A DNA stretch of 64,000 nucleotides from Paramacrobiotus metropolitanus (lineage: Eukaryota > Tardigrada > Eutardigrada > Parachela > Macrobiotidae): assembly GCF_019649055.1 (NCBI RefSeq), contig NW_026570318.1, forward strand, positions 434,001-498,000, read 5' to 3'. Below are positions 1-64,000 of this stretch, in pieces. The position numbers and the translations under genes are program-made. Positions within the stretch are counted from its first letter, which is position 1. Each line of letters begins with the position of its first letter. The notes below the pieces were generated by a model, which worked only from the letters and a program-made list of their open reading frames with translations, was not told the DNA's origin and ran no database searches.

Positions 1-905
1 ACATTCGCAGCATCACCGCGGATGCCTTCGAAGGTTTGACTGACGGAAGCAGCTATCAACCGGTGATGGTTGCGCTCGACCTTGGGTACAATCAGCTGGA
101 GCAATTCGATTGGAGCGCACTTTACCCGTTAAAAGACTGTTTGGTATTCCTTTTCAAAACTTACAATAAAGTTTAATCTGAATTTAACATTTTTAACTGA
201 ATTTTGTTTTTAATTCAAGAATTTAGAACTTCTAGAAATTTTAATTTTTTGTCTGCGTTTTCGTGACTAAGCATGTTTTTACATTGTAGGAGATCCTCAA
301 TTTAAATCACCAAACAACAGGACTGAAGACGATAACCCGTACCGGCTTGAACACTTATGCAAGTCTTCTTCGGGCGCTAGATTTGCGAGGAAACCGCTTA
401 CAATTCCTTCCTGACTGGCTTCTGTACAACATCGGTCTTGATAGCTCCAGTTCACGATTTTTTGACTTTCGCTACAACGCCTTCGCGAAAATGCCGCTGA
501 AGCTATCCATGGTTGCGGGTGTTGCGATGTAGAAAATTTGGTGCGCTGGGCGAAGAACGTCACAGCGGATTTCGTCAATGAGTTATCACGGGCATCTGTC
601 TGGTTCAGCATGGTTTGTGGAGAAAAACCAGTACAATTCACTTATGATGCAGCGCACATTGCTTCCGATTATGCAACCTCTATTGCGCTGCTGGAGAACA
701 CGTTCGAACATTGTAAGCCAAAAGCCAGTAATGAATTCTTCATTACAGTATTCAGTTTCGAATTAATTCTGTATAAATTTTTACTGGTGATCTTTTTACG
801 TGTAGGCGGCTCTACAGCTGTTTCCCGCTAACGGCCCGGCCTCCGACGCTGGCATTATTTGCTTTAATGACCGGTTGCCGGGAGAACTTTCCTTTTATGC
901 ATGAC
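1..905 (+). CDS. Leucine-rich repeat protein, 3' part (5' end outside window)
   Basis: Likely an extracellular or membrane-anchored LRR protein, a protein-binding scaffold; the partner is unknown. Exon up to 143 reads in frame from base 3 and contains LDLGYNQLEQFDWSALYPL. A GT donor at 144 joins in phase 0 to an AG acceptor at 288-289. The next exon carries a second repeat, LRALDLRGNRLQFLPDWLL. Around 510 the frame must shift by one base to reach a likely C-terminal LRR cap with a C-x-C-x6-L-x2-W spacing and then a 60-residue tail ending near 712 at a GT donor. A last exon from about 806 is uncertain: its longer open frame (ending IICFNDRLPGELSFYA, stop at about 905) does not match the splice phase. 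Either a recent pseudogene or a sequence with assembly indels. No transmembrane segment is visible. Confidence 0.6.
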
Positions 906-2179
906 TGAAATTTGCTACCCGGTCACCGCCCTGGGCACGGCCATCTCCAAAAACCAGATCAGCGCCACTGACCGTGGAATACCGAGAAATATTGACTTTC
1001 CTTCGCGAACAGTTCTTAGATTTTTTCTCTCAATACTGTATGTGCTCATGATAAATCCTTCTGAACGTATTTCTCTGACTTGTGAGCCTAATTATAAAGC
1101 ATAGCAAAACAGGCAATATACGAAATAAGTTTCCATCGACAGCCCTCCTTCCATAATGGGTTAGGCAACAAAAGATATTTGGTTGTGCATTACTTCAAGT
1201 AACAGAGATGCAACTTAGGAAAAAATCTTTTTGGAATGTCTCTTTGTAGTTATAGCGAAACATACATTATTTATACGTTATTTATTGCAAACGTTCTATT
1301 GTATATCACATACGTTATTTATGTACGTCATTTAGATGTCGGTTAATATAACGTTGGCAGGGAGTACTGCAAATACAAGTACTAAGAAAACAAAAAAGCG
1401 GAAGACATATTGATAGGCTACTTTGTACTGTAATACGGTAATTCTATATAATCTCTCGTATTTTTGCAGATATTGTATTCTGCGTTGATGCACCTCCAAA
1501 ATCGAAGGTGATGACGAGCGATATTTCGATCAGTAACTTAGTATTTTTGTGAAGAAGCAATACAGCAGAAATTGTAGCAAAGTAATATTAGCACTAACAG
1601 CAGTACATATATAATAAAAGCTGTAAGGAGCAAATAATATTGTAGTGATTATCGGTGCAAATGCCGCTCGACTGTTTCCTCATTCTAGAATAGTATTTTG
1701 ATAACAAAGCGGTACGAATTCTATGATTTGCTCAATTTATCTTTATTGCCATAATAACGACGTTGTAACAACGCTTAATAATTTGAAGAATGTAGTGAAA
1801 GATTTGTTGTTGCAGACCTTACATTGCGATACATTTGTATTACGAACAAATGACAAAAACTACATCAGCAACGTGGCACTTCGTCACTTCCGTGTGCTAT
1901 TGCGTTGCAATCTGCATAACTGGGATCATGGCTGATAAAACGTTGATACCGTTTATGTTTCAAAGCAGAACCTGTATTCGTCTTTGTTAACATAATGACG
2001 ATGGCAACTGCAAAGCGACTATAAAGCACTGACTGATTCTGCGTGGAATATTCGGAAGCACTTGAAGTCTACTGCAAGTATTGTGCTTTTTCTAGCGTTG
2101 CGACACTACGAAATCGCTGCTGTCGTCTCACTTTTTTCTCCGCCGTAGTGCCTTAATTTTGCTTGAGCTTGGTTGAAAA
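906..2179. other. Intergenic, no gene seen
   Basis: AT-rich sequence with only short open frames of no recognisable content (the longest about 70 codons at 1723-1935). The last 100 bases before 2180 probably hold the promoter and 5' leader of the LC8-like gene, but no clear TATA box can be defended. Confidence 0.5.
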
Positions 2180-3461
2180 ATGAGTACCAAAACGCTTTTA
2201 TTTGCCGTTGTTGTGACTGTATTCGCGGCTGGGCACGCATCAGGTAAGTACTAGCGGGTGGAAAAAACCGCTTTGAACAGCATGCAGTATCTGTGAGAAT
2301 TTTGTGTATCTTGAGAATATCTGCGTATCTTTCAAAAGAGATACGTAGGCATTACACAAAGTACATTTAATTTTTTGTGTAATGCCTATCAATCTATCAT
2401 AACATCTTTTGCAGAGGCGCAACACAAGCTAACTGGAAACGAGCATATGGGCGCTCACTCCGGCGTGAATGCTGAACCGATTTCGGCGGAATCAAATCGA
2501 GCCACAACAAGTATACAATGGGGCTGGACCGACATGACCGGCACAATGTTCTTTGACGCGGAGCACTGGGTGACCTACTATTGTAATTTGTACAACTATC
2601 AGTCGCTGGAGCCACTTACCAATGGAATCATTGGAAGCCTAAGAAGCCGCTACAGCAACTATTACTGGCACGTGGTGGTCGCAAGCGGCTCCTGTGGTTC
2701 TCATATATCAGTAAGTCAAAAGGCCAACAAAACTATCTGAAAGCATTAGAATTTAAATCTTAGAAACTGAGCGCGTCAACACCGGCGGGACGATAGGCCA
2801 ATTGTCTTGTACCGTCGAGTGTCAGGTCACGGATTGAGTTAGAATACTGTACTTGAATCGTATGATTGTATAATGCCTGCAGCTGACAACTGTTTATTTC
2901 AAATTTAATGACATTTAGGACTTCGAAAACTGCGAGAGTTTGAAAGCTCTGCAGAAGTACGAAGGTGGTTAGCTAGTATGTACTGTGCACGTGATTTTCG
3001 CAAAAACTGTAAAGGGAATGCTATTTTATCATCACTGGATTATTGAATTCTACGTCCTTTGCATCAGTTTTCCCTTAGAGTTTTAATGGTTATTCGTAAT
3101 CGTGAGTAAATATAATTCTTTAAAGCTCACAACTAGCACGAAATATTATTTCCGTAATTCATACTACTTGAGAGCTTCCCAAAATTCCAGACATTATTTA
3201 TAACGTGTTCCAAAAAAAGATATTTTGAAATAAGCGCGGTTTTATCAGTATTCTGTATTAATGCTTTTGGTGTCATCCTGTGAGACTTTCTATCGAGGAA
3301 AATATAACGGGAACTGCTGTAATGCTGCTACATTAATGACATTATTTCATCTTTTGCAGATGGACAGCCATCCCGGAACCAAGTATCAAGCAATCTGCAA
3401 GGGCCACTGGTGGACTATCTGGGGTCTTAATCGGACAATCACTTCCTCTTCCCAGGTGTGA
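2180..3461 (+). CDS. Secreted dynein light chain (LC8)-like protein
   Basis: Three exons, 2180-2243, 2415-2710 and 3360-3461, joined in phases 1 and 0, give 132 residues. Residues 1-20 form a signal peptide (hydrophobic LLFAVVVTVFAAG after STKT). The rest lines up with the DYNLL/LC8 fold: a start like the family's D-M-S (TDMTGTM), a central helix ending SLRSRYSNYYWHVVVA, then a GSHIS segment where LC8 has the W-H-x-I-V and F-G-S-Y-V strands, and a closing strand WWTIWGL. Classical LC8 is a cytoplasmic hub binding linear peptides and lacks a signal peptide, so this would be an exported derivative. Three cysteines (in YYC, GSC, AIC) could form a disulfide. The start is fixed by the signal peptide. 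Family assignment rests on spaced identities read by eye; the alternative is a lineage-specific secreted protein with chance similarity. Confidence 0.7.
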
Positions 3462-3838
3462 ATGCATTTTATTCTCACTCCCTGAGTTCCAGGACAGCCA
3501 ACATCATCTTCTAAAACTACAGAAAGATAACCGACATGCTTCATCTTGTGTTTTACCAAATGTTAAAAAAAATTTCACGACCTTCCTCGCACGACTTTAA
3601 AATCGTTTGATCTTTGATATAACTGCAACACAAACCGTAAAACTGATTGTCGCGAGAAAAAAAGCTGTACAAGCATTGCCGAAGTAAAGAATTTTTTGAA
3701 ACTTTAAAATACATATTGTCCAAGATTCATTTTAAAGTTTGAAAAAATTCCATTTTCTGAACATTGTATGTACATGTATCTCCATATGTACAAAGTACAT
3801 GGGTATGCCTTTTGCAGAAACAAAAACAAAACAAATAA
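3462..3838. other. Intergenic, nothing recognised
   Basis: AT-rich spacer between the LC8-like gene and the truncated LRR copy. No open frame, repeat or RNA gene was recognised. Confidence 0.5.
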
Positions 3839-4081
3839 TTATTTGATTTTTAACGCAGGACACTGGAGTTCAGTAAGTTTACCAGTTTTCACATTGAAAT
3901 TGTAACCCGAAGTTGCGCGCCAAAGCGCTGTAATAAATAACGCTGTTTGAAAGAAACTTTCCAATGATTCTCTTAATGGGTAGAACGCGCTCCAGTCCAG
4001 TTGTTCCAGATGATTCCCCGCAAGATTGACATATGGACCTATGGCACACTTCGAACACGACATTTTTTTACGGCCATCCAT
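3839..4081 (-). pseudogene. Truncated LRR gene fragment
   Basis: An 80-codon frame whose middle reads VNLAGNHLEQLDWSAFYPLR, closely matching NQLEQFDWSALYPLK in the LRR gene at the left end of the window. In the intact copy a GT donor follows directly after LYPLKDCL; here the equivalent position after FYPLRESL reads GAAAGT, so the donor is gone and the frame runs into what was intron. Nothing LRR-like follows. It is therefore a partial duplicate in inverted orientation, about 4 kb from its relative, and is unlikely to be functional. It sits next to the inverted minisatellite, which may mark the rearrangement that produced it. Confidence 0.6.
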
Positions 4082-4196
4082 AGGTGATGTAGTGCACCTT
4101 TCCGTTGTAGCCTATGTATTCGCAAAGGCTGTTTATACAATAACAATATTTTTCCGCCATGCCCGTAGTTACCTGCATTTTCATTATTTTGTGCGG

Positions 4197-5270
4197 GTGG
4201 CCTGTAGTAACTCGTAGTCTCGGTAGTTTGTGTAGTTTTCGGTAGTCCCGGTAGTTTGCGTAGCTTTCTGTAGTTTCCTGTAGTCTCGGTAGTTTGCGTA
4301 GTTTTCTGTAGCTTCGTGTAGTCCCGGTAGTTTGCGTAGTCCTTTCCTGTAGTCTCGGTACTTTGCGTAGTCTTCGGTAGTCCCGGTAGTTTGTGTAGTT
4401 TTCCTGTAGTCTCGGTAGTTTGCGTGGTCTTCGGTAGTTTGCGTAGTCTCAGTAGTCTCGGTAGTTTGCGTAGTTTTCGGTAGTCACCAGTAGTCTCGGA
4501 AGCCTGTGCAGTTTCCTGTAATAACTCTAGTTCGTGTAGCCAGCGTAGTCGCCTGTAGTTTTGTAGTTTTTGTGGCTCCGAGTAGTGTCGGTAGTCTTTG
4601 TAGTATACGTAGGCGCAAAACTACCGAGACTACAGCAAGCTACGCAAACTATCGAGACTACCGAAGACTACGCAAAGTACCGGGACTACAGGACACTACA
4701 GAAAACTACGTAAACTACCGGAACTACAGGAAAATACAGAAAACTACGTAAACTACCGGAACTACAGGAAAATACAGAAAACTACGTAAACTACTGACTA
4801 CAGGAAACTGCAGAAAACTACGTAAACTATCGAGACTACAGCAAACTACGCAACTACCGAGACTACAGGAAACTACAGAAAACTACCTGGACTACAGGAA
4901 ACTACAGAAAACTATGCAAACTATCGAGACTACAGGAAACTACAGAAAACTACGCAAACTACCGGGACTACTGGAAACTACGTAAACTACCGAGACTACA
5001 GGAAACTACAGGAAACTACGTAAACTACCGGGACTACAGAAAACTACAGAAAACTACGTAAACTACCGAGACTACAGCAAACTACGCAAACTACCGAGAC
5101 TCCAGGAAACTACAGAAAACTAGGTAAACTACCGGGACTACAGGAAACTACAGAAAACTACGTAAACTACCGAGACTACAGCAAACTACCGAGACTACAG
5201 GAAACTACAGAAAACTACGTAAACAACCGGGACTACAGGAAACTACAGGTTACTACCCAGACTAAGAGTG
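4197..5270. repeat. Large inverted minisatellite (head-to-head arrays)
   Basis: From 4197 to about 4610 the sequence is a degenerate tandem repeat of a 26-30 base unit built from GTAGTCTCGGTAGTTTGCG and GTAGTTTTCTGTA. From about 4617 to 5270 the same unit appears as its reverse complement (AACTACCGAGACTACAG, AAACTACGCA). The turn point near 4596-4616 includes GTATAC. The two arms could fold into a very long imperfect hairpin or cruciform. Small open frames inside are products of the repeat. Confidence 0.9.
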
Positions 5271-6271
5271 ACTACTAAGATTTTCGGAAGTCGACAAACA
5301 GAATATGATGTGTACAGGTTACTACGGTGGCTACTGGACTACGACCTGGAAGTCATAAAAAATTGTTGTGTTCGAAGTGTGCCATATACATATTTAGACA
5401 TATACCAGCACTGGCCGGTAATCTTCTGTCAATCTTGTGAAAGCATCCACGCTGACACTGTGAATGTCATTATACGTACTTAAGCCACAATGTATTAATC
5501 GTGGCAAATTGCGCTGCTAAAATTACGCTAAATTACCATTAACGCTTTCCATATGAGATTGTATTTGCATTTATCATATTTCCGAAGATACCCTTTATGG
5601 ACTCTTACTTGGTCCATAAAAACGCACCAGACTCAGCCATGTTTGTATTTTAATTGTTCAACTGATAAATTCCTTGAACGTCGGAAGACGTCTGGTTGTG
5701 TCCCCATTTGTGACGATTATCTTGCACGATACTGCACGATACTGCTTTCATCGGCAGAGCATTCGGTTGCCGGAAGTCGTTGTCGCAGCATGCCAAAAAG
5801 GTCATGCGTAGGTGCTGGAAGGTCACCTACACTGGCTACACAAAATGCGATTAATACTTGCAGTACTTTTTGAACTTGAGCCGTCATAATTGTGATTTGT
5901 ATCGATCTAAGCAGTCTTGTATATTACTCGTATGTTTCTTGACGTGCTGTGTCACTTGTCCGAACGTTTCTGTATTTTAAAGGATTATGTCACAAATTTA
6001 CTGTTTTTACTATAGGAACTGTACCTACATGCTGCAGCAGCTTCGATATAAAAACATTCTCTAAAAAATCAAAATTGTATTCAATTTTACTGGATCACAC
6101 CGGTGGAAAACAATACGTTAATACTTTCAATTTTCGACACTTTCAATACTTTATTCGTGCAACGCACTGGTATCATCGGAAAAGCTTCAAGTGAAAAACT
6201 ACATACTGCCATCGTAATTAAACAATGGTATCAATAGCAATTCACCAGAACCATCTCATATGCTAAATCCT
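5271..6271. other. Intergenic, nothing firm
   Basis: Contains an unassigned open frame of 106 codons (5553-5873, +) without a recognisable domain, signal peptide or splice context, which I do not call as a gene. Otherwise AT-rich. Confidence 0.4.
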
Positions 6272-6896
6272 TTAGCCGAGATCGGGCGCACAAGAGTTGC
6301 TCCTTCCGACATGACCGCCGGTACTGCAGACACTACATGACTGCAGCCATTGTAAATCGTGTCCATTTGTGCATTTGAACAGCATATCATTCTCATGCGC
6401 CTTCATGTCATAACCTGCAAAAAAATCACATCATTTCATCCACTTCATTATTTTTTTCTAAAGCAAACTTCACGCGTTGATAAAGCCAAGTGATGTCTCT
6501 ACTTCTTTTTATGATTAGTGAACTGTGTTAGCGAAAGAAAAAATCAACGTGCTTTGTTGAGCGCGCAGCAAAGAATTCGAAAGAAACGAATAAAAACGGC
6601 GCGGATACCGACCTACCAGTATGTATATGAAATTGGCATTTGATAATAACTGAGGTTTAAAAAACAGACCTATTGCAGCGGAAATTCCGTTTAGCCACTG
6701 GTGGCTAAACGGAATTTCCGCTGCAATAGTGCAATTTCCGCGGAATTTCCGCTGCTGCTGCTGTTTCGAACACTGGCAAAAGCTTACCGAGAGGACGGAG
6801 AGAGTATCCACAATAGTCAAGACCTGCTGTGCAACCCGCCGCATTGGTAAACGCCACCACCAAAGAAAACGCAGTGAAAACAAAAATTATCTTCAT
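6272..6896 (-). CDS. Small secreted six-cysteine protein
   Basis: Two exons, 6788-6896 and 6272-6414, join in phase 1 across a GTAAGC donor and a TTTGCAG acceptor to give 83 residues. The ATG at 6896 opens a signal peptide (KIIFVFTAFSLVVAFTNAA). The mature part is about 63 residues with six cysteines, in the contexts GCTAG, DYCGYSL, FKCTNG, QSCSVCS and NSCAP. The spacing recalls small disulfide-rich binding or defence peptides, but I cannot assign a family. The frame upstream of the ATG (MTLTYL...) is 5' untranslated sequence: the signal peptide decides the start. The intron contains the perfect palindrome at 6670-6729. Confidence 0.75.
6670..6729. repeat. Perfect 29-bp palindrome with 2-nt loop
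   Basis: Arms 6670-6698 and 6701-6729 are exact reverse complements, with TG in the centre (TTAGCCAC-TG-GTGGCTAA). It lies in the intron of the six-cysteine peptide gene. It could be a minimal fold-back transposon or a structure-forming insertion. Confidence 0.9.
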
Positions 6897-8663
6897 TTCC
6901 GTGGAAGATAAGTAAGTGAGTGTCAAGTAACTAAGTAAGTATAATTAGTAAGTACAAAGTATGAACAAAGTAAGTGGAAAGCAGCGGCGAGTTTTATCTA
7001 GACATAGTCTCAGTAGTAGAACTCTTTTGCTTTTCAGCATGACAATGAGAACATTAAAAATACCAAAACGTTTATATAGCACTAAACCTAGGTCGTAGAG
7101 CAAATATACTATTACTGCCGTACTAAAACTGTACACACTACATACCATGGATCGAGTGATCAGCGGTGCAGTCGATACCGATCGAACCTGAGGTTTACCG
7201 GAAGAGTGAGTCACTTGCATAAGCTTTGTGCGCGTTAATGACTATCATTGCGATGCCGACCATATTCTGTGGACTACAAACTACAAAGAAAGTGTTAATC
7301 ATGCTACTATTTCCGCTTGAAATCTCCGGTTTTCCATAGACGTTAGCGCATTAGAATGATAACGCAGTTTGAACTCTGTAACGCAAAAATTCCAAGCAGT
7401 AATTTTACAACTGAAACTAAGTCTTTCGTGAAACAAATGCCTGATGTGAACACTTTGCCAACCAAAATTCTGGAAGTCTTTCACTAAGAAAATTCTTTTT
7501 CACGTTGGCAAAACCTATGTAGTTGTTTCAAATTGATTAAATTTAAATCGTGAACTCAATTTGTGAAATAATATTATGCTTTCATAGTCAGAAAACATCA
7601 AATGAGTAAGTATTTAAATCACCGGAAGTACCGTATCCAGTATACGCGAGAGTTTCGGCTTCGGTCTCATAATTCATTCCTCAAACACAAGCTGCAGATA
7701 AAATTTTAACCGGGATCCAATGTTGCCAGCAATTGTTGATAATTAATGAAAACTATTTTCTTGTTCCGAGCAACAGAACGTTCCTAGTAACGGAAAGTTC
7801 CGATCAACGGCTGAGTATTCCTTAGAGTTCTTAGTCATTTGATGCAGAGAAGTCACGGGTACTTCTTTGATATATGGTAGTTGGTTATTTTAAAACGCCA
7901 ACACCGATTTTAACCTGTAAATGTTTTTTTCAAGCAACATTTTCATCATCTGGAATTTTTACGCAGTAAGATAGCGGTAAATAGTTTTACGCATTAATTT
8001 GTAAATAAGCTGCAACTGCAAGTTAAAGTTGTAAAGCAAAGCGTTGTCGCAGAACTTTCAGTATGAGTTTTTAATTTTTTATACACAACACAGTTTAGTG
8101 CATCTTTCATCATAACTTTATGCTTTCTGTTTAAGTTGTGTCACTTTGTGCGATTGATGAATAAAGCAAGCCACCTTCTGTGGCTGCTGGTATAGAATTC
8201 ATGCATTTCCTATGGAAATGATCAGCTTCTTGGATTATTCTTGGCTATTTCCATATTTTTCTTGTTTTATCCAGTAAATTCTTCCTTTGCGAAAGAGCCG
8301 TATTCTCCCGCCCACAGATTCATCCACATTTTCAATGGGGTGTTAGACCTTACTCGGTACAGCTGCATCAGTTTGCAAGACATCCATTTTAAATTGCGTT
8401 TTTCGTAGCAACTATCGTCAGTTTCCAGATCGAGGATCTTCGCTTCTGGCTCAAAGTGTTTAGGTCGGTGCAGCATGAGTAAAAAAGAAAGAAATAAAAA
8501 ATATTTAAGCAGAACAAAATTCCATTTCCGGTTTTGGAACTGGAGTAATCATTAAAATCAGAATGCAAAGTTCTGTTTGCGCAAAAATAACCAGACTATA
8601 TATATTAATAAAAAAATTTAATTTCCTGCTTAGAATTATAATTAAGCTAACCAAAGTCTTGGT
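6897..8663. other. Intergenic, one doubtful exon
   Basis: No clear gene. On the minus strand 8267-8476 is an open frame starting with ATG (LETDDSCYEKRNLKWMSCK inside) that reaches a possible GTAAGG donor; it could be an isolated exon, but no partner exon was found. The remainder is AT-rich. Confidence 0.35.
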
Positions 8664-9801
8664 TTACCAGGAAAGTACACTGATTAGAACGCGGAGGTAA
8701 TACCCAATTAAGTACATGCAGGGCACCAAAGAAAGAAACCCAAGAACAAACAACCAGAATCCAACCACAAAGCACCGTTCGTTGGGTACACTTAAGAGCG
8801 CCAAACCAATGATTTGGCAGACGCCGAGGACTATTGCTGCAACCGAGGGTCCCTCCAGAAGGCGCGCTGTTTTCCATCCAATTACGCGTTCACAACGCCA
8901 GCGGGCGAGACCACGGGGATCCCCTATAATGGACGAAACCAATGGAGTCGTGAAGGTGTACGTATTAATTAGTAATTACGCTAAACGCAAAGCAATCTTT
9001 CGGCATTCAGACTACTCCTACTGGATCCATTATTCCACAGAGTAACAAATGCGTTGGAGTAACAACAGTACGCTGCATTAGGAATGGAATTAAATACTCG
9101 AACATACCCCATTCGCACTCAACCGAATAGCACAATTTGAATAAAACATTTTCCGGGCGATCCGAGAATTTCGGGTCACCTATAGGGTATCCCTGCCCTG
9201 GGCTAGACCATTTGAAGATGTCATCTTGCTTGACGGGAGCCTGAATGCTGGTGTTTCCCAATGTAACGCGGCCACTGCCATCCGGCGAACCTAAAGAATG
9301 CTTACCGCGTTTGTTTTATTCATGCTTGAGAAAATATTGGCACCAGGCAAACAGGTCGCAATAATGAGAATTCTTCTCCAGAGTTATTTATTCAAAGGGT
9401 CACATTATTGTCACAAACGTTTAAAACATTATTATATTCACTGGATAAAGGTCAAAAGACAGAAAGTGTACATAATTTTAACGATTTCGCCAGACCACCT
9501 TACAGTTTCGATATTGATAGCACAGTCCCCAGATTCCTAGAGCCACGGCAGGCACAATGTTAAAGATCATCAGCCAAAAGCAGACACAAGGCCCCCATTC
9601 AACACAGAAAAGCCAGCAGTTTCGTATGCCTGATGGAATGGGCGGTGATTTGCACCAGAACACTTTACGGATTTTGTCCTTCACTATTTTTACTATCTTG
9701 GATGCATAACTTTCACGGGGATGTTGTGCAGCTCGGCTTTCGTCTCCAGTATCAGATTTTGACTGTTGGCATGGTTCATCAACACTTCCCACTTTCGACA
9801 T
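8664..9801 (-). CDS. Three-exon multipass membrane protein
   Basis: Exons 9504-9801, 9180-9290 and 8664-8923 join in phase 1 at both junctions (donors GTAAGG and GTGACC, acceptors CTTTAG and ATTATAG) to give about 222 residues. The N-terminus is hydrophilic with a basic patch (KIVKIVKDKIRK) and is probably cytoplasmic. TM1 is in exon 1 (CFWLMIFNIVPAVALGIWG), followed by a loop in exon 2 rich in G, S, P and Q with an NTS glycosylation site. TM2 (SVAAIVLGVCQIIGLALL) and TM3 (FWLFVLGFLSLVPCMYLI) are in exon 3. The last two segments loosely recall the two-helix DUF872/TMEM230 group, but not enough to name it. An upstream in-frame GTG exists; the ATG at 9801 is preferred. Confidence 0.65.
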
Positions 9802-11602
9802 CACGGCGTCGCTGAACTCTGGATGCTGCACAAGGTATGTGCTTTGCTCAATGAATGCAAAGATTTATTCGAGAAGGTTACTGCGAGGTCCGTTCTCTCT
9901 AAGCGGAATAGAGTGGAATTTATAGCGCTGGCTAACAGTTCGAGGCGGTTACTGAATCATCATTAATTAATATAAGATTTGCGGTGCGTCTATATGAAAT
10001 TTTAAAGCCACTTTGCGCTCTCCGAATAATCGATCGTGGTAACTATACAGAATAGTTTTCCAGCTGTCAATTAGTAAATGTATGAAAAAGCGGCACACGC
10101 TGGAATTCCCGCTGCCGCCCTATCACATTGTAAATATTCATTCTGTCCGGATCCAGCCGTTTCCAGTCGTCATTACATAGCAGCTTCAGAATGCTGCACG
10201 CTTCAATTATTCGAACAAACCTGCCAAAATATTTACACAGTGTAATAGCTGTAAATTTCATTTGAACTGTACAGTGACCTGCTTTGGTGGTTGCAAAAAT
10301 ACGGAAAACAGTTATTGATTATTTCGCGGTTTGGTGTTATGTTCTCTATCAGGGCAATCGAATAATTCCTCGTATCATGCGAAACTTAACCCCACTGTAA
10401 ATTTTATGGCATTAGTAGGTAGTTGTATTGCCAGGATTATTTTACTTGGTATACGTCTGCTGCACCACATTGTTTCCCGCTGCGTTTTTTAGCTGTATCA
10501 CTGTACATGATGATTGAAATTGATATTTCCTTGAAACTGCGTTTTCAGCTTTTATCAAGTAATTTTCTTAACCTAATGGCTTTTTTCAGTTTTCCTGACT
10601 GTTAGTCAACACAGCGAGAAACCATTCCAAAACCACTTGTTGGTTCTGTGTTTTGGAATCTGCAAGCTGTTATATATTACTCGTATATTACATATCAATA
10701 ACGTTATAATATACGTAGTACAAGAGTCATCTTCGGCTTCGCCTTAGATGCTCTTAAGGCCTACAGTCAATTCCATTGAAATACCAGTTTTGCTAATTCA
10801 CATTTAGGTTTGTTTTTTTGCGTGCGCTTTAAATACATTAGACGATTACGCACTGTATTCCGTTTGCAGCTTGCTCAGATCACGACACAGTAACAGTTGA
10901 TCGACTAAATTATGTGAGACAAAATAACTGCTCCGCTGAATAAATAACTGATCTAATAACTAACTGCTAATAAGTTCTGATTACCTCTAGACTCTAGTAA
11001 CTCCAAAATAACTGCTTTTAATAACTGCTCCGCTACTTTTTAATGACTACTTTACTTTTCCGATAGCTGGTGACCGATCGACCGTAATAACGAGCTACAG
11101 ACAGATTGTTAGCGTGCTCGTAATTGTTAACACCGAACAATGTAGAAATAGCAAGTCCGGCAACTGCCGTTCACTAAGCAGCCCTGATAAGTGATCCCTA
11201 AACCCTGGTGTGGACTAGGGTTGACTATTTCTGAATTTCGATCATTTAGGGGAGCAAATCTTTCCAAAATGATGTACGTAAGCCAAATGTCGCTCTCCCC
11301 GATGTGCTAGTAAAATTAAACTGCAAAAAGTTATTTTGTAATTTTCTATCTCGTTGCTACTTTACAATTTTTTAAAGCAGTTGAGGGAATGTTTTTTGTC
11401 TATGCTTTAAAACGTTTTGTAAACTAAAAGGTAAGAACCGACCATAGGCCGATCTTTTCCAAAACTTTGCTCGTGAACGAATACGAGTATCAAGGTCGTT
11501 GTACACCGAACACCGAGTTCCTCAGTTTTTTTTTTCAAATTTCAAAATGAATATTAAAATTTATGTACCAGAGCGCGCGGAAGTTTCCATTCATGCAAAT
11601 AG
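9802..11602. other. Intergenic with one doubtful terminal exon
   Basis: On the minus strand, 10067 to about 10215 follows a TTTGGCAG acceptor and stays open to a stop (contains ACSILKLLCNDDWKRLDPDR). It may be the last exon of a gene, or a remnant; no upstream exon was found. The rest shows no gene. Confidence 0.3.
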
Positions 11603-11827
11603 GTACTGTAGAGTAACCCTGCACTTGACAGCTTTTTTTACAGCTCAGAGAGACGTACGCTGTACGAGCACATTCAGCATTCACATGTGCTGCCTGAGAC
11701 TAGGCAGGCAGCACATGTGAGTGCAGTGCAGTCGGCTCTGAGCCAGCTGAACGTTTGTCAGTACTACAGTGCCGTACAGCTCATATCGTACGAAAAAGCT
11801 GTCAAGTGCAGGGTTACTCTACAGTAC
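11603..11827. mobile_element. MITE with 35-bp terminal inverted repeats (family X, copy 1)
   Basis: Arms 11603-11637 and 11793-11827 are exact inverted repeats (GTACTGTAGAGTAACCCTGC...). A second nested hairpin (CACATGTGCTGCCTG and its complement) sits near 11684-11718. Non-coding. A related copy with the same ACCCTGCACT core in its termini lies at 31888-32100. Confidence 0.85.
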
Positions 11828-13111
11828 TCAATCTGGTATCATGTACCGGCAAATTTTTCTGTTTGAAAACTTCCTTCCCGGCGACAAAATTTTAAAAAAA
11901 TTTTTTGTTTTTGGTACCACGGAAGTGGACTATACTCATTTCAAACGATAATATCTACAATTTTTGTTGTTGCTAACATTCTTTGGAGCCGGTCAAATAA
12001 ATTTTCTTCCCTTTAAGGCATTTTGTAGAAAGATATGAAAAATTAAAAAAATTTTCTGTTTTTTCGGAAAAAAATTCAGTTGTTTTGTTGCAGTATTTGA
12101 ATTTCATTGCTCCACGCAACAGTGTTTCAGAGAGTTTTTCAGAGAGTCACCTTGACCTCGTGCCTGTACCGGTACCGGCATCCAAGTGACGGTCCCAGGG
12201 CAGATATTCTATAAAATAAAATGCAGCCCTTTTGGAGCATGCTGAGTTTAGTGGTGAAGTCGGTTTTTTTAAATTCACTTCGGCGGTTTTTTCTGACCGT
12301 TTTCCACGGGGCGGCAGATCATAATATGGATCTATTTCCTTTGATAGACTGATGTATAATAATATTTCTTTCTATGCACGTAGCGGCGTTACGATCGAAA
12401 GATTATTGAATAAAACTTAGAAACTACCATTGACAAATGGTGCTTAGTTTTTGGCACCGGGAAGGTGCTACGCCGTACTCTTCGAGACGTTGGACAAATT
12501 AGTGCTCATCGACATCACGTTACTGCTTCATCTCGCTGTGTTCGATGCAAAATATTCCATGACCGCAGTGACGGTGTGGCAAATGGGCATGCAGGATCGT
12601 GGATAAACCGGCAGTGCTCGTTCAAGACAGTATGAGTGCTGATTTGCCGCATGCTCACATAGCTGTTAAAAATGTCACAGTTACGCTTTGGCGGTAAGGC
12701 AGTCACCTAAACTCTCGTACATCCTCCAAAGACCTCCATTACCTTTACCTCTTGTACATCCATTAGAAACATCCATTCATTAGGTACGTCTTTCGGCTGT
12801 TACGGTGTTACCTCACGTACATTCACTAGGTTGATCCATTACAACAGGGATTTTTGCCTGATGCCTCATAAACAGCATGTGCAGTACCACAGATACTGTA
12901 GGATATAATTGCGCTTGATTGCAAGCTAGCTTCCTGGTTGCTGAACTTCCTGGATGAGCTGGTAAAGCGTATTAGACTGAAGGCGTGAGAAGTGCGGCCT
13001 GTACAGTATTTCTTGCATCGTTTCGGTGCCGGAAATTAACGCGGCAGTGGTGATTGGGAATTTTCCGGCTATTCATGATTTGTATTGTCGCTTTCAGTTA
13101 AAGTTAGCAAA
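11828..13111. other. Intergenic, nothing recognised
   Basis: No coding potential seen apart from chance frames. The last 100 bases are presumably the leader and promoter of the membrane protein gene that starts at 13112. Confidence 0.5.
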
Positions 13112-14349
13112 ATGGAGAAAGAGTTTGAGAACGCAATACCTCTGACTGACATGCAGAAGAGCGATGACAATGGTGACAATGGTCGCCCGTTCGATCCGGA
13201 AAGTTTGCCGTGTGACATTACCCTTCTTACCCGAAAGACACGCAGACTTGCATTGCTGATTAACTATTTCACTGTCGTCAGCGTGATTCTGTTTGGAGCG
13301 AGAGTCTGCTTATTCACCACAATTCGTTTGTTAAACGTCGATGATGATCAGGTGGAATCGGGCAATGTGGTACATGTCTCTCGGCGAAAGCGGACGATAG
13401 ATGCTTTAATTCTTCTCAGTGCTATTCCGGTGGAATCGGGCAATGTCAATGTGGTACGTGTCTTTCAGCGAAAGCGTTCGCCAGCTGCTTTCATTTTTTA
13501 AATTTTAATTCAAATTTGTTTAGAAAGTACGCGCATAGTGCAGGCATTGTAGAGCAAAGCCTGCGCAATTTTATCGCAAAGTGGGCAAACAAGCGCTTCC
13601 CTGTTTAAACCCTAATAGCAATTTATGCGTAATAAATGTCTTTTGGTTGCACTGACTTGCACATTGCTAATTGGTTTAATTATCGAAATTTCTAAATTAT
13701 TTGTCTGGACCGACCGGTTTCCTGTCTTTTTGTCCAAGATTGCAAACCAGCAAATTCGGTGTACAAAAATTTTTTATTGCAGTCTGCCGAGCAACGCTTC
13801 ACGGGACAAATGATATTGCTGGGACTCGAGCTATTCCCGTCTCTGAGCTTTTTCTTCTGCAGCATTACGTCGGGAATAACCGCCCTGCTGCTCTTCGCTG
13901 GTGTACGACGTCTGTGCGATGACTCACAATGGCCGACAGAAGCACGCTATTTGACCAGGATTGCCAAAGCATTATGCAGCCATTGTGGGAGCTTGTACGC
14001 CACTTTCCGAGGATACCAGATAGGGACTTCAGTTATGCAGATTATCTGGGTGACCTTCCCAGCAATCCTGCACTACGTCGCCAAGTACAACAAGGGAGAA
14101 AATTTGTTCGAAGCTCAAGCCACGGCTTTAATACCAACACTGGTTATGGAGTGCATGAACATTTCCGTTTCCATTAAATGCTCCATTCTAATCTGGGAGT
14201 TGCAAAAGGATATTTTGCACTACTATTATTTGCGGAAAGGAGGAAATATTGCGCCGTGCCCTTTTCCCTCGTGTGAACGAATTGCACAGATTTTAGAGGA
14301 TTCGGTAACGAACCAGACGACTGAATCATGCATTAGCGCACCTGCTTAG
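13112..14349 (+). CDS. Multipass membrane protein, family M copy A
   Basis: Exon 1 starts at the ATG at 13112 (MEKEFENAIPLTDM); exon 2 is 13783-14349 after a TTTTTTATTGCAG acceptor. Two possible phase-0 donors exist, after 13369 and after 13453, because the exon end is tandemly duplicated (VESGNV... twice). The product is about 274 or 302 residues. Exon 1 has a hydrophilic N-terminus and one membrane helix (LALLINYFTVVSVILFGARV). Exon 2 adds about three helices and a cytosolic-looking tail with APCPFPSCERI. It shares exon layout, the F-x-Q-S junction and the PC-x-FPS-x-E-x-I tail with the gene at 54921-55848, so the two are paralogs. Function unknown: a lineage-specific receptor or channel is possible, and seven-helix topology is not supported. 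Confidence 0.75.
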
Positions 14350-16109
14350 TTTTAACGAACTATAATTGTGTCGGGCGCAAAAGCTAAAATCAACGAAATT
14401 TGATACTCTCATGAATGCACTATCCGCAAGCTTAAAATTTCCGCCATCCTTTTCTATTTTAAATATAATTCATATTTTTCTACAAAGCATCTTCATTTTT
14501 TGTATTGGTATTTTCGATTTTGTGTATTTTTTGGAATTTATTTGTAGGTTTCTTTCGTTTTTGTATATGTATTCTGTGGAATTTATTTCATTTTTTATTT
14601 TATCCGTATTTTTTTGCTTTATTTTTAGATTTTTATTTTTTACAAGTTTTTTGATTTTTTTATCAATATTGTTTTTTATTTTCAACTTTCAAGCATATAA
14701 TTATTTTTATCGCTTCATTTCTATATCGTAAATTTGCTAAGTGGACCAGTTAATGCCAGCCATTCCACGCCGAAAATTCATCACTGCTGCATTACATCCC
14801 CTGCCGAAATTACAGTGGACAGAAGAAAACAGCATGCGACCATAAACCTGTATTTCCGCTTCCTGCCGCTCTTCCCTCGGCGATAGCGCCTTTGACCTTG
14901 TTTTACTCATTGCTAATTGCCTCATCCATCGGTACTAACCTGAAAATATCGATCGCTTCCCTCTCTGTTCCAATTATTATGATATAATTGCTTTTCATTA
15001 ACTGCGGTTGTTGCATCGTTCACTACCGTAAAAGGGTATTTCATAAATTCACCATCGCACGAAGTGTTACTATTTGCTACATTACTGTTACTACTCGTAT
15101 TTGTTATTAAACCGGCAAACTACGCATTTGCGCACTTGAAGAACTTTTAATTAGATCGTCAAATTATTAATGATCCACAACAATTCCAAACACTGGAAAT
15201 ATGTATGAAATCCGAACTTTAAAAAATAAGTTCAGTAATGTCGCTTTTTTTCATTCTTTTCATACCTATTCTTCCTCTTATGCTTAAACAATTGCGTAAC
15301 AATTGCGTAGTATGTGCTTCCTGCTGGTCGTACATCTTACATGAGCTGTTCCTCTGGATACTGTCAGCATCAGTAAAATTATTGTAATATTATTAAAGAA
15401 TTACTTTTGAATTCAACATTTTCGTATAACGATCATACAGAAAGTAAGAATGTAGCTAAACTGCCACTTCTTACTTGAAAAATTTTCTTAGAAACAAATA
15501 AAGGTGCCTTATAATACTGCTGACGGGATTTCTATCTTCGAAGGCAGGTTTGAACGCAAAAGAAAGGTATGTCGGCACGCACTACGCAGTTTAGAATTCT
15601 TGTAAATCAGTACAGGCCCGACACTTTCGCCTAAAATAACAAACCATTTTATTAATAATTTTCTGAGCCTCAAAAGACATTAAAAGTCGCACCACCAGTA
15701 CGATTTAGCAGCAGATGAGGACTCAGGCTATACATTGTGTGATAACAGTGCACTTACTGAATAGATTCAAAGTTATTCCGAAATATCGAAGTGTTTCCCA
15801 CAAATGTGGTGGAATTATTGTTTAGGACTTGAAAAGATTTCTGTGTGAAAAGAGTAAGGAGCATCGCACAATCACCGAATATAAATACTCTGGTCTTGTA
15901 GCACCCGGACAACCGGATTTTAACAACACATAACTGACATTTCCTCTGGCGTGGTATGTTGAATGAACACGTCATGTACTTGTAACTCATGGCGTCTTCA
16001 GCAGGTTTGTTAATTTGCCGGTATGACGGAGACTATCCAGCTAAATAGGTTTAGTTTTCAAGATATGGATTGTATACTAAAAGATTTCATCCGATTTCGT
16101 GACGTGTCT
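14350..16109. other. Intergenic, T-rich then mixed
   Basis: 14450-14720 is a very T-rich tract that gives a meaningless Phe/Ile-rich open frame. The rest is AT-rich with no gene recognised. Confidence 0.5.
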
Positions 16110-19100
16110 ATGCCCATGATAATGCTGCTCCTTTTCGTTCTGGTAGCGTTGCCGGCCCCATCATCGACCATCATCCAAACATTCAAGAGACAACAGGCCT
16201 ACTCTTTACTGACACGAAGACACCAGGCAGGTTCGGCGAATTGCTTACGTGTCTTCCGCTCAGTGCTAAAAAACACTATTCGTATCGTGTCGTATATTAT
16301 CCAGTAATTGTCAGATTTGGGCGTTGCTGCTGCATAGCAGGTTAGCAACCCATAAGGAAATTGTTTCTAATGCTTCAGTTTATGTCGTAACAAATTTTGG
16401 TACTTAGTACTTACTATAATTCTTCATGACGAAGAGAAGAGCAAAAACCAGTTTCTAGGAAAGAACGAATCCCAACAAGTAGCGTTGAGCCTGTGTCCCA
16501 GTCTGCCGACGTACAATTACCTTGGTTATTTGAATGGAATGGAGGGTACAAGGTTCGATGTAATGCCTGACTCCTTAACGGAACATTTCCAAACATACCT
16601 GGAGCGGAAGGAATTTGTGAGCCAGCACATTGTTGCGCTGCGGATCAGTAACCGAAAAGTTCCCGAGCTGCAGGACGCACTGACTTATGCTTGGCTACCC
16701 AGCCTTGGTAAGACGGCGACGGTTCGAGTACAGCCTTTTACGCTTCGCAATGCTAATTAACCTTTCAGAAAATAGCAACTGGACAGCAACCCATGCTGAA
16801 ATCTTGCAGATAGACAACGGAACGACGTATTTTTCTACAGACGGGTAACCTCACGCTGCTATAATTGATTTTGTAATTCACATTCCGTAAATGCGCAGGT
16901 CGGCGTTAAGATTCGCTACATGTTACCGGTGTCGGATACCTTCTCCCCGGTCAGCTTCACAAAAAATGTACCGCGGTATCCCTGGCTATATGCTGACAAT
17001 CCCACGTACCATCAGTTAACCCCAATCATTCCACCACCTATCACTGACTTTATTCAACGATTGCAAAACAAGGGCTTGACAGCATATGACGGTCCGGTCT
17101 TTTATGCAATGAACGGTGATCTAGGCCATTATGTCTACCTGAAGGGAAACTTTTCACACAACGTTTTCGATACCGACCAACTAAAGGCGAATGTAAAGGG
17201 ATTTATTTTACAAAGGCGCGCCAAGTATCGCTGTACTGCTGCAGACTTGAATGATGCTGAAATTAATTTGGGTCCACTCGAGCCGGGAATCCTGCCACTG
17301 AGGATCAACGGCACCTTTTCAGAGTAAGGACAGTTGTTCCAAATATTTACTTTCTCGCTTTCGTGTGTTCCCTCCCATATATTTCTCTGCCTTATTTCAC
17401 TTGGAGATATTCTTTGGCCAAATGGATTGAAAAAGATTGTCGTGAAATGTGTTAGTGCTCAAATAGGTGCACTAAATGTCTCATAAATTGTAGACGGATG
17501 ATAAAAACATAATTTTTCTTTTCAACAGTGTGGCCGTACTTTCCGCTCCTTTTGTCATCAGCTTGCAGAAAAATCTTATCAATTACGATCGAATCGACTC
17601 CGTTACCCTAGCCAACAATTACAATTGCTCTTCTCTCGACATAAGAACTGCACGTGAAAAAAAACGTGAGCACCACCGATTTTTGTCCAATGGACCAACC
17701 GCCACTTAACCCGGCATACTCGTCTCGAATGCACCTGGATCGACCACTGAACGTCCAGAGATTGCCGTTACTGGAGGCCCTGATGACATCTCGATTAAAC
17801 ATCAGCATTGGTGACCATACTTGACATGGGCCAGCTGAAAAAAAAATGTGGAACTGAAAGTTCTTTCTCCAGGTCGTGGCTGTCGAGCGGAGGTGCGTCT
17901 ATGGAACTTTGACCCAGACGGTTGGGTTGTCAGTTTTTTCGTCGTGCTACATTACGAACGTTTGTCATGGATGCCGGTCGCCGTAGATGCCAGACTGTCA
18001 TATGCCGCCAGCATCTACCGTAAACTTGATGGCCTCCAGCTTCTCTTGCCTTCGACTAATAGAACGTATACAGTGATGACGAAGCCTGTACTCGAGCACT
18101 TGAAGAAGTCTGTTAAGGTGTGGGTCCTACGACAATGCGACGAGCGGTTGTCCTTTCCAGTAGAAGAACAACCATGTCCGGTGAAGAAGACGTTTACATT
18201 GTACGTCGAGCGGCTGGCGGAGCGTCTGTTATTCACGATACCACTGCCGGTAAGCTATGAAATTATTTCAGCCAGATGGATAAATGCCTTTGGTGCTACT
18301 AGTATCTGTAAGCGCAAGCACCAAATAATATAAAAGATGACTGACAGGTTGATCATTGAACTTTGTACATAAGAATATAAAAGCAGGTTCTGGAACGCAT
18401 ATTAAACAAACTGGCTTGTCTGTGTCGAAATCAGTACTAACGATGCTGGTGATGAGATTTACGTTTTTACTCAGGCCATAGGTCGGTTTTAAACTTTCAG
18501 CAGTTCTCAGTTTCACATTGTATAGTATTAATTTTGTCAGTGCAAGCGGGAATTTGATTTGATAGATTTATGGCTACATAAAATGTACGCGCCTTGGCTT
18601 CATGATAAGAGCTTTACTGACATTTAGTTGGCAGGTTATTCATTGACATAAACAAAAATTGTTTTTTTTTGTACGCTGTCTTTGCAGTACTCCGACAAAA
18701 TCGTGGATGCAGTACAGCAAGCCTTTGCCGTCGCGAATCCTGTGACAGTGAATAACATCAAGCTGACCATAGCTTTGACGGGACGCGATAACCGGCTACG
18801 TACGACAGAAGGGTCAGTGGAACCGTTTATGGGATTTGTCCCGGTACATAGCACCAAATTCGTGGACATCTACGGGAACTTTCGCTGTCGCGCACTCCCA
18901 AACACTTTTTTGCATTGCTTTATGGTATTTTGTAGCCAAAAGATTTGTATACATAGGCATGAAATCCGTTTTTGCGCGCAACATCCGGTTCGGGAGTTAT
19001 GGCTGTTAGAAAATTCCAAAAGTTTAAATGCATTCAGGTGTACCAAAAGTCTCATTATGGATGGATCCCTTTCAAAATTTGCACGTAAATGCGCATAATT

Positions 19101-19719
19101 ATGAAGATCGTTCTTACACCGATCCACTGTTCTAGCATGTTTTTTAAATTTTAAAATGAATTTTAAAATTCGAAAAAAATCGTGGAAGTCTGGATCCGTG
19201 TAAGAACGATCTCCATGGTTATGTGCATTTACACGCAAAATTTGAAAGGGATCTGTCCATAACGAGCCTTTTGGTACACCGGGTTGCATTTAAACTTTTT
19301 GGAATTTCTAATAGCCATAACTCCCGAACCGGAGGTTGCGCGCAAAAACGGATTTCACGCCTACGTATACAAATCATTTGGCTACACAATGTCAAAAAGC
19401 AACCCAAAAAAGTGTTTGGAAGTTCGCGACAGCGAAATTCCCGCGCATGTACACGAAATTAGTGCTATGTACCGGGCCAAATCCCATATACAGAGAGCGC
19501 AAAGTAGATTTTCCAAGTGGATCTGCCGCCCTTTTCCCAGCGTTTTTTCCAATATCGTCCCGCCAGTGGCTCCATAAAAGTATGTCTATTTTATTTTACA
19601 GACACGACGCTTCCAAGCTTATCTTCGCCCTGGATTATCCGAAAATGAAAAGCGGAACATATTGGAATCTGTGGCGCTATCCATCATATGATGAACTAAA
19701 CGGCTTTTTCACAGCGTAG
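16110..19719 (+). CDS. Secreted glycoprotein of unknown family, eight exons
   Basis: Proposed exons: 16110-16230, 16459-16707, 16769-16844, 16899-17323, 17529-17810, 17873-18249, 18688-18812, 19602-19719; about 590 residues. The first exon encodes a signal peptide (PMIMLLLFVLVALPAPSS). Phases agree at every junction except exon 3 to 4, where one base is out. Exon 5 is readable throughout only if the run of eight A near 17650 is seven, which restores NVSTTDFCPMD onward. Several N-x-S/T sites (SNWT, NGTT, NFSH, NGTF) fit an extracellular protein. Noticeable segments are FDVMPDSLTEHFQTYLERK, GPVFYAMNGDLGHYVYLKG and a C-terminal GTYWNLWRYPSYDELNGF. No membrane helix follows. I do not recognise the family. 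The last intron (18813-19601) contains a 657-bp fold-back element. Either a gene with assembly indels or a young pseudogene. Confidence 0.65.
18830..19486. mobile_element. Fold-back DNA transposon with ~297-bp inverted arms
   Basis: Long imperfect arms, 18830-19126 and 19191-19486, starting TGGGATTTG(T/G)CCCGGTACA, are flanked by TA on each side (18828-18829 and 19487-19488), as in Tc1/mariner-type insertions. About 65 bases of AT-rich spacer. No transposase, so non-autonomous. It lies in the last intron of the secreted glycoprotein gene, 17 bases after the donor. Confidence 0.85.
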
Positions 19720-20084
19720 CGGAAGCAAAATTAGTCCAAACATGGACAGTAGCGGTTTAAGCCTCTAGTTACTCCCTTATTAATTTCAAACCTACCATAT
19801 TTATTTGCAATGGAAGCTGGCATTTGGTCGCACTAGTTGATCCCACTTCCAGCGTCGTCTCGATGAGTTGTTCTGTAAAAGCTTGTGGTGTGGAGTTTTG
19901 TAAATATAGGGCAATTTAGTACGTCAAAATTTTGTATTTAGAAAAGTTGTACGAACCCGGATTGCACGTACGACGATCGTACAATATCATATTATATCAA
20001 GTACGACATGCAAAAATATCTTTACTTTCGCGCCTCATGTTAAAGTCGCTTACACAATGCCGGGATTGTGTGAAGTACTTTATG
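19720..20084. other. Intergenic, nothing recognised
   Basis: 3' flank of the secreted glycoprotein gene; presumably includes its poly(A) region. No other feature seen. Confidence 0.4.
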
Positions 20085-20405
20085 TAAACGTGAAGTACTG
20101 TCAATACTTTATACTTCCCGCATGCCGCGAATCGGTGAAAAGTCAGTACTTTACATAAAGTCAGTACTTTATCTAAAGTACTGCCAATACTTTATACTTC
20201 CCGCATGCCGTGAATCCGTGAATCAATGAAAAGTCAGTACTTTACATAAAGTCAGTACTCTATCTAAAATACTGCCAATACTTCATACTTCCCGCATGCC
20301 GTGAATCGGTGAAAAGTCAGTACTTTACATAAAGTCAGTACTCTATCTAAAATACTGTCAATACTTCATACTTCCCGCATGCCGTGAATCCGTGAATCGG
20401 TGAAA
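20085..20405. repeat. Minisatellite, ~81-93-bp units
   Basis: About four units, each with CCCGCATGCCGTGAATC, GGTGAAAAGTCAGTACTT and AAAGTCAGTACT. The GTGAA...GGTGAAAAGTCAGTACTTT core is shared with the 73-bp array at 27040-27470, so this is a dispersed satellite family. Confidence 0.85.
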
Positions 20406-20645
20406 AGTCGGCTGCACCTGTCGATTTTCCTCCTGGGCAGGTGCTGAAGGACGGCCCGCCGCGGGCGGTGCCGATAAAGTGGCATTGAAATGGGCCGCTT
20501 TTAAAGCGCTGAACAAGCGGTCTACTAGCTGAGCTTTGTTACCGGCGATTCTCTTTCCTAAACCTCTCAACTGGTTTCTCAGTTCTTCGTTCGACTTCTT
20601 CTCCAGATTAGTGCGTGATTCTATTTTGATGAGGAAATTAAACAA
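20358..20645 (-). CDS. SAP-domain exon (partial or decayed gene)
   Basis: Open frame of 95 codons whose residues 13-50 fit the SAP motif, a helix-turn-helix for DNA or RNA binding: NLEKKSNEELRNQLRGLG then AGNKAQLVDRLFSAL, matching the family pattern of L-x3-L, a glycine turn and G-x-K-x-x-L-x-x-R-L. The frame has no ATG (the first codon is TTG) and is preceded by a TTTATTGTCAG acceptor, so it is an internal or terminal exon. Its last 15 residues come from the adjacent minisatellite, which shows that the repeat either invaded the gene's 3' end or truncated it. No upstream exon was identified. Confidence 0.55.
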   Translation of the reverse strand: MFNFLIKIESRTNLEKKSNEELRNQLRGLGKRIAGNKAQLVDRLFSALKAAHFNATLSAPPAAGRPSAPAQEENRQVQPTFHRFTDSRHAGSMKY

Positions 20646-21740
20646 CTGACTGACAATAAAACCTAACGCAATTTTAAAAAGAAAAAACTGATTCTATCAG
20701 AACAAAACGCGATATACAGTATACTGCCAATTCCAACGAAAGGTCACTTGCAACGAATGCTAACAGCGGTAGCAAAATCGAAGTTATAAGAAAACTGGCG
20801 CGATCGAACCAGAAAGTGAAAGTGAACTAAAACCACATTAGGGTAAGCAAGTGATTATATACTGACCGCACACTTCCATCTTTACCACACGCACAGACAG
20901 CGGCACATCACACACATCAACCAAAACTCATTAGCGGTAAGCATGCAATTATTACAGGGAGACGTCTATTGTGCTTCTCCAGGTGGCTAATGTGGGATTA
21001 GTGGCCTTTGTCCATATCGTTGGGAAATGGTCACGCGTCGTTATAAACGGATTTCCATGAAATCCTCCTCATAATTTCATCTGGCTTGTCTCATCCCTTC
21101 TACGGTAGTACCGGGTTTTCCTGGGTTAGTGGCTGCATCACGTTGAATGGCTTACAATTTCCGGTAACGCAGATTTGACACTAATAATCCGGGATTGTTG
21201 CGCTCATGAACATCCAATAATTCAACGGCGCAATGTCTCCGGATAACAACTTCAGTGTCAGTAATGCCTTTCGCTATAGTGGTGCGCAGTGCACCTGGCT
21301 GAAAGTGAGTCGCAAACTGCTTTGGCCGGGTGTAAAAGGTGGGAGTGATACAACAATGAAGCGTATCCAGCCGTGGGCATTTATTTCAAAAGCTAAATTA
21401 ACAAAGCTTACCAGGTGCGTTAGCTGCAGGACCAAAGGCGAAATCACCATCCCACGAAAGGTGGTGGAATTTATTATACAGCACAAAATTTAACAAAAAA
21501 CAGTTTAACAGATTGACATTCCAAGATGGTTCCTGTCTTTTATTTACACCAATGTGTGTCCGCAGCATGTTCAAAAATGCTAATATGCTACCATCAGTAC
21601 AATCACAAATTCTGTTCCAAGCAACCACTGGCTGGCTATGCGTACGCAACATCGTAAGGAAATTAATTGATAATCAGCGTATGCTATATCGACCAATCGC
21701 AAAAAATATCGTAGCCGCGGCCATCTGGCCTAGCCCATGT
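20646..21740. other. Intergenic, nothing recognised
   Basis: Only short overlapping chance frames on both strands (for example near 21270-21490). No domain, signal peptide or RNA gene recognised. Confidence 0.4.
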
Positions 21741-23876
21741 TTAGCCTTTACGCATTGGCATTTGGCCTTTGCAGTTGTTGAGGAGGGGTCCATTGGGCGG
21801 CGCGCATGTCGGCGAGGGAAGGAAAGTACGGTATAGACCCGGTTTGCAGATGCAGGTGCTGTCGCATTGAAAAGCGCAAAACGCCGACGGGTTGGGTTTG
21901 GCGCATGACCTCTCACAGTCGCGACAGCCATAAGTCATTAATGGGTCGGGACATTTCCAAAGTGTTTCCAATATCTCGACTGCATTTGAACTGCAGAAAA
22001 ATGTCAACGCATTCGGTATGGGCTCGCTAGTAATCTGCAATCCTACTGTCTGAACAAGATGATAGAGGTCGATTTTTGGATTTCGTTTTCCACCTAAGGC
22101 CGCATCAACGGTCGGTCCCCAATGCGACACAAATTTTTGGGGTATTTCCCCTCGTAATTTTCGAAAACATGTTCCTCCCACAATTTTCATCCAAAATGTT
22201 TTCTGAATACCCCATTTAACTCAGCGTAAAATGCTGAACAGAATGCTTAGGGTAGTTCCCAGAACCGAGTCCCACGGACGGTCAGCCATGCGACTGTGTC
22301 TTTTTTGGGGTTTCCCCTACAAACCCATTAAAATCATTTGCAGTTAAAAACAATATTTTCTTTCTCTGTAAACAAGCAAACTCAACATTTTTCTTCGTTT
22401 GGGCTGGCCCCTGGAACTCGGTTCTGGAAACTGACCGTTTTGTTCAGAATTTTACGGTGAGTTCATTTGTGTAATCAAATATTTTAGATGATAACTGTGG
22501 GAGAAAAAGATTTTTGAAAACTGCGGGTGGCAATACCAATATGTACCCTAAAATGTGGTGTCGCAATGGGGAACGCCTGTTAATGCGGCCTTACGGGGAA
22601 AACAAATTTCGGAAATCGGACTCTATCATCCGGTTCAGATTTTTACGGCGAGTTCAAGGGGGTGAACGTTATAAAAGGTTGTACGCTAAGAGGAGTTTCA
22701 CTGTATAAGCATTAAACACAATGATTCGTTATTGGGAGTGAGAAACATTGTTTCCTATCAGAAGCGATCGAAGTAATGATTATCCCTGTTTACGATAGAG
22801 CAGGTTTTTCCGTCTGCACTCAAAAAACTCGCAGGTGCGCTATATAAAAATGAGATCGATCGACGTATTTTGGAGAGCAACATTCCGTAGTAAATCCCGG
22901 TGCTAAACCACTTGTGTGACTGAAGTATGCGTGCATTGATTGAGTGTTAGCAAAATTTTACAGTAGATTGTATAGTCGATTTGGATTTTGTTCTTTTACT
23001 CGACCTTTTAGTAGTATCTGTAAGCGTTGCTGTATGCGCTTTGCAGTGGCTGTACTACCGCTGTATACTGATTTAAAAACGTTAGTGAATTGATTGTACT
23101 CCTATGTAAGTGCACAGAAACTAAGCATTCTCATTCTGTGTGAGCCAGTGTACAGAGTATTGCCACTCCTTCTGTTTTCACCGCGGAAAAGAAATATCCG
23201 AATCGGCTGTACAAAGTGCCGGTTTTCGTATAATGTATATGATATACATTTTACGAAAACCGGCAGTATATGTATGTTTCCAGTCATGGACCTGTGCAGT
23301 TCAGAAAGCCCTTGTCTGTTTCTACTGTTTTGCTGTTTCACGTTTTAAAACCAGTTTCTGCCGCCTTCACTAAGCGCATTCCCAAAATCCGTTGCGTTTT
23401 TTTTTCTCGCATGTATGTCGCTCTAATCTCCGCATAAGTACAGTTGTAGGAACAACTGCCGGAAAACATGATCCCTCAGTTACGTATTGTATGGTTAAAC
23501 GACAATATTGTAACCATAGCAGAAAAAGCATGTTGCCCTAAACTGGGCTACCACGACATAAGCGCCATTAACAGCGTGAAATAAGAGTGTTCCAAAATTA
23601 GGCTAACTGGCTAATTTCTGAGGAGCTTGTTCTAGTAAAACTTGCTTCAGCATATGTGGAGCCGTAAGTTTTTTTTTTAAATCATAACACTTCTTACCGC
23701 TTTTCCCGTGTTAGCTTGTCGGTTTCGGTGTCACTCCCCGATTTGACTACGCCGCTTCCCGCGTTGATTGTGTTGAGCCCAGATTCGACGGTGGGGTTAC
23801 CAGACTCCGCTGCACTGTAGTGGAGTAGCAGCGTGACGGTGGTGCACAGCATGATGATAGCAGCGGCTGACTTCAT
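21741..23876 (-). CDS. Secreted TIL-domain (trypsin inhibitor-like) protease inhibitor
   Basis: Two exons, 23698-23876 and 21741-21990, join in phase 2 (donor GTAAGAAG, acceptor TTTTCTGCAG) for about 142 residues. Exon 1 has a signal peptide (SAAAIIMLCTTVTLLLHYSA) and a 30-residue Ser/Gly/Thr-rich prodomain ending REKR, a furin-type site whose last arginine is split by the intron. Exon 2 encodes a cysteine-rich domain: KCPDP, YGCRDCERSC, FCAFQCDSTCICKPG, TCAPP, NNC. This is the TIL pattern found in extracellular serine protease inhibitors and in some mucins. It likely inhibits secreted proteases after furin processing; the target is not predictable. The 1.7-kb intron is the longest here and holds a 47-bp palindrome. 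Confidence 0.8.
23218..23264. repeat. Near-perfect 23-bp palindrome in TIL gene intron
   Basis: GCCGGTTTTCGTATAATG at the left arm and its complement at the right, one mismatch, centre base 23241. Same style as the hairpins at 6670 and 60322. Confidence 0.85.
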
Positions 23877-26458
23877 CGTGTACAACTGAGCTCGGCAAAG
23901 ACCGGAATAAAATGAACAGTAGTTCTGCTAAGTTAATGTGATACCAATCAATGGCACTCGCACCCAGCTGCATCGCCTTATACACCGGTGCTTATTGCCG
24001 CGTCGAAGTTCCGGGTGGAAGCCTTATCAGCTGGAGCCTGTCAGCCGTCAGTGTCAGCAGTAACTGGTAATTAATTTTATAATTGCTACCCGCTTTGTGA
24101 TGACTGTTTAAAATTCAACGTATACATTTGAAATGCATATCGTTCGTTGGCAAACCTTGCGCAATCAGGACATGATTGCCCCAAGGACAGATTTCACGTC
24201 TTACAAAAGACAGTGTAGGAAGCTGTATATGTGTGACAGTGTAGGAAGCTGATCGAGTAGCTGTATATTAATTATCTGCCACTAGGCAATTCTAGTAAGC
24301 ACAGTCAGTCACGGGCTCAACTTACCAGGATAAATCGGAAATAACTGACGAGGAAGTAAATTTAATTTCTGGGTTTACTTCCATGTATATTCAGCAGCAG
24401 CAACAGGTAGCAGGAAATCTTAATGCTGCCCAAAAACGTCGTGACAGTGGTGGTTAGAGCGGGTACTAGTCATTTCCTTGATCTTCGTTCCGCATTTCGG
24501 TAGTTTGCTAGTTGACATATTGCTGATTCCTCCCATTTGCTCACTGAAAAATTAGTTGAATGGCAATTTTGCTGTTTTGTGATGTCGTTGAGTGACGTTC
24601 TGCCGCAAGCATTACGCTGAAAGATAGCTTACTTAGCGGTCCAGTCTAGAGAAATTATGTCTTGTGTAACTGGTCTGCAGCAGAATGTAGCGGTGCGGTT
24701 ATGCTAATGTACGGCTGGTAAACATTTTAATTAGTGGCTAACTGGTCCCGTACGTATCGCTTGATGACATACCATACACTTAAACACAGATACCACACAC
24801 CTACAACTGAATAAACACCCGTACTCACTGGTCACATAATCCGCTGCCAGAACCATCTAGAACGCTAAGGCACTTATCTCATAACATGTCTTGCGGCACA
24901 CGCTGCAGTATCACTGTGTGTAGCGTATGCTGCCACATTCCGTACTTTTAGTATTCATGCAAAGGTGGTGTCATTGTGAGCTTTGGTAATTCAGTAAATC
25001 TATTCATTTAAATACGATAAATCCAACTAACGTCGTGACGTCACTACGGTTCGCGGTCGTATCGCTGTATAAAATATCCCAACTTGAATCGCGACTAAAG
25101 TATCGACGTTAAAAGACCTTCTCCGTCAGCAGCAACGTTTCTGATATTGCACGCAGTCTACGGCATAATCGTGGTGCATACCCAGAATAACATGCGAACA
25201 TTTATTTGTTTGTTTTGATTAGGCGTAGTGCCACGTTATTATCATGGGACGAATGCACAGAGTGTCGGAGATCTACCAAATAAGTCATCGGTTCAGTTCA
25301 TCGGATTAGCTAGGTAATACCGTAGTCACGGCACCGCGGCACAGTTTAAGAATACGTTGCAAATTTTTTATAAGGCTTCTATCATCTCATTTTCATGCGC
25401 TTAATTTTTATCTTGTTTGCCTGATTTTTGTATACCGTATACAGGTTTTTATTACTTTTGCAGAAAACGGAGCTTCCTAAAGTCGGGCTGCTTTAAACAT
25501 CAGGAGAGCGACGCAATACGTACTGTTTGACTTCCTGACTGTCTTAAGTTACCGGGCTTCTTCCGCCCAGGGTGCTGCGGCAGGGTAAATCACCAAAAAG
25601 TAAATCTTGTTCCCCAAATAGTACAATGCATTTGTTAACTAATTTTATTAATCTAGTGTTTCATTCCGTCAGCTCTGCTGCAAAGATCAAATTTTAGAAC
25701 CAAACAAAAGGGTCAAGCTACACAAAGGAAAGGGCAGTCAGAAAAAAACTGCTTTCGTTTTTCAAATAATTACTCGCTTTTGCTAGAATAGTTGAGAACA
25801 TGTAGACCAATAAGTCAACGAAACGTACATTTGTCAGAACGGAGACTTTTTGATTCGATTGCCTTGTGTCGAGAAATGGCCAGGAGGTCACACCTATTAG
25901 CATATTAACTTCACAGAAGGAGAAAAAGCCCGCAATAAGGCTTAAATTGCGGCGCTGCAGCATCCGCGACTCTTTGTTTTCTAAGTTTAGGAAAGTCTCC
26001 TCTAGAGCCCTGCAACGGACTGGGAAATCCGATCCACTCCGAACCCACTCCGATTTTCGGACCGGATTGGACGGATTTCAATCTGGAAAATTCGGAGTCG
26101 GAGTGGTTTCGGAGTTTTTGTGCACCTGATCGGATCGGGTTTGGATGCAATCGAGACTCCGAATAATCCGTAATTAAATAAATATTAATAATTAATTTTG
26201 ATTGAATTTCACCGGCCTTCAAAACAAAAATATTCGTCAGCGTCGCGCTTCGCGCGATGCTTCCATTTGCGCTGAATTAATTTGCACCGAAGTATCTGCT
26301 TTTGTTTAGTAGACTGTTGTCAATTCTCTTTCATTTCCTTTTATTAATTTTCCTGACACTTTTGAATATTTAGAGTGTTTTACGATTGTTCTGATGTCAT
26401 TATTTGTTATCGTCTTATCAAATAATTTTAGTACTTATAACTACTTATATATTATATA

Positions 26459-26530
<72 letters not shown>

Positions 26531-27039
26531 TTTTATATATATATATATATATATATAATTTGAAATTGAAAGGTCTTTAAAAAGTTAAAGTTTCGAAGTT
26601 AAGTGGAAGAGCCAGATTTCAGCAAACGGTCTTACTTCAGAATGCTAGAAGTTCTTAAAAAACAGTTTAGTTACTGGATTTCCATAAAAGGTCACTTTGA
26701 AAACTTGTTTAGTATTTAAAGAGGTCAACGCTATGCGCAGGAGTTTTTCATTTTAAAGAAAACTCTGTACGCCAAAATCTGCAGATGAAAAAGTCGTACA
26801 GATCACCGTTTTTAGTGTACTTACGAGTTTTAGTACAATAATTCATGTGCGCGTTGCGTTGTGGATCGCATGTACATTGTTTGGACAAGTACGAGTAAGT
26901 TTGGACAAGTACAAGTACAGGTAATGTTTGTAAGTACTGTACTGCACACCGCACGTTGGGCAGTACAGCATCTATTCTAAGTGATCTTGTGTTAAAAGCA
27001 ATCCCGTATGCCGTCGATTCGTGTACAAAATTCAATACT
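23877..27039. other. Intergenic, repeats only
   Basis: No gene recognised. 26005-26165 is a degenerate array of TCCGA/TCGGA motifs in both orientations, probably a remnant transposon. 26445-26560 is an AT microsatellite (mostly TA dinucleotides). Confidence 0.5.
26445..26560. repeat. TA-rich microsatellite
   Basis: Three runs of alternating TA separated by AATATT-type breaks. Confidence 0.95.
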
Positions 27040-27700
27040 TTAGGCGAAGTACTGCACAGTGTGCATCCATCCACATATACCTAATTCCGTGAACTGGTGA
27101 AAAGTCAGTACTTTGTGTGAAGTACTGCACATTGTGCATCCATCCACATGTACCTAATTCCGTGAACCGGTGAAAGGTCAGTACTTTGTGTGAAGTATTT
27201 GCACAGTGTGCATCCATCCACATATACCTAATTCCGTGAACTGGTGAAAAGTCAGTACTTTGTGTGAAGTACTGCACAGTGTGCATCCATCCACATATAC
27301 CTAATTCCGTGAACTGGTGAAAAGTCAGTACTTTGTGTGAAGTACTGCACAGTGTGCATCCATCCACATATACCTAATTCCGTGAACTGGTGAAAAGTCA
27401 GTACTTTGTGTGAAGTACTGCACAGTGTGCATCCATCCACATATACCTAATTCCGTGAATAGGTGAAAAGTGAATAAAATTAAGTAAGTACTTCATGTAA
27501 AGTACTGCCAGAACTTTATAATTCCCAGTGTTCCCACATGCCGTGAATCGGTGAAAAGCAAGCAATTTAATTATGGAAGTACTACCAGTATTTTGTAATT
27601 CCCAGATGCCGTGAACCCGTGAATCGAAGAAACGTCAGTATTTTATGTAAAGTCTGCCAGTACTGTCAAGGAAGATTCAGTGATCACGTGAAAGTTCAAT
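27040..27700. repeat. Satellite array, 73-bp unit (about six copies plus diverged units)
   Basis: CACATATACCTAATTCCGTG recurs at 27072, 27145 (CACATGTACC variant), 27219, 27292, 27365 and 27438, giving a 73-base period (74 once). Diverged units continue to about 27700. 73 is not a multiple of three, so the overlapping MDGCTLCSTS... frames on the minus strand are artefacts of the repeat. Related to the array at 20085. Confidence 0.95.
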
Positions 27701-28139
27701 AAAGTTCAAAGTATCGACCAAAAGTTTACAAAAATTTTTTAAATGGAAGCCAGGGTTTAGCAATGGCATTTCCTAGCCGTCTAATTTATGTGTGATATTA
27801 CAGCCCCTTCCTCATTAGATATCAACGGGAACTGCACAAAAACGGCCGTACTGTAGCGCGAGTACTTGAACGAGAGCTTCTGCGCACCACCAGACACGCT
27901 TTTGCGTGGTCAACTGATTTGTACGAAATTCAGGTGTTCAGGCGCGAAACATTGGTCTAGAGAGTTACAGGAGACAACAATTCAAAAAATAATATTATTA
28001 CTGTTAACAGCTCCGAATGCGCGAAAGTTCTTGGCGTATCATCGGCCTGTAGCTATAACAATATGAAGTTGACACCGACACGGCGACACCGCACCGACTA
28101 CGTCACTTCGAGAGATGGAGGTTAATTTATGCATGTAGT

Positions 28140-30830
28140 CATTTTTTTTTCAAATCACCAAAGCAAAGCGAACGCTTTCTGTGTTCAAGAAAACAGAACT
28201 TCAGTCGGTCTTTCGGTCGTATAGGTAACGTCTGTCACCTGAGTAGTAAGTATTAACTTTTTAAACTGCAATATGGTGCTACTTTTTTGATTTATATAAT
28301 AATAAACTCAATTAATAAAACGAAACTTTTATAGGCACCCCCTAAAACCCTTGTTTCTTATAGGCAGTCCTTTTCGCATCCTATTTATTAAAGGCACTCA
28401 TTTTTGATTATTATTGTACATAGTACTATACTAGCAGACCCGTGCAAATTCCAAATTGCGCGGAATAAATAAGAGAAGAGTTATTCAATGTAAAAAAATA
28501 ATTGTTTTCAATTCTATAATTGTTAATTGTTTTCAATTGCTTCAACAGATTTAGGAAAGTTGTAGAATTTATGTTACTGTTAATATAATGTTACTGGACT
28601 GCCACGACAACCCCAGATATTAGCATATGAAATTTTTTAAAAAATTCTTTCCGGAATGGACCGGCCTTTGGCTTAGTTCTTCAGAAGGAATCCTTCGCAC
28701 CATAACAGTATAATAAACTAACTAATTAGCTATCATTCAAAATTTCAGAATATGTCACCAGTTGCAAAATAATAGCTATGTGATGTAAATACAACTTTTG
28801 CTGTCTGCTTATTTTTGTCATCACGATTCGGCCGGTCAGTCCCGCTGCTTCGAATTGCAAAGTAGTAGTACAGATAGCATTAGTATTGCGGCTGAGACTC
28901 CCGCGGTCAGGTCTTGTCTAGAAATACTCCCGCGGTCAGGCTTGTCAATCAAATTATCCAAAAATCTTCCGATTTTTAATTGGCTTTCTGTTTCTTTGTA
29001 TTCACAACGCAACTAATAGTAAATTAAAATTTACAATAACATAAATAGCCTATTTAAAATACTGTAATATATTTCTTTCATCGTCCGTAAATGTAAAGCC
29101 TCGCGCTTGCTGCTCCGCGAGCTCCGCTAGCGCCCAAACTCGGCGTCGCCTCAACTACTGAAGAAAATTATATACAGATAATTTCATTTAAGATTTAAGA
29201 GTACGGAATAATACGGTCGTGATTCAAGAGCTTTCCCCCATTCCCAGCAAAGTTGCGTTTGGGCTGTCTAAACAGTGGTGAGGTGACCATTTTTGCAGTG
29301 ATGGATTCTCAACTTTTCCCATTGGTTTCCTGTGTTATAGTTTTCTAAAGATTTCTTGCAAACGTTTGGTTTTTTCTGAAAATTGGCTTGCGATGGCAAA
29401 TCTACCCACTAAGGGCTACCGAATGATACGCAGACATGAAAGTTTGATTCAGTGGATCGGGCTGACGAACTCGACAGAGTGGGAATTTCGTTAAGGCTTA
29501 CGCGATTATTAGGGCGATTATTAGTAGTGATGATGATTATCACCCGAGACCTTTAAGCTGTCCTGACAATTCAAAATGGTTTGAACGAGTACTTTGTATA
29601 GGTATTTGTAAATACAAAATAAGACCATTAAACTAGGAAAGTGCACTCGCTTTTTGCGGGCACTGCATGTCCGAAGCGTAGCAGGACTATGAACAGAATG
29701 ATTGGCACCCCTTTTTACTGTAGACAATCCTCTTCGATTAAGTATTTAATGCTCTCATCGCGGTTGGTAGAAGTTTTAGTACAATGACAATGAAATCTCG
29801 GCCTCTGGCCCCGGTACGCATTTACGTAAAATTTCGCAAATAGGTAAATATTTCGAATACGTGTTTTGAAACTGTACAAAAATAATAATTTCTTCGGCTC
29901 TTGTAAAATAATTTATGCCCCTTCATGCAATGCTATGGGAGGTCACCGCCAGAATATGCACATATGCAAAGTAGTCAATGGCAGTCACATATCTGCTGAA
30001 TAAGGTCTGAAGTGTTGGATTTGGTAACTCTGGTGGCGGTTTATAAAAGGCCAAAGATTGACCTAAAAAGCAGCATTCCCATGTAGGTCCATCATGTCAA
30101 AAAACTGGTGACACCAAACTAGCCGGAGGGTTACTATTTTCACGAAATTGCACCTAGCAATGTTGGCCAATTACGATCCTGATTAAGCAATTTTCCAGAG
30201 GGAACTTTCTTAATAACCGGAATATTATTTGGCTTTGGTTTTTTGCTCCCGGAATTGTTTGTGTTTGCGCTTTTGGGGCACAACAAAACTGTCTGTGGGG
30301 ACGTATTTGCTGGGAAATGCACGATTGACAGCTTTTCTAGTATTCTTCGGTTTTTTAGTTTTTGTTAGGTTGCACAAACGTCAAGAGGCCGAAGTGGGTG
30401 TCACGAGAGGAGTGTCAGGTAGCCATATTATGATACTGAACAGTGTTTGCAACACCCAGCCAAGATACTGATTCAAAAATGCTTAGCAGAAACCGGTATA
30501 TTGATAATGTCACTACCGACTAATGATTCCATTATTGGTAACGAAACGCATCGCCTGTGACTGACAAAAACGCCCCTACGGACGTTTCTGCTGCGCTTTT
30601 TTGCCATTTTTATCAAAAGCAATAATCTTTTGATCATATCGGGTTGGTGACCACCGGCCCATGTATACGGCTACCGTGCATATGTGCGCATCCGGTTAAA
30701 AAATCATCAGCGTGCACACTTGCATTTCATGGCGGTGACCGACGCACAGACACCACATTTTGCATTATCCTTGAACACAGAAGACCTTCGCTGCGCTTTT
30801 TCGGAGCCGGGAGCAGGGTTGTAAGGCCCC
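28140..30830. other. Sequence inserted between repeat blocks, no gene
   Basis: No recognisable gene. A GC-rich patch near 29098-29150 (CTTGCTGCTCCGCGAGCTCC and on) is similar, in reverse complement, to the patch near 47210-47272, so it is part of another dispersed repeat. Several short open frames (for example 30229-30471) have no recognisable content. Confidence 0.4.
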
Positions 30831-31424
30831 GGTGAGTTGCATCAGCAGCCCCACCTGCACGCGGCTACTTAACTTTCAATTAGTTTGTAGATTTGCAGCA
30901 ACCAGTCAGTTTTTATGATTTCCGTGTCTGCTTTTTTGGCAATCCAAAAATTTAGCTGGATGAGAATTCTACCGATTATTTGACCATACAAAAGCTTGCC
31001 GTCGCGAAATTCTGCCTGCGCTACAACTGCCAGAGCGCCGTTGAAGCAAAACACTTAGCATACGAGTACTTTACCAATACGCTGAGTTACAGAGCAGTGC
31101 ACGTAGTGATGTACTCTTGTTGGATCATTTGGATCAATTGGATGTATTTCCATGACAACTGCCGTAGCTTACACTGTAAACTCAGCAGTCCGCACCAAGT
31201 GTCAAAATACAGGGAGCCTAAAAAATACCGAATACTTCCAGAATCCAGATATTATTATTATTATGTGTTGGTTTCACAAAGGGGTACACTCCTTCGGCGG
31301 TGATCATAAGTAGTACTGATGGGCTTATGAACGCATTGAAGTTTTTTGTACCATAATTCAATTAATTTATTCATAATTTCAATTAATTTATTCTTCTTTA
31401 ATTAACGGTGAAGCGGCACCCTAT

Positions 31425-31712
31425 CATTTCGGCCACCATTCATTTCGGCTATCATAGATTTGGTTACCGCGTTCGAATTTTAGCTTACAGTAACATGTAG
31501 TCAATGTCTCTGCTGTAAGGCTAGCCAAGGTACTCAAGCAATGAGCATTAAAAAAAATTTTGGAAACCTAAGATTACCTAAGAATAACCAAAGAAACAAG
31601 ATAACCTGAAAAACCTAAGAATAGCTGAATAACCTAAGAAACCTGAGAAACCTAAGAAAATCAAACGCGGTAACCGGATCTATGATAGCCGAAATGAATG
31701 GTAGCCGAAATG
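31425..31712. mobile_element. MITE with ~49-bp inverted repeats
   Basis: Arms 31425-31473 and 31664-31712 (CATTCATTTCGGCTATCATA and complement). The interior is a short AACCTAAGA-type tandem repeat. Non-coding. Confidence 0.85.
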
Positions 31713-31887
31713 AATGGACACGGATGAGGCACGTATAAAGCCAGCTCAGCTACGCTAAGTTCGGAACAATTGTGAATTGAATTAATAAGCATTTCGATGC
31801 GTCGTTTCGTGTTGCGTTTTGCAGCTTCCGGTGCAACTTTTTATGGGCAATTCAGTACGAAAATCGAAAATGTGTTATGTCAGTTAG

Positions 31888-32100
31888 TACTGTACTGACA
31901 CCCTGCACTCGGAGAAAGTTTTAGCTGTGCAGCCACGCGTACGTTGTACGACTGCGTTCACTGCTCACATACACGGCTTGCAACTGCATGCAGACTGCTG
32001 GCTACTGGCTGAACGCAATCGGCTTTAAATCCACCTGTCTACAGTACCGTGCTGCTCATACTGTACAAAATTTCTCCAAGTGCAGGGTGTCAGTACAGTA
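31888..32100. mobile_element. MITE with 30-bp inverted repeats (family X, copy 2)
   Basis: Arms 31888-31917 and 32071-32100 (TACTGTACTGACACCCTGCA..., one mismatch). Shares termini and an internal CTCATA-GTAC stretch with the element at 11603, so the two belong to one family. Confidence 0.85.
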
Positions 32101-33959
32101 ATCAGCCATGTCGGGCCTCCCATGCGGTTAACAAGAGGGTGTGACACTGAGCATTTTTGGGTGTTTATAGCAGCCTGTAAAAAAATTCTACTACTGGAGT
32201 TCTGTAAATTAACTACACCTGAATAATAAATAAGGGATTTGTTGAACCGTCGGTTATTTAGTTACCAGATTGTATGTGTGTTACCGGATTGTATGTGTTA
32301 GTTACCAGATTGTATGTGCAAATAAAAAATAAAAAAATAAAACTCATAAGTTGCTCAGAAGGTCCGAGATAATATAAAAGAACAGAACAAACCCTAAAAG
32401 TACATTAATATTATGGCTGCGTGCACGGGTAAACACAGGCGTTGGCTGGGCGTACGGATGAACTTTTTGGGTCGGCACGGGTATTGTCTGTGGGCACGAG
32501 GTCTGGGAACAGGCATTGGCTGCGTCCACAGGTAATTTATTAAGTTTTGAATTTATTTTATTCGTTTACTAATAATTTTGTTTTTTGAAATTTGTTTACT
32601 AATAATTTAACGCTTTTAATATTCTTTTATTTTGCAGTTTTTTTGAAATAAAATACTACAGAAATTTGTCACAAAATCCAAAAAAATACCGTTACGTAGC
32701 AGTACCCGGTTTCGAACCGTTCGAGAAAAAAAAACGTTCGTGTTTTCTTCACCCAAAAATATGTCCTCAAGATGGGTGTTTTTTGAGACCCAAAAAGCCA
32801 TTATATAGTTCTGTGGAATGTGCATTTAAAAGCTGAAATGTACATTAAAGGGCCTCCATAAGTATGATCCAAGATGCCGTTTTAAATACAGCGTGATGTG
32901 CTCCGACGATGTTTAAAATATTATACATAAAAAATTCCTTGTCGCAGAACCGGGGTACTGCAAGTTTTGTCGTCATATATCAAAAGTACTGTGCTACCAG
33001 CTAAATTGAGCTAATGCTTATTACGTTATTAGTGCAGCACTGTGAATTATTTGAAAGCCAGAGTAAGAAAACTCGAATATCAAATCAGCCAGCCAACACG
33101 AAAACGTAAGAAAATTCAAATTTAAAAAGCCGTGCACGCAGCCAACACCCGTGCAGACACCCGTGCTCACAACCAACACCCGTGTTTTCCCGTGCGCGCA
33201 GCATCGACCTAAAATATTTCAAAGCTTTCTGCTGGTCAACTTTTGTACAAGGTACAACTACCGTAATGTGGTGCAACAGATGTTACGGAGAAGCAGAAAA
33301 CAGCTTTTTATGGCGAGTAAAAAAGGTGCCCATAGATACTGGATGTTCTCCTAGATTTAAGCATTGAATCAGCGCTCAGCAAACGTTATAACATTACTCA
33401 CACCAGTTTGTTTTGGTTACTAGAGAGTACTGTAATAGAAATTCCCCACTCCGAAACTGCATTAATAAATGCTCTGAATAGCATCCGTATTTAAAATTCC
33501 ATTAAAAGGCTTAAATAAAATGCGAAAAAAATCATTCACCACTGCACCTTCAATGCAGAGCGGTGGGGCAATGTGGAAGGCGAATTTAAATCGTTTGGGC
33601 GAGGCACTTTGAACCAAAAAACCTAAAGGATGGTGAAGTATGTATATTATTGTATAATGCTGCAGAAACATTAGAGTAGAATTTTTCGCAATTACATCAG
33701 AATACTGTTAATTTCACGCAAAGCCAGCGAGCGATTTTTCAGCAAAAATTATATAAAAATTCCTTGAGTAATAGTAGAAATAGTTTCGAATTTCTTGAAC
33801 TTAAAGTTAAAGGTCAAGAATGATATATCATGTACAGAGTCCAAAGAACAATTGCAAGTTTCGCGCAAAGGCGATTGCTAAAAACTCTTTATAAAATGCC
33901 AAATTAGAATTAGAGTAAAATGCCACTTTTGGGGTACATCAGTTTCTGATTTTTGAGCA
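32101..33959. other. No gene seen
   Basis: AT-rich sequence between repeat blocks. A short CCGTGC(T/A)CACAACCAACACC repeat near 33130-33200 is echoed near 32400-32530 on the other strand. No coding potential defended. Confidence 0.4.
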
Positions 33960-34375
33960 CACTATTTATGGTTAATTAAATGAGCAAGTACATGTATGCA
34001 CTGTGCGTTCTGCAACATTTGCGCGTACTATGCGAAAATTAATGAGAAATACGGCTAACTTACTCCTGTATTTCGAATGAAAATTTTAGACTGAGTAAAT
34101 AAGGTATAGTAAAGATCTCCAGAGCTTCCAGAGCGCGGAACGAGAAGCCAACAAACGGTTTTATTGCAAAAATCGCTAGAGTATGAATCCAATAAAAAAT
34201 GGTTTTTTTTCTTTCAGTCTTTTGCAAAACCGGCTACAGCATTATCAGAATAGCAGTATGTACCCCACCTGTTTAATTTTTTAAAGTACGCACTTCTTCA
34301 AAAATCCCGGAGCGGCGCGTGCCTCCGTGCCACCCTTTCTAAATTCGCCATTGTGGCAGTGGGACGCAAAAAAAA

Positions 34376-35011
34376 CTTTATAAGGTGAATGAAGTAGCAC
34401 CACGGAGTCTGGAGTAGGGAAAATAATATGTACAGGTACAGTATGTTGCTAGATACGTCCGACAGTAGGAATCCAGCGGTCAGCCCAGCTTGTTGGCCGA
34501 GCGAAGCGAGGCCTTCTATACTCAGCTGGCCAAAAAGTCGAGTGTTTGTGTGTGTGTGTGTGTGTACACGATAACTTTCGAAGGATTTGTGCAATCCTTC
34601 TCAAATTTTGCATGATGATAGTATGACCCAAAACTGAGGTCGAGTTCGTTAATTAGCCAGATGTGACCGGAAATAGAGAAGATTGGGGACTCTGCAGTTA
34701 ACATAGCGGTCTACGGAGAATGAACTGTTGCAATCGGCTTACCACGAGCTTATGGTTACCCGATTGGAGCAATTTCTATAGCCATACATTTGCAGTACTT
34801 CAGGTCTTAATTTGTTGAAACCAAGAATGCTTTTTGCCTTGAGCTTGCTAATCGGGATTGCTAGTGTTTTTTTATTGTTGAGTACACGGAACATTAAGTA
34901 AAGTATGAAGAAAACATAATTCTTTGAACTATTGTCATAAGGTACTTCTGTATACGTGGCATCCGCCAGGCAGCGTCTTTCTTGCAGAACTGATTTAGAC
35001 AAATACCCCTT
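34376..35011. other. Flank of the LTR element; GT microsatellite
   Basis: 34547-34564 is a TG microsatellite followed by a stretch (ATAACTTTCGAAGGATTTG) that looks like a piece of a dispersed repeat. No gene. The last five bases, 35007-35011 (CCCTT), are the target duplication of the retroelement. Confidence 0.5.
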
Positions 35012-35288
35012 GCAGGGATGACGGTACGAGTTGTACGATACAACTCTGTACTACGTCACCACAGGTGTGCAGAGCCAGCCAGGTGGATATGTGGCCAGCG
35101 TGGTGTTGTGTTCTTTTAGTGTGTGAATATGCACAGTCTCGACTGGCATATTTTTCTCTTCCCTTTTGTGCCCTTTCCTCCGCAATGTATTGCATTCACT
35201 TATGAATAAAATTCCCATTTTATTCACGTGTGTTGTCTCATATTCATTCGTCATCCGGGATACGAGGATAAACCTCGTATTCCCTATA
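35012..35288 (+). repeat. 5' LTR
   Basis: 277 bp, no difference seen from the 3' LTR. Contains an AATAAA poly(A) signal near 35205 and, close to its end (about 35257-35285), a strong hairpin GGGATACGAGG-ATAAA-CCTCGTATTCCC (one bulge) with a five-base loop. Antisense open frames present in both LTRs are by-products. Confidence 0.95.
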
Positions 35289-35306
35289 TGGTAGCAGATC
35301 TGTGAA
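35289..35306 (+). other. Primer binding site
   Basis: TGGTAGCAGATCTGTG begins directly after the 5' LTR; TGG pairs with the CCA end of a tRNA. The tRNA cannot be named by eye. It partly overlaps a hairpin AGATCT-GTGAA-AGATCT. Confidence 0.6.
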
Positions 35307-35936
35307 AGATCTCGTCTCTAGAAGAGCCTCGATCTGTGCTGTTTACAGCGCAGACTAGAATCATATCTTTGGATCCCATCCTTGATCGGACGGATCCATA
35401 TTCCTGCGGATATTTGGGCACCATCAATTCTTCACTGACGAACAGTGGAAAGGGAGGAATCAACTCCAGAAGAAAATCAACCTCACGACGCGAACAGTTC
35501 ACGGAATAACGCTGCTGAACGTCCGACATTTCTGTGTACGAAACACGCTGTGTCACAGGGACAACAGTGAACCGTGTATGCGCGCCGTATCTTTTAAGGA
35601 AACGAATCCAGCAGTTGCCAAACGATCAAAGAATTGTTTCTAGAATTACTTCTGACGAACAGAAATCTTTACGAATAAATACGAAAAATTCCTGACCTTT
35701 TCAGATAAATTCTACGATAGAATTTCCTGGTTACGTACCTGGAATTTTGGTAGCTGTTAACTGTCTGTCTGTGGTAAGTGCACAGTAGCTAGATTATTAT
35801 CAGCCTAGCACGATAACAAAAGAAGCGGATATATCCGCATACAAAAAAATATTGCTACTGCAATAAAGCCGTGCCTTTCTGCCTGCTCATTGACCTGTAG
35901 AATTAAATATACTTGTATACTGTAATACGAAATACG

Positions 35937-37925
35937 ATGTCTGGGAGATACGGAATTCTTAACGGACTGAAAAGCATTTTCCCGTTCGGAACACGTGATA
36001 ACATGGAGGAAACTATGTTTATGTACGCTGATCGACCAAACCCTCGTCAACCGTCAACTGCTACTGGCGCTACGACGCGCCAGCAGACAAAGAAATTGGG
36101 AGCTGCTAAAAAGTCGAAAAACGACGATAAGACTGAGGAATCGTCCAGTGATGACGACACATCATCGCAGACGACTGCGAGGAGAATTTTCCTAGGACGA
36201 AAGCACCCAGCAGACAACATGGAAATTCCACCGGAATTCCCGCTGGGAGACGGCAGCGATAACGAACGAGGAGATTCTCCCTGGAATGGAGATCAACTCG
36301 ACACGACTATGATCGAGGCGAATGAAGACAATCTGAAAGACATCATTGAAAATGTTGAAAACGAAATACCGATAATCGGCGAAGAAAACCATAAAACAAA
36401 AAAACCGGAAAAAGAGCTGGACGAACCAGCAACGGAAAAATCAGCGATGGAAGATTCACAAAATACAACCACCGATACTCACGAAGAGGAAGCCATGGAC
36501 AAAGAAGCCGCCGATATGACTGAAGCGGAATTACGAGACGCATTTTACCAAGTCGTCCAACGAAATACGCACCTCCGAGGAGAACTGTCCCAATTAAATG
36601 AACATTACGAAGAGACGTTGGAACGCCTTGAAGAACTGGAGAAAAATCATGAAGCCATGGAAACAGAGTTTGACGAAAAACATAAGGAGAACGCGAATAA
36701 CGAACAAAAGAATAAAACATTAACTGCTGAAAATGAACGTTATAAGAAAGTCATTTTCAAAATGGACCAGCTACGAAAGCTGGATAAAAGCAAACACGTA
36801 GCCGAAATGGAAAAATTACGCAAAGAATTCGCTAAATCGTTGAAGGAAAAACGTCACGAAGACGCGAAGGCACCGGCCAAACAGGTCAAAACAACGGAAA
36901 AATTTGGATATTTTAAAATGGAGCGCCGTGACGCGGTTGGCAGAAAATCACCTTTCGAGAAGCCACGTGAAACGCGAGAGGTTTTGTACACCAGAGATCA
37001 AGTGGATCAGACAGTGGAGAACGCGCAGTATACCGCTTACGAGCAAGGATATCAGGAGGCAGTGGAACAAATGCAGGAAGAAAATTTCCGCTTAAATGCA
37101 ACAATTCGAGATCTGACGAACAGATCGTTGCAAGCCCGTTCCACAGCACCTCCACCTCCCCCAAGACGCCCACCACCTGTCAACACAGCACCAGTTACAG
37201 TTCCTTTACCACCGGGAACGATGCCCGTTAAGGACGTTACGGAATTAATTAAAGCGGCGCGCGCCCCGATTCCAATTACGAAATATAATGGAAACCGGGA
37301 GGAGATTGACAGTTTTATTATAAAGTTTCGCCGTGCTGTAGTGCAAAATGCCTGGGATGAAGCCACAGCTGTAACGCAGCTAGGAGCGGCATTGACCGGC
37401 GAGGCACAGCAGTGGTATAATCTGACGATCAGATCGCAGCCACACCTGGATAATATTGAAGCCTGGTTAACGCTCTTGACTGAGCGCTTTACTGATAAGA
37501 ATCGGGCTACGACAGCCTTGAATGAGCTGACAACACGTGTCTGGCAAGCCGGAAAAGAAGACATTGACACCTATTATCAGAAAATGGTATCTTTACGCGA
37601 TATGGCCGGTATGATCGGATCGGATAAACAACTCTGCACATTCCTTACGAAAGGAATAAGGGATTATCCGCAACTACACATGGCCTTGAAAATTAAAGAT
37701 CCGAAAACGCCAACGGAATGGCTTTCGTATGTCAGAAGTATTATTTCGGACGATCCGAAATATGTAAACGGAACTGACAAAAAGACTGCAACAGTTAGTT
37801 TGGTAACCGTCGACGGAGAAAGCTACGCCGTAATTAACGCAGCAACAGCTGACGACAAAGAGGAACCGTGGAAAACGGTTACGAGAAAAAAAGTGGAATG
37901 GCAACGGAGGAAGCCCAAACGGTGA
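35937..37925 (+). CDS. gag: Gag polyprotein (matrix-like, coiled coil, capsid)
   Basis: The structural protein of the retroelement. The ATG at 35937 (MSGRYGILNG) is the first good start after the LTR leader. About 662 residues: an acidic, low-complexity N-terminal third; a long coiled coil (ELRGE... through EKHKENANNEQKNKTLTAEN and KMDQLRKL, about 36530-36870); a proline-rich linker (PPPPPRRPPPVN near 37150); and a retrotransposon gag capsid domain (about 37290-37740) with FIIKFRRAVVQ, LTGEAQQWYNL and TYYQKMVSLRDM. The stop at 37925 comes just before an open frame that encodes the zinc knuckle, one base out of register. The break falls in the seven-A run near 37890, so it may be a one-base sequence error or a mutation. 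Confidence 0.9.
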   Translation: MSGRYGILNGLKSIFPFGTRDNMEETMFMYADRPNPRQPSTATGATTRQQTKKLGAAKKSKNDDKTEESSSDDDTSSQTTARRIFLGRKHPADNMEIPPEFPLGDGSDNERGDSPWNGDQLDTTMIEANEDNLKDIIENVENEIPIIGEENHKTKKPEKELDEPATEKSAMEDSQNTTTDTHEEEAMDKEAADMTEAELRDAFYQVVQRNTHLRGELSQLNEHYEETLERLEELEKNHEAMETEFDEKHKENANNEQKNKTLTAENERYKKVIFKMDQLRKLDKSKHVAEMEKLRKEFAKSLKEKRHEDAKAPAKQVKTTEKFGYFKMERRDAVGRKSPFEKPRETREVLYTRDQVDQTVENAQYTAYEQGYQEAVEQMQEENFRLNATIRDLTNRSLQARSTAPPPPPRRPPPVNTAPVTVPLPPGTMPVKDVTELIKAARAPIPITKYNGNREEIDSFIIKFRRAVVQNAWDEATAVTQLGAALTGEAQQWYNLTIRSQPHLDNIEAWLTLLTERFTDKNRATTALNELTTRVWQAGKEDIDTYYQKMVSLRDMAGMIGSDKQLCTFLTKGIRDYPQLHMALKIKDPKTPTEWLSYVRSIISDDPKYVNGTDKKTATVSLVTVDGESYAVINAATADDKEEPWKTVTRKKVEWQRRKPKR

Positions 37926-38454
37926 CGACAGCCGTAAATCCCCCACGCCATCATCCTCACCGCCGAAAGGGAAATTTAATCGTCCTTGGAACGGAAATCG
38001 AAAATTTAATAACGGCGGTGGAAATAACAATAATAACGGCAACTACGCTCGCAACTCCTTCTATTGCGATAATTGTGAGATAAAGGGTCACGAAACCCGG
38101 CGTTGCCGATTTGCTGGAGTCGCGAAAATCGACAACCCTACGTTCTGCAATAACCATCCCGAAATGGAGTTATTCTACATGAAAACTCATCCGGAACACC
38201 AGCGAGCAGCAGCAGTAATTGCGCGCCACGCAGCCGGAGCCGATAATGCGGACTCGAACGGCGGAAACCGGGGGAATTTCCGTGGTGGCAGAGGACGGAG
38301 TGGATTTCGCGGCGGCGGATACCGCGGAGGAAACCGTGGGAACGGCAGATATAATAATAATCAGGGAGGACGAACCTTCACTGATTTAAACGGTAATCCT
38401 GTACCGCAAGATGCCGCAGCTGGTAATTTAAACCCGCAAGGGAACGGCCAGTAA
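37926..38454 (+). CDS. Gag C-terminus: nucleocapsid with CCHC zinc knuckle and RGG-like tail
   Basis: Frame +1 relative to upstream gag. Starts in a basic Ser/Pro linker, then a zinc knuckle FYCDNCEIKGHETRRCRF with exact C-x2-C-x4-H-x4-C spacing (about 38063-38105), then a Gly/Arg/Asn-rich stretch (FRGGRGRSGFRGGGYRGGN) typical of RNA-binding nucleocapsids, ending in a stop at 38452-38454. Binds genomic RNA and would be the natural reader of RNA packaging hairpins. The slippery site TTTAAAC lies 18 bases before its stop. Confidence 0.85.
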
Positions 38455-38474
38455 ATCCCGGCTACGCTGTTCCC
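38427..38474 (+). promoter_or_regulatory. Programmed -1 ribosomal frameshift signal
   Basis: TTTAAAC at 38427-38433 is a canonical X-XXY-YYZ heptamer and lies in the right phase: the nucleocapsid frame reads T TTA AAC. Slipping back one base enters the protease frame, which is open from there. After a 7-base spacer a stem GGGAAC (38441-38446) / GTTCCC (38469-38474) follows. Heptamer, phase, spacer and stem all fit. Confidence 0.8.
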
Positions 38475-39200
38475 GTACCTCCGAAACCGCCGGATAAAAA
38501 TATGCACACGGATTTTAAGGCGACGAACGCCGAAGGAATAAGTATTCACGGATTCACCGTGAACCGCCCTCCACAGAAATACGCCGAAGTAAATTTATTA
38601 ACGGCATTAAATCAACCGGAGATTGCACCGGTGCTGACGCACAGCATTCAAGTAGGAGGAATTCCAGTGGACGCAATGATTGACACTGGAGCGGAGACGT
38701 CCTTAATTTCGCAACAATTTTGCGAATTAAATAAATTGGAGACGTATAAATTAAAGACGCCACTTTCCATACGCGGAATAGGCGGTATACATAATTTCCC
38801 CGTGCAATACGCTTGCACAGTGCCCGTCTCCATGGACGAAATAATGACTGGCCATTGCTTCTACGTGAAGCCAACGCAGGATGCCGTTAAAGTCCTCCTT
38901 GGACAGGATTTTCTGCGGAAGATAAAAATTGTGATAAGTGGAAGTCGCATTGTGGTGACAGAATGGATTCCACCTAACGAAAGAGGGCCAGTGAAGAACG
39001 CTGCCACGAGTGCAAATGTGGATGCGTACGAAACGCAAAATAATACGGCAGTAGAGATAGTGTCATCTCTCCCTACCGGTGGCACCGGTCGAAAGATAAA
39101 ACTACCGAAGAAAATCGATGTCTGCGAACCGGACTACGCAATAAATACGTGTGATCGAGATGTCACCAGAAGAGCTGAAAGAAATGCAGGAAGAATATGA
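38427..39200 (+). CDS. pol: Retropepsin (aspartic protease) region of pol
   Basis: Entered by -1 frameshifting from the nucleocapsid frame; no initiation codon is needed. The catalytic motif is DTGAETSLIS (about 38684) in VDAMIDTGAETSLISQQF, followed by the second family motif LLGQDFL (about 38898). It works as a dimer and cleaves the Gag and Gag-Pol polyproteins in the particle. The frame stops at 39200, after which pol is broken by several one-base shifts. Confidence 0.9.
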   Translation, partial: FKPARERPVNPGYAVPVPPKPPDKNMHTDFKATNAEGISIHGFTVNRPPQKYAEVNLLTALNQPEIAPVLTHSIQVGGIPVDAMIDTGAETSLISQQFCELNKLETYKLKTPLSIRGIGGIHNFPVQYACTVPVSMDEIMTGHCFYVKPTQDAVKVLLGQDFLRKIKIVISGSRIVVTEWIPPNERGPVKNAATSANVDAYETQNNTAVEIVSSLPTGGTGRKIKLPKKIDVCEPDYAINTCDRDVTRRAERNAGRI

Positions 39201-40048
39201 TGTGAACGCGGTGGAAAAAGAGCTTACGAAAGCTGCAACGGTGATTAAAGGGCAAACGAGCCAAAGGCACGCGTTAAATTATTAAAAGTCTACGCGACTG
39301 ACGACTTCAACGTGGACCCTGGATACACGTGGATATCGGCAATGCCAAAGAAATACGATATCGTACGAAACGAACCGTACATTTTCTCGCCGAATCCCGC
39401 TATATTCTCTGCAACGCAGATGACCCCAGTACAAGGACTGGTGAAGCCGGAAAACCGGATAATCGATATATTTATGACCAATTTCAAGATAAGCGGCAGA
39501 TTGTACGCAAAGGCACTTGGCTTGGAATTTTGAAACGTATGAAGAAATACAGGACGAACCTGTAGTTTCCACTGTAAAAGTAACGCCAATGACTGCCGAT
39601 GAGAAGAAAGAAATGGATGAAAATATCGCCGCGATGCATTTCGGTCCACAAATTGATGAAGAGAAAAGAAAACTGGTGCGGAATTGTTTACCGAATTTCG
39701 GGATGTATTTCCATCGAAAAGCCGTCCATACGGGACAGTGACAGACAGTTGCAAAGCACCATATTGATACAGGTGACGCTAAACCTGTGAAGTGCCCGCC
39801 ACACCGTACGAGCTGGAAGGAAAAGAATATATTTCTGAGCACGTGAAGGACATGTTAGCGAAAGGCGTCATACGACCATCAAAGTCTGCATGGAGTTTTC
39901 CAGTGGTACTAGCGATTAAACATAACGCTGATGGACATCGTCTAGCCGGTTGGCAGAATACGAGATTCTGTGTCAATTATATTCGCCTTAATAATGTCAC
40001 GCGCAAAAACAACTATCCCTTCCAAATCCAGATGAATTACTGGGAGCC
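39201..40048 (+). pseudogene. Linker and N-terminal RT region, frame broken several times
   Basis: Pieces of a pol linker and the RT fingers can be read in turn from all three frames: MTPVQGLVKPENRIIDIF, KGTWLG, NFETYEEIQDEPVVSTVKV, FRDVFPSKSRPYGTVTDSC, KAPY, KDMLAKGVIRPSKSAWSF, FCVNYIRLNNVTRKNNYPF. At least five one-base shifts within 850 bp, while the following 1.9 kb has none. In an element with identical LTRs this density suggests poor consensus sequence here, though real decay cannot be excluded. Confidence 0.7.
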
Positions 40049-41974
40049 GTGGCCGGCAACGCTCTTTTCTTCACCTTTGACTGTCACCAAGGATTTTGGC
40101 AAATTCCTATGGACGAAGAATCGATACAAAAGACAGCTTTCATAACGCAGGATGGACTTTACGAATTTACGAGAATGCCTTTCGGCGTCTGTAATGGTCC
40201 TGCGACCTTCCAAGCTGCAATGGATACTACGATACAACCATTAAAGGCGATGGGATTAGAAGGAATTTTCGCATTTTTAGACGATCTAATATGCGCCTGC
40301 AAAGACTTGATGGATGGCATAATGAAACTACGAGCACTATTTGAATGTTTACGTAAATCTGGCTTTACGCTAAAGCCATCGAAATGCCATATCGCCAAGG
40401 AGGAACTTCATTTCCTCGGTCATATCGTATCGAGGGAAGGAATTAAAGTGGATCCGGAGAAGATTAACGCGATTAACGCAAGGAAAAAGCCGACTGACGA
40501 AAAGTCGCTACGTTCTTTCCTCGGATTCGCGAATTATTACCGGAAATTTATCCACCATTACGCGAATAAAACGCGTAATTTATACGATTTACTGAAAGGC
40601 GGAAAAGACGTCAAGGCCGATTGGAACGAGAAGCACGACGAAGAGTTTGAACGACTCAAACATCTTCTCACCAACGCGCCAATTTTAGTAAAATTTGATC
40701 CGGAAAAACCCGTGGTTATAGAATGCGACGCTAGCTACGTAGGAATTGGAGCGATACTCAGTCAGGATGGAAAACCGGTGGCTTACGCAAGCCGTGTGTT
40801 GAAAGACGCTGAGAAGAAATACGCACCTACGGAGCTGGAGTGTCTTGCGGTCGTATTCGCTGTAAATAAATTTAGACATTATGTTGATTACAGTGAATTT
40901 ACGGTCAAAACGGACCATCAAGCGTTGGCAAATCTCTTACGATCAACGTCGAAACGGGATGGAATTAATCCGCGACTTACACGCTGGGCAATTGCTCTGG
41001 GACGATACCAGATAAAAATTGCATATCGCCCTGGAAAAGCGAACGATAACGCGGATGATTTAAGCCGAAATCCCATCGGACAACCATCACCAGACGAGAA
41101 TCTGGATGAACTGCCAACATTCGACGCGTATAAAGACGAAGGGATGAAATTAAATGATTATGAGCGGTCAACAGCACGAATAAATGTGATTACGCTGGAC
41201 GACCCAGCTGATCACGATGCGGATACCGAAGAAGACAATTTTATGTTCTTACGAAAAGAACAGGAAAAGGATCCCGTAATTTTAAAGAAAATTCTAAAGC
41301 TGGAAAACCGCGATGCGACGAAGCCGTTGCCGAAAGATTATGACACATACGAAATGTGGCATAAAGTACTGTATAAAATATCGGAACGAGATGCACAAAA
41401 ATACCGTCGATTCATCGTTCCACGTCACATGAGAGGAGATATTTTACGTGCCATGCATGATTCCCCTTCAAGCGGACATCTTGGAAGAAAGAAAACGTAT
41501 AAGGCGATAGAAGTACGATACTTCTGGAACGGCATGACGCAGGACGTCATCGATTACTGTGACAGCTGCAAAAGATGCCAGATGCGGAAAATTCTTGGAA
41601 AATTACCGCCAGGAAAACTACAAGAAGTGAAAGTCGGTGAACCATTCTTCAAAATTCAAATGGACTTAAAAGGCCCGTTGCCGATTACGCGGAAGAACAA
41701 AAACCGATACATCGCCGTGGCCATCGATCACCTAACAAAGTTCGTGATAGCAGACGCGCTGCCCAATATAAAAGCTTCAACAGTCGCTGATTTCTTCGTG
41801 AAACGAGTGATACTGCCATATGGAGCACCAAGGATAGTCGATACGGACAGAGGAAGACAATTTACGAGTAAACTCTTTGAAAGGATTACGAAAATCTTAA
41901 AAATCGAACGACACCTTGGATGCGCATACCACCCGGAAGGACGCGGTTTGTTGAGCGGCAGATGCGTAGTATAG
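40049..41974 (+). CDS. pol: Pol: reverse transcriptase, RNase H, integrase N-part
   Basis: Uninterrupted frame of about 640 codons; not a true start, as it continues RT from upstream. RT: FDCHQGFWQIPM, MPFGVCNGPATFQ and the active site FAFLDDL near 40277 (a FLDD variant of YxDD). RNase H: IECDASYVGIGA near 40720 and KTDHQAL near 40910. Integrase: a zinc-binding HHCC region (MHDSPSSGHLG ... YCDSCKRCQ, about 41453-41580), then the core with MDLKGPLPI (first D) near 41660 and DTDRGRQFTS (second D) near 41840. The frame breaks after AYHPE near 41940; the last catalytic glutamate lies in the next frame. Copies the genomic RNA and inserts the DNA. Confidence 0.95.
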   Translation: MAGNALFFTFDCHQGFWQIPMDEESIQKTAFITQDGLYEFTRMPFGVCNGPATFQAAMDTTIQPLKAMGLEGIFAFLDDLICACKDLMDGIMKLRALFECLRKSGFTLKPSKCHIAKEELHFLGHIVSREGIKVDPEKINAINARKKPTDEKSLRSFLGFANYYRKFIHHYANKTRNLYDLLKGGKDVKADWNEKHDEEFERLKHLLTNAPILVKFDPEKPVVIECDASYVGIGAILSQDGKPVAYASRVLKDAEKKYAPTELECLAVVFAVNKFRHYVDYSEFTVKTDHQALANLLRSTSKRDGINPRLTRWAIALGRYQIKIAYRPGKANDNADDLSRNPIGQPSPDENLDELPTFDAYKDEGMKLNDYERSTARINVITLDDPADHDADTEEDNFMFLRKEQEKDPVILKKILKLENRDATKPLPKDYDTYEMWHKVLYKISERDAQKYRRFIVPRHMRGDILRAMHDSPSSGHLGRKKTYKAIEVRYFWNGMTQDVIDYCDSCKRCQMRKILGKLPPGKLQEVKVGEPFFKIQMDLKGPLPITRKNKNRYIAVAIDHLTKFVIADALPNIKASTVADFFVKRVILPYGAPRIVDTDRGRQFTSKLFERITKILKIERHLGCAYHPEGRGLLSGRCVV

Positions 41975-42777
41975 CAGATTCACTCGCGATGTACGTGCGG
42001 AGAGGACATGTACGAAATTGGGACCAGTTTCTTCCATTTGTAGTCTCGGCACGAAACCGAGTACCGCATAAAACGACGAAGATGTCTCCGTTTCGAATGC
42101 TGTACGCCAGGGAACAAGTAATTCCAGAAGATATCGTTACGCAAACGAATCTTCCCGTCGACTACGAGTCAGTAGATGATTACGTAAAAGCGACAGCAGA
42201 TCACCTCGCACGTGCACACGAAATAGCGGAAATATTTATTGAAGAAGAATTCCAAAAGAAAGCGGAATTATATAACCGACGAAAGTCTACGCCTACGTTC
42301 AATATCGGTGATCTCGTATGGATAAAGCAAAATCAAAAGAAGAAAGACGAAGTAGATACGCTACGAAAGCAGTATCTGGGACCATACGAAATTTTAAAAT
42401 TCCCATACGGAAACACGGTCACAGTAAAATGCCAAAAAGACGGAAAAATAATGGACGTGGCAGTTGACCGATTTAAGCCATACATATCACCGGACATCGA
42501 ACTGCGGAAAATTCCCAAATTAAGAATCAAGTTGCCAATTAAACCAGCGGAATCAGATACTCGTGACGAACACGGGTGGGAAAATGTCGAAGACGAAACT
42601 CCAAGTGTTACGATAACACCGCAACAGCAAGGCATTCCCATACCGCAGGCAACGGATAAAATACAGGAATCCACGCCTGGGCATAGTAGCGATAAATCAC
42701 ACGAAGTGATGAACGCCATCGACACCGTGCCGGATAAACCAGCTGAATTATCGACGGGCCTAAACGAAAAGCCCTAA
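41940..42777 (+). CDS. Pol: integrase C-part with GPY motif
   Basis: Continues integrase after a one-base shift. It begins with FVERQMRSIADSL, whose E is the expected third residue of the D,D-35-E triad, and includes the C-terminal GPY/F module (GDLVWIKQNQ ... LGPYEILKF, about 42310-42400), which binds DNA. No chromodomain follows; the tail is Pro/Thr/Ser-rich and ends in a stop at 42777. Confidence 0.9.
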
Positions 42778-43003
42778 CGAAATGTTGACAGCACCTCTGA
42801 ATACGAATTTAGAGGATGAGCATGAAAATCAGCTGAAACGCAGAATTTTACGCCCTAGAAAAATGATTAATTATTCCAAATTACATAAAACGGGCAGAAC
42901 GGCACGAGTTAATTTTTTGAATATTTTCTATCGATAATTACCGAGAAATAATTACGCGGACTAGTTGGGATTATTTTATGTTATTTTTGTCGTCCAGAAT
43001 AAC
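42778..43003 (+). other. Spacer between pol and the 3' ORFs
   Basis: AT-rich, stops in all frames. Could hold a splice acceptor for a subgenomic RNA of the downstream ORFs, as for env genes, but no site can be singled out. Confidence 0.4.
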
Positions 43004-44236
43004 ATGGATCGAGACCAGAATCAGGATCAGCGACCTGTCCCGATTCCATCACGAGGACGCGGATCAAGACGGGGACGACCCCCAATGAATCGTGGAGGAT
43101 ATTTTAATCTACCACCACGTGGTCCTTACATCTACGATCCCCGAAACGCAGCACAGGAAATTCAAGTGCCGATACGACTCCCGAATGTCTCGCTGACGCA
43201 CCAGCAAAACCCATATCAGCAGGGAGGCGGCACGGTGACAGTTCCTTTAACACCAGTTATTGTGCTGCAGGAAACACCTCCAGTGACACACGCGCAACGA
43301 ACGCAACGACAGTGGATTACTTCGCAACGAAGCGTACCAAGGCCGATTTATACGATTGCCGTCACATCTGCAACGAATACGACCACAACAACTACGGCTA
43401 CTTCTACATCTATGGCTACGCGTCCAGCGTCAGTGTCACGTCAATCAAGTGGAGAAACTGTCCAGATTATGGCTGATTTACGCGCAGAGAATCCACGAGA
43501 CCGTATACGAATTACCGGCCCACTTAATACTGACGAACAGTATCGCCGGCAAATCATGGAAGAATTACGCGCGGAATTAAACGCCCAGATGCGACAGCCA
43601 GGACAGATAGAAGCGTTTATCGAACAATCAGACGATCCAATGAACGAATCAATTACACTCCGTATTCCTACGAAAGGAATGAATCGCCGTCGAAAAGTGA
43701 CAGAGGAAAAGTCTACGCAGACTAAAATTCAGAAATTGGATGAAGTGATGCAGTCTCGACAGTCAGAAATTCCTTCGGAACTGTCTTCAGTCCCTGTTTC
43801 ACGCGCATCGACACCAGCACGATCTGAATCCCGCAGCCGACATGCCGACGAACGGCAGTACGACATTCCACAAATTAGCCAGGCGATTGTTGCCATTAAG
43901 GAGTGCATTGAAACAGTCAAGAAACGAAAGCGTAAGCCTTCTCTGGCTTATTTGAAAGAGCAGTATCGCCAATGGGAAAAAGATATTCATAATCGTAAAG
44001 CGGATATGAAATTATTCAAGTACGCACTGGAACAAGGAGTGCAGCGTGGAACGATTTTGGAAACATATAACGACTGGCAGACTGATGCAGCTTATGTGAA
44101 TCCAGAGTCACTGCAACGTGGTCACGAAGACTACACGATGGACACACCGCACAGAATTGAAGAGGCAATTATAAAGGCGTTAAAGAAATTCGAAATCCAA
44201 AGGGATCCACCTACGACGAAATTTTACGACATTTAA
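43004..44236 (+). CDS. Extra ORF 3a with linker-histone-like (H15) segments
   Basis: ATG at 43004 (MDRDQNQDQRPV). About 410 residues. The N-terminus is RGR/RGG-rich (SRGRGSRRGRPPMNRGGY), followed by long Thr/Ser/Gln-rich disorder. Near 43858-44110 there is a helical segment, ISQAIVAIKECIETVKKRK, SLAYLKEQYRQWEKD, LFKYALEQGVQRGTIL, which follows the linker-histone globular pattern: I-x3-I start, S-L-x2-L-K second helix, then K-x-ALE-x-GV-x-RG-x-L. A second such segment starts at 44138 (HRIEEAIIKALKKF) and breaks frame: after one shift it reads NPKGSTYDEILRHLNAVF, after another NVRRAVDALVEQHLTEVL. No signal peptide or membrane helix, so it is not an env. Possibly a DNA- or chromatin-binding accessory protein; function is inferred only. 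Confidence 0.65.
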   Translation: MDRDQNQDQRPVPIPSRGRGSRRGRPPMNRGGYFNLPPRGPYIYDPRNAAQEIQVPIRLPNVSLTHQQNPYQQGGGTVTVPLTPVIVLQETPPVTHAQRTQRQWITSQRSVPRPIYTIAVTSATNTTTTTTATSTSMATRPASVSRQSSGETVQIMADLRAENPRDRIRITGPLNTDEQYRRQIMEELRAELNAQMRQPGQIEAFIEQSDDPMNESITLRIPTKGMNRRRKVTEEKSTQTKIQKLDEVMQSRQSEIPSELSSVPVSRASTPARSESRSRHADERQYDIPQISQAIVAIKECIETVKKRKRKPSLAYLKEQYRQWEKDIHNRKADMKLFKYALEQGVQRGTILETYNDWQTDAAYVNPESLQRGHEDYTMDTPHRIEEAIIKALKKFEIQRDPPTTKFYDI

Positions 44237-44239
44237 ACG

Positions 44240-44770
44240 CCGTTTTCCAGTACCTGCAGTAGACTGGATTCAACACCAGCATAATGTTCGTCGAGCAGTG
44301 GATGCCCTGGTTGAACAACATTTGACGGAAGTTTTACGCCAGAGAAATGATCCAGAGCCACGTTATGCTTTAATGGCATCACGCAGACAACGATTGTCTG
44401 GCCTGACTGGAACACCGGCGAATAAAATTCCAAAATCACCATACGGTCCAGATGTACGCCCAGCACCTACGACGCATAAGCGATATTCTAACGCAGTGAT
44501 GGAACCAAAACGCCGTTACGATACGACATCATCTGGCGAAGGGAATACATCTGTAGTTTTATTGGATGAACCACAGTCTGAACCGCGACGAAGTGAAAGA
44601 ATTAGCCAGCGTACGCAACGCTCGGCCCGGCTGACACAGACAGCACCGGAACCACTTCCGGAACATCCAGACCACCAGTCGCGAGGAAAGCAAACCGTCG
44701 AACAAACCCGCACGCTCCCTTGTCTCCCGCAAGTTCACGTAGTGCAGCACTTTCAGTGGATGCACCGGTA
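44240..44770 (+). CDS. Extra ORF 3b, continuation in another frame
   Basis: Continues the second H15-like segment (RRAVDALVEQHLTEVLRQRN, ending RYAL near 44368), then a basic, Ser/Thr/Pro/Arg-rich linker (SERISQRTQRSARLTQT). About 44720 the meaningful frame moves on by one base. Together with the neighbours this is probably one protein of about 740 residues interrupted by indels. Confidence 0.55.
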
Positions 44771-45235
44771 TTTATCTCTATGGATAATATTACGCAGGCG
44801 ATACGAATCGTCGAAAATACGCAAAGCCGACCTACAGTCATTAGAATTTGGGAGGCAATACGTGCACAGCCGGGTATGACTGGAATTACGCGAGAAAGAA
44901 TTCAAGAAGAACTGGAAATGCATGCCACAAATGCACGGCTCGTAGAACGATACTACGGCAGCTGGGAAGCAGTTTATCAGCAACCGTGCAGCATTACGAA
45001 TCGAATAAATGCAGACTTTGAAAATCCCTTCTTTTGGACGGAGGCTGTTAATCACGCCATCAGAGACATTCGTCACCCTAATGGATCAACAATCCGAGAG
45101 ATTTTTAATTATTTACGAATATATATCATCAATGGATTGCCAAATAACGCTGAAAATCAAATCGAAAATACAGTAGCAGATGAACTGGATTATGAAGAAG
45201 ACGATGGCCGATATAAGACAGTTGGAAGGAAGTAG
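44720..45235 (+). CDS. Extra ORF 3c with two further H15-like segments
   Basis: Segment three (about 44780-44990): NITQAIRIVENTQSRPTV, IRIWEAIRAQ, RIQEELEMHA, VERYYGSW. Segment four (about 45030-45235): WTEAVNHAIRDIRHPNGSTI, REIFNYLRIYI, ENQIENTVADEL, GRYKTVGRK. The fourth matches the linker-histone order well: a start helix A-x3-AI, a G-S-T/S turn, x-EIFNYL helix, then a third helix and a short strand ending in a basic tail. The following 45236-45345 contains a tandem duplication of about 70 bp (RKRYDWLTNSL twice). Confidence 0.6.
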   Translation: MSPASSRSAALSVDAPVFISMDNITQAIRIVENTQSRPTVIRIWEAIRAQPGMTGITRERIQEELEMHATNARLVERYYGSWEAVYQQPCSITNRINADFENPFFWTEAVNHAIRDIRHPNGSTIREIFNYLRIYIINGLPNNAENQIENTVADELDYEEDDGRYKTVGRK

Positions 45236-45491
45236 ACAAAGAAAACGCTACGATTGGCTGACGAACAGTCTGATCTGTCTATTACGCCCACTTGAAAGAA
45301 TTATACGAAGAAAACGCTATGATTGGCTGACGAACAGCCTGCAGTTGTCTACCACGCCTCCGAATTTCATGAGTGAACGAGATGAGACGCACGTGCTAGC
45401 TGAACGGCAAAAACCGCATGCAAACCAGTCCTTCATCTGCATAGCCGGCAGACAGTGAATATTTTTGAATTTTTTTTCACGTACCGGTAAA

Positions 45492-46550
45492 ATGGAGTAT
45501 AAAATTGAAAAGTTCCACGAAAACTGTGAGCGATGTCAGAAGAACGCCGAACGTCCATGCGTACGTCATTTGTTGTCCGGATTGACGGAACCGCAGAAGG
45601 TAGCAGAACTCTTCTACGAAGCCATTCTGGGTAATGTAGCCGCGTACCTGGAGTTTATCCGCCCGGAGTACTGGGAGAGTCCGCACAACAACGAGAATTT
45701 CCGCGAACGAGTCATCGTGGAAACGCATATGCGCATTCGACGGAAGGAGGAACGCTGGAGGGATATCGAACGCCCACCATCACAGCCAGCTGAAAAGCCG
45801 AACGCAGGTACGCTGCCAGTTGTTAATCTGGCTCAGTTCACGAAATCTACGCAGGAACCTTCAGCCCCACGACACCCATCACTCGATAAACGAGTGGAGA
45901 ACATGCCGGCGCTGATGAAACGCATCACCGAAACGGAGCCAGTCATCCAGGATGTCACAGCTACATTCCGTGGATGGGGACGAACCCGAGAACCCGTCAT
46001 CTATAACGAGCAGATCGCCAACAAACCGATCTTGAAGAAGTTCTCATCGGTACCGAACGTCTTCTTGGACCCGAAACTGCAACCTCCTACGAAGGAGAAG
46101 GACGATTCATGTGACGAACACATGAACCCGCGCATTTTACAACATCCAACTATGATGGGTATTCACTTCGGATACAGCACTATTACGACTCAAGCGGAAC
46201 GGTTGCAGAAAGCTTTGAATCTGCGGAATGCTGACGATGTAACAGAGACGGCCCTGAAAAGGATGGTGTTGAATTTCCATTCCTTTTATCAGAAATCGGA
46301 ATTGGACAAAGTCGTGCAGGAACAGAATACTCCAGGCTTGAAATTTTCCCGGAAAGAAGCTACGAAAGCCACTCGGGACGAGGCAGTCGCGCTGCGGATC
46401 GGGATGATCGTGACGAACACGATTATTATGATGAAGATGATTACGAAAATCAGCAGCGACGCCGCAACCGCCAAATTGGACGATACGACCCGAAGCGCTA
46501 AACTGACGAGTGGCACTGCTGAAATGGGAATAATTGGAATTTTGTGTTAA
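45492..46550 (+). CDS. Extra ORF 4, unknown
   Basis: ATG at 45492 (MEYKIEKFHENCERCQ). About 350 residues, no signal peptide, no membrane helix. The N-terminus has C-x2-C and a third cysteine (ENCERCQKNAERPCVRH), which could bind a metal. A helical region follows (AELFYEAILGNVAAYLEFI), then proline-rich disorder and another helical part (MVLNFHSFYQKSELDKVV). Near 46395 the likely true frame changes by one base and ends in an acidic then arginine-rich tail (DDRDEHDYYDEDDYENQ then RRRRNRQIGRY), stop at about 46501. Not recognised; accessory protein of the retroelement. Confidence 0.6.
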   Translation: MEYKIEKFHENCERCQKNAERPCVRHLLSGLTEPQKVAELFYEAILGNVAAYLEFIRPEYWESPHNNENFRERVIVETHMRIRRKEERWRDIERPPSQPAEKPNAGTLPVVNLAQFTKSTQEPSAPRHPSLDKRVENMPALMKRITETEPVIQDVTATFRGWGRTREPVIYNEQIANKPILKKFSSVPNVFLDPKLQPPTKEKDDSCDEHMNPRILQHPTMMGIHFGYSTITTQAERLQKALNLRNADDVTETALKRMVLNFHSFYQKSELDKVVQEQNTPGLKFSRKEATKATRDEAVALRIGMIVTNTIIMMKMITKISSDAATAKLDDTTRSAKLTSGTAEMGIIGILC

Positions 46551-46812
46551 TAAATTTGTGTTAATTTTTTTTTCAAATGTTGATCTAACCAAAGAATTTG
46601 ACAGTTTATTATTTCCTAAATAATTGTGATGGAAATGATCTTGATAAATTTGCTCATTCTAATGATGCTCATTTTGTACGGAATGAAATCTCTTTATTTC
46701 ATGAAATTTGTGTTAATTTTTATTGATACGCTGGCCAGAGACGATACGGACGGATATGGATGCTGACGAACAGCATTGTCTCGCAGGAGCTCGAGTCCCT
46801 TTCCGGTGGCAT

Positions 46813-47089
46813 GCAGGGATGACGGTACGAGTTGTACGATACAACTCTGTACTACGTCACCACAGGTGTGCAGAGCCAGCCAGGTGGATATGTGGCCAGC
46901 GTGGTGTTGTGTTCTTTTAGTGTGTGAATATGCACAGTCTCGACTGGCATATTTTTCTCTTCCCTTTTGTGCCCTTTCCTCCGCAATGTATTGCATTCAC
47001 TTATGAATAAAATTCCCATTTTATTCACGTGTGTTGTCTCATATTCATTCGTCATCCGGGATACGAGGATAAACCTCGTATTCCCTATA
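46813..47089 (+). repeat. 3' LTR
   Basis: 277 bp, no difference seen from the 5' LTR. The preceding polypurine tract is weak (GCAGGAG near 46780). Followed by the target duplication CCCTT. Confidence 0.95.
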
Positions 47090-47094
47090 CCCTT

Positions 47095-48195
47095 CCTGCC
47101 GCTCGCGCGAACTAAGACAAATTAGCATTTAATCTGTTTCATTGACGCTGTAAATTGCACCGTGGTAAAAAACTATTCAATGGTATTACTTATATTAAAA
47201 CACCCACCAAAGGCGGAGCCGCAGGCGACGCCGAGCTGCGGCGCGGGCGGAGCCCGCGGAGCAGCAAGTCAAGCTTTTTTCATAAAAATTTTAATTTTTA
47301 AACTGAATAACAAAACTCATGAAATCAAATGCAACAAACACCATTATATGTATGCGAAACACGAAACAAAGAACTTAATTTGTGCTGCGATATTAATTTT
47401 AGAATTATACCAGGCTGTTAGTGATACGCATTGCATGCAGTAAAGATAGAGAAATGCACAACTAGTGGTCAGTGCACCAGGACCGGGAAAGCTAGCGGTA
47501 CATGTTTTACCGTGCAACTAACTGAAAAGCATTCCGAGACTATGTTTTCCAGTTTTACAATTTATCGTATTTCGCTGTTGCAAGCTTTTGAACGCGGTCA
47601 CGATACCAAATGCCATAAAAAACTTTAAAAGTAGACTCATGGACACTGGACAGGGTTAGATAAATCAAATCCCGGACTTCTGTCCGCAATTTAGAGTTAA
47701 TCTTTTCTAGTAACTACCGGTACAACTGCATTAAACACCGGTTGCGCTATAACTAGCCGCTATGCATCTGTAGATCACATAGGTACTTCAATAACAGATT
47801 CCACCCAGGTGCTGTTTAACCACGGACAAACATTTAATAGCGCCTCTTGCTGACAGCTAGTGTGTGTGTGTGTGTGTGTGTGAAATTGCTGAGAACAAGA
47901 AAAGTATAAAGGTTACATCTTTTTAATTATTTTTGCGCTGCTGTTTCTGGATGTAAGATTTTCAGTTACATATTGGCGTATTAAGCAAAGATGCATGATA
48001 CCCATGTTCGTTATGATTGATGTGGAAATTGTTACTCGGAGTATTTGTTGTAATTTAGTTGCAAATTAATATTCACAGAAAGCGTCCTTAGTTTAAAGTA
48101 AAAAAGCTCATAATTAGTTTACAGTTAAACGATAAACTTCTAAAGTGCCAACCCATGCGAGGCCTGCTTTGCGCGACAGAGAGAGCGTACACCTA
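47095..48195. other. Intergenic; GC-rich repeat fragment and TG microsatellite
   Basis: 47210-47272 is a GC-rich patch shared (reverse complement) with 29098-29150. 47860-47882 is a TG microsatellite. No gene. Confidence 0.5.
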
Positions 48196-51112
48196 GTAAG
48201 TAATGTTTCTATGTAGTAGTTACAGTACAGTAATCGCATGGCTTGCATTAATTAATGTGAATTGTAAACTTGTAAAACATATCAAAACGCATGCAGTGCG
48301 ATGCACATATTACTATGTAGTAAAAAATCTAATCATTTTTTGGGCATCCTGATATTACATCAGACAGCGATGGGATGACCCCCCGGCCCCCAGGGGCCAA
48401 ACAAATTTCAGGGAAGGTAAAAAAAAACTATACCACAATTATACAGTCAAGTAATGCTGTCATCCAGCGTGCTTACTTACCTCATCGCACCCATTGTCAT
48501 GCAAGTACGGTACGACTGCGCTTTATTATGGTTGCTATGTAACGTACGATGCGCAGAACAGCACTGCAGTACGAAACTCCTGCGCATAGCCACTTCGATT
48601 TAAAGATTGGATCTATTCCGTGCCACATCTGCGTTCAGGGTAATAACTGTAGTGCAGGTACAGTATTTAAACGAGAGCTTCTGCTTCTACGCACCACCAA
48701 ACACCCTTTTGCGTAGTCAATTGATTTGTGCACATTCACGTGGAAATTGCTCGGGCGCGCAAAATTCGTTTGGGGTTACAGGTAACAAAAATTCAAAAAA
48801 TATTGTTATTAATGTAAACAGCTGGAATGCGAGAACGTTCTGAGCATATCCGCTATCAATAGTTATAATGAAAAGCTGAAGCCGACATCGACCACGTCAC
48901 TTCGAGAGATGGAGGTTCATTCATGCATGTAGAAGATTAAAAACCATTAAAAAAACCATTAAAAAAATTAAAAACGATTAAAACCATTAAAAAAATATGA
49001 AATTTAATAACATAATTTACAATAATACGAGTAATAATAATATGTAATTTAATTTTGGTGCCAGACTGCCAGCCAACAGCGGTATACTTCCTTAACAGCG
49101 GTATACTCCTCAGTCCCCATATACTCGTATGTACCGGTATGCGGGCCCCACCGAACACTTTCGCTACTACAGACTGTACGATACAAGCACACCGAACGCT
49201 TAGCTGCATGAGCAGCCCCACCTGCGCGCGGCTACTTGACTTTCGATTGGTGTGTAGATTTGCAGCAACCAGTTAATTTTTATGTATTCCGTGTCTGCCT
49301 TTTTGGCAATCCGAAAACTCAGCTGGCTGAGAATTTTGCCGGTCATTTGACCATACAAAAGGTAGCCGTCGCGAAATTCCGCCTGGATTACAAATGCCAA
49401 AGCGCCGTCGAAGCAGAACACGCAGCATGAGTTGGTACTCGGAGTAACCAACTCACTAAGTTGCATAGCAGTGCACGTAGTGACTTCGGTAGTAGGTGGA
49501 TGTAAGTATTTCCATGACAACTGCCGTAAATAAGTTTTTTCTGTGAACAGACACTCGAAATACAGGGAGCTTAAAAAATACCGGATACTTCCAAAATCCA
49601 GATATTATAGAGTACTAGGAAATGCACGCTGTCGTGCAATGGCAGAGCGGAGCGAGACTTGAGCGAAATTTTCACCAGTTATTCGGTACTTCTATAGGTC
49701 CGCACATGATGCAGTACATAGTGAAATAAGCAATTGTCTGTGGCAGGGGCTACGTTTTACTCGAAACGCAAATTTATAAATTTGTTGGAAACTGCATATA
49801 ATTAAGAAGTAGTTGCGTCTCGAAAGAAATGGTAAATTAAATCGTAATTAAATTTTGATAAATAAAATTCCATGGGTTATTCATTTGCATAACAGTTGAT
49901 AAGACACTTACGGAGAATTACCCGTAGTGTTCCTGCTTTTCTGCCAGTTTTTGAGAATGCCGCGAATTTAAGGAAGGATGATTAATAATGACATGCAACC
50001 ATTATAAGTTTTAAAAACTTCTAAGTTAACTTTAGGCTTACGAAAAAATGTTAAAGAGGCTACAGTAACTACGGGGACGCAAGTACCATTATGGGTTTAC
50101 ACCTTAAAAGGGTAACTCGTAGTGGGCGTGCGCATAGCCAATTCGGGTATTTAAATGAATGAGTACATGGTTGTACTCTGCATTCTGTAACATCTGTGCG
50201 TACAGCTTAGGACAAAATGGTCGCATACCCAACATCTCCACATTCAGTACGAATGCAGCGCAGTGCACTGTACGACTGAGTTCAAAATATCCGTTTTCGT
50301 ACAAGTGCACGGCACTGCTTGCGTACAGAATGCTGGGTATGGGGCTATGCGACCATTTAGTCCTACATTGTACTATGGGAAATACGGTGAACTCTTATAT
50401 TTCGAACGAAGATATTAAGCAGAGTAAATAAAATATAATAAGGATCTCCAGAGTTTCATTCGCGCGGAGCGGGAAGCCAACAAACGGTTTTATTCCAAAA
50501 ATCGCTAGAGTAGGAATTTAGCCAAAAAAAGGTTATTCTTTCAGTATTTTGCTCAAACCGGCTACGGTTTTTAGCAGAATAGCAGCACTCCCGGACTCCC
50601 CTTCTTTATTTTTTAAAAGTACGCACTTCTTCAAAAATTCCGGAGGGGCCGCGTGTTTCCGTGCCACCCTATCTAAATTCGACACTGTGACAGTGGGAAG
50701 CATGTAGAAAAAAGCATGTAGTAGCTAAGGTTTCTAGCAGCTACAATACAGTAATCACATGGCGTGCATGAATGCGCATTGTAACTTCTAATAAACACCG
50801 AACCGAATGCACATATTATTATATTATAATAAAAAATCCAATCATTTTGTGCATGATAATATTACATCAGACAGCGATGGTGAACCCCCCGGCCCCCAGG
50901 GGCCAAAAAAATTTCAGGGAAGGTAAAAAAAAAACTATACCATCAAGCAATGCTGGCATCCAGCGTATTACTTCCACATCGCAACCATTGGCATGCAAGT
51001 AAAGTACAGCGCACTTTATAATGGTTGCCACGTATGATGGTAAGCTACGATGCGCAGTACAGCACCGCAGTACGAAACTCCTGCGCATAGCCACTTCGGT
51101 GATTTTACTACG
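48196..51112. mobile_element. Possible non-autonomous LTR element (direct repeats around a decayed interior)
   Basis: Direct repeats of about 400 bp at 48196-48600 and 50707-51112 share long blocks (TATTACATCAGACAGCGATG, GGCCCCCAGGGGCCAAA, CTCCTGCGCATAGCCACTTCG type ends) with roughly 80 percent identity by eye. The 2.1 kb between them matches the interrupted repeat at 27850-34375. Size and layout fit a non-autonomous LTR element, but no TG...CA ends, primer site or target duplication could be fixed. Alternatively, two copies of a short repeat happen to flank a third. Confidence 0.5.
50208..50365. mobile_element. 158-bp fold-back MITE with empty site in the paralogous repeat
   Basis: Inverted ends TAGGAC(A/T)AAATGGTCGCAT and complement, TA at the edges. 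The equivalent position of the 34-kb copy (about 34027) lacks it, so insertion happened after the repeat was duplicated. Confidence 0.8.
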
Positions 51113-51607
51113 TAGGTACATACTCCAAGCTTTCCATCAGAGTGTTACAGTGCTATTCCGGGCAAGAATAACCGTGCGACTCGCAATTCCCTGCCCCAAT
51201 CAAATCAGGATACTTTGAAAGATACAGTGAAAACTCATCGTACGTACACCGCGAAGAAACGTACACCCCTCTATTATGTACGAGAAATGCTGTGCCGAAT
51301 TACGCCGTAGACTAAAATACAGGGGGAACCTCTACGTGACGTACACCTCAGCGTTGCGTACGCGTACACTTATTCTCTGTACCGCGTAGGCATTTAACTG
51401 TACCCAGTCACCTCGTGAATGCGTACACCATTGTTTCGGAACTGCAGATTTTGAACAAAGAGAACTTACTCGCAATCCACTACCTAGATTTTTGTATCCT
51501 GTGTTAGGTTTTAATAATCTTTTTGGTTGAAAGTGTGCGAGAGGATTGTTCACGTCTATGTACATGCGCACAAATTGACGCAGTTTTGTTTGTAAACCAA
51601 TGAAGTA
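51113..51607. other. GTAC-rich non-coding sequence
   Basis: Many GTACAC/GTACG motifs; probably a degenerate repeat that also continues right of the mariner element (53600-53780). No gene. Confidence 0.45.
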
Positions 51608-51755
51608 CAGAGGGTGATTTCGCAATATGCTTCCAGCAAGGGAAGAAATTCCCGATAATTTCCCTTTCTGTCCTTTTTATCTGTTTGCTATGTGACCTTG
51701 TAGAATGAAGTGTGCCTAACTGATCAGATTGATTTCTTGACTTCGAGCGGTAAAC

Positions 51756-53400
51756 ATGGAACAAAAAGTTAATTTGAGACCAAGGTGCCGTGTGCTGGCG
51801 CTATAAACAATTTGTAAAAACAACAAAAAAATCGCCGAGCGCCTGATGAGCAAAAGAATCGTTATTTCTCATACTACGATGAACAAGGTTTTCGAACAAT
51901 ATGGGCCCGAGAGTGAAGGGAATAGTTCGCCTGTAAAGCGCCTTCGAAATCAGTCCCTACCCAAAGTGCGCACCAACTCCCTTATCGCCAAGCCAAGGTA
52001 GAGATGGCAACGGCCGGCTAAACGGCTGACCTTTCGGCTGACGGCCGGCTGAAGCCCTTAGCCGGCTAACTCAACGCGGCTGGAAGTCTCAGCCGGCTAG
52101 AGCGGCTGACCAAATTTTCCAGCCGGCTTAGCCGGCTGGCGGCCGGCTAAGCCGTTTATTTTCTCGCTTTAGAAAAATTTCGCAAAATTTTGAAAATAAC
52201 GTTGCAAAGTGCAGTTAAATCACCAAAAATTACAAGCTGTTCCGTTTATGTTGTGAAAGCACGGTTTTTCAAAACTTTCGAAGCCGAAAAACAGCGGTTA
52301 TTCAGAATTCCGAGTCTGAACGAGATAAAATTCCATAATTTTTTACAGTTAATGGCGTCATTGCTACTGAAATGGCATCATGACGGCCGAGTTTAACAAT
52401 ATCACGAGCGAAAGCGACAGAAATTAGGCGCAAACCGAAGAAAATGTGACTCAAAGTGACTCGGTGGCGCCATCTTTACCGCCAAAAATTGCACAACGAG
52501 GCCGCCGTTCAAGCCGCTTCAGCCGAGTCGGCCGCCGGCTAAGCTGCGGCTGGCTGAAGTCTCAGCCGGCTTAAGCAGCCGGCCTGACGTCGGCTACGGC
52601 TTGAAAAAACCGTCAGCCGGCTGGCCAATAGCCGGCTAAGCCGCGGCTTAGCCGGCCTCGGCTAAGCCGTTGCCATCTCTACGCCAAGGTCATGCGGGCT
52701 ATCTCGGCACTGAATCCAGAGTCTCAACGACAGTTGGAAAGGAAATTTGGGACATCCCAATACACGATACCAAAAATTATTCACGGGGATTTCGAAGCGA
52801 AAGTGCGTAAAAAAGGCAGAAATATGCTCTGTCAAATAAGCAGGCACAACATAGTGCTTCCCGTGGTTCCCAATTTGCCAAATTTTTGAACCAACGAAAT
52901 TCATTTTACATCATCTCAATTGGCGCAGCAAAGGTATATCTTGATTATACGGGCGAGAGAAGAAAAATCTGTTACGAGCTTAAGGGATCCAAAAATCCCG
53001 AAAATTTGACGAAATTTTGTAACGTTAAAAAATCACAGGGTGTTATGTTTGTCGCCGGAATTTCGTATCGCGGCCCAACAGCAACCCGGTTCATTCCTAC
53101 TGCTGCTAAAGTAACCGCCGATTTCTACATTCAAAACGTAATGAAGCTATTAGCGCGAGAAAACTTCCCCCGCCTCTATCCAGGCGAAGAAAAGAAGGTG
53201 ATACTGCACCAGGACTCCGCTCCCGCTCATGCTACCAATAAAACCTGCCAGTGACTAGCTTTTAGCGAAATCCGATACATTCCAAAGGGTGCATAGTCGA
53301 GCAACTCCCCGGACCTGGCGCCCATGGATTTTGGAACGACTGGGGTTTTTAAAAGAATTTTGTATGAGAAGCATGCAACGTCGATTTACGGTTTGTTAAC
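51756..53400 (+). pseudogene. Mariner-family transposase pseudogene
   Basis: The catalytic part lies in the frame 52886-53254 (VYLDYTGERRKICYELKG, QGVMFVAGISYRG, then VILHQDSAPAHATNK with the second catalytic D). It meets a stop at 53254 and continues degraded with NSPDLAPMDFG, which carries the region of the third catalytic residue. An early stop after about 16 codons from the ATG at 51756, the MITE insertion near 51999 and later stops show that it is dead. Intact relatives cut and paste the element at TA. Confidence 0.85.
51999..52681. mobile_element. hAT-like MITE inside the mariner
   Basis: Ends TAGAGATGGCAACGGC and its complement; flanking 8-bp duplication AGCCAAGG / CGCCAAGG (7 of 8 match), typical of hAT insertions. 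The terminal parts are made of many inverted GCCGGCTAA/CGGCTGA motifs, very GC-rich; the AT-richer middle (about 52160-52480) has no transposase. Confidence 0.85.
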
Positions 53401-53589
53401 AGTCCCGCGCCGCTCTTGGTCTAATTGCCCTGTGCCGTAAAATACTTTGTTCCTGGCGTAAGCTTGTGTTGTTGGTCGTAGAGAAGAAGGGCTTTTAGAT
53501 AGAGGATTTATTAAAACAAAATCTGCGCGGCGAGAATTATAATAATTTTATGAATGAAGTGGAAGCATATTGCGAAATCACCCTCTGTA

Positions 53590-54920
53590 CGTGTGCTTTT
53601 AGGGTTTCGAGCATTGCGCAGTGTGTACACAGCAGTGTGGGGCAGTGCCCCTAGGTTGGAATTCACCCTCAGGGGTGCTGGGGGTAGCTAATTTGAATTC
53701 CGTACACCCCCGAATTACGTACGAAATTTTCTGTACGGAGTTGTACGTTTTTCAGAGGTTTCACTGGTAACGTTTTGCACTACTGATATTTTCGTACAGT
53801 AGGAAACAACAAGCACTGCTCATTTCCAGCATATCAAAAAATTGATCGGCTTTGGGAAATTTAAAAATGAACTGGAAAATTTAAGCACGTATTAGCGTTT
53901 TTTATAAATCGGGGGAAAGATGGCGGGACAGAAGGTGTGTCATTTGGATTTTGGCACTTTATCTCTTAGTGCTTCGGAGCAAAACAAAGGCGTCCACCCG
54001 AATAACCATAAAAAATAGAAATGTAACGATAATTATAAGGAGTGTGATGTCTCCGGCAACGGAGCGGTACCCCTTTTTCTGTACAACAGCGGATAATATA
54101 GTCAGCAACCACAATTAATAAAAAATTATGGCATGATGGAAGAGCAACTGAAATGACAATGCAATTTCGAAGTTATACAAATTACGGATGCATGAGGCAA
54201 TTAGAGACATGTAAAATCAAGGCATACAAGCCATAGCCGGTCTGAAATGGAAGGTAGGAAGCGAAAATACGGTTTCATGGCCAGATATTCAGCGTATTCA
54301 GTTTCGAATACCACCATTGTTTTCCGGTCCCGTTGCTTGCGGCAATTTCGATAAGGGTTGAAAAGCAATAGTGCGATTATTCTCATCGAAAAATACAGTA
54401 TGTACGGTAGTTAGCATTTACTACAGTAATAAAAATTAAAATCAAGCGATATAGAGCACAATATAGGATTAGCGAATAGCAGTCGGTCCGGTCGACCCTC
54501 GTCTCAAAAACATAAGTAGTATAAAAATATCTAAATCGAGAAACAATGCGCATAATTCGCTAGCACTGAGTTCGCACTGAGAAACGCTTACTTATTTGCG
54601 TCAGAGGTCTTAAAATAATGCATATCTTATATCTTCCTGGGTACGTTGTATCGTAGCCTCGGAGTAGTATTTAAATAACTCTGATAATAAAGCGCAAGCG
54701 CTTCAGATTACTATAAAAAAATTGATTAAAATTACCAAAAATTTTAACGTTGAGAAATAACCGAATTCTGCAAAATATGGGCACACTGGCGAGAAATTCA
54801 GTCCGTGAATGGCGCATGCATCGAGGTTAAAATAAGTTTTCGATGGCGTAGTCCGCTAAGCACAACAATATACAGTGTTCTAAGCCTATAATAAAAAAGA
54901 CGCAGCACGCTATTGCGTGA
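53590..54920. other. Intergenic, nothing recognised
   Basis: Continuation of the GTAC-rich repeat, then AT-rich sequence without gene content. Contains the 3' flank of the gene at 54921 (-). Confidence 0.45.
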
Positions 54921-55848
54921 TTACGCTGTCTGTTTGCTTTCGGCGTCGTCCAAAAGGTCCTCAATTTCTTCAAAAGACGGGAATGAGCACGGCATGCTCT
55001 TTCCTGCTGTCCGGAAATACCAATAGCGCAGGACCGTATCTTGTAAGTGATAAACTAGACCGGAGAAGCCGTACGAGGCCAAGATGTAAACGAGCTCCAG
55101 GTACAGTATCGGAATAATATTTATGACTCGAGGATCCGACGCGTTCTTTCCGTTGCTGTGCTCTGGACCGTAGTACAACTGTACTGCCACGCACATTGCA
55201 ACGATTTGAACATATGACGATATTATTTGGCCTCCTTGAAAAATGACATCCAAAATTTCACAAGGTCTGCATAGTGCTGTGGTCCACGAGGTCAATTGCT
55301 GTGGATCTGCAGGCCACGGTGAATCACCGCTCAGACAGCGTACACGATCGAGAAGTTGCAGCGCTTTGGTTTCCGCCGTCATGCTGCACAGGAGAAAGCT
55401 AATGGATGGGAGTAGAACGCCGCCCAGGTATGCCATGCGCAGCATGAAGCGATGTAGATCGGACTGGAATAAAAATTGATTTATGCATTTATCTAAATAC
55501 TTCTGTTGTAATAAACGTAATAGGAGTGACAATTTCATCGACAATTGGAATTCACGATATCAACAAAAGCTAACGTCAATTTTCGATACCAGCCGCCGAA
55601 GAAACCCACTTTTCCCGCCATAAATCACTTTCGCCGCTCCAGACACAAGTCGCGATGATGAGGGTAACTCTTGCTGGAACCAAAATTAGGCTGGCGACAG
55701 CGAAGCCGTTAATGATCAATGCACATTTGCGGATCCTCCGGGCAAAGTAGCGATCATACTGTAAACTCTCAGTCGTGAACAGGTGAACCTTGGCGTTGCT
55801 TTTATCTGTGTTAGGCAGAGCTTTTGCATCGGCAGACTCCTCTTGCAT
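54921..55848 (-). CDS. Multipass membrane protein, family M copy B
   Basis: Exons 55606-55848 (ATG at 55848, MQEESADAKALPN) and 54921-55463 join in phase 0 (donor GTTTCT is weak, acceptor TTATTCCAG good; intron 142 bp) for about 261 residues. Exon 1: hydrophilic N-terminus, a basic pair RRIRK, then a helix (CALIINGFAVASLILVPARV). Exon 2: helices at AYLGGVLLPSISFLLCSM, SSYVQIVAMCVAVQLYY and IIPILYLELVYILASYGF, and a tail KSMPCSFPSFEEIEDLLDD. Same layout as the gene at 13112-14349, including R-F-x8-L-x4-LPS-x-SF after the junction and the PC-x-FPS-x-E tail motif. The two copies are diverged and inverted. Role unknown. Confidence 0.75.
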
Positions 55849-58692
55849 TTTCAGTTGCAACTGATAACGGTAAAACCAGAATTATAGTATTAATCCTCCA
55901 TCAATACGCGATTACACATCGAAGAAAAATACTGCACTGATACTCTCATGCAATTGAAAAATTCCGGAAGAATCACCATTAGCTAACAAAATTAAATAAG
56001 AAATACAGCGATACATACAGGATAAAATTTTAGAAGGCATTCAAAAACATTATTTTCTGATACCTTGTGACTTTTCGACTGTTGCATTTCCAGTTACGTA
56101 GCGCGGCAATAAATACAGCTGTCCGGTGCTCCCTGCTGTCTGCAGTCTTGAAATGTTTTACGATTTCATCCAGGAAGTTCAGCATCCAGGAAGTCCAACG
56201 TGTAATTAGGCGTAATTACAGTATACATGCGATATCGCCGCAACTGAAGGCAGGATAGGTACACATTGCAATCCCTTCTATGCGACGTCAGGTGAAAATC
56301 GTTACGTACAGACAGGCAACGACTATACAGATACAGTCGCCTACTACTCTGTAGAGCAGTTTTTATTGTCCACTGCTGTAAGACGGCAAAACAGAATTGT
56401 GCAAGACATTAAATTTAATAAATTAATTATTAATTTATTAAATTATTTGCAAGATATTGAACTTATTATGACGATGCTATTATCATTATTGGTTATTAGA
56501 CCGGCAAACGCTATTATTGCGTTATTATACAGTCGCGTACTTAAAGATAGAAAGTTAAGATAATATATTATGGACACACAGATACATTTTTGACCTTTTT
56601 GAATATACATATACGAATGTATACCTGAAAACATCTATCGCGTCTGCACTTAATTATAAATGATTTTACGCGGTATGAGCGGTATGGTACTGTGTGCTAA
56701 TTATACGATATAATTAAAACTGTTTCAACCAACGTTAAACTTTATTTTGTACCGTATGTGCAACCTTATGTACAAGTACACTGGACATGGTACTCTCAAG
56801 AGCTCGTACAAGCGCTATCGTTGTAGGCTTGTACAAATACAAAATTAATACGCGATAGACCAATAATAATAATAAAGACTCATTTAGTCGTGGTAGAAAA
56901 GTAGTTAGCCCTACATTAGTGGTGAACCACTAAATGTTGGGAGAAGAGATAGGGATTTTTTAAAAAAGCTGCTCTTCTCCACATACTGGTATATTTATGT
57001 GCATACAATTAATATTAACAAACAAAGCACATGGTCCATAGAAGTACATATGTAATAACAAAAATAACTGAATCATATGTATTCGACCGGAGCGGGGAAG
57101 GTTCTGTAATTCCAGCAAAATTGTTTGTCTGTGTATCTATCTGCCTGTCTGTCCGATACCGAAGTAAAAACCGGATGTTGTGCGCATAAGCGGTTCTTTT
57201 GCGCCACTGTATACAGTGTATACAAATTATCTGGTTAAAGAATGCTGTAAAACAACGCTAGCAAAAAAATGTTTGGAAGGGCATGAAAGTGAACGTTTTT
57301 GTGCAAGTACACGAGTTTGGTACCACGTACCGGGTCGCTTCCCTTAAATTAAAGCGCGGATTGGTTAGCAAAAACACTTTCAATATTGTAAACTTTTTTT
57401 GGACTACCTTCACAATAAGTTGCGGAACGTATTAATTATGTGATGCCTCAATTTATAGTATTATGCTAAAACATCAGGCTAGTTGTTTGTGTTATGAACG
57501 ACTGATGTTTAAGCGGTAAAAAATCATCTTAGATTTTGTTGTTATTTTGCAAAGCTGAGTAATTAGCTGACATCAAGGTGATGAAACTTGTAGGGGATGA
57601 AATCTTCTTTCAAGAAACCTTACACCGAAGTGCTGGTAAGTTACACATTTTTGAAGGGCCCAAAAGACCGTTCCGGAGAATAAGAGTACGGTTTAGCAAA
57701 TTGTTAAGTGTTGACTCAAGTTATAGTTTTTTATTCAATTAAATACTGCGTATGTGCCAGGACAGCCAGGCAGGAATTATTATGCATAACAGTTGGGCAG
57801 TTGATGTTGTTATTAATGTACTCATTTAAACTGCTGTATTAATGAACAGGTTTTATATTTCCAATTTCCGCACTCGGATACCTCGGATTGTTTTCGTCCC
57901 GTTATAACATAATGTGGTAGATGCCATTTCATATGGCGTCTGCCAAACCATATCGCTTGCGAAATGTCACACTCTGAAGGTTTCACCGCTCGCATCAGTG
58001 GAGTGGTCGGCTAATTCACGGGCACGCCAAGCTGATGTTAGGGTTACCTTCTTGTCGTCGTCATCTGTGCGCGGAGATCATGCGCATCACCGAAGGCGCC
58101 GGCGGTGCTTTTTGACTCCGATATTTCCGAACGGCTGTCTGGGCTTCAGCCTTAACCAAGACCTTTTGCCAGCAATACATGGCTTGCACGCCTCGCCTCC
58201 GCAAAAACCTTTAGCGTCTCCCACTAAGGAGCAGAGCATGCTGAATAACACTGCACCTTTATGTGGGCGCCTTGATTCGCCAGTATCGAACAAAACCACT
58301 ACTTCTACCAGTTTCTTCTACTTCTACTTCTATCCCATATTGCCGGTATCCAGAAAATATAAGCCGCTAAATCCGACGAACTAAAACCGTCAACAATTTT
58401 TTCAGTTCGTAGCAGAAAACAATTAAATAAGAAAGGAAGAAAGTAAAGCTGCATGCCGAGACAAAAGGTAGGATGTTCGGAAGAAACAAAGAAGCAGGTG
58501 GAACACAAATAGGCATAAATCTCTTGCACCGCACGTGCCCGCCTCCTTCCTCGAGTATCGCGCATCATCGATGGCACAGATTGCCAGTAGCCAAAAGGTA
58601 TAAGCCGTTAACTCGGATGGACTGCTGAACAATACTCGACATTTTCTCAGGCCATATTTCATTTATTTCAGTTAAAACTGAAAATCTTAAAA
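55849..58692. other. Intergenic with two doubtful regions
   Basis: 58087-58299 (-) and 57914-58384 (+) are overlapping open frames of higher GC; neither has a recognisable domain (the minus frame has FCGGEACKPC followed by a basic tail). Two similar stretches of about 70 bp at 58338-58404 and 58580-58650, each ending in a TTTTTCAG or TTTCTCAG acceptor-like tract, precede the GPCR and may be duplicated leader exon borders. The rest is AT-rich. Confidence 0.4.
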
Positions 58693-59606
58693 ATGATGCT
58701 AAACGTAACCAACGTAACGATTGTGAACGTGACCAGCTCGATCATGCAGCGAAAATCTCTGCTTGCTATTGCCCGTTCGGAACTTATGGCGTTTCTTGTT
58801 GTGAGCTTAGTCGTTTGTATCATCGGTTTTGTGCTTTTTGCCTTCTTCTCGTGGTCCTCATCCGGCAACCGTCTCTCTTCGAGGGCTCGCGCTACCTCAT
58901 CTTGAATCAGGCCATCGCGGAGATACAGCAGATTGGTTTCCATCTGCCGGCTCTCACTATCGGCCTTTACGTAGACGAAGCTGGCAGCCACTCTGTGCTC
59001 TCCAGCAGAGCGTTTTGTCTGCATCAGGCCTTTTTCTTTCTGGTGGTGATGGTTGTGTCCATGTGGGGCCTGTTCGGATTGGCCTTGAACCGTTTCCTAG
59101 CCGTCCGGACAACGTCGTTACAACAGTACAAGCGCTGGACATCCAAGCAGTTCCAACTCACCCAGATCGTGATAATCTGGTTGATTGCGATTTTATGCCA
59201 TATCTACATGTACATCCAACCGGATCTGGTTATGCCAATGGACCTCGCGTCAGGGCCAAAGTGTAATACAAGGCCCAGTGTACAGTTTACGCTGAAACAG
59301 ATATTTGGGACGTACGTCCCACTAGGGCTCACTGGAGTACTGTATTTGGTAATTGCCTTCCTGCTGCTGAAACAGCGGATAAAGAAACATGTGGTGACGG
59401 ATGCCGTTGTAATCGTACAGGAGAGAAATTTCGGGAGACACCGAATCCGGTTGGCCAAAATTCTGTTCATCAACGCCACGGTGCACACCGCGGCCTTCCT
59501 TATCTTCCCGGTGCTGAAGACCGTACGTGGTGTGAGTGCCAGCGCGGATCCTTTGCTGCCGCTCTGGTTCCGCTTAGTATTTCATGCCGGTCAGATGGCA
59601 ACACCG
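58693..59606 (+). CDS. Rhodopsin-like G-protein coupled receptor, 3' exon not found
   Basis: ATG at 58693; the N-terminus MMLNVTNVTIVNVTSS has three N-glycosylation sites. TM1 is ELMAFLVVSLVVCIIGFVLF; a one-base shift near 58840, at GTTTTGTGCTTTTTG, is needed to continue into LLLVVLIRQPSLF. TM2 contains YLILNQAIAEI. TM3 ends with LFGLALNRFLAVR, where NRF stands for the usual DRY. TM4 is IVIIWLIAILCHIYMYI, TM5 YVPLGLTGVLYLVIAFLLL, TM6 ILFINATVHTAAFLIFPVL. TM7 begins PLWFRLVFHAGQMATP and is cut by a GTAAGT donor after 59606 (phase 0). The exon with the NPxxY region was not identified downstream. Ligand unknown. Confidence 0.7.
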
Positions 59607-60321
59607 GTAAGTGGTTGGAGAGTGTTGCTAACCTAATAATTCGCTAAAAAACTAAGTCTACCATCTGCTCTCAGTGATTCTGGGCTAAATGGTAGCGTCA
59701 GCCGCGCGACAGATAAGGTCTTTTTGTTATGCAACAAAATGCCGACCGACGGAATTGCGCGTTGATGCGCCGTTACTTGCAAGAATAGTGGCGCATGTGG
59801 TGCAAGAATTGTTTTCTGAATATTTCCATTTGTTTGTCGCATTGTAAAGGGTGCGCACTGCGCAGGCGGTAGCTCAGCCCGTGGAGGAGCGTGCAGAAGA
59901 CAGATCTTCTTCGAAATCATGCAGCACGTGAAAGATTGCACTTTTCTTCTTTGGGCTTTTTGATTATTTCCACCTTTACTTAGATTTCTCGGATTAGTAT
60001 TTCCAATTTCAAGTTACTGAAATTTTTCTCGCACTTTTTTAAACGTACAAACGCCTGCAGATATGGTACGAGTACGCGAAGCAACCCCGCGAGGTAGAGT
60101 TGCGGCATCGTAACTGCGAGTAGATCTGCTTCCAATCTGAGACCCACCCAAAAGATGAAAAGTGTTGCAACCCAAAAGTGAACCTTTACTTTTGAAACTA
60201 AACTGATTCTCCAGAAATTCAGACTGATTAATGGTCTGCTAGCTGACCTGTAAAGAATAGGTGATCTGTTGGTACCAAAGCAATTGTACAAGTACAAGTA
60301 CAACGGGAGAAGTACAAGTAT
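59607..60321. other. GPCR intron or intergenic
   Basis: Starts with the GPCR donor GTAAGT. No exon with a plausible seventh helix found. A 102-codon frame on the minus strand (59633-59941) looks like chance. Confidence 0.4.
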
Positions 60322-60383
60322 AACATTAGAATGTAGGTCCACCATCTCATGTGCATGAGATGGTAGACCTACATTCTAATGTT
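60322..60383. repeat. 30-bp near-perfect palindrome, 2-nt loop
   Basis: AACATTAGAATGTAGGTC... and complement with one mismatch; centre TG at 60352-60353. Same architecture as 6670-6729. Confidence 0.9.
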
Positions 60384-61061
60384 GACAACATTGCTGTCTT
60401 TCTGACGGTGGGGCCACGCTTCTCACGTGAAAAAAACGCATTCAGTTGCAATAATAGTCCCAGGGAGTTATTTTTTTAACACCTACGCAAAGATCGTGAG
60501 GAGTTAACATCTGTAATTATTTCAAGCATTTTCAAAAATTATTTTGCTTTCACTACAAATTAATGCAAATTGTAAAGTACTCTTTTCATACTGCACTTGC
60601 TTAACCGATTCTTGTTTTGCTTAGGCAACGTTCTTCTTTCTAAGCCGGAATTGTCGCAAGGAAATCGTCTCTCTTTTCAAAATGCAGCCGCCCAATCGCA
60701 GATAAGCAGATAAGATTGTGTTTTGGAAACTCGAATTCGCAGTAGTCTTTTAAACGCGCAGCCCTGGCGACCGGTGTACAACATCCCGCTGTGAATCGAA
60801 GCCCCGCCAAAGTGACGTCGTCTGATTTACCGCGCTCAATAATTATGTCATTAAATGCGAAATTTATTGTGCTTTTTTTAGTTACAGTACCTGCATGCTG
60901 GGTTTTCCATTGACTCTGCATTTTCCAGCCGAATGATTTTAGTGAATATACAAGTACAGTATTTTTGGAGTATGTCAACTAATCCTATTACCAGAGTCAT
61001 TGCGAAATATTATGAGCTGTGTTGCAACGTGCAATGAACAGAAAAACGCCGTTATTTTAGC
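60384..61061. other. Intergenic, nothing recognised
   Basis: No coding potential defended; a pyrimidine tract with acceptor-like CATTTTCCAG near 60928 has no matching exon. Confidence 0.4.
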
Positions 61062-61340
61062 ATACTTCGCTTTGACCATTATTTCGAACGGTTGCACTGT
61101 ACGAATCAATATTTCTAACACCCCACACACACATTTACCCGTGTTGGTATCAGCGCTTCAATCAGCTTACATGCTACACCGCATGCTACATGCTGCAGCC
61201 TACGTGACTCTAGCCGCATTTCAGGTAGCCTTTAGCCTGTTCAAGTGGTCGCCCGCTAGAGTGGCTGTGGATTTGGCCGAGTGTCAGAAATATTGATTCG
61301 TGCAGTGCAACCGTTCGAAATAATGGTCAAACCGAAGTAT
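61062..61340. mobile_element. MITE with 55-bp inverted repeats
   Basis: Arms 61062-61116 and 61286-61340 (ATACTTCG(C/G)TTTGACCATT and complement, a few mismatches). About 280 bp, non-coding. Confidence 0.85.
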
Positions 61341-62325
61341 ACATATTTCATTACGGCCCCTGGATTTTGAAGAAAAAAATATAAAAATAAAACATTTAAA
61401 AAACTGAATATTTTTTGGAGAAAAACTGCTCTCCTCTGGGTAGGAATTGGATGGGTCGGCTGATAACAGCCGACAGATATGACAGACATTCCTCCTAGAG
61501 CAAACTCACACTGCACAGCATAATAATTACGGGTTTATTTAAGGCAGAAATATTTCCGTATTTCCGTAAACTCGTATTTCCTGGCTAGTCGGTAACGCGG
61601 GAATTATGTTGATTGCGAAAATATGGAGTCCCATTACGTGGCTCACTTGAGTCCACCACACTGTTTCTTTCTTTCCGTTCTGATCGCGCTGCAGCTCACA
61701 ATATCGACCGACGTCCAAATAGCATTTGAGGTGGTTCGTCCATTTTTTAACAGCACAAAGAAATCAGATAGACGAGTAAATCACAACGGTAACTTGCGAG
61801 CGAGCCATTGGGTAACTAATGTCTATTACAGTATATGGGCGATGGTGCTGTACGTTTGATGTCAATTGTCAAGTGATTTTACATGTCAATAACTCTGCAA
61901 GATTTTGTTTGTTTAAAAGCAGTAATATGACTCAAAGCAGAATGGAATATCATCTAACTGTTTGGTTTTGGTACACGTAAAATGCCGGAATGTTGTGCAG
62001 TGACAAGCGAACGAGAATCGCTGTAATAACATTTGATCGACAATTTTAGTGTGACATTTAAAATTGTCAAATTGTTTTACACGCTGCCGCGACATTTAAT
62101 TATTGTGATCATTACCATATATGGCAGCCATGAGCTGCTTAAAACAGTTACATCACCAGCGCTTTTCATATCCTTGGTTAATAATTTAATCGAGCTTTTC
62201 ATAAGAACACCCGATTAATTAGCTACAAATACAGAAAAGCCAAACTTTTACGGGTAATTTCGGAAGCTACAGAATAAACCTAAATATAACCAAAGCCTGT
62301 GGATTTTGAAACTGTTCGATTGGGG
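61341..62325. other. Intergenic with one doubtful small ORF
   Basis: 61623-61859 (+) is a 78-codon frame starting with ATG and containing a hydrophobic stretch (FFLSVLIALQLTISTDVQIA) that could be a late signal anchor; no homology seen. Otherwise nothing. Confidence 0.3.
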
Positions 62326-62730
62326 TCAGTTCTCTGAATGCCCCTCCGTCATAGTGCCGGCGGTGGTGCGGCCACCATTTCCAGAAGGTGCGTTGTCATC
62401 GGGATTGACTACACGCGTCATGCACTCCAGATACGGAGTGGAGCAAGCCACGGAGCTCTTGAATTTTTCCACAACTTCGTTTATCATGCTTGTGGTGTTA
62501 CTGGACATGCTACTTTGATTCATCAAAGTGCCACGCGCGATGCAGTCCCAGAACGGCTTAAAGCAGTCCTCCATGATCAAGCTACCCATAGCGCCAGCGT
62601 CAGTTGGTGAGGACCCGGAGGAGTGCTTGGCGCTAACAACCAAAGGAGCCGACGCTGTGCTGCTGATGATCAACAATAACTGCATAGTCAGTACGGTCGC
62701 ACAGAACGGAATACATTTTGTCCAATCCAT
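62326..62730 (-). CDS. Small secreted protein with paired C-x6-C motifs
   Basis: Single exon, 134 residues, ATG at 62730. Residues 1-28 form a signal peptide (KCIPFCATVLTMQLLLIISS). The mature chain is Ser/Thr-rich with two similar cysteine pairs, CFKPFWDC and CSTPYLEC, each C-x6-C, separated by about 35 residues including two N-glycosylation sites (NQSS, NTTS), then a Gly/Asn/Thr-rich tail. The duplicated C-x6-C suggests a two-helix disulfide hairpin. No family recognised; likely extracellular. Confidence 0.75.
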   Translation of the reverse strand: MDWTKCIPFCATVLTMQLLLIISSTASAPLVVSAKHSSGSSPTDAGAMGSLIMEDCFKPFWDCIARGTLMNQSSMSSNTTSMINEVVEKFKSSVACSTPYLECMTRVVNPDDNAPSGNGGRTTAGTMTEGHSEN

Positions 62731-64000
62731 CTTTCTTTAACTGCTTCTGTAACACCAACACCACAGAAATTAATGGCTATTGAGAACGTATAATGTTTCT
62801 AGGATGTGAGTAAATGTATGAAACTCACATTCCGAATTAAAAATGTAACACCAAATATACGCCCGTTTCAGAATCAGACGCTGATTAAACGGTTCGAAAA
62901 ATAAACGGCGGCAGATTTAGGGTAACTATTCGCCTTCACTACGTTGCTGCAACTGACCTTGATTCCACGACGCGCCTTTCTCCCTACTGCAACAAACCAA
63001 CACGAAGATTAATCGTCGACTTGAACAATTTTGCTGCAGTCAAGACGGCTGGCATTCATCTGCTATAAAGTGTAATGTTTATTACGACTTTGACAAAATG
63101 AGTCGTGTACATACGTATAAAATACTTGAAGTTCCGGCACATTTGCAAACAATCGTAGGCAGAATAGGTAGATGGGAAGCAGCAAACCCGAGCTAATGTT
63201 TGCGCAGCCATGCAGAATTTTCTCCACCCATGAACGATAATCAAACAGCAGCCGGAGAAATATGGCTGAAGTTGCTTAGTAGTGCATTTGTGTGCAGAGG
63301 GCAAGGCGAATGATTAGCGATCACAAAAAAGCAAGCGGCTAAGTCAACCTGATAGCGCTTCCGGTTTACCACCCGAGTGAGCTGTATTCCTGAGAATGTC
63401 AACATAGTACGGTGTATTCAGATGACGAGCAGGATTGTACGTAAGAGACTAAGAGGCCATTGAAGTGCAATTGTGAGCAGTGTCTCTGCTACGAACATAC
63501 TGAACATGGGACCGCAGATTCCGAAACGCTTGTTGAGCGATGTTTAGAAAATTACTGCGTAACTTAAAGGATTCAGTTAAACTTAAACCAAATTACGCAA
63601 AATACAGGCGCTTAAGTTCCCGTGACCGCAAGGATACCATTTCAATGAACTGACATATTCTGTGGGAGAACCGGTGTCTGATTTACTTATTAATTATATT
63701 AGTTATTAAATTTCATTTGGGAAACTATTGCACAACAGCAATCGGACGATGTTTGTATGTATATAAATAATAAAAAATGTGGCTGGTGGCAGGCTTAATG
63801 GGTATCTTCCGTCAGCTGTACCGTTTTTGCTGAAAAAATCACCATGCAAAATTATAAAGTAAAGCCTAACGTAAAAAGCATCAAATCAAAATGAAGTTCT
63901 GGTAATAACGTTACAGAAAAAGAGTATCGTATGGACAAGCGATCATCAGTTCCGTGGTACTGGCGTACTTAATTACTGGCAGAATATTCATACTCCTCTA
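62731..64000. other. Intergenic to window end
   Basis: 5' flank of the small secreted gene, then AT-rich sequence. A minus-strand frame 63056-63304 has several cysteines but no signal peptide or splice context and is not called. Confidence 0.4.

Follow-up and report, generated by a model that had tools for sequence, protein, structure and literature searches.

The window, i.e. the whole stretch of 64,000 nucleotides of Paramacrobiotus metropolitanus DNA that was analysed, contains a Ty3/gypsy LTR retrotransposon of 12.1 kb on the forward strand (35011-47089), recognized by its identical terminal repeats, its domains and its reading frames. The LTRs are 278 bp each, and between them the domains follow in the order protease, reverse transcriptase (RT), RNase H and integrase. 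CCCT is read in the flanks on both sides of the element. In this copy, interruptions occur in several of the reading frames. The features are, in window positions:

35011..35288, +, 5' LTR, 100% identity with the 3' LTR, one ACGAT hairpin inside
35289..35308, +, probable tRNA primer site, judged from the sequence, which starts TGG at the LTR junction
35913..37925, +, Gag reading frame, without Pfam match, related to the Gag frames of other families
37834..38454, +, nucleocapsid part of Gag, CCHC knuckle CDNCEIKGHETRRC and Gly/Arg-rich stretch
38502..39200, +, aspartyl protease, domain match
40049..41974, +, RT, RNase H and integrase, domain matches
41920..42777, +, C-terminal part of integrase, weak Pfam match
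42965..44236, +, ORF2 (part), uninterrupted in copies C32 and C341 (757 aa)
45492..46550, +, ORF3, with Cys finger CERCQKNAERPCVRH, which may read the hairpin array
46812..47089, +, 3' LTR, carrying the same ACGAT hairpin as the 5' LTR

An array of hairpins with a common loop

Every ACGAA of the window was examined for flanks that pair into a perfect Watson-Crick stem, with at least 4 bp as the main cut-off. Among the 84 ACGAA within 35-47 kb, 24 have such a stem and 32 have a stem of at least 3 bp, so that the "at least 28 hairpins" of an earlier sequence-only reading is reached only when 3-bp stems are counted. The six stem pairs quoted there are all present, and the hairpin it placed at 35533 exists, with perfect pairing beginning at 35534. 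ACGAA, which it took for the common loop, is the main form of a broader loop, ACGAN, with stems of at least 4 bp at 38 of 179 sites (24 with A, nine with T, four with C and one with G at the last position). The stems of the window element are 4-8 bp long, usually with a G-C or U-A closing pair, and the array covers coding and non-coding parts, the hairpins within ORFs occupying all three frames (10, 10 and 7).

Hairpins with an ACGAA loop, together with the two in the LTRs:
35028..35046, +, GAGTTGT-ACGAT-ACAACTC (5' LTR)
35433..35447, +, CACTG-ACGAA-CAGTG
35534..35546, +, GTGT-ACGAA-ACAC
35650..35664, +, TTCTG-ACGAA-CAGAA
36416..36430, +, GCTGG-ACGAA-CCAGC
36767..36783, +, CCAGCT-ACGAA-AGCTGG
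36852..36864, +, CGTC-ACGAA-GACG
37110..37126, +, GATCTG-ACGAA-CAGATC
38519..38531, +, GGCG-ACGAA-CGCC
39023..39037, +, TGCGT-ACGAA-ACGCA
39361..39373, +, TCGT-ACGAA-ACGA
39548..39564, +, TACAGG-ACGAA-CCTGTA
41244..41262, +, TGTTCTT-ACGAA-AAGAACA
41344..41358, +, CACAT-ACGAA-ATGTG
41884..41896, +, GATT-ACGAA-AATC
42562..42574, +, CGTG-ACGAA-CACG
42696..42710, +, ATCAC-ACGAA-GTGAT
43527..43543, +, ATACTG-ACGAA-CAGTAT, kept in copy C127
43664..43680, +, ATTCCT-ACGAA-AGGAAT, broken in copy C127
43843..43857, +, TGCCG-ACGAA-CGGCA
45325..45339, +, GGCTG-ACGAA-CAGCC, kept in copy C127
46106..46126, +, TTCATGTG-ACGAA-CACATGAA, one A-U pair replaced by G-C in copy C127 (compensatory)
46407..46423, +, ATCGTG-ACGAA-CACGAT
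46438..46452, +, TGATT-ACGAA-AATCA
46760..46776, +, ATGCTG-ACGAA-CAGCAT
46829..46847, +, GAGTTGT-ACGAT-ACAACTC (3' LTR)

Hairpins with other ACGAN loops between the LTRs:
35707..35725, +, AAATTCT-ACGAT-AGAATTT
37420..37434, +, ATCTG-ACGAT-CAGAT
37505..37517, +, GGCT-ACGAC-AGCC
37742..37762, +, TATTTCGG-ACGAT-CCGAAATA
39954..39970, +, CAGAAT-ACGAG-ATTCTG
40277..40289, +, TTAG-ACGAT-CTAA
40645..40661, +, GTTTGA-ACGAC-TCAAAC
41194..41208, +, GCTGG-ACGAC-CCAGC
41509..41525, +, AGAAGT-ACGAT-ACTTCT
42605..42619, +, GTGTT-ACGAT-AACAC
43071..43083, +, GGGG-ACGAC-CCCC
44384..44400, +, CAGACA-ACGAT-TGTCTG

The thinning out that had been described at 39.6-41.2 kb holds for ACGAA, but hairpins with the other three loops do lie inside the RT core region (39954, 40277, 40645 and 41194). 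Similarly, the host DNA of the window is free of ACGAA hairpins, as had been claimed (stem of at least 4 bp at 0 of 50 sites outside the element, stem of 3 bp at four), but holds two with ACGAT (19968 and 56698). When the ACGAT sites were folded with RNAfold, none of 35 formed the exact 5-nt loop, being closed otherwise. One 48-nt duplication (45225-45341) contains two copies of one hairpin.

Both chance and codon choice had been dismissed as sources of the array, and the controls agree. Dinucleotide shuffles of the internal region (35289-46811) gave a mean of 0.17 hairpins and a maximum of two (n=500), far below the 24 of 84 observed, and in the ORF parts synonymous-codon shuffles gave a mean of 1.13 and a maximum of four (n=300) vs 17 of 66 observed; sequences with the same codons thus do not give similar counts. 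The signal is also one-stranded, with stems of at least 4 bp at one of 32 ACGAN on the antisense strand of the element vs 38 on the sense strand, and with ACGAA itself biased in the element (84 sense vs seven antisense). Wobble pairs in the stems did not decide the strand.

Conservation in related copies

Copies C28, C341 and C21, which are 2.6-5.6% diverged from the window element, show no change at third codon positions inside stems (0/88, 0/96 and 0/89, respectively), vs 300/2723, 263/2756 and 105/2669 at third positions elsewhere (4-11%). Selection acts on the stems in addition to that on the encoded protein, and together with the sense bias this bears out the earlier idea of an RNA structure signal, i.e. 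one selected at the single-strand level. Loop positions were unchanged in C341 (0/130) and C21 (0/120); in C28 six of 120 were changed, vs 5.6% elsewhere, so that conservation of the loop is not clear in this copy. The expectation that relatives keep the pairing was therefore borne out at silent stem sites, but true covariation is thin, since stems that differ from site to site in a single element do not count as such: four close copies contain no two-sided compensatory change, and in the more diverged copy C127 a single A-U pair has become G-C in a compensatory manner and another hairpin is broken.

Repeated words in other families of the same genome

We surveyed 30 loci of 4.5-4.9 kb from other Ty3/gypsy families of this genome for repeated words. 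AGCCGA occurs 26-31 times vs about one expected in six of six clade-E loci, AACCGA 17-19 times vs about 1.4 in four of four clade-D loci, CCGCTT 13 times vs 0.6 in both clade-F loci, and ATCGAA 22 times vs 1.9 in one locus; AGCCAG occurs 27 times vs 0.7 expected, with none antisense, in the 3.0 kb taken from one more family. In C17 and L027 the bias is only partly one-stranded (TCGAA 116 vs 52, ACGAT 39 vs 9), clade C has only a weak word, and two families have no word within the 3 kb read. The words of the other families run through coding sequence, and in the families tested none lies in hairpin loops. What is new here is that related families in one genome have different dense, sense-biased words free of hairpins. 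The elements are A-rich, and most families read show an excess of short hairpins without a common loop.

The families with AACCGA and with AGCCGA form sister clades. Among sites with a conserved CCGA, a G of C82 is matched by A in C6 in 17 of 32 cases vs 90 of 500 in other contexts, so the differing base of the two words is switched at homologous sites above background.

Candidate readers of the word

The Cys finger of ORF3 was found in the window family and in five others (C17, C63, C82, C6 and the AGCCAG family), including C63 of clade C in spite of its weak word. In clade F, a search for the finger gave no match near either of the two loci, and at one of them no finger was present in ORFs of at least 80 aa within 3.5 kb downstream of integrase; given the strong word of this clade, ORF3 may not accompany every word. 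Copies C79 and C13 have the word or hairpins with no ORF3 frame found, C79 giving a single weak match to the C-terminal part of ORF3 (28.7%). C6 and C82 share 58 of 64 residues in and around the Gag knuckle, with one change inside the knuckle, whereas their ORF3 parts are about 45-49% identical. Since the word differs, this one pair of clades points to ORF3 rather than to the Gag knuckle. The N-terminal half of Gag diverges as well (34-59% identity) and could be the seat of the reader.

One may also consider that the loops are dispersed packaging signals, many same-loop stem-loops contacted by nucleocapsid or capsid at assembly, an idea (packaging-signal mediated assembly) put forward for small RNA viruses and hepatitis B virus (HBV). 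The window element does have numerous stem-loops that share a loop motif, differ in their stems and are spread along its whole length, the architecture of these viral signals (PMC7612645, with PMC6281560 on the same topic). PMC7612645 reports HBV stem-loops with a -RGAG- loop as packaging signals, and Gag owns a CCHC knuckle and a Gly/Arg-rich stretch. Unlike those cases, however, this is an LTR retrotransposon, and each clade has a separate word that is unpaired in the other families tested. The knuckle changes by a single residue between the AACCGA and AGCCGA families. We regard packaging signals read by Gag as rather unlikely.

A proposed distributed RNA address

We consider it rather probable that the genomic RNA of the element carries, in its hairpins, a distributed recognition code that a protein encoded by the element would bind. 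Each ACGAN loop (best ACGAA) on its stem would be one binding site of low information, and dozens of loops along the RNA would jointly mark it as self. The best candidate for reading the word would be ORF3, which diverges fast, carries a Cys finger and is encoded downstream of integrase; Gag would be the second. Many bound copies may coat the genomic RNA and bring about its nuclear export and/or packaging, holding it apart from the RNAs of sister families.

The model for such a process is Cer1 of C. elegans, likewise an animal Ty3/gypsy element, whose protein CERV associates with the genomic RNA, surrounds RNA fibrils and has a Cys loop required for export, according to the sections of PMC10309623 consulted. 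ORF3 shares the Cys-rich finger, which in clade F was not found as far as read. The CERV gene, in contrast, overlaps gag and is spliced, and ORF3 lies downstream of integrase. CERV has a Rossmann-like G domain; the AlphaFold model of C6 ORF3, poor overall (mean pLDDT 50.5), is helical in its confident parts and gave nothing below E 2 in Foldseek. A term search of text from PMC10309623 gave no RNA motif for Cer1/CERV.

More tentatively, with slightly less than even confidence, we suggest that each Ty3/gypsy family may have a private RNA address word, repeated dozens to more than 100 times in coding and non-coding RNA and read by a fast-evolving element finger protein. Word and reader would change together when families split, preventing cross-export and cross-packaging, and the window family would have shifted its word into hairpin loops. 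How Ty3/gypsy elements choose their own RNA is poorly defined, even in yeast Ty3 of the same superfamily: both UTRs and POL are needed, the packaging sequences are not precisely defined, and the portion of PMC11381356 consulted describes no repeated loop motif. A dense, countable family word would offer a direct handle, as it identifies the site, allows a prediction of which families should cross-react and directs attention to a candidate protein. Reader-target co-evolution could be followed over about 100 sites in the AACCGA and AGCCGA clades, which would serve as a natural experiment, and counting words family by family for strand asymmetry is possible in any genome.

An improbable alternative to an RNA address is anti-silencing of the kind known from Arabidopsis VANDAL elements, where an element-encoded VANC protein binds a short family motif in element DNA and lifts silencing. 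Dense family motifs in one orientation that differ among relatives, as in VANC21 and VANC6 (PMC5735166, in part), resemble our words. Yet VANC targets double-stranded DNA, whose binding needs no stems, while here stems are selected; and VANC motifs are mainly non-coding tandem repeats, whereas the words here are a single-strand signal crossing coding sequence in all frames, with no tandem array in the window element and short ones in just two pieces of other families.

Loop-specific hairpin binders exist among animals, and a host RNA-binding protein could read the loops, the element either exploiting it or being controlled by it. Related families in the same host have different words, however, for which a single host factor does not account, and we consider this reading even more doubtful. 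Finally, a very improbable source of the array is mutation or composition bias, or the duplication of hairpin units, since despite the A-richness, the excess of hairpins without a common loop and the duplication noted above, shuffles keeping dinucleotides or codons fail to reproduce it, the stem sequences differ with few repeats, and the stems are conserved at third codon positions.

The hairpin array

The element at 35011-47089 is a Ty3/gypsy LTR retrotransposon. Its two 278-bp LTRs show 100% identity, CCCT flanks it on either side, and TGG stands at its probable primer site. It encodes a Gag with a CCHC knuckle, protease, RT, RNase H and integrase, followed by ORF2 and ORF3, and several frames of the window copy are interrupted relative to other copies. 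A protein search with its RT-integrase gave identities of 31-43% among 120 matches listed of 1048.

The hairpin array carried by this element, with loops of ACGAA or more generally ACGAN, is real and under selection. There are 84 copies of ACGAA in 35-47 kb, of which 24 sit between the arms of a perfect stem of at least 4 bp, vs 0 of the 50 copies in the rest of the window. The sequence-only reading had taken these hairpins to be beyond chance, and a dinucleotide-shuffle scan of the internal region bears this out, since the 24 of 84 observed stand against 0.17 on average, and never more than 2, in 500 shuffles; for ACGAC, ACGAG and ACGAT taken together the figures are 12/89 against a mean of 0.28 (maximum 3). 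Its claim that codon choice is not the cause also held: in the ORF parts only, 17 of 66 ACGAA lie in hairpins, whereas 300 synonymous-codon shuffles gave a mean of 1.13 and a maximum of 4, and the ORF hairpins use all three frames (10, 10 and 7). Chance and codon choice are thus ruled out as the source of the array, as are a described RNA family (Rfam gave 0 matches across the window at the gathering threshold) and tandem repeats (0 arrays in the window element). At 45225-45341, a 48-nt unit that includes a hairpin is present twice, with a spacing of 69 nt and 88% identity.

When every loop word of 3-9 nt in the element was ranked by stems of at least 5 bp, the 5-nt loops were headed by ACGAA (18/84), followed by ACGAT (8/36), ATAAA (3/40) and ACGCA (3/36); the triloop CGA (9/328) mostly represents ACGAT hairpins seen again. 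RNAfold, applied to 55-nt windows, made 27 of the 84 ACGAA a hairpin loop of exactly 5 nt, vs at most 1 occurrence of each of seven other pentamers. The remaining ACGAN words scored 3/29 (ACGAC), 0/28 (ACGAG) and 0/35 (ACGAT), the last probably because ACGAT closes as a triloop.

Counting the LTRs, 38 ACGAN hairpins are found in the element and two elsewhere in the window, so that the earlier statement that surrounding host DNA lacks such hairpins is right for ACGAA with stems of at least 4 bp but not for ACGAN. The closing pairs of those listed are G-C (18), T-A (16), C-G (2) and A-T (2). Only 1 of the 32 antisense ACGAN in the element is flanked by a stem of at least 4 bp, and wobble pairs (10 GU vs 7 AC) favour neither strand clearly. 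Strand bias and pairing together point to a single-stranded nucleic acid.

Conservation of the stems

Four close copies are present in the same genome, with RT-integrase identities of 97-100%, and three of them are compared with the window copy below.

Table. Substitutions relative to the window copy (C28; C341; C21)
Stem positions, stems of at least 5 bp: 1/278; 2/300; 0/276
Loop positions of the same hairpins: 6/120; 0/130; 0/120
Elsewhere: 5.6%; 5.1%; 2.6%
Third codon positions in stems of at least 4 bp: 0/88; 0/96; 0/89
Third codon positions outside stems: 11.0%; 9.5%; 3.9%
p, stem vs elsewhere at third positions: 7e-5; 2e-4; 0.048

The loops of C28 changed at 4/43 third and 5/44 non-coding positions, about the background there. 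Out of ten stem-pair changes in the four copies, five retain a G-U pair, five break the pair and none is two-sided. A more diverged relative, C127, is readable over 1.5 kb (86% identity over 1169 columns and 94% over 281) and covers six window hairpins with stems of at least 4 bp: three are kept (43527, 45325 and 46106), the one at 43664 is broken, and those at 46407 and 46438 fall in an alignment gap. At 46106 a double change, A-U to G-C, lies within a 10-pair stem. The expectation that related copies would keep the pairing is therefore borne out in part, by retained stems and unchanged third positions, while two-sided change was seen once and one stem in C127 is lost.

Words of other families

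We scanned 30 RT loci for over-represented words and then put them on a tree. Several groups have a sense-biased word of their own.

Table. Words by clade or locus (count; expected; antisense count)
Clade E, 6 loci, AGCCGA: 26-31; about 1.0; 0-2
Clade D, 4 loci, AACCGA: 17-19; about 1.4; 1-3
Clade F, 2 loci, CCGCTT: 13; 0.6; 0
L006, ATCGAA: 22; 1.9; 6
L027, ACGAT: 39; 5.6; 9
L052 (C64, a family beyond the 30 loci), AGCCAG, in 3.0 kb: 27; 0.7; 0

The word of clade A (5 loci) is ACGAA, clade C (11 loci) has only a weak one (CCGTA, 9-20 per locus), and two other further families, L053 and L054, have no such word in the 3.0 kb read of each. When two halves of about 7 kb were counted, C79 had 123 and C82 had 127 GCCGA, C6 had 91 ACCGA, and C17 had 116 TCGAA (against 52 antisense). 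The strongest asymmetries of host DNA, read in blocks of 11-12 kb, are weaker (AACTA 57 vs 23, AAAAA 103 vs 43). The words are distributed along the element, and in C79 and C82 they cease close to its end; all three frames are used, unequally (39, 31 and 9 in C79).

Hairpin presentation of the word in these other families was rejected: pairing profiles are flat in C79, C82, C6 and C17, and no more than two instances per word were found to fill a hairpin loop exactly (stem of at least 4 bp) in eight copies or pieces (C82, C79, C6, C17, L027, L028, L029, L052). No fixed distance from word to hairpin was seen either. Among pieces L041-L050, perfect short hairpins of mixed loops are several-fold above shuffles in C13 and C63 (clade C), C79 and C82 (E) and C6 (D), and the excess is small in C17.

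Clades D and E are sisters (support 98/95 and 98/97, inner branches of about 0.025 each) with 76-81% DNA identity over RT, and differ in their word. At 76 GCCGA sites of C82 in well-aligned parts, C6 has ACCGA at 17, GCCGA at 16 and another sequence at 43. With CCGA conserved next, a G of C82 corresponds to A in C6 in 17/32 cases vs 90/500 in other contexts (p = 2e-5), and the reverse test gave 17/34 vs 90/668 (p = 1e-6). The switch is also seen in 9/19 cases before CCG plus another base, so its context may be CCG rather than CCGA.

A candidate reader

Both the hairpins of the window family and the words of the others are most simply accounted for by a family-specific RNA address with a putative element-encoded reader. 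The candidate is ORF3, whose finger, C-x2-C-x7/8-C-x2-C/H, is found in the window family, C17, C63, C82 and C6, always with Arg preceding the second Cys; the C64 family (L052) has a downstream ORF3 finger, CKACHYNTERRPCMDH, with Ala at that position. Genome searches gave 51 matches with a clade-C query and 23 with the window ORF3, three of the matches lying 4-5 kb downstream of integrase matches (C64, C117 and C1:1964735). With these queries no ORF3 match was found near L053, L054 or the two clade-F loci; for the word-less L053 and L054 this absence is weak evidence, because the C63 query missed the window family too. No ORF3 frame was found in C79 or C13; a single weak match in C79 is to the C-terminal part. 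Two ORF3 relatives, at C21:894309 and C29:341586, are 36-38% identical to the window ORF3 and may represent additional families close to that of the window. In the C28 copy (L034:4455-6998) the C-terminal part of ORF3 is tandemly repeated inside one long open frame.

Between C6 and C82, Gag identity in 50-column windows is 34-59% up to column 500 and 51-90% beyond, with 58/64 residues identical around the knuckle; two parts of ORF3 are 45% and 49% identical. Divergence of ORF3 vs Gag would here track the word as a correlation in one clade pair. In the AlphaFold model of C6 ORF3 the confident parts are limited to about 21-100, 481-500 and 561-650 and are helical throughout, and Foldseek gave nothing below E 2 with this model.

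According to PMC10309623, CERV of the C. elegans element Cer1 is needed for genomic RNA export, encircles fibrils interpreted as genomic RNA, and requires its Cys loop and Arg194; a term search of that paper gave no RNA hairpin or repeat motif. PMC7612645 places RGAG in the loops of HBV packaging signals. The motifs of VANC, a VANDAL-element protein, are likewise arrayed one way round (PMC5735166), so orientation by itself is no proof of RNA. No such array in an LTR element is described in the titles and abstract beginnings returned by the terms used.

Surroundings of the element

Four pairs of host repeats, of 80-93% identity, lie on either side of the element; its insertion site may have lain among other repeats.

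30830-31061 and 49197-49428, repeat pair
31202-31255 and 49555-49608, repeat pair
34062-34208 and 50391-50537, repeat pair
34262-34316 and 50595-50649, repeat pair

An ORF at 58815-59636 encodes a rhodopsin-type 7TM receptor, with no relatives at E <= 0.001 among 2548 candidates; a receptor of this type suggests that the host is an animal. Neither an SL1 splice leader, with one mismatch allowed, nor a COX1 match was found; the Rfam SL1 model gave no match, in its control either. At 31424-31713 there is an inverted repeat with 57-nt arms of 91% complementarity, separated by 176 nt.
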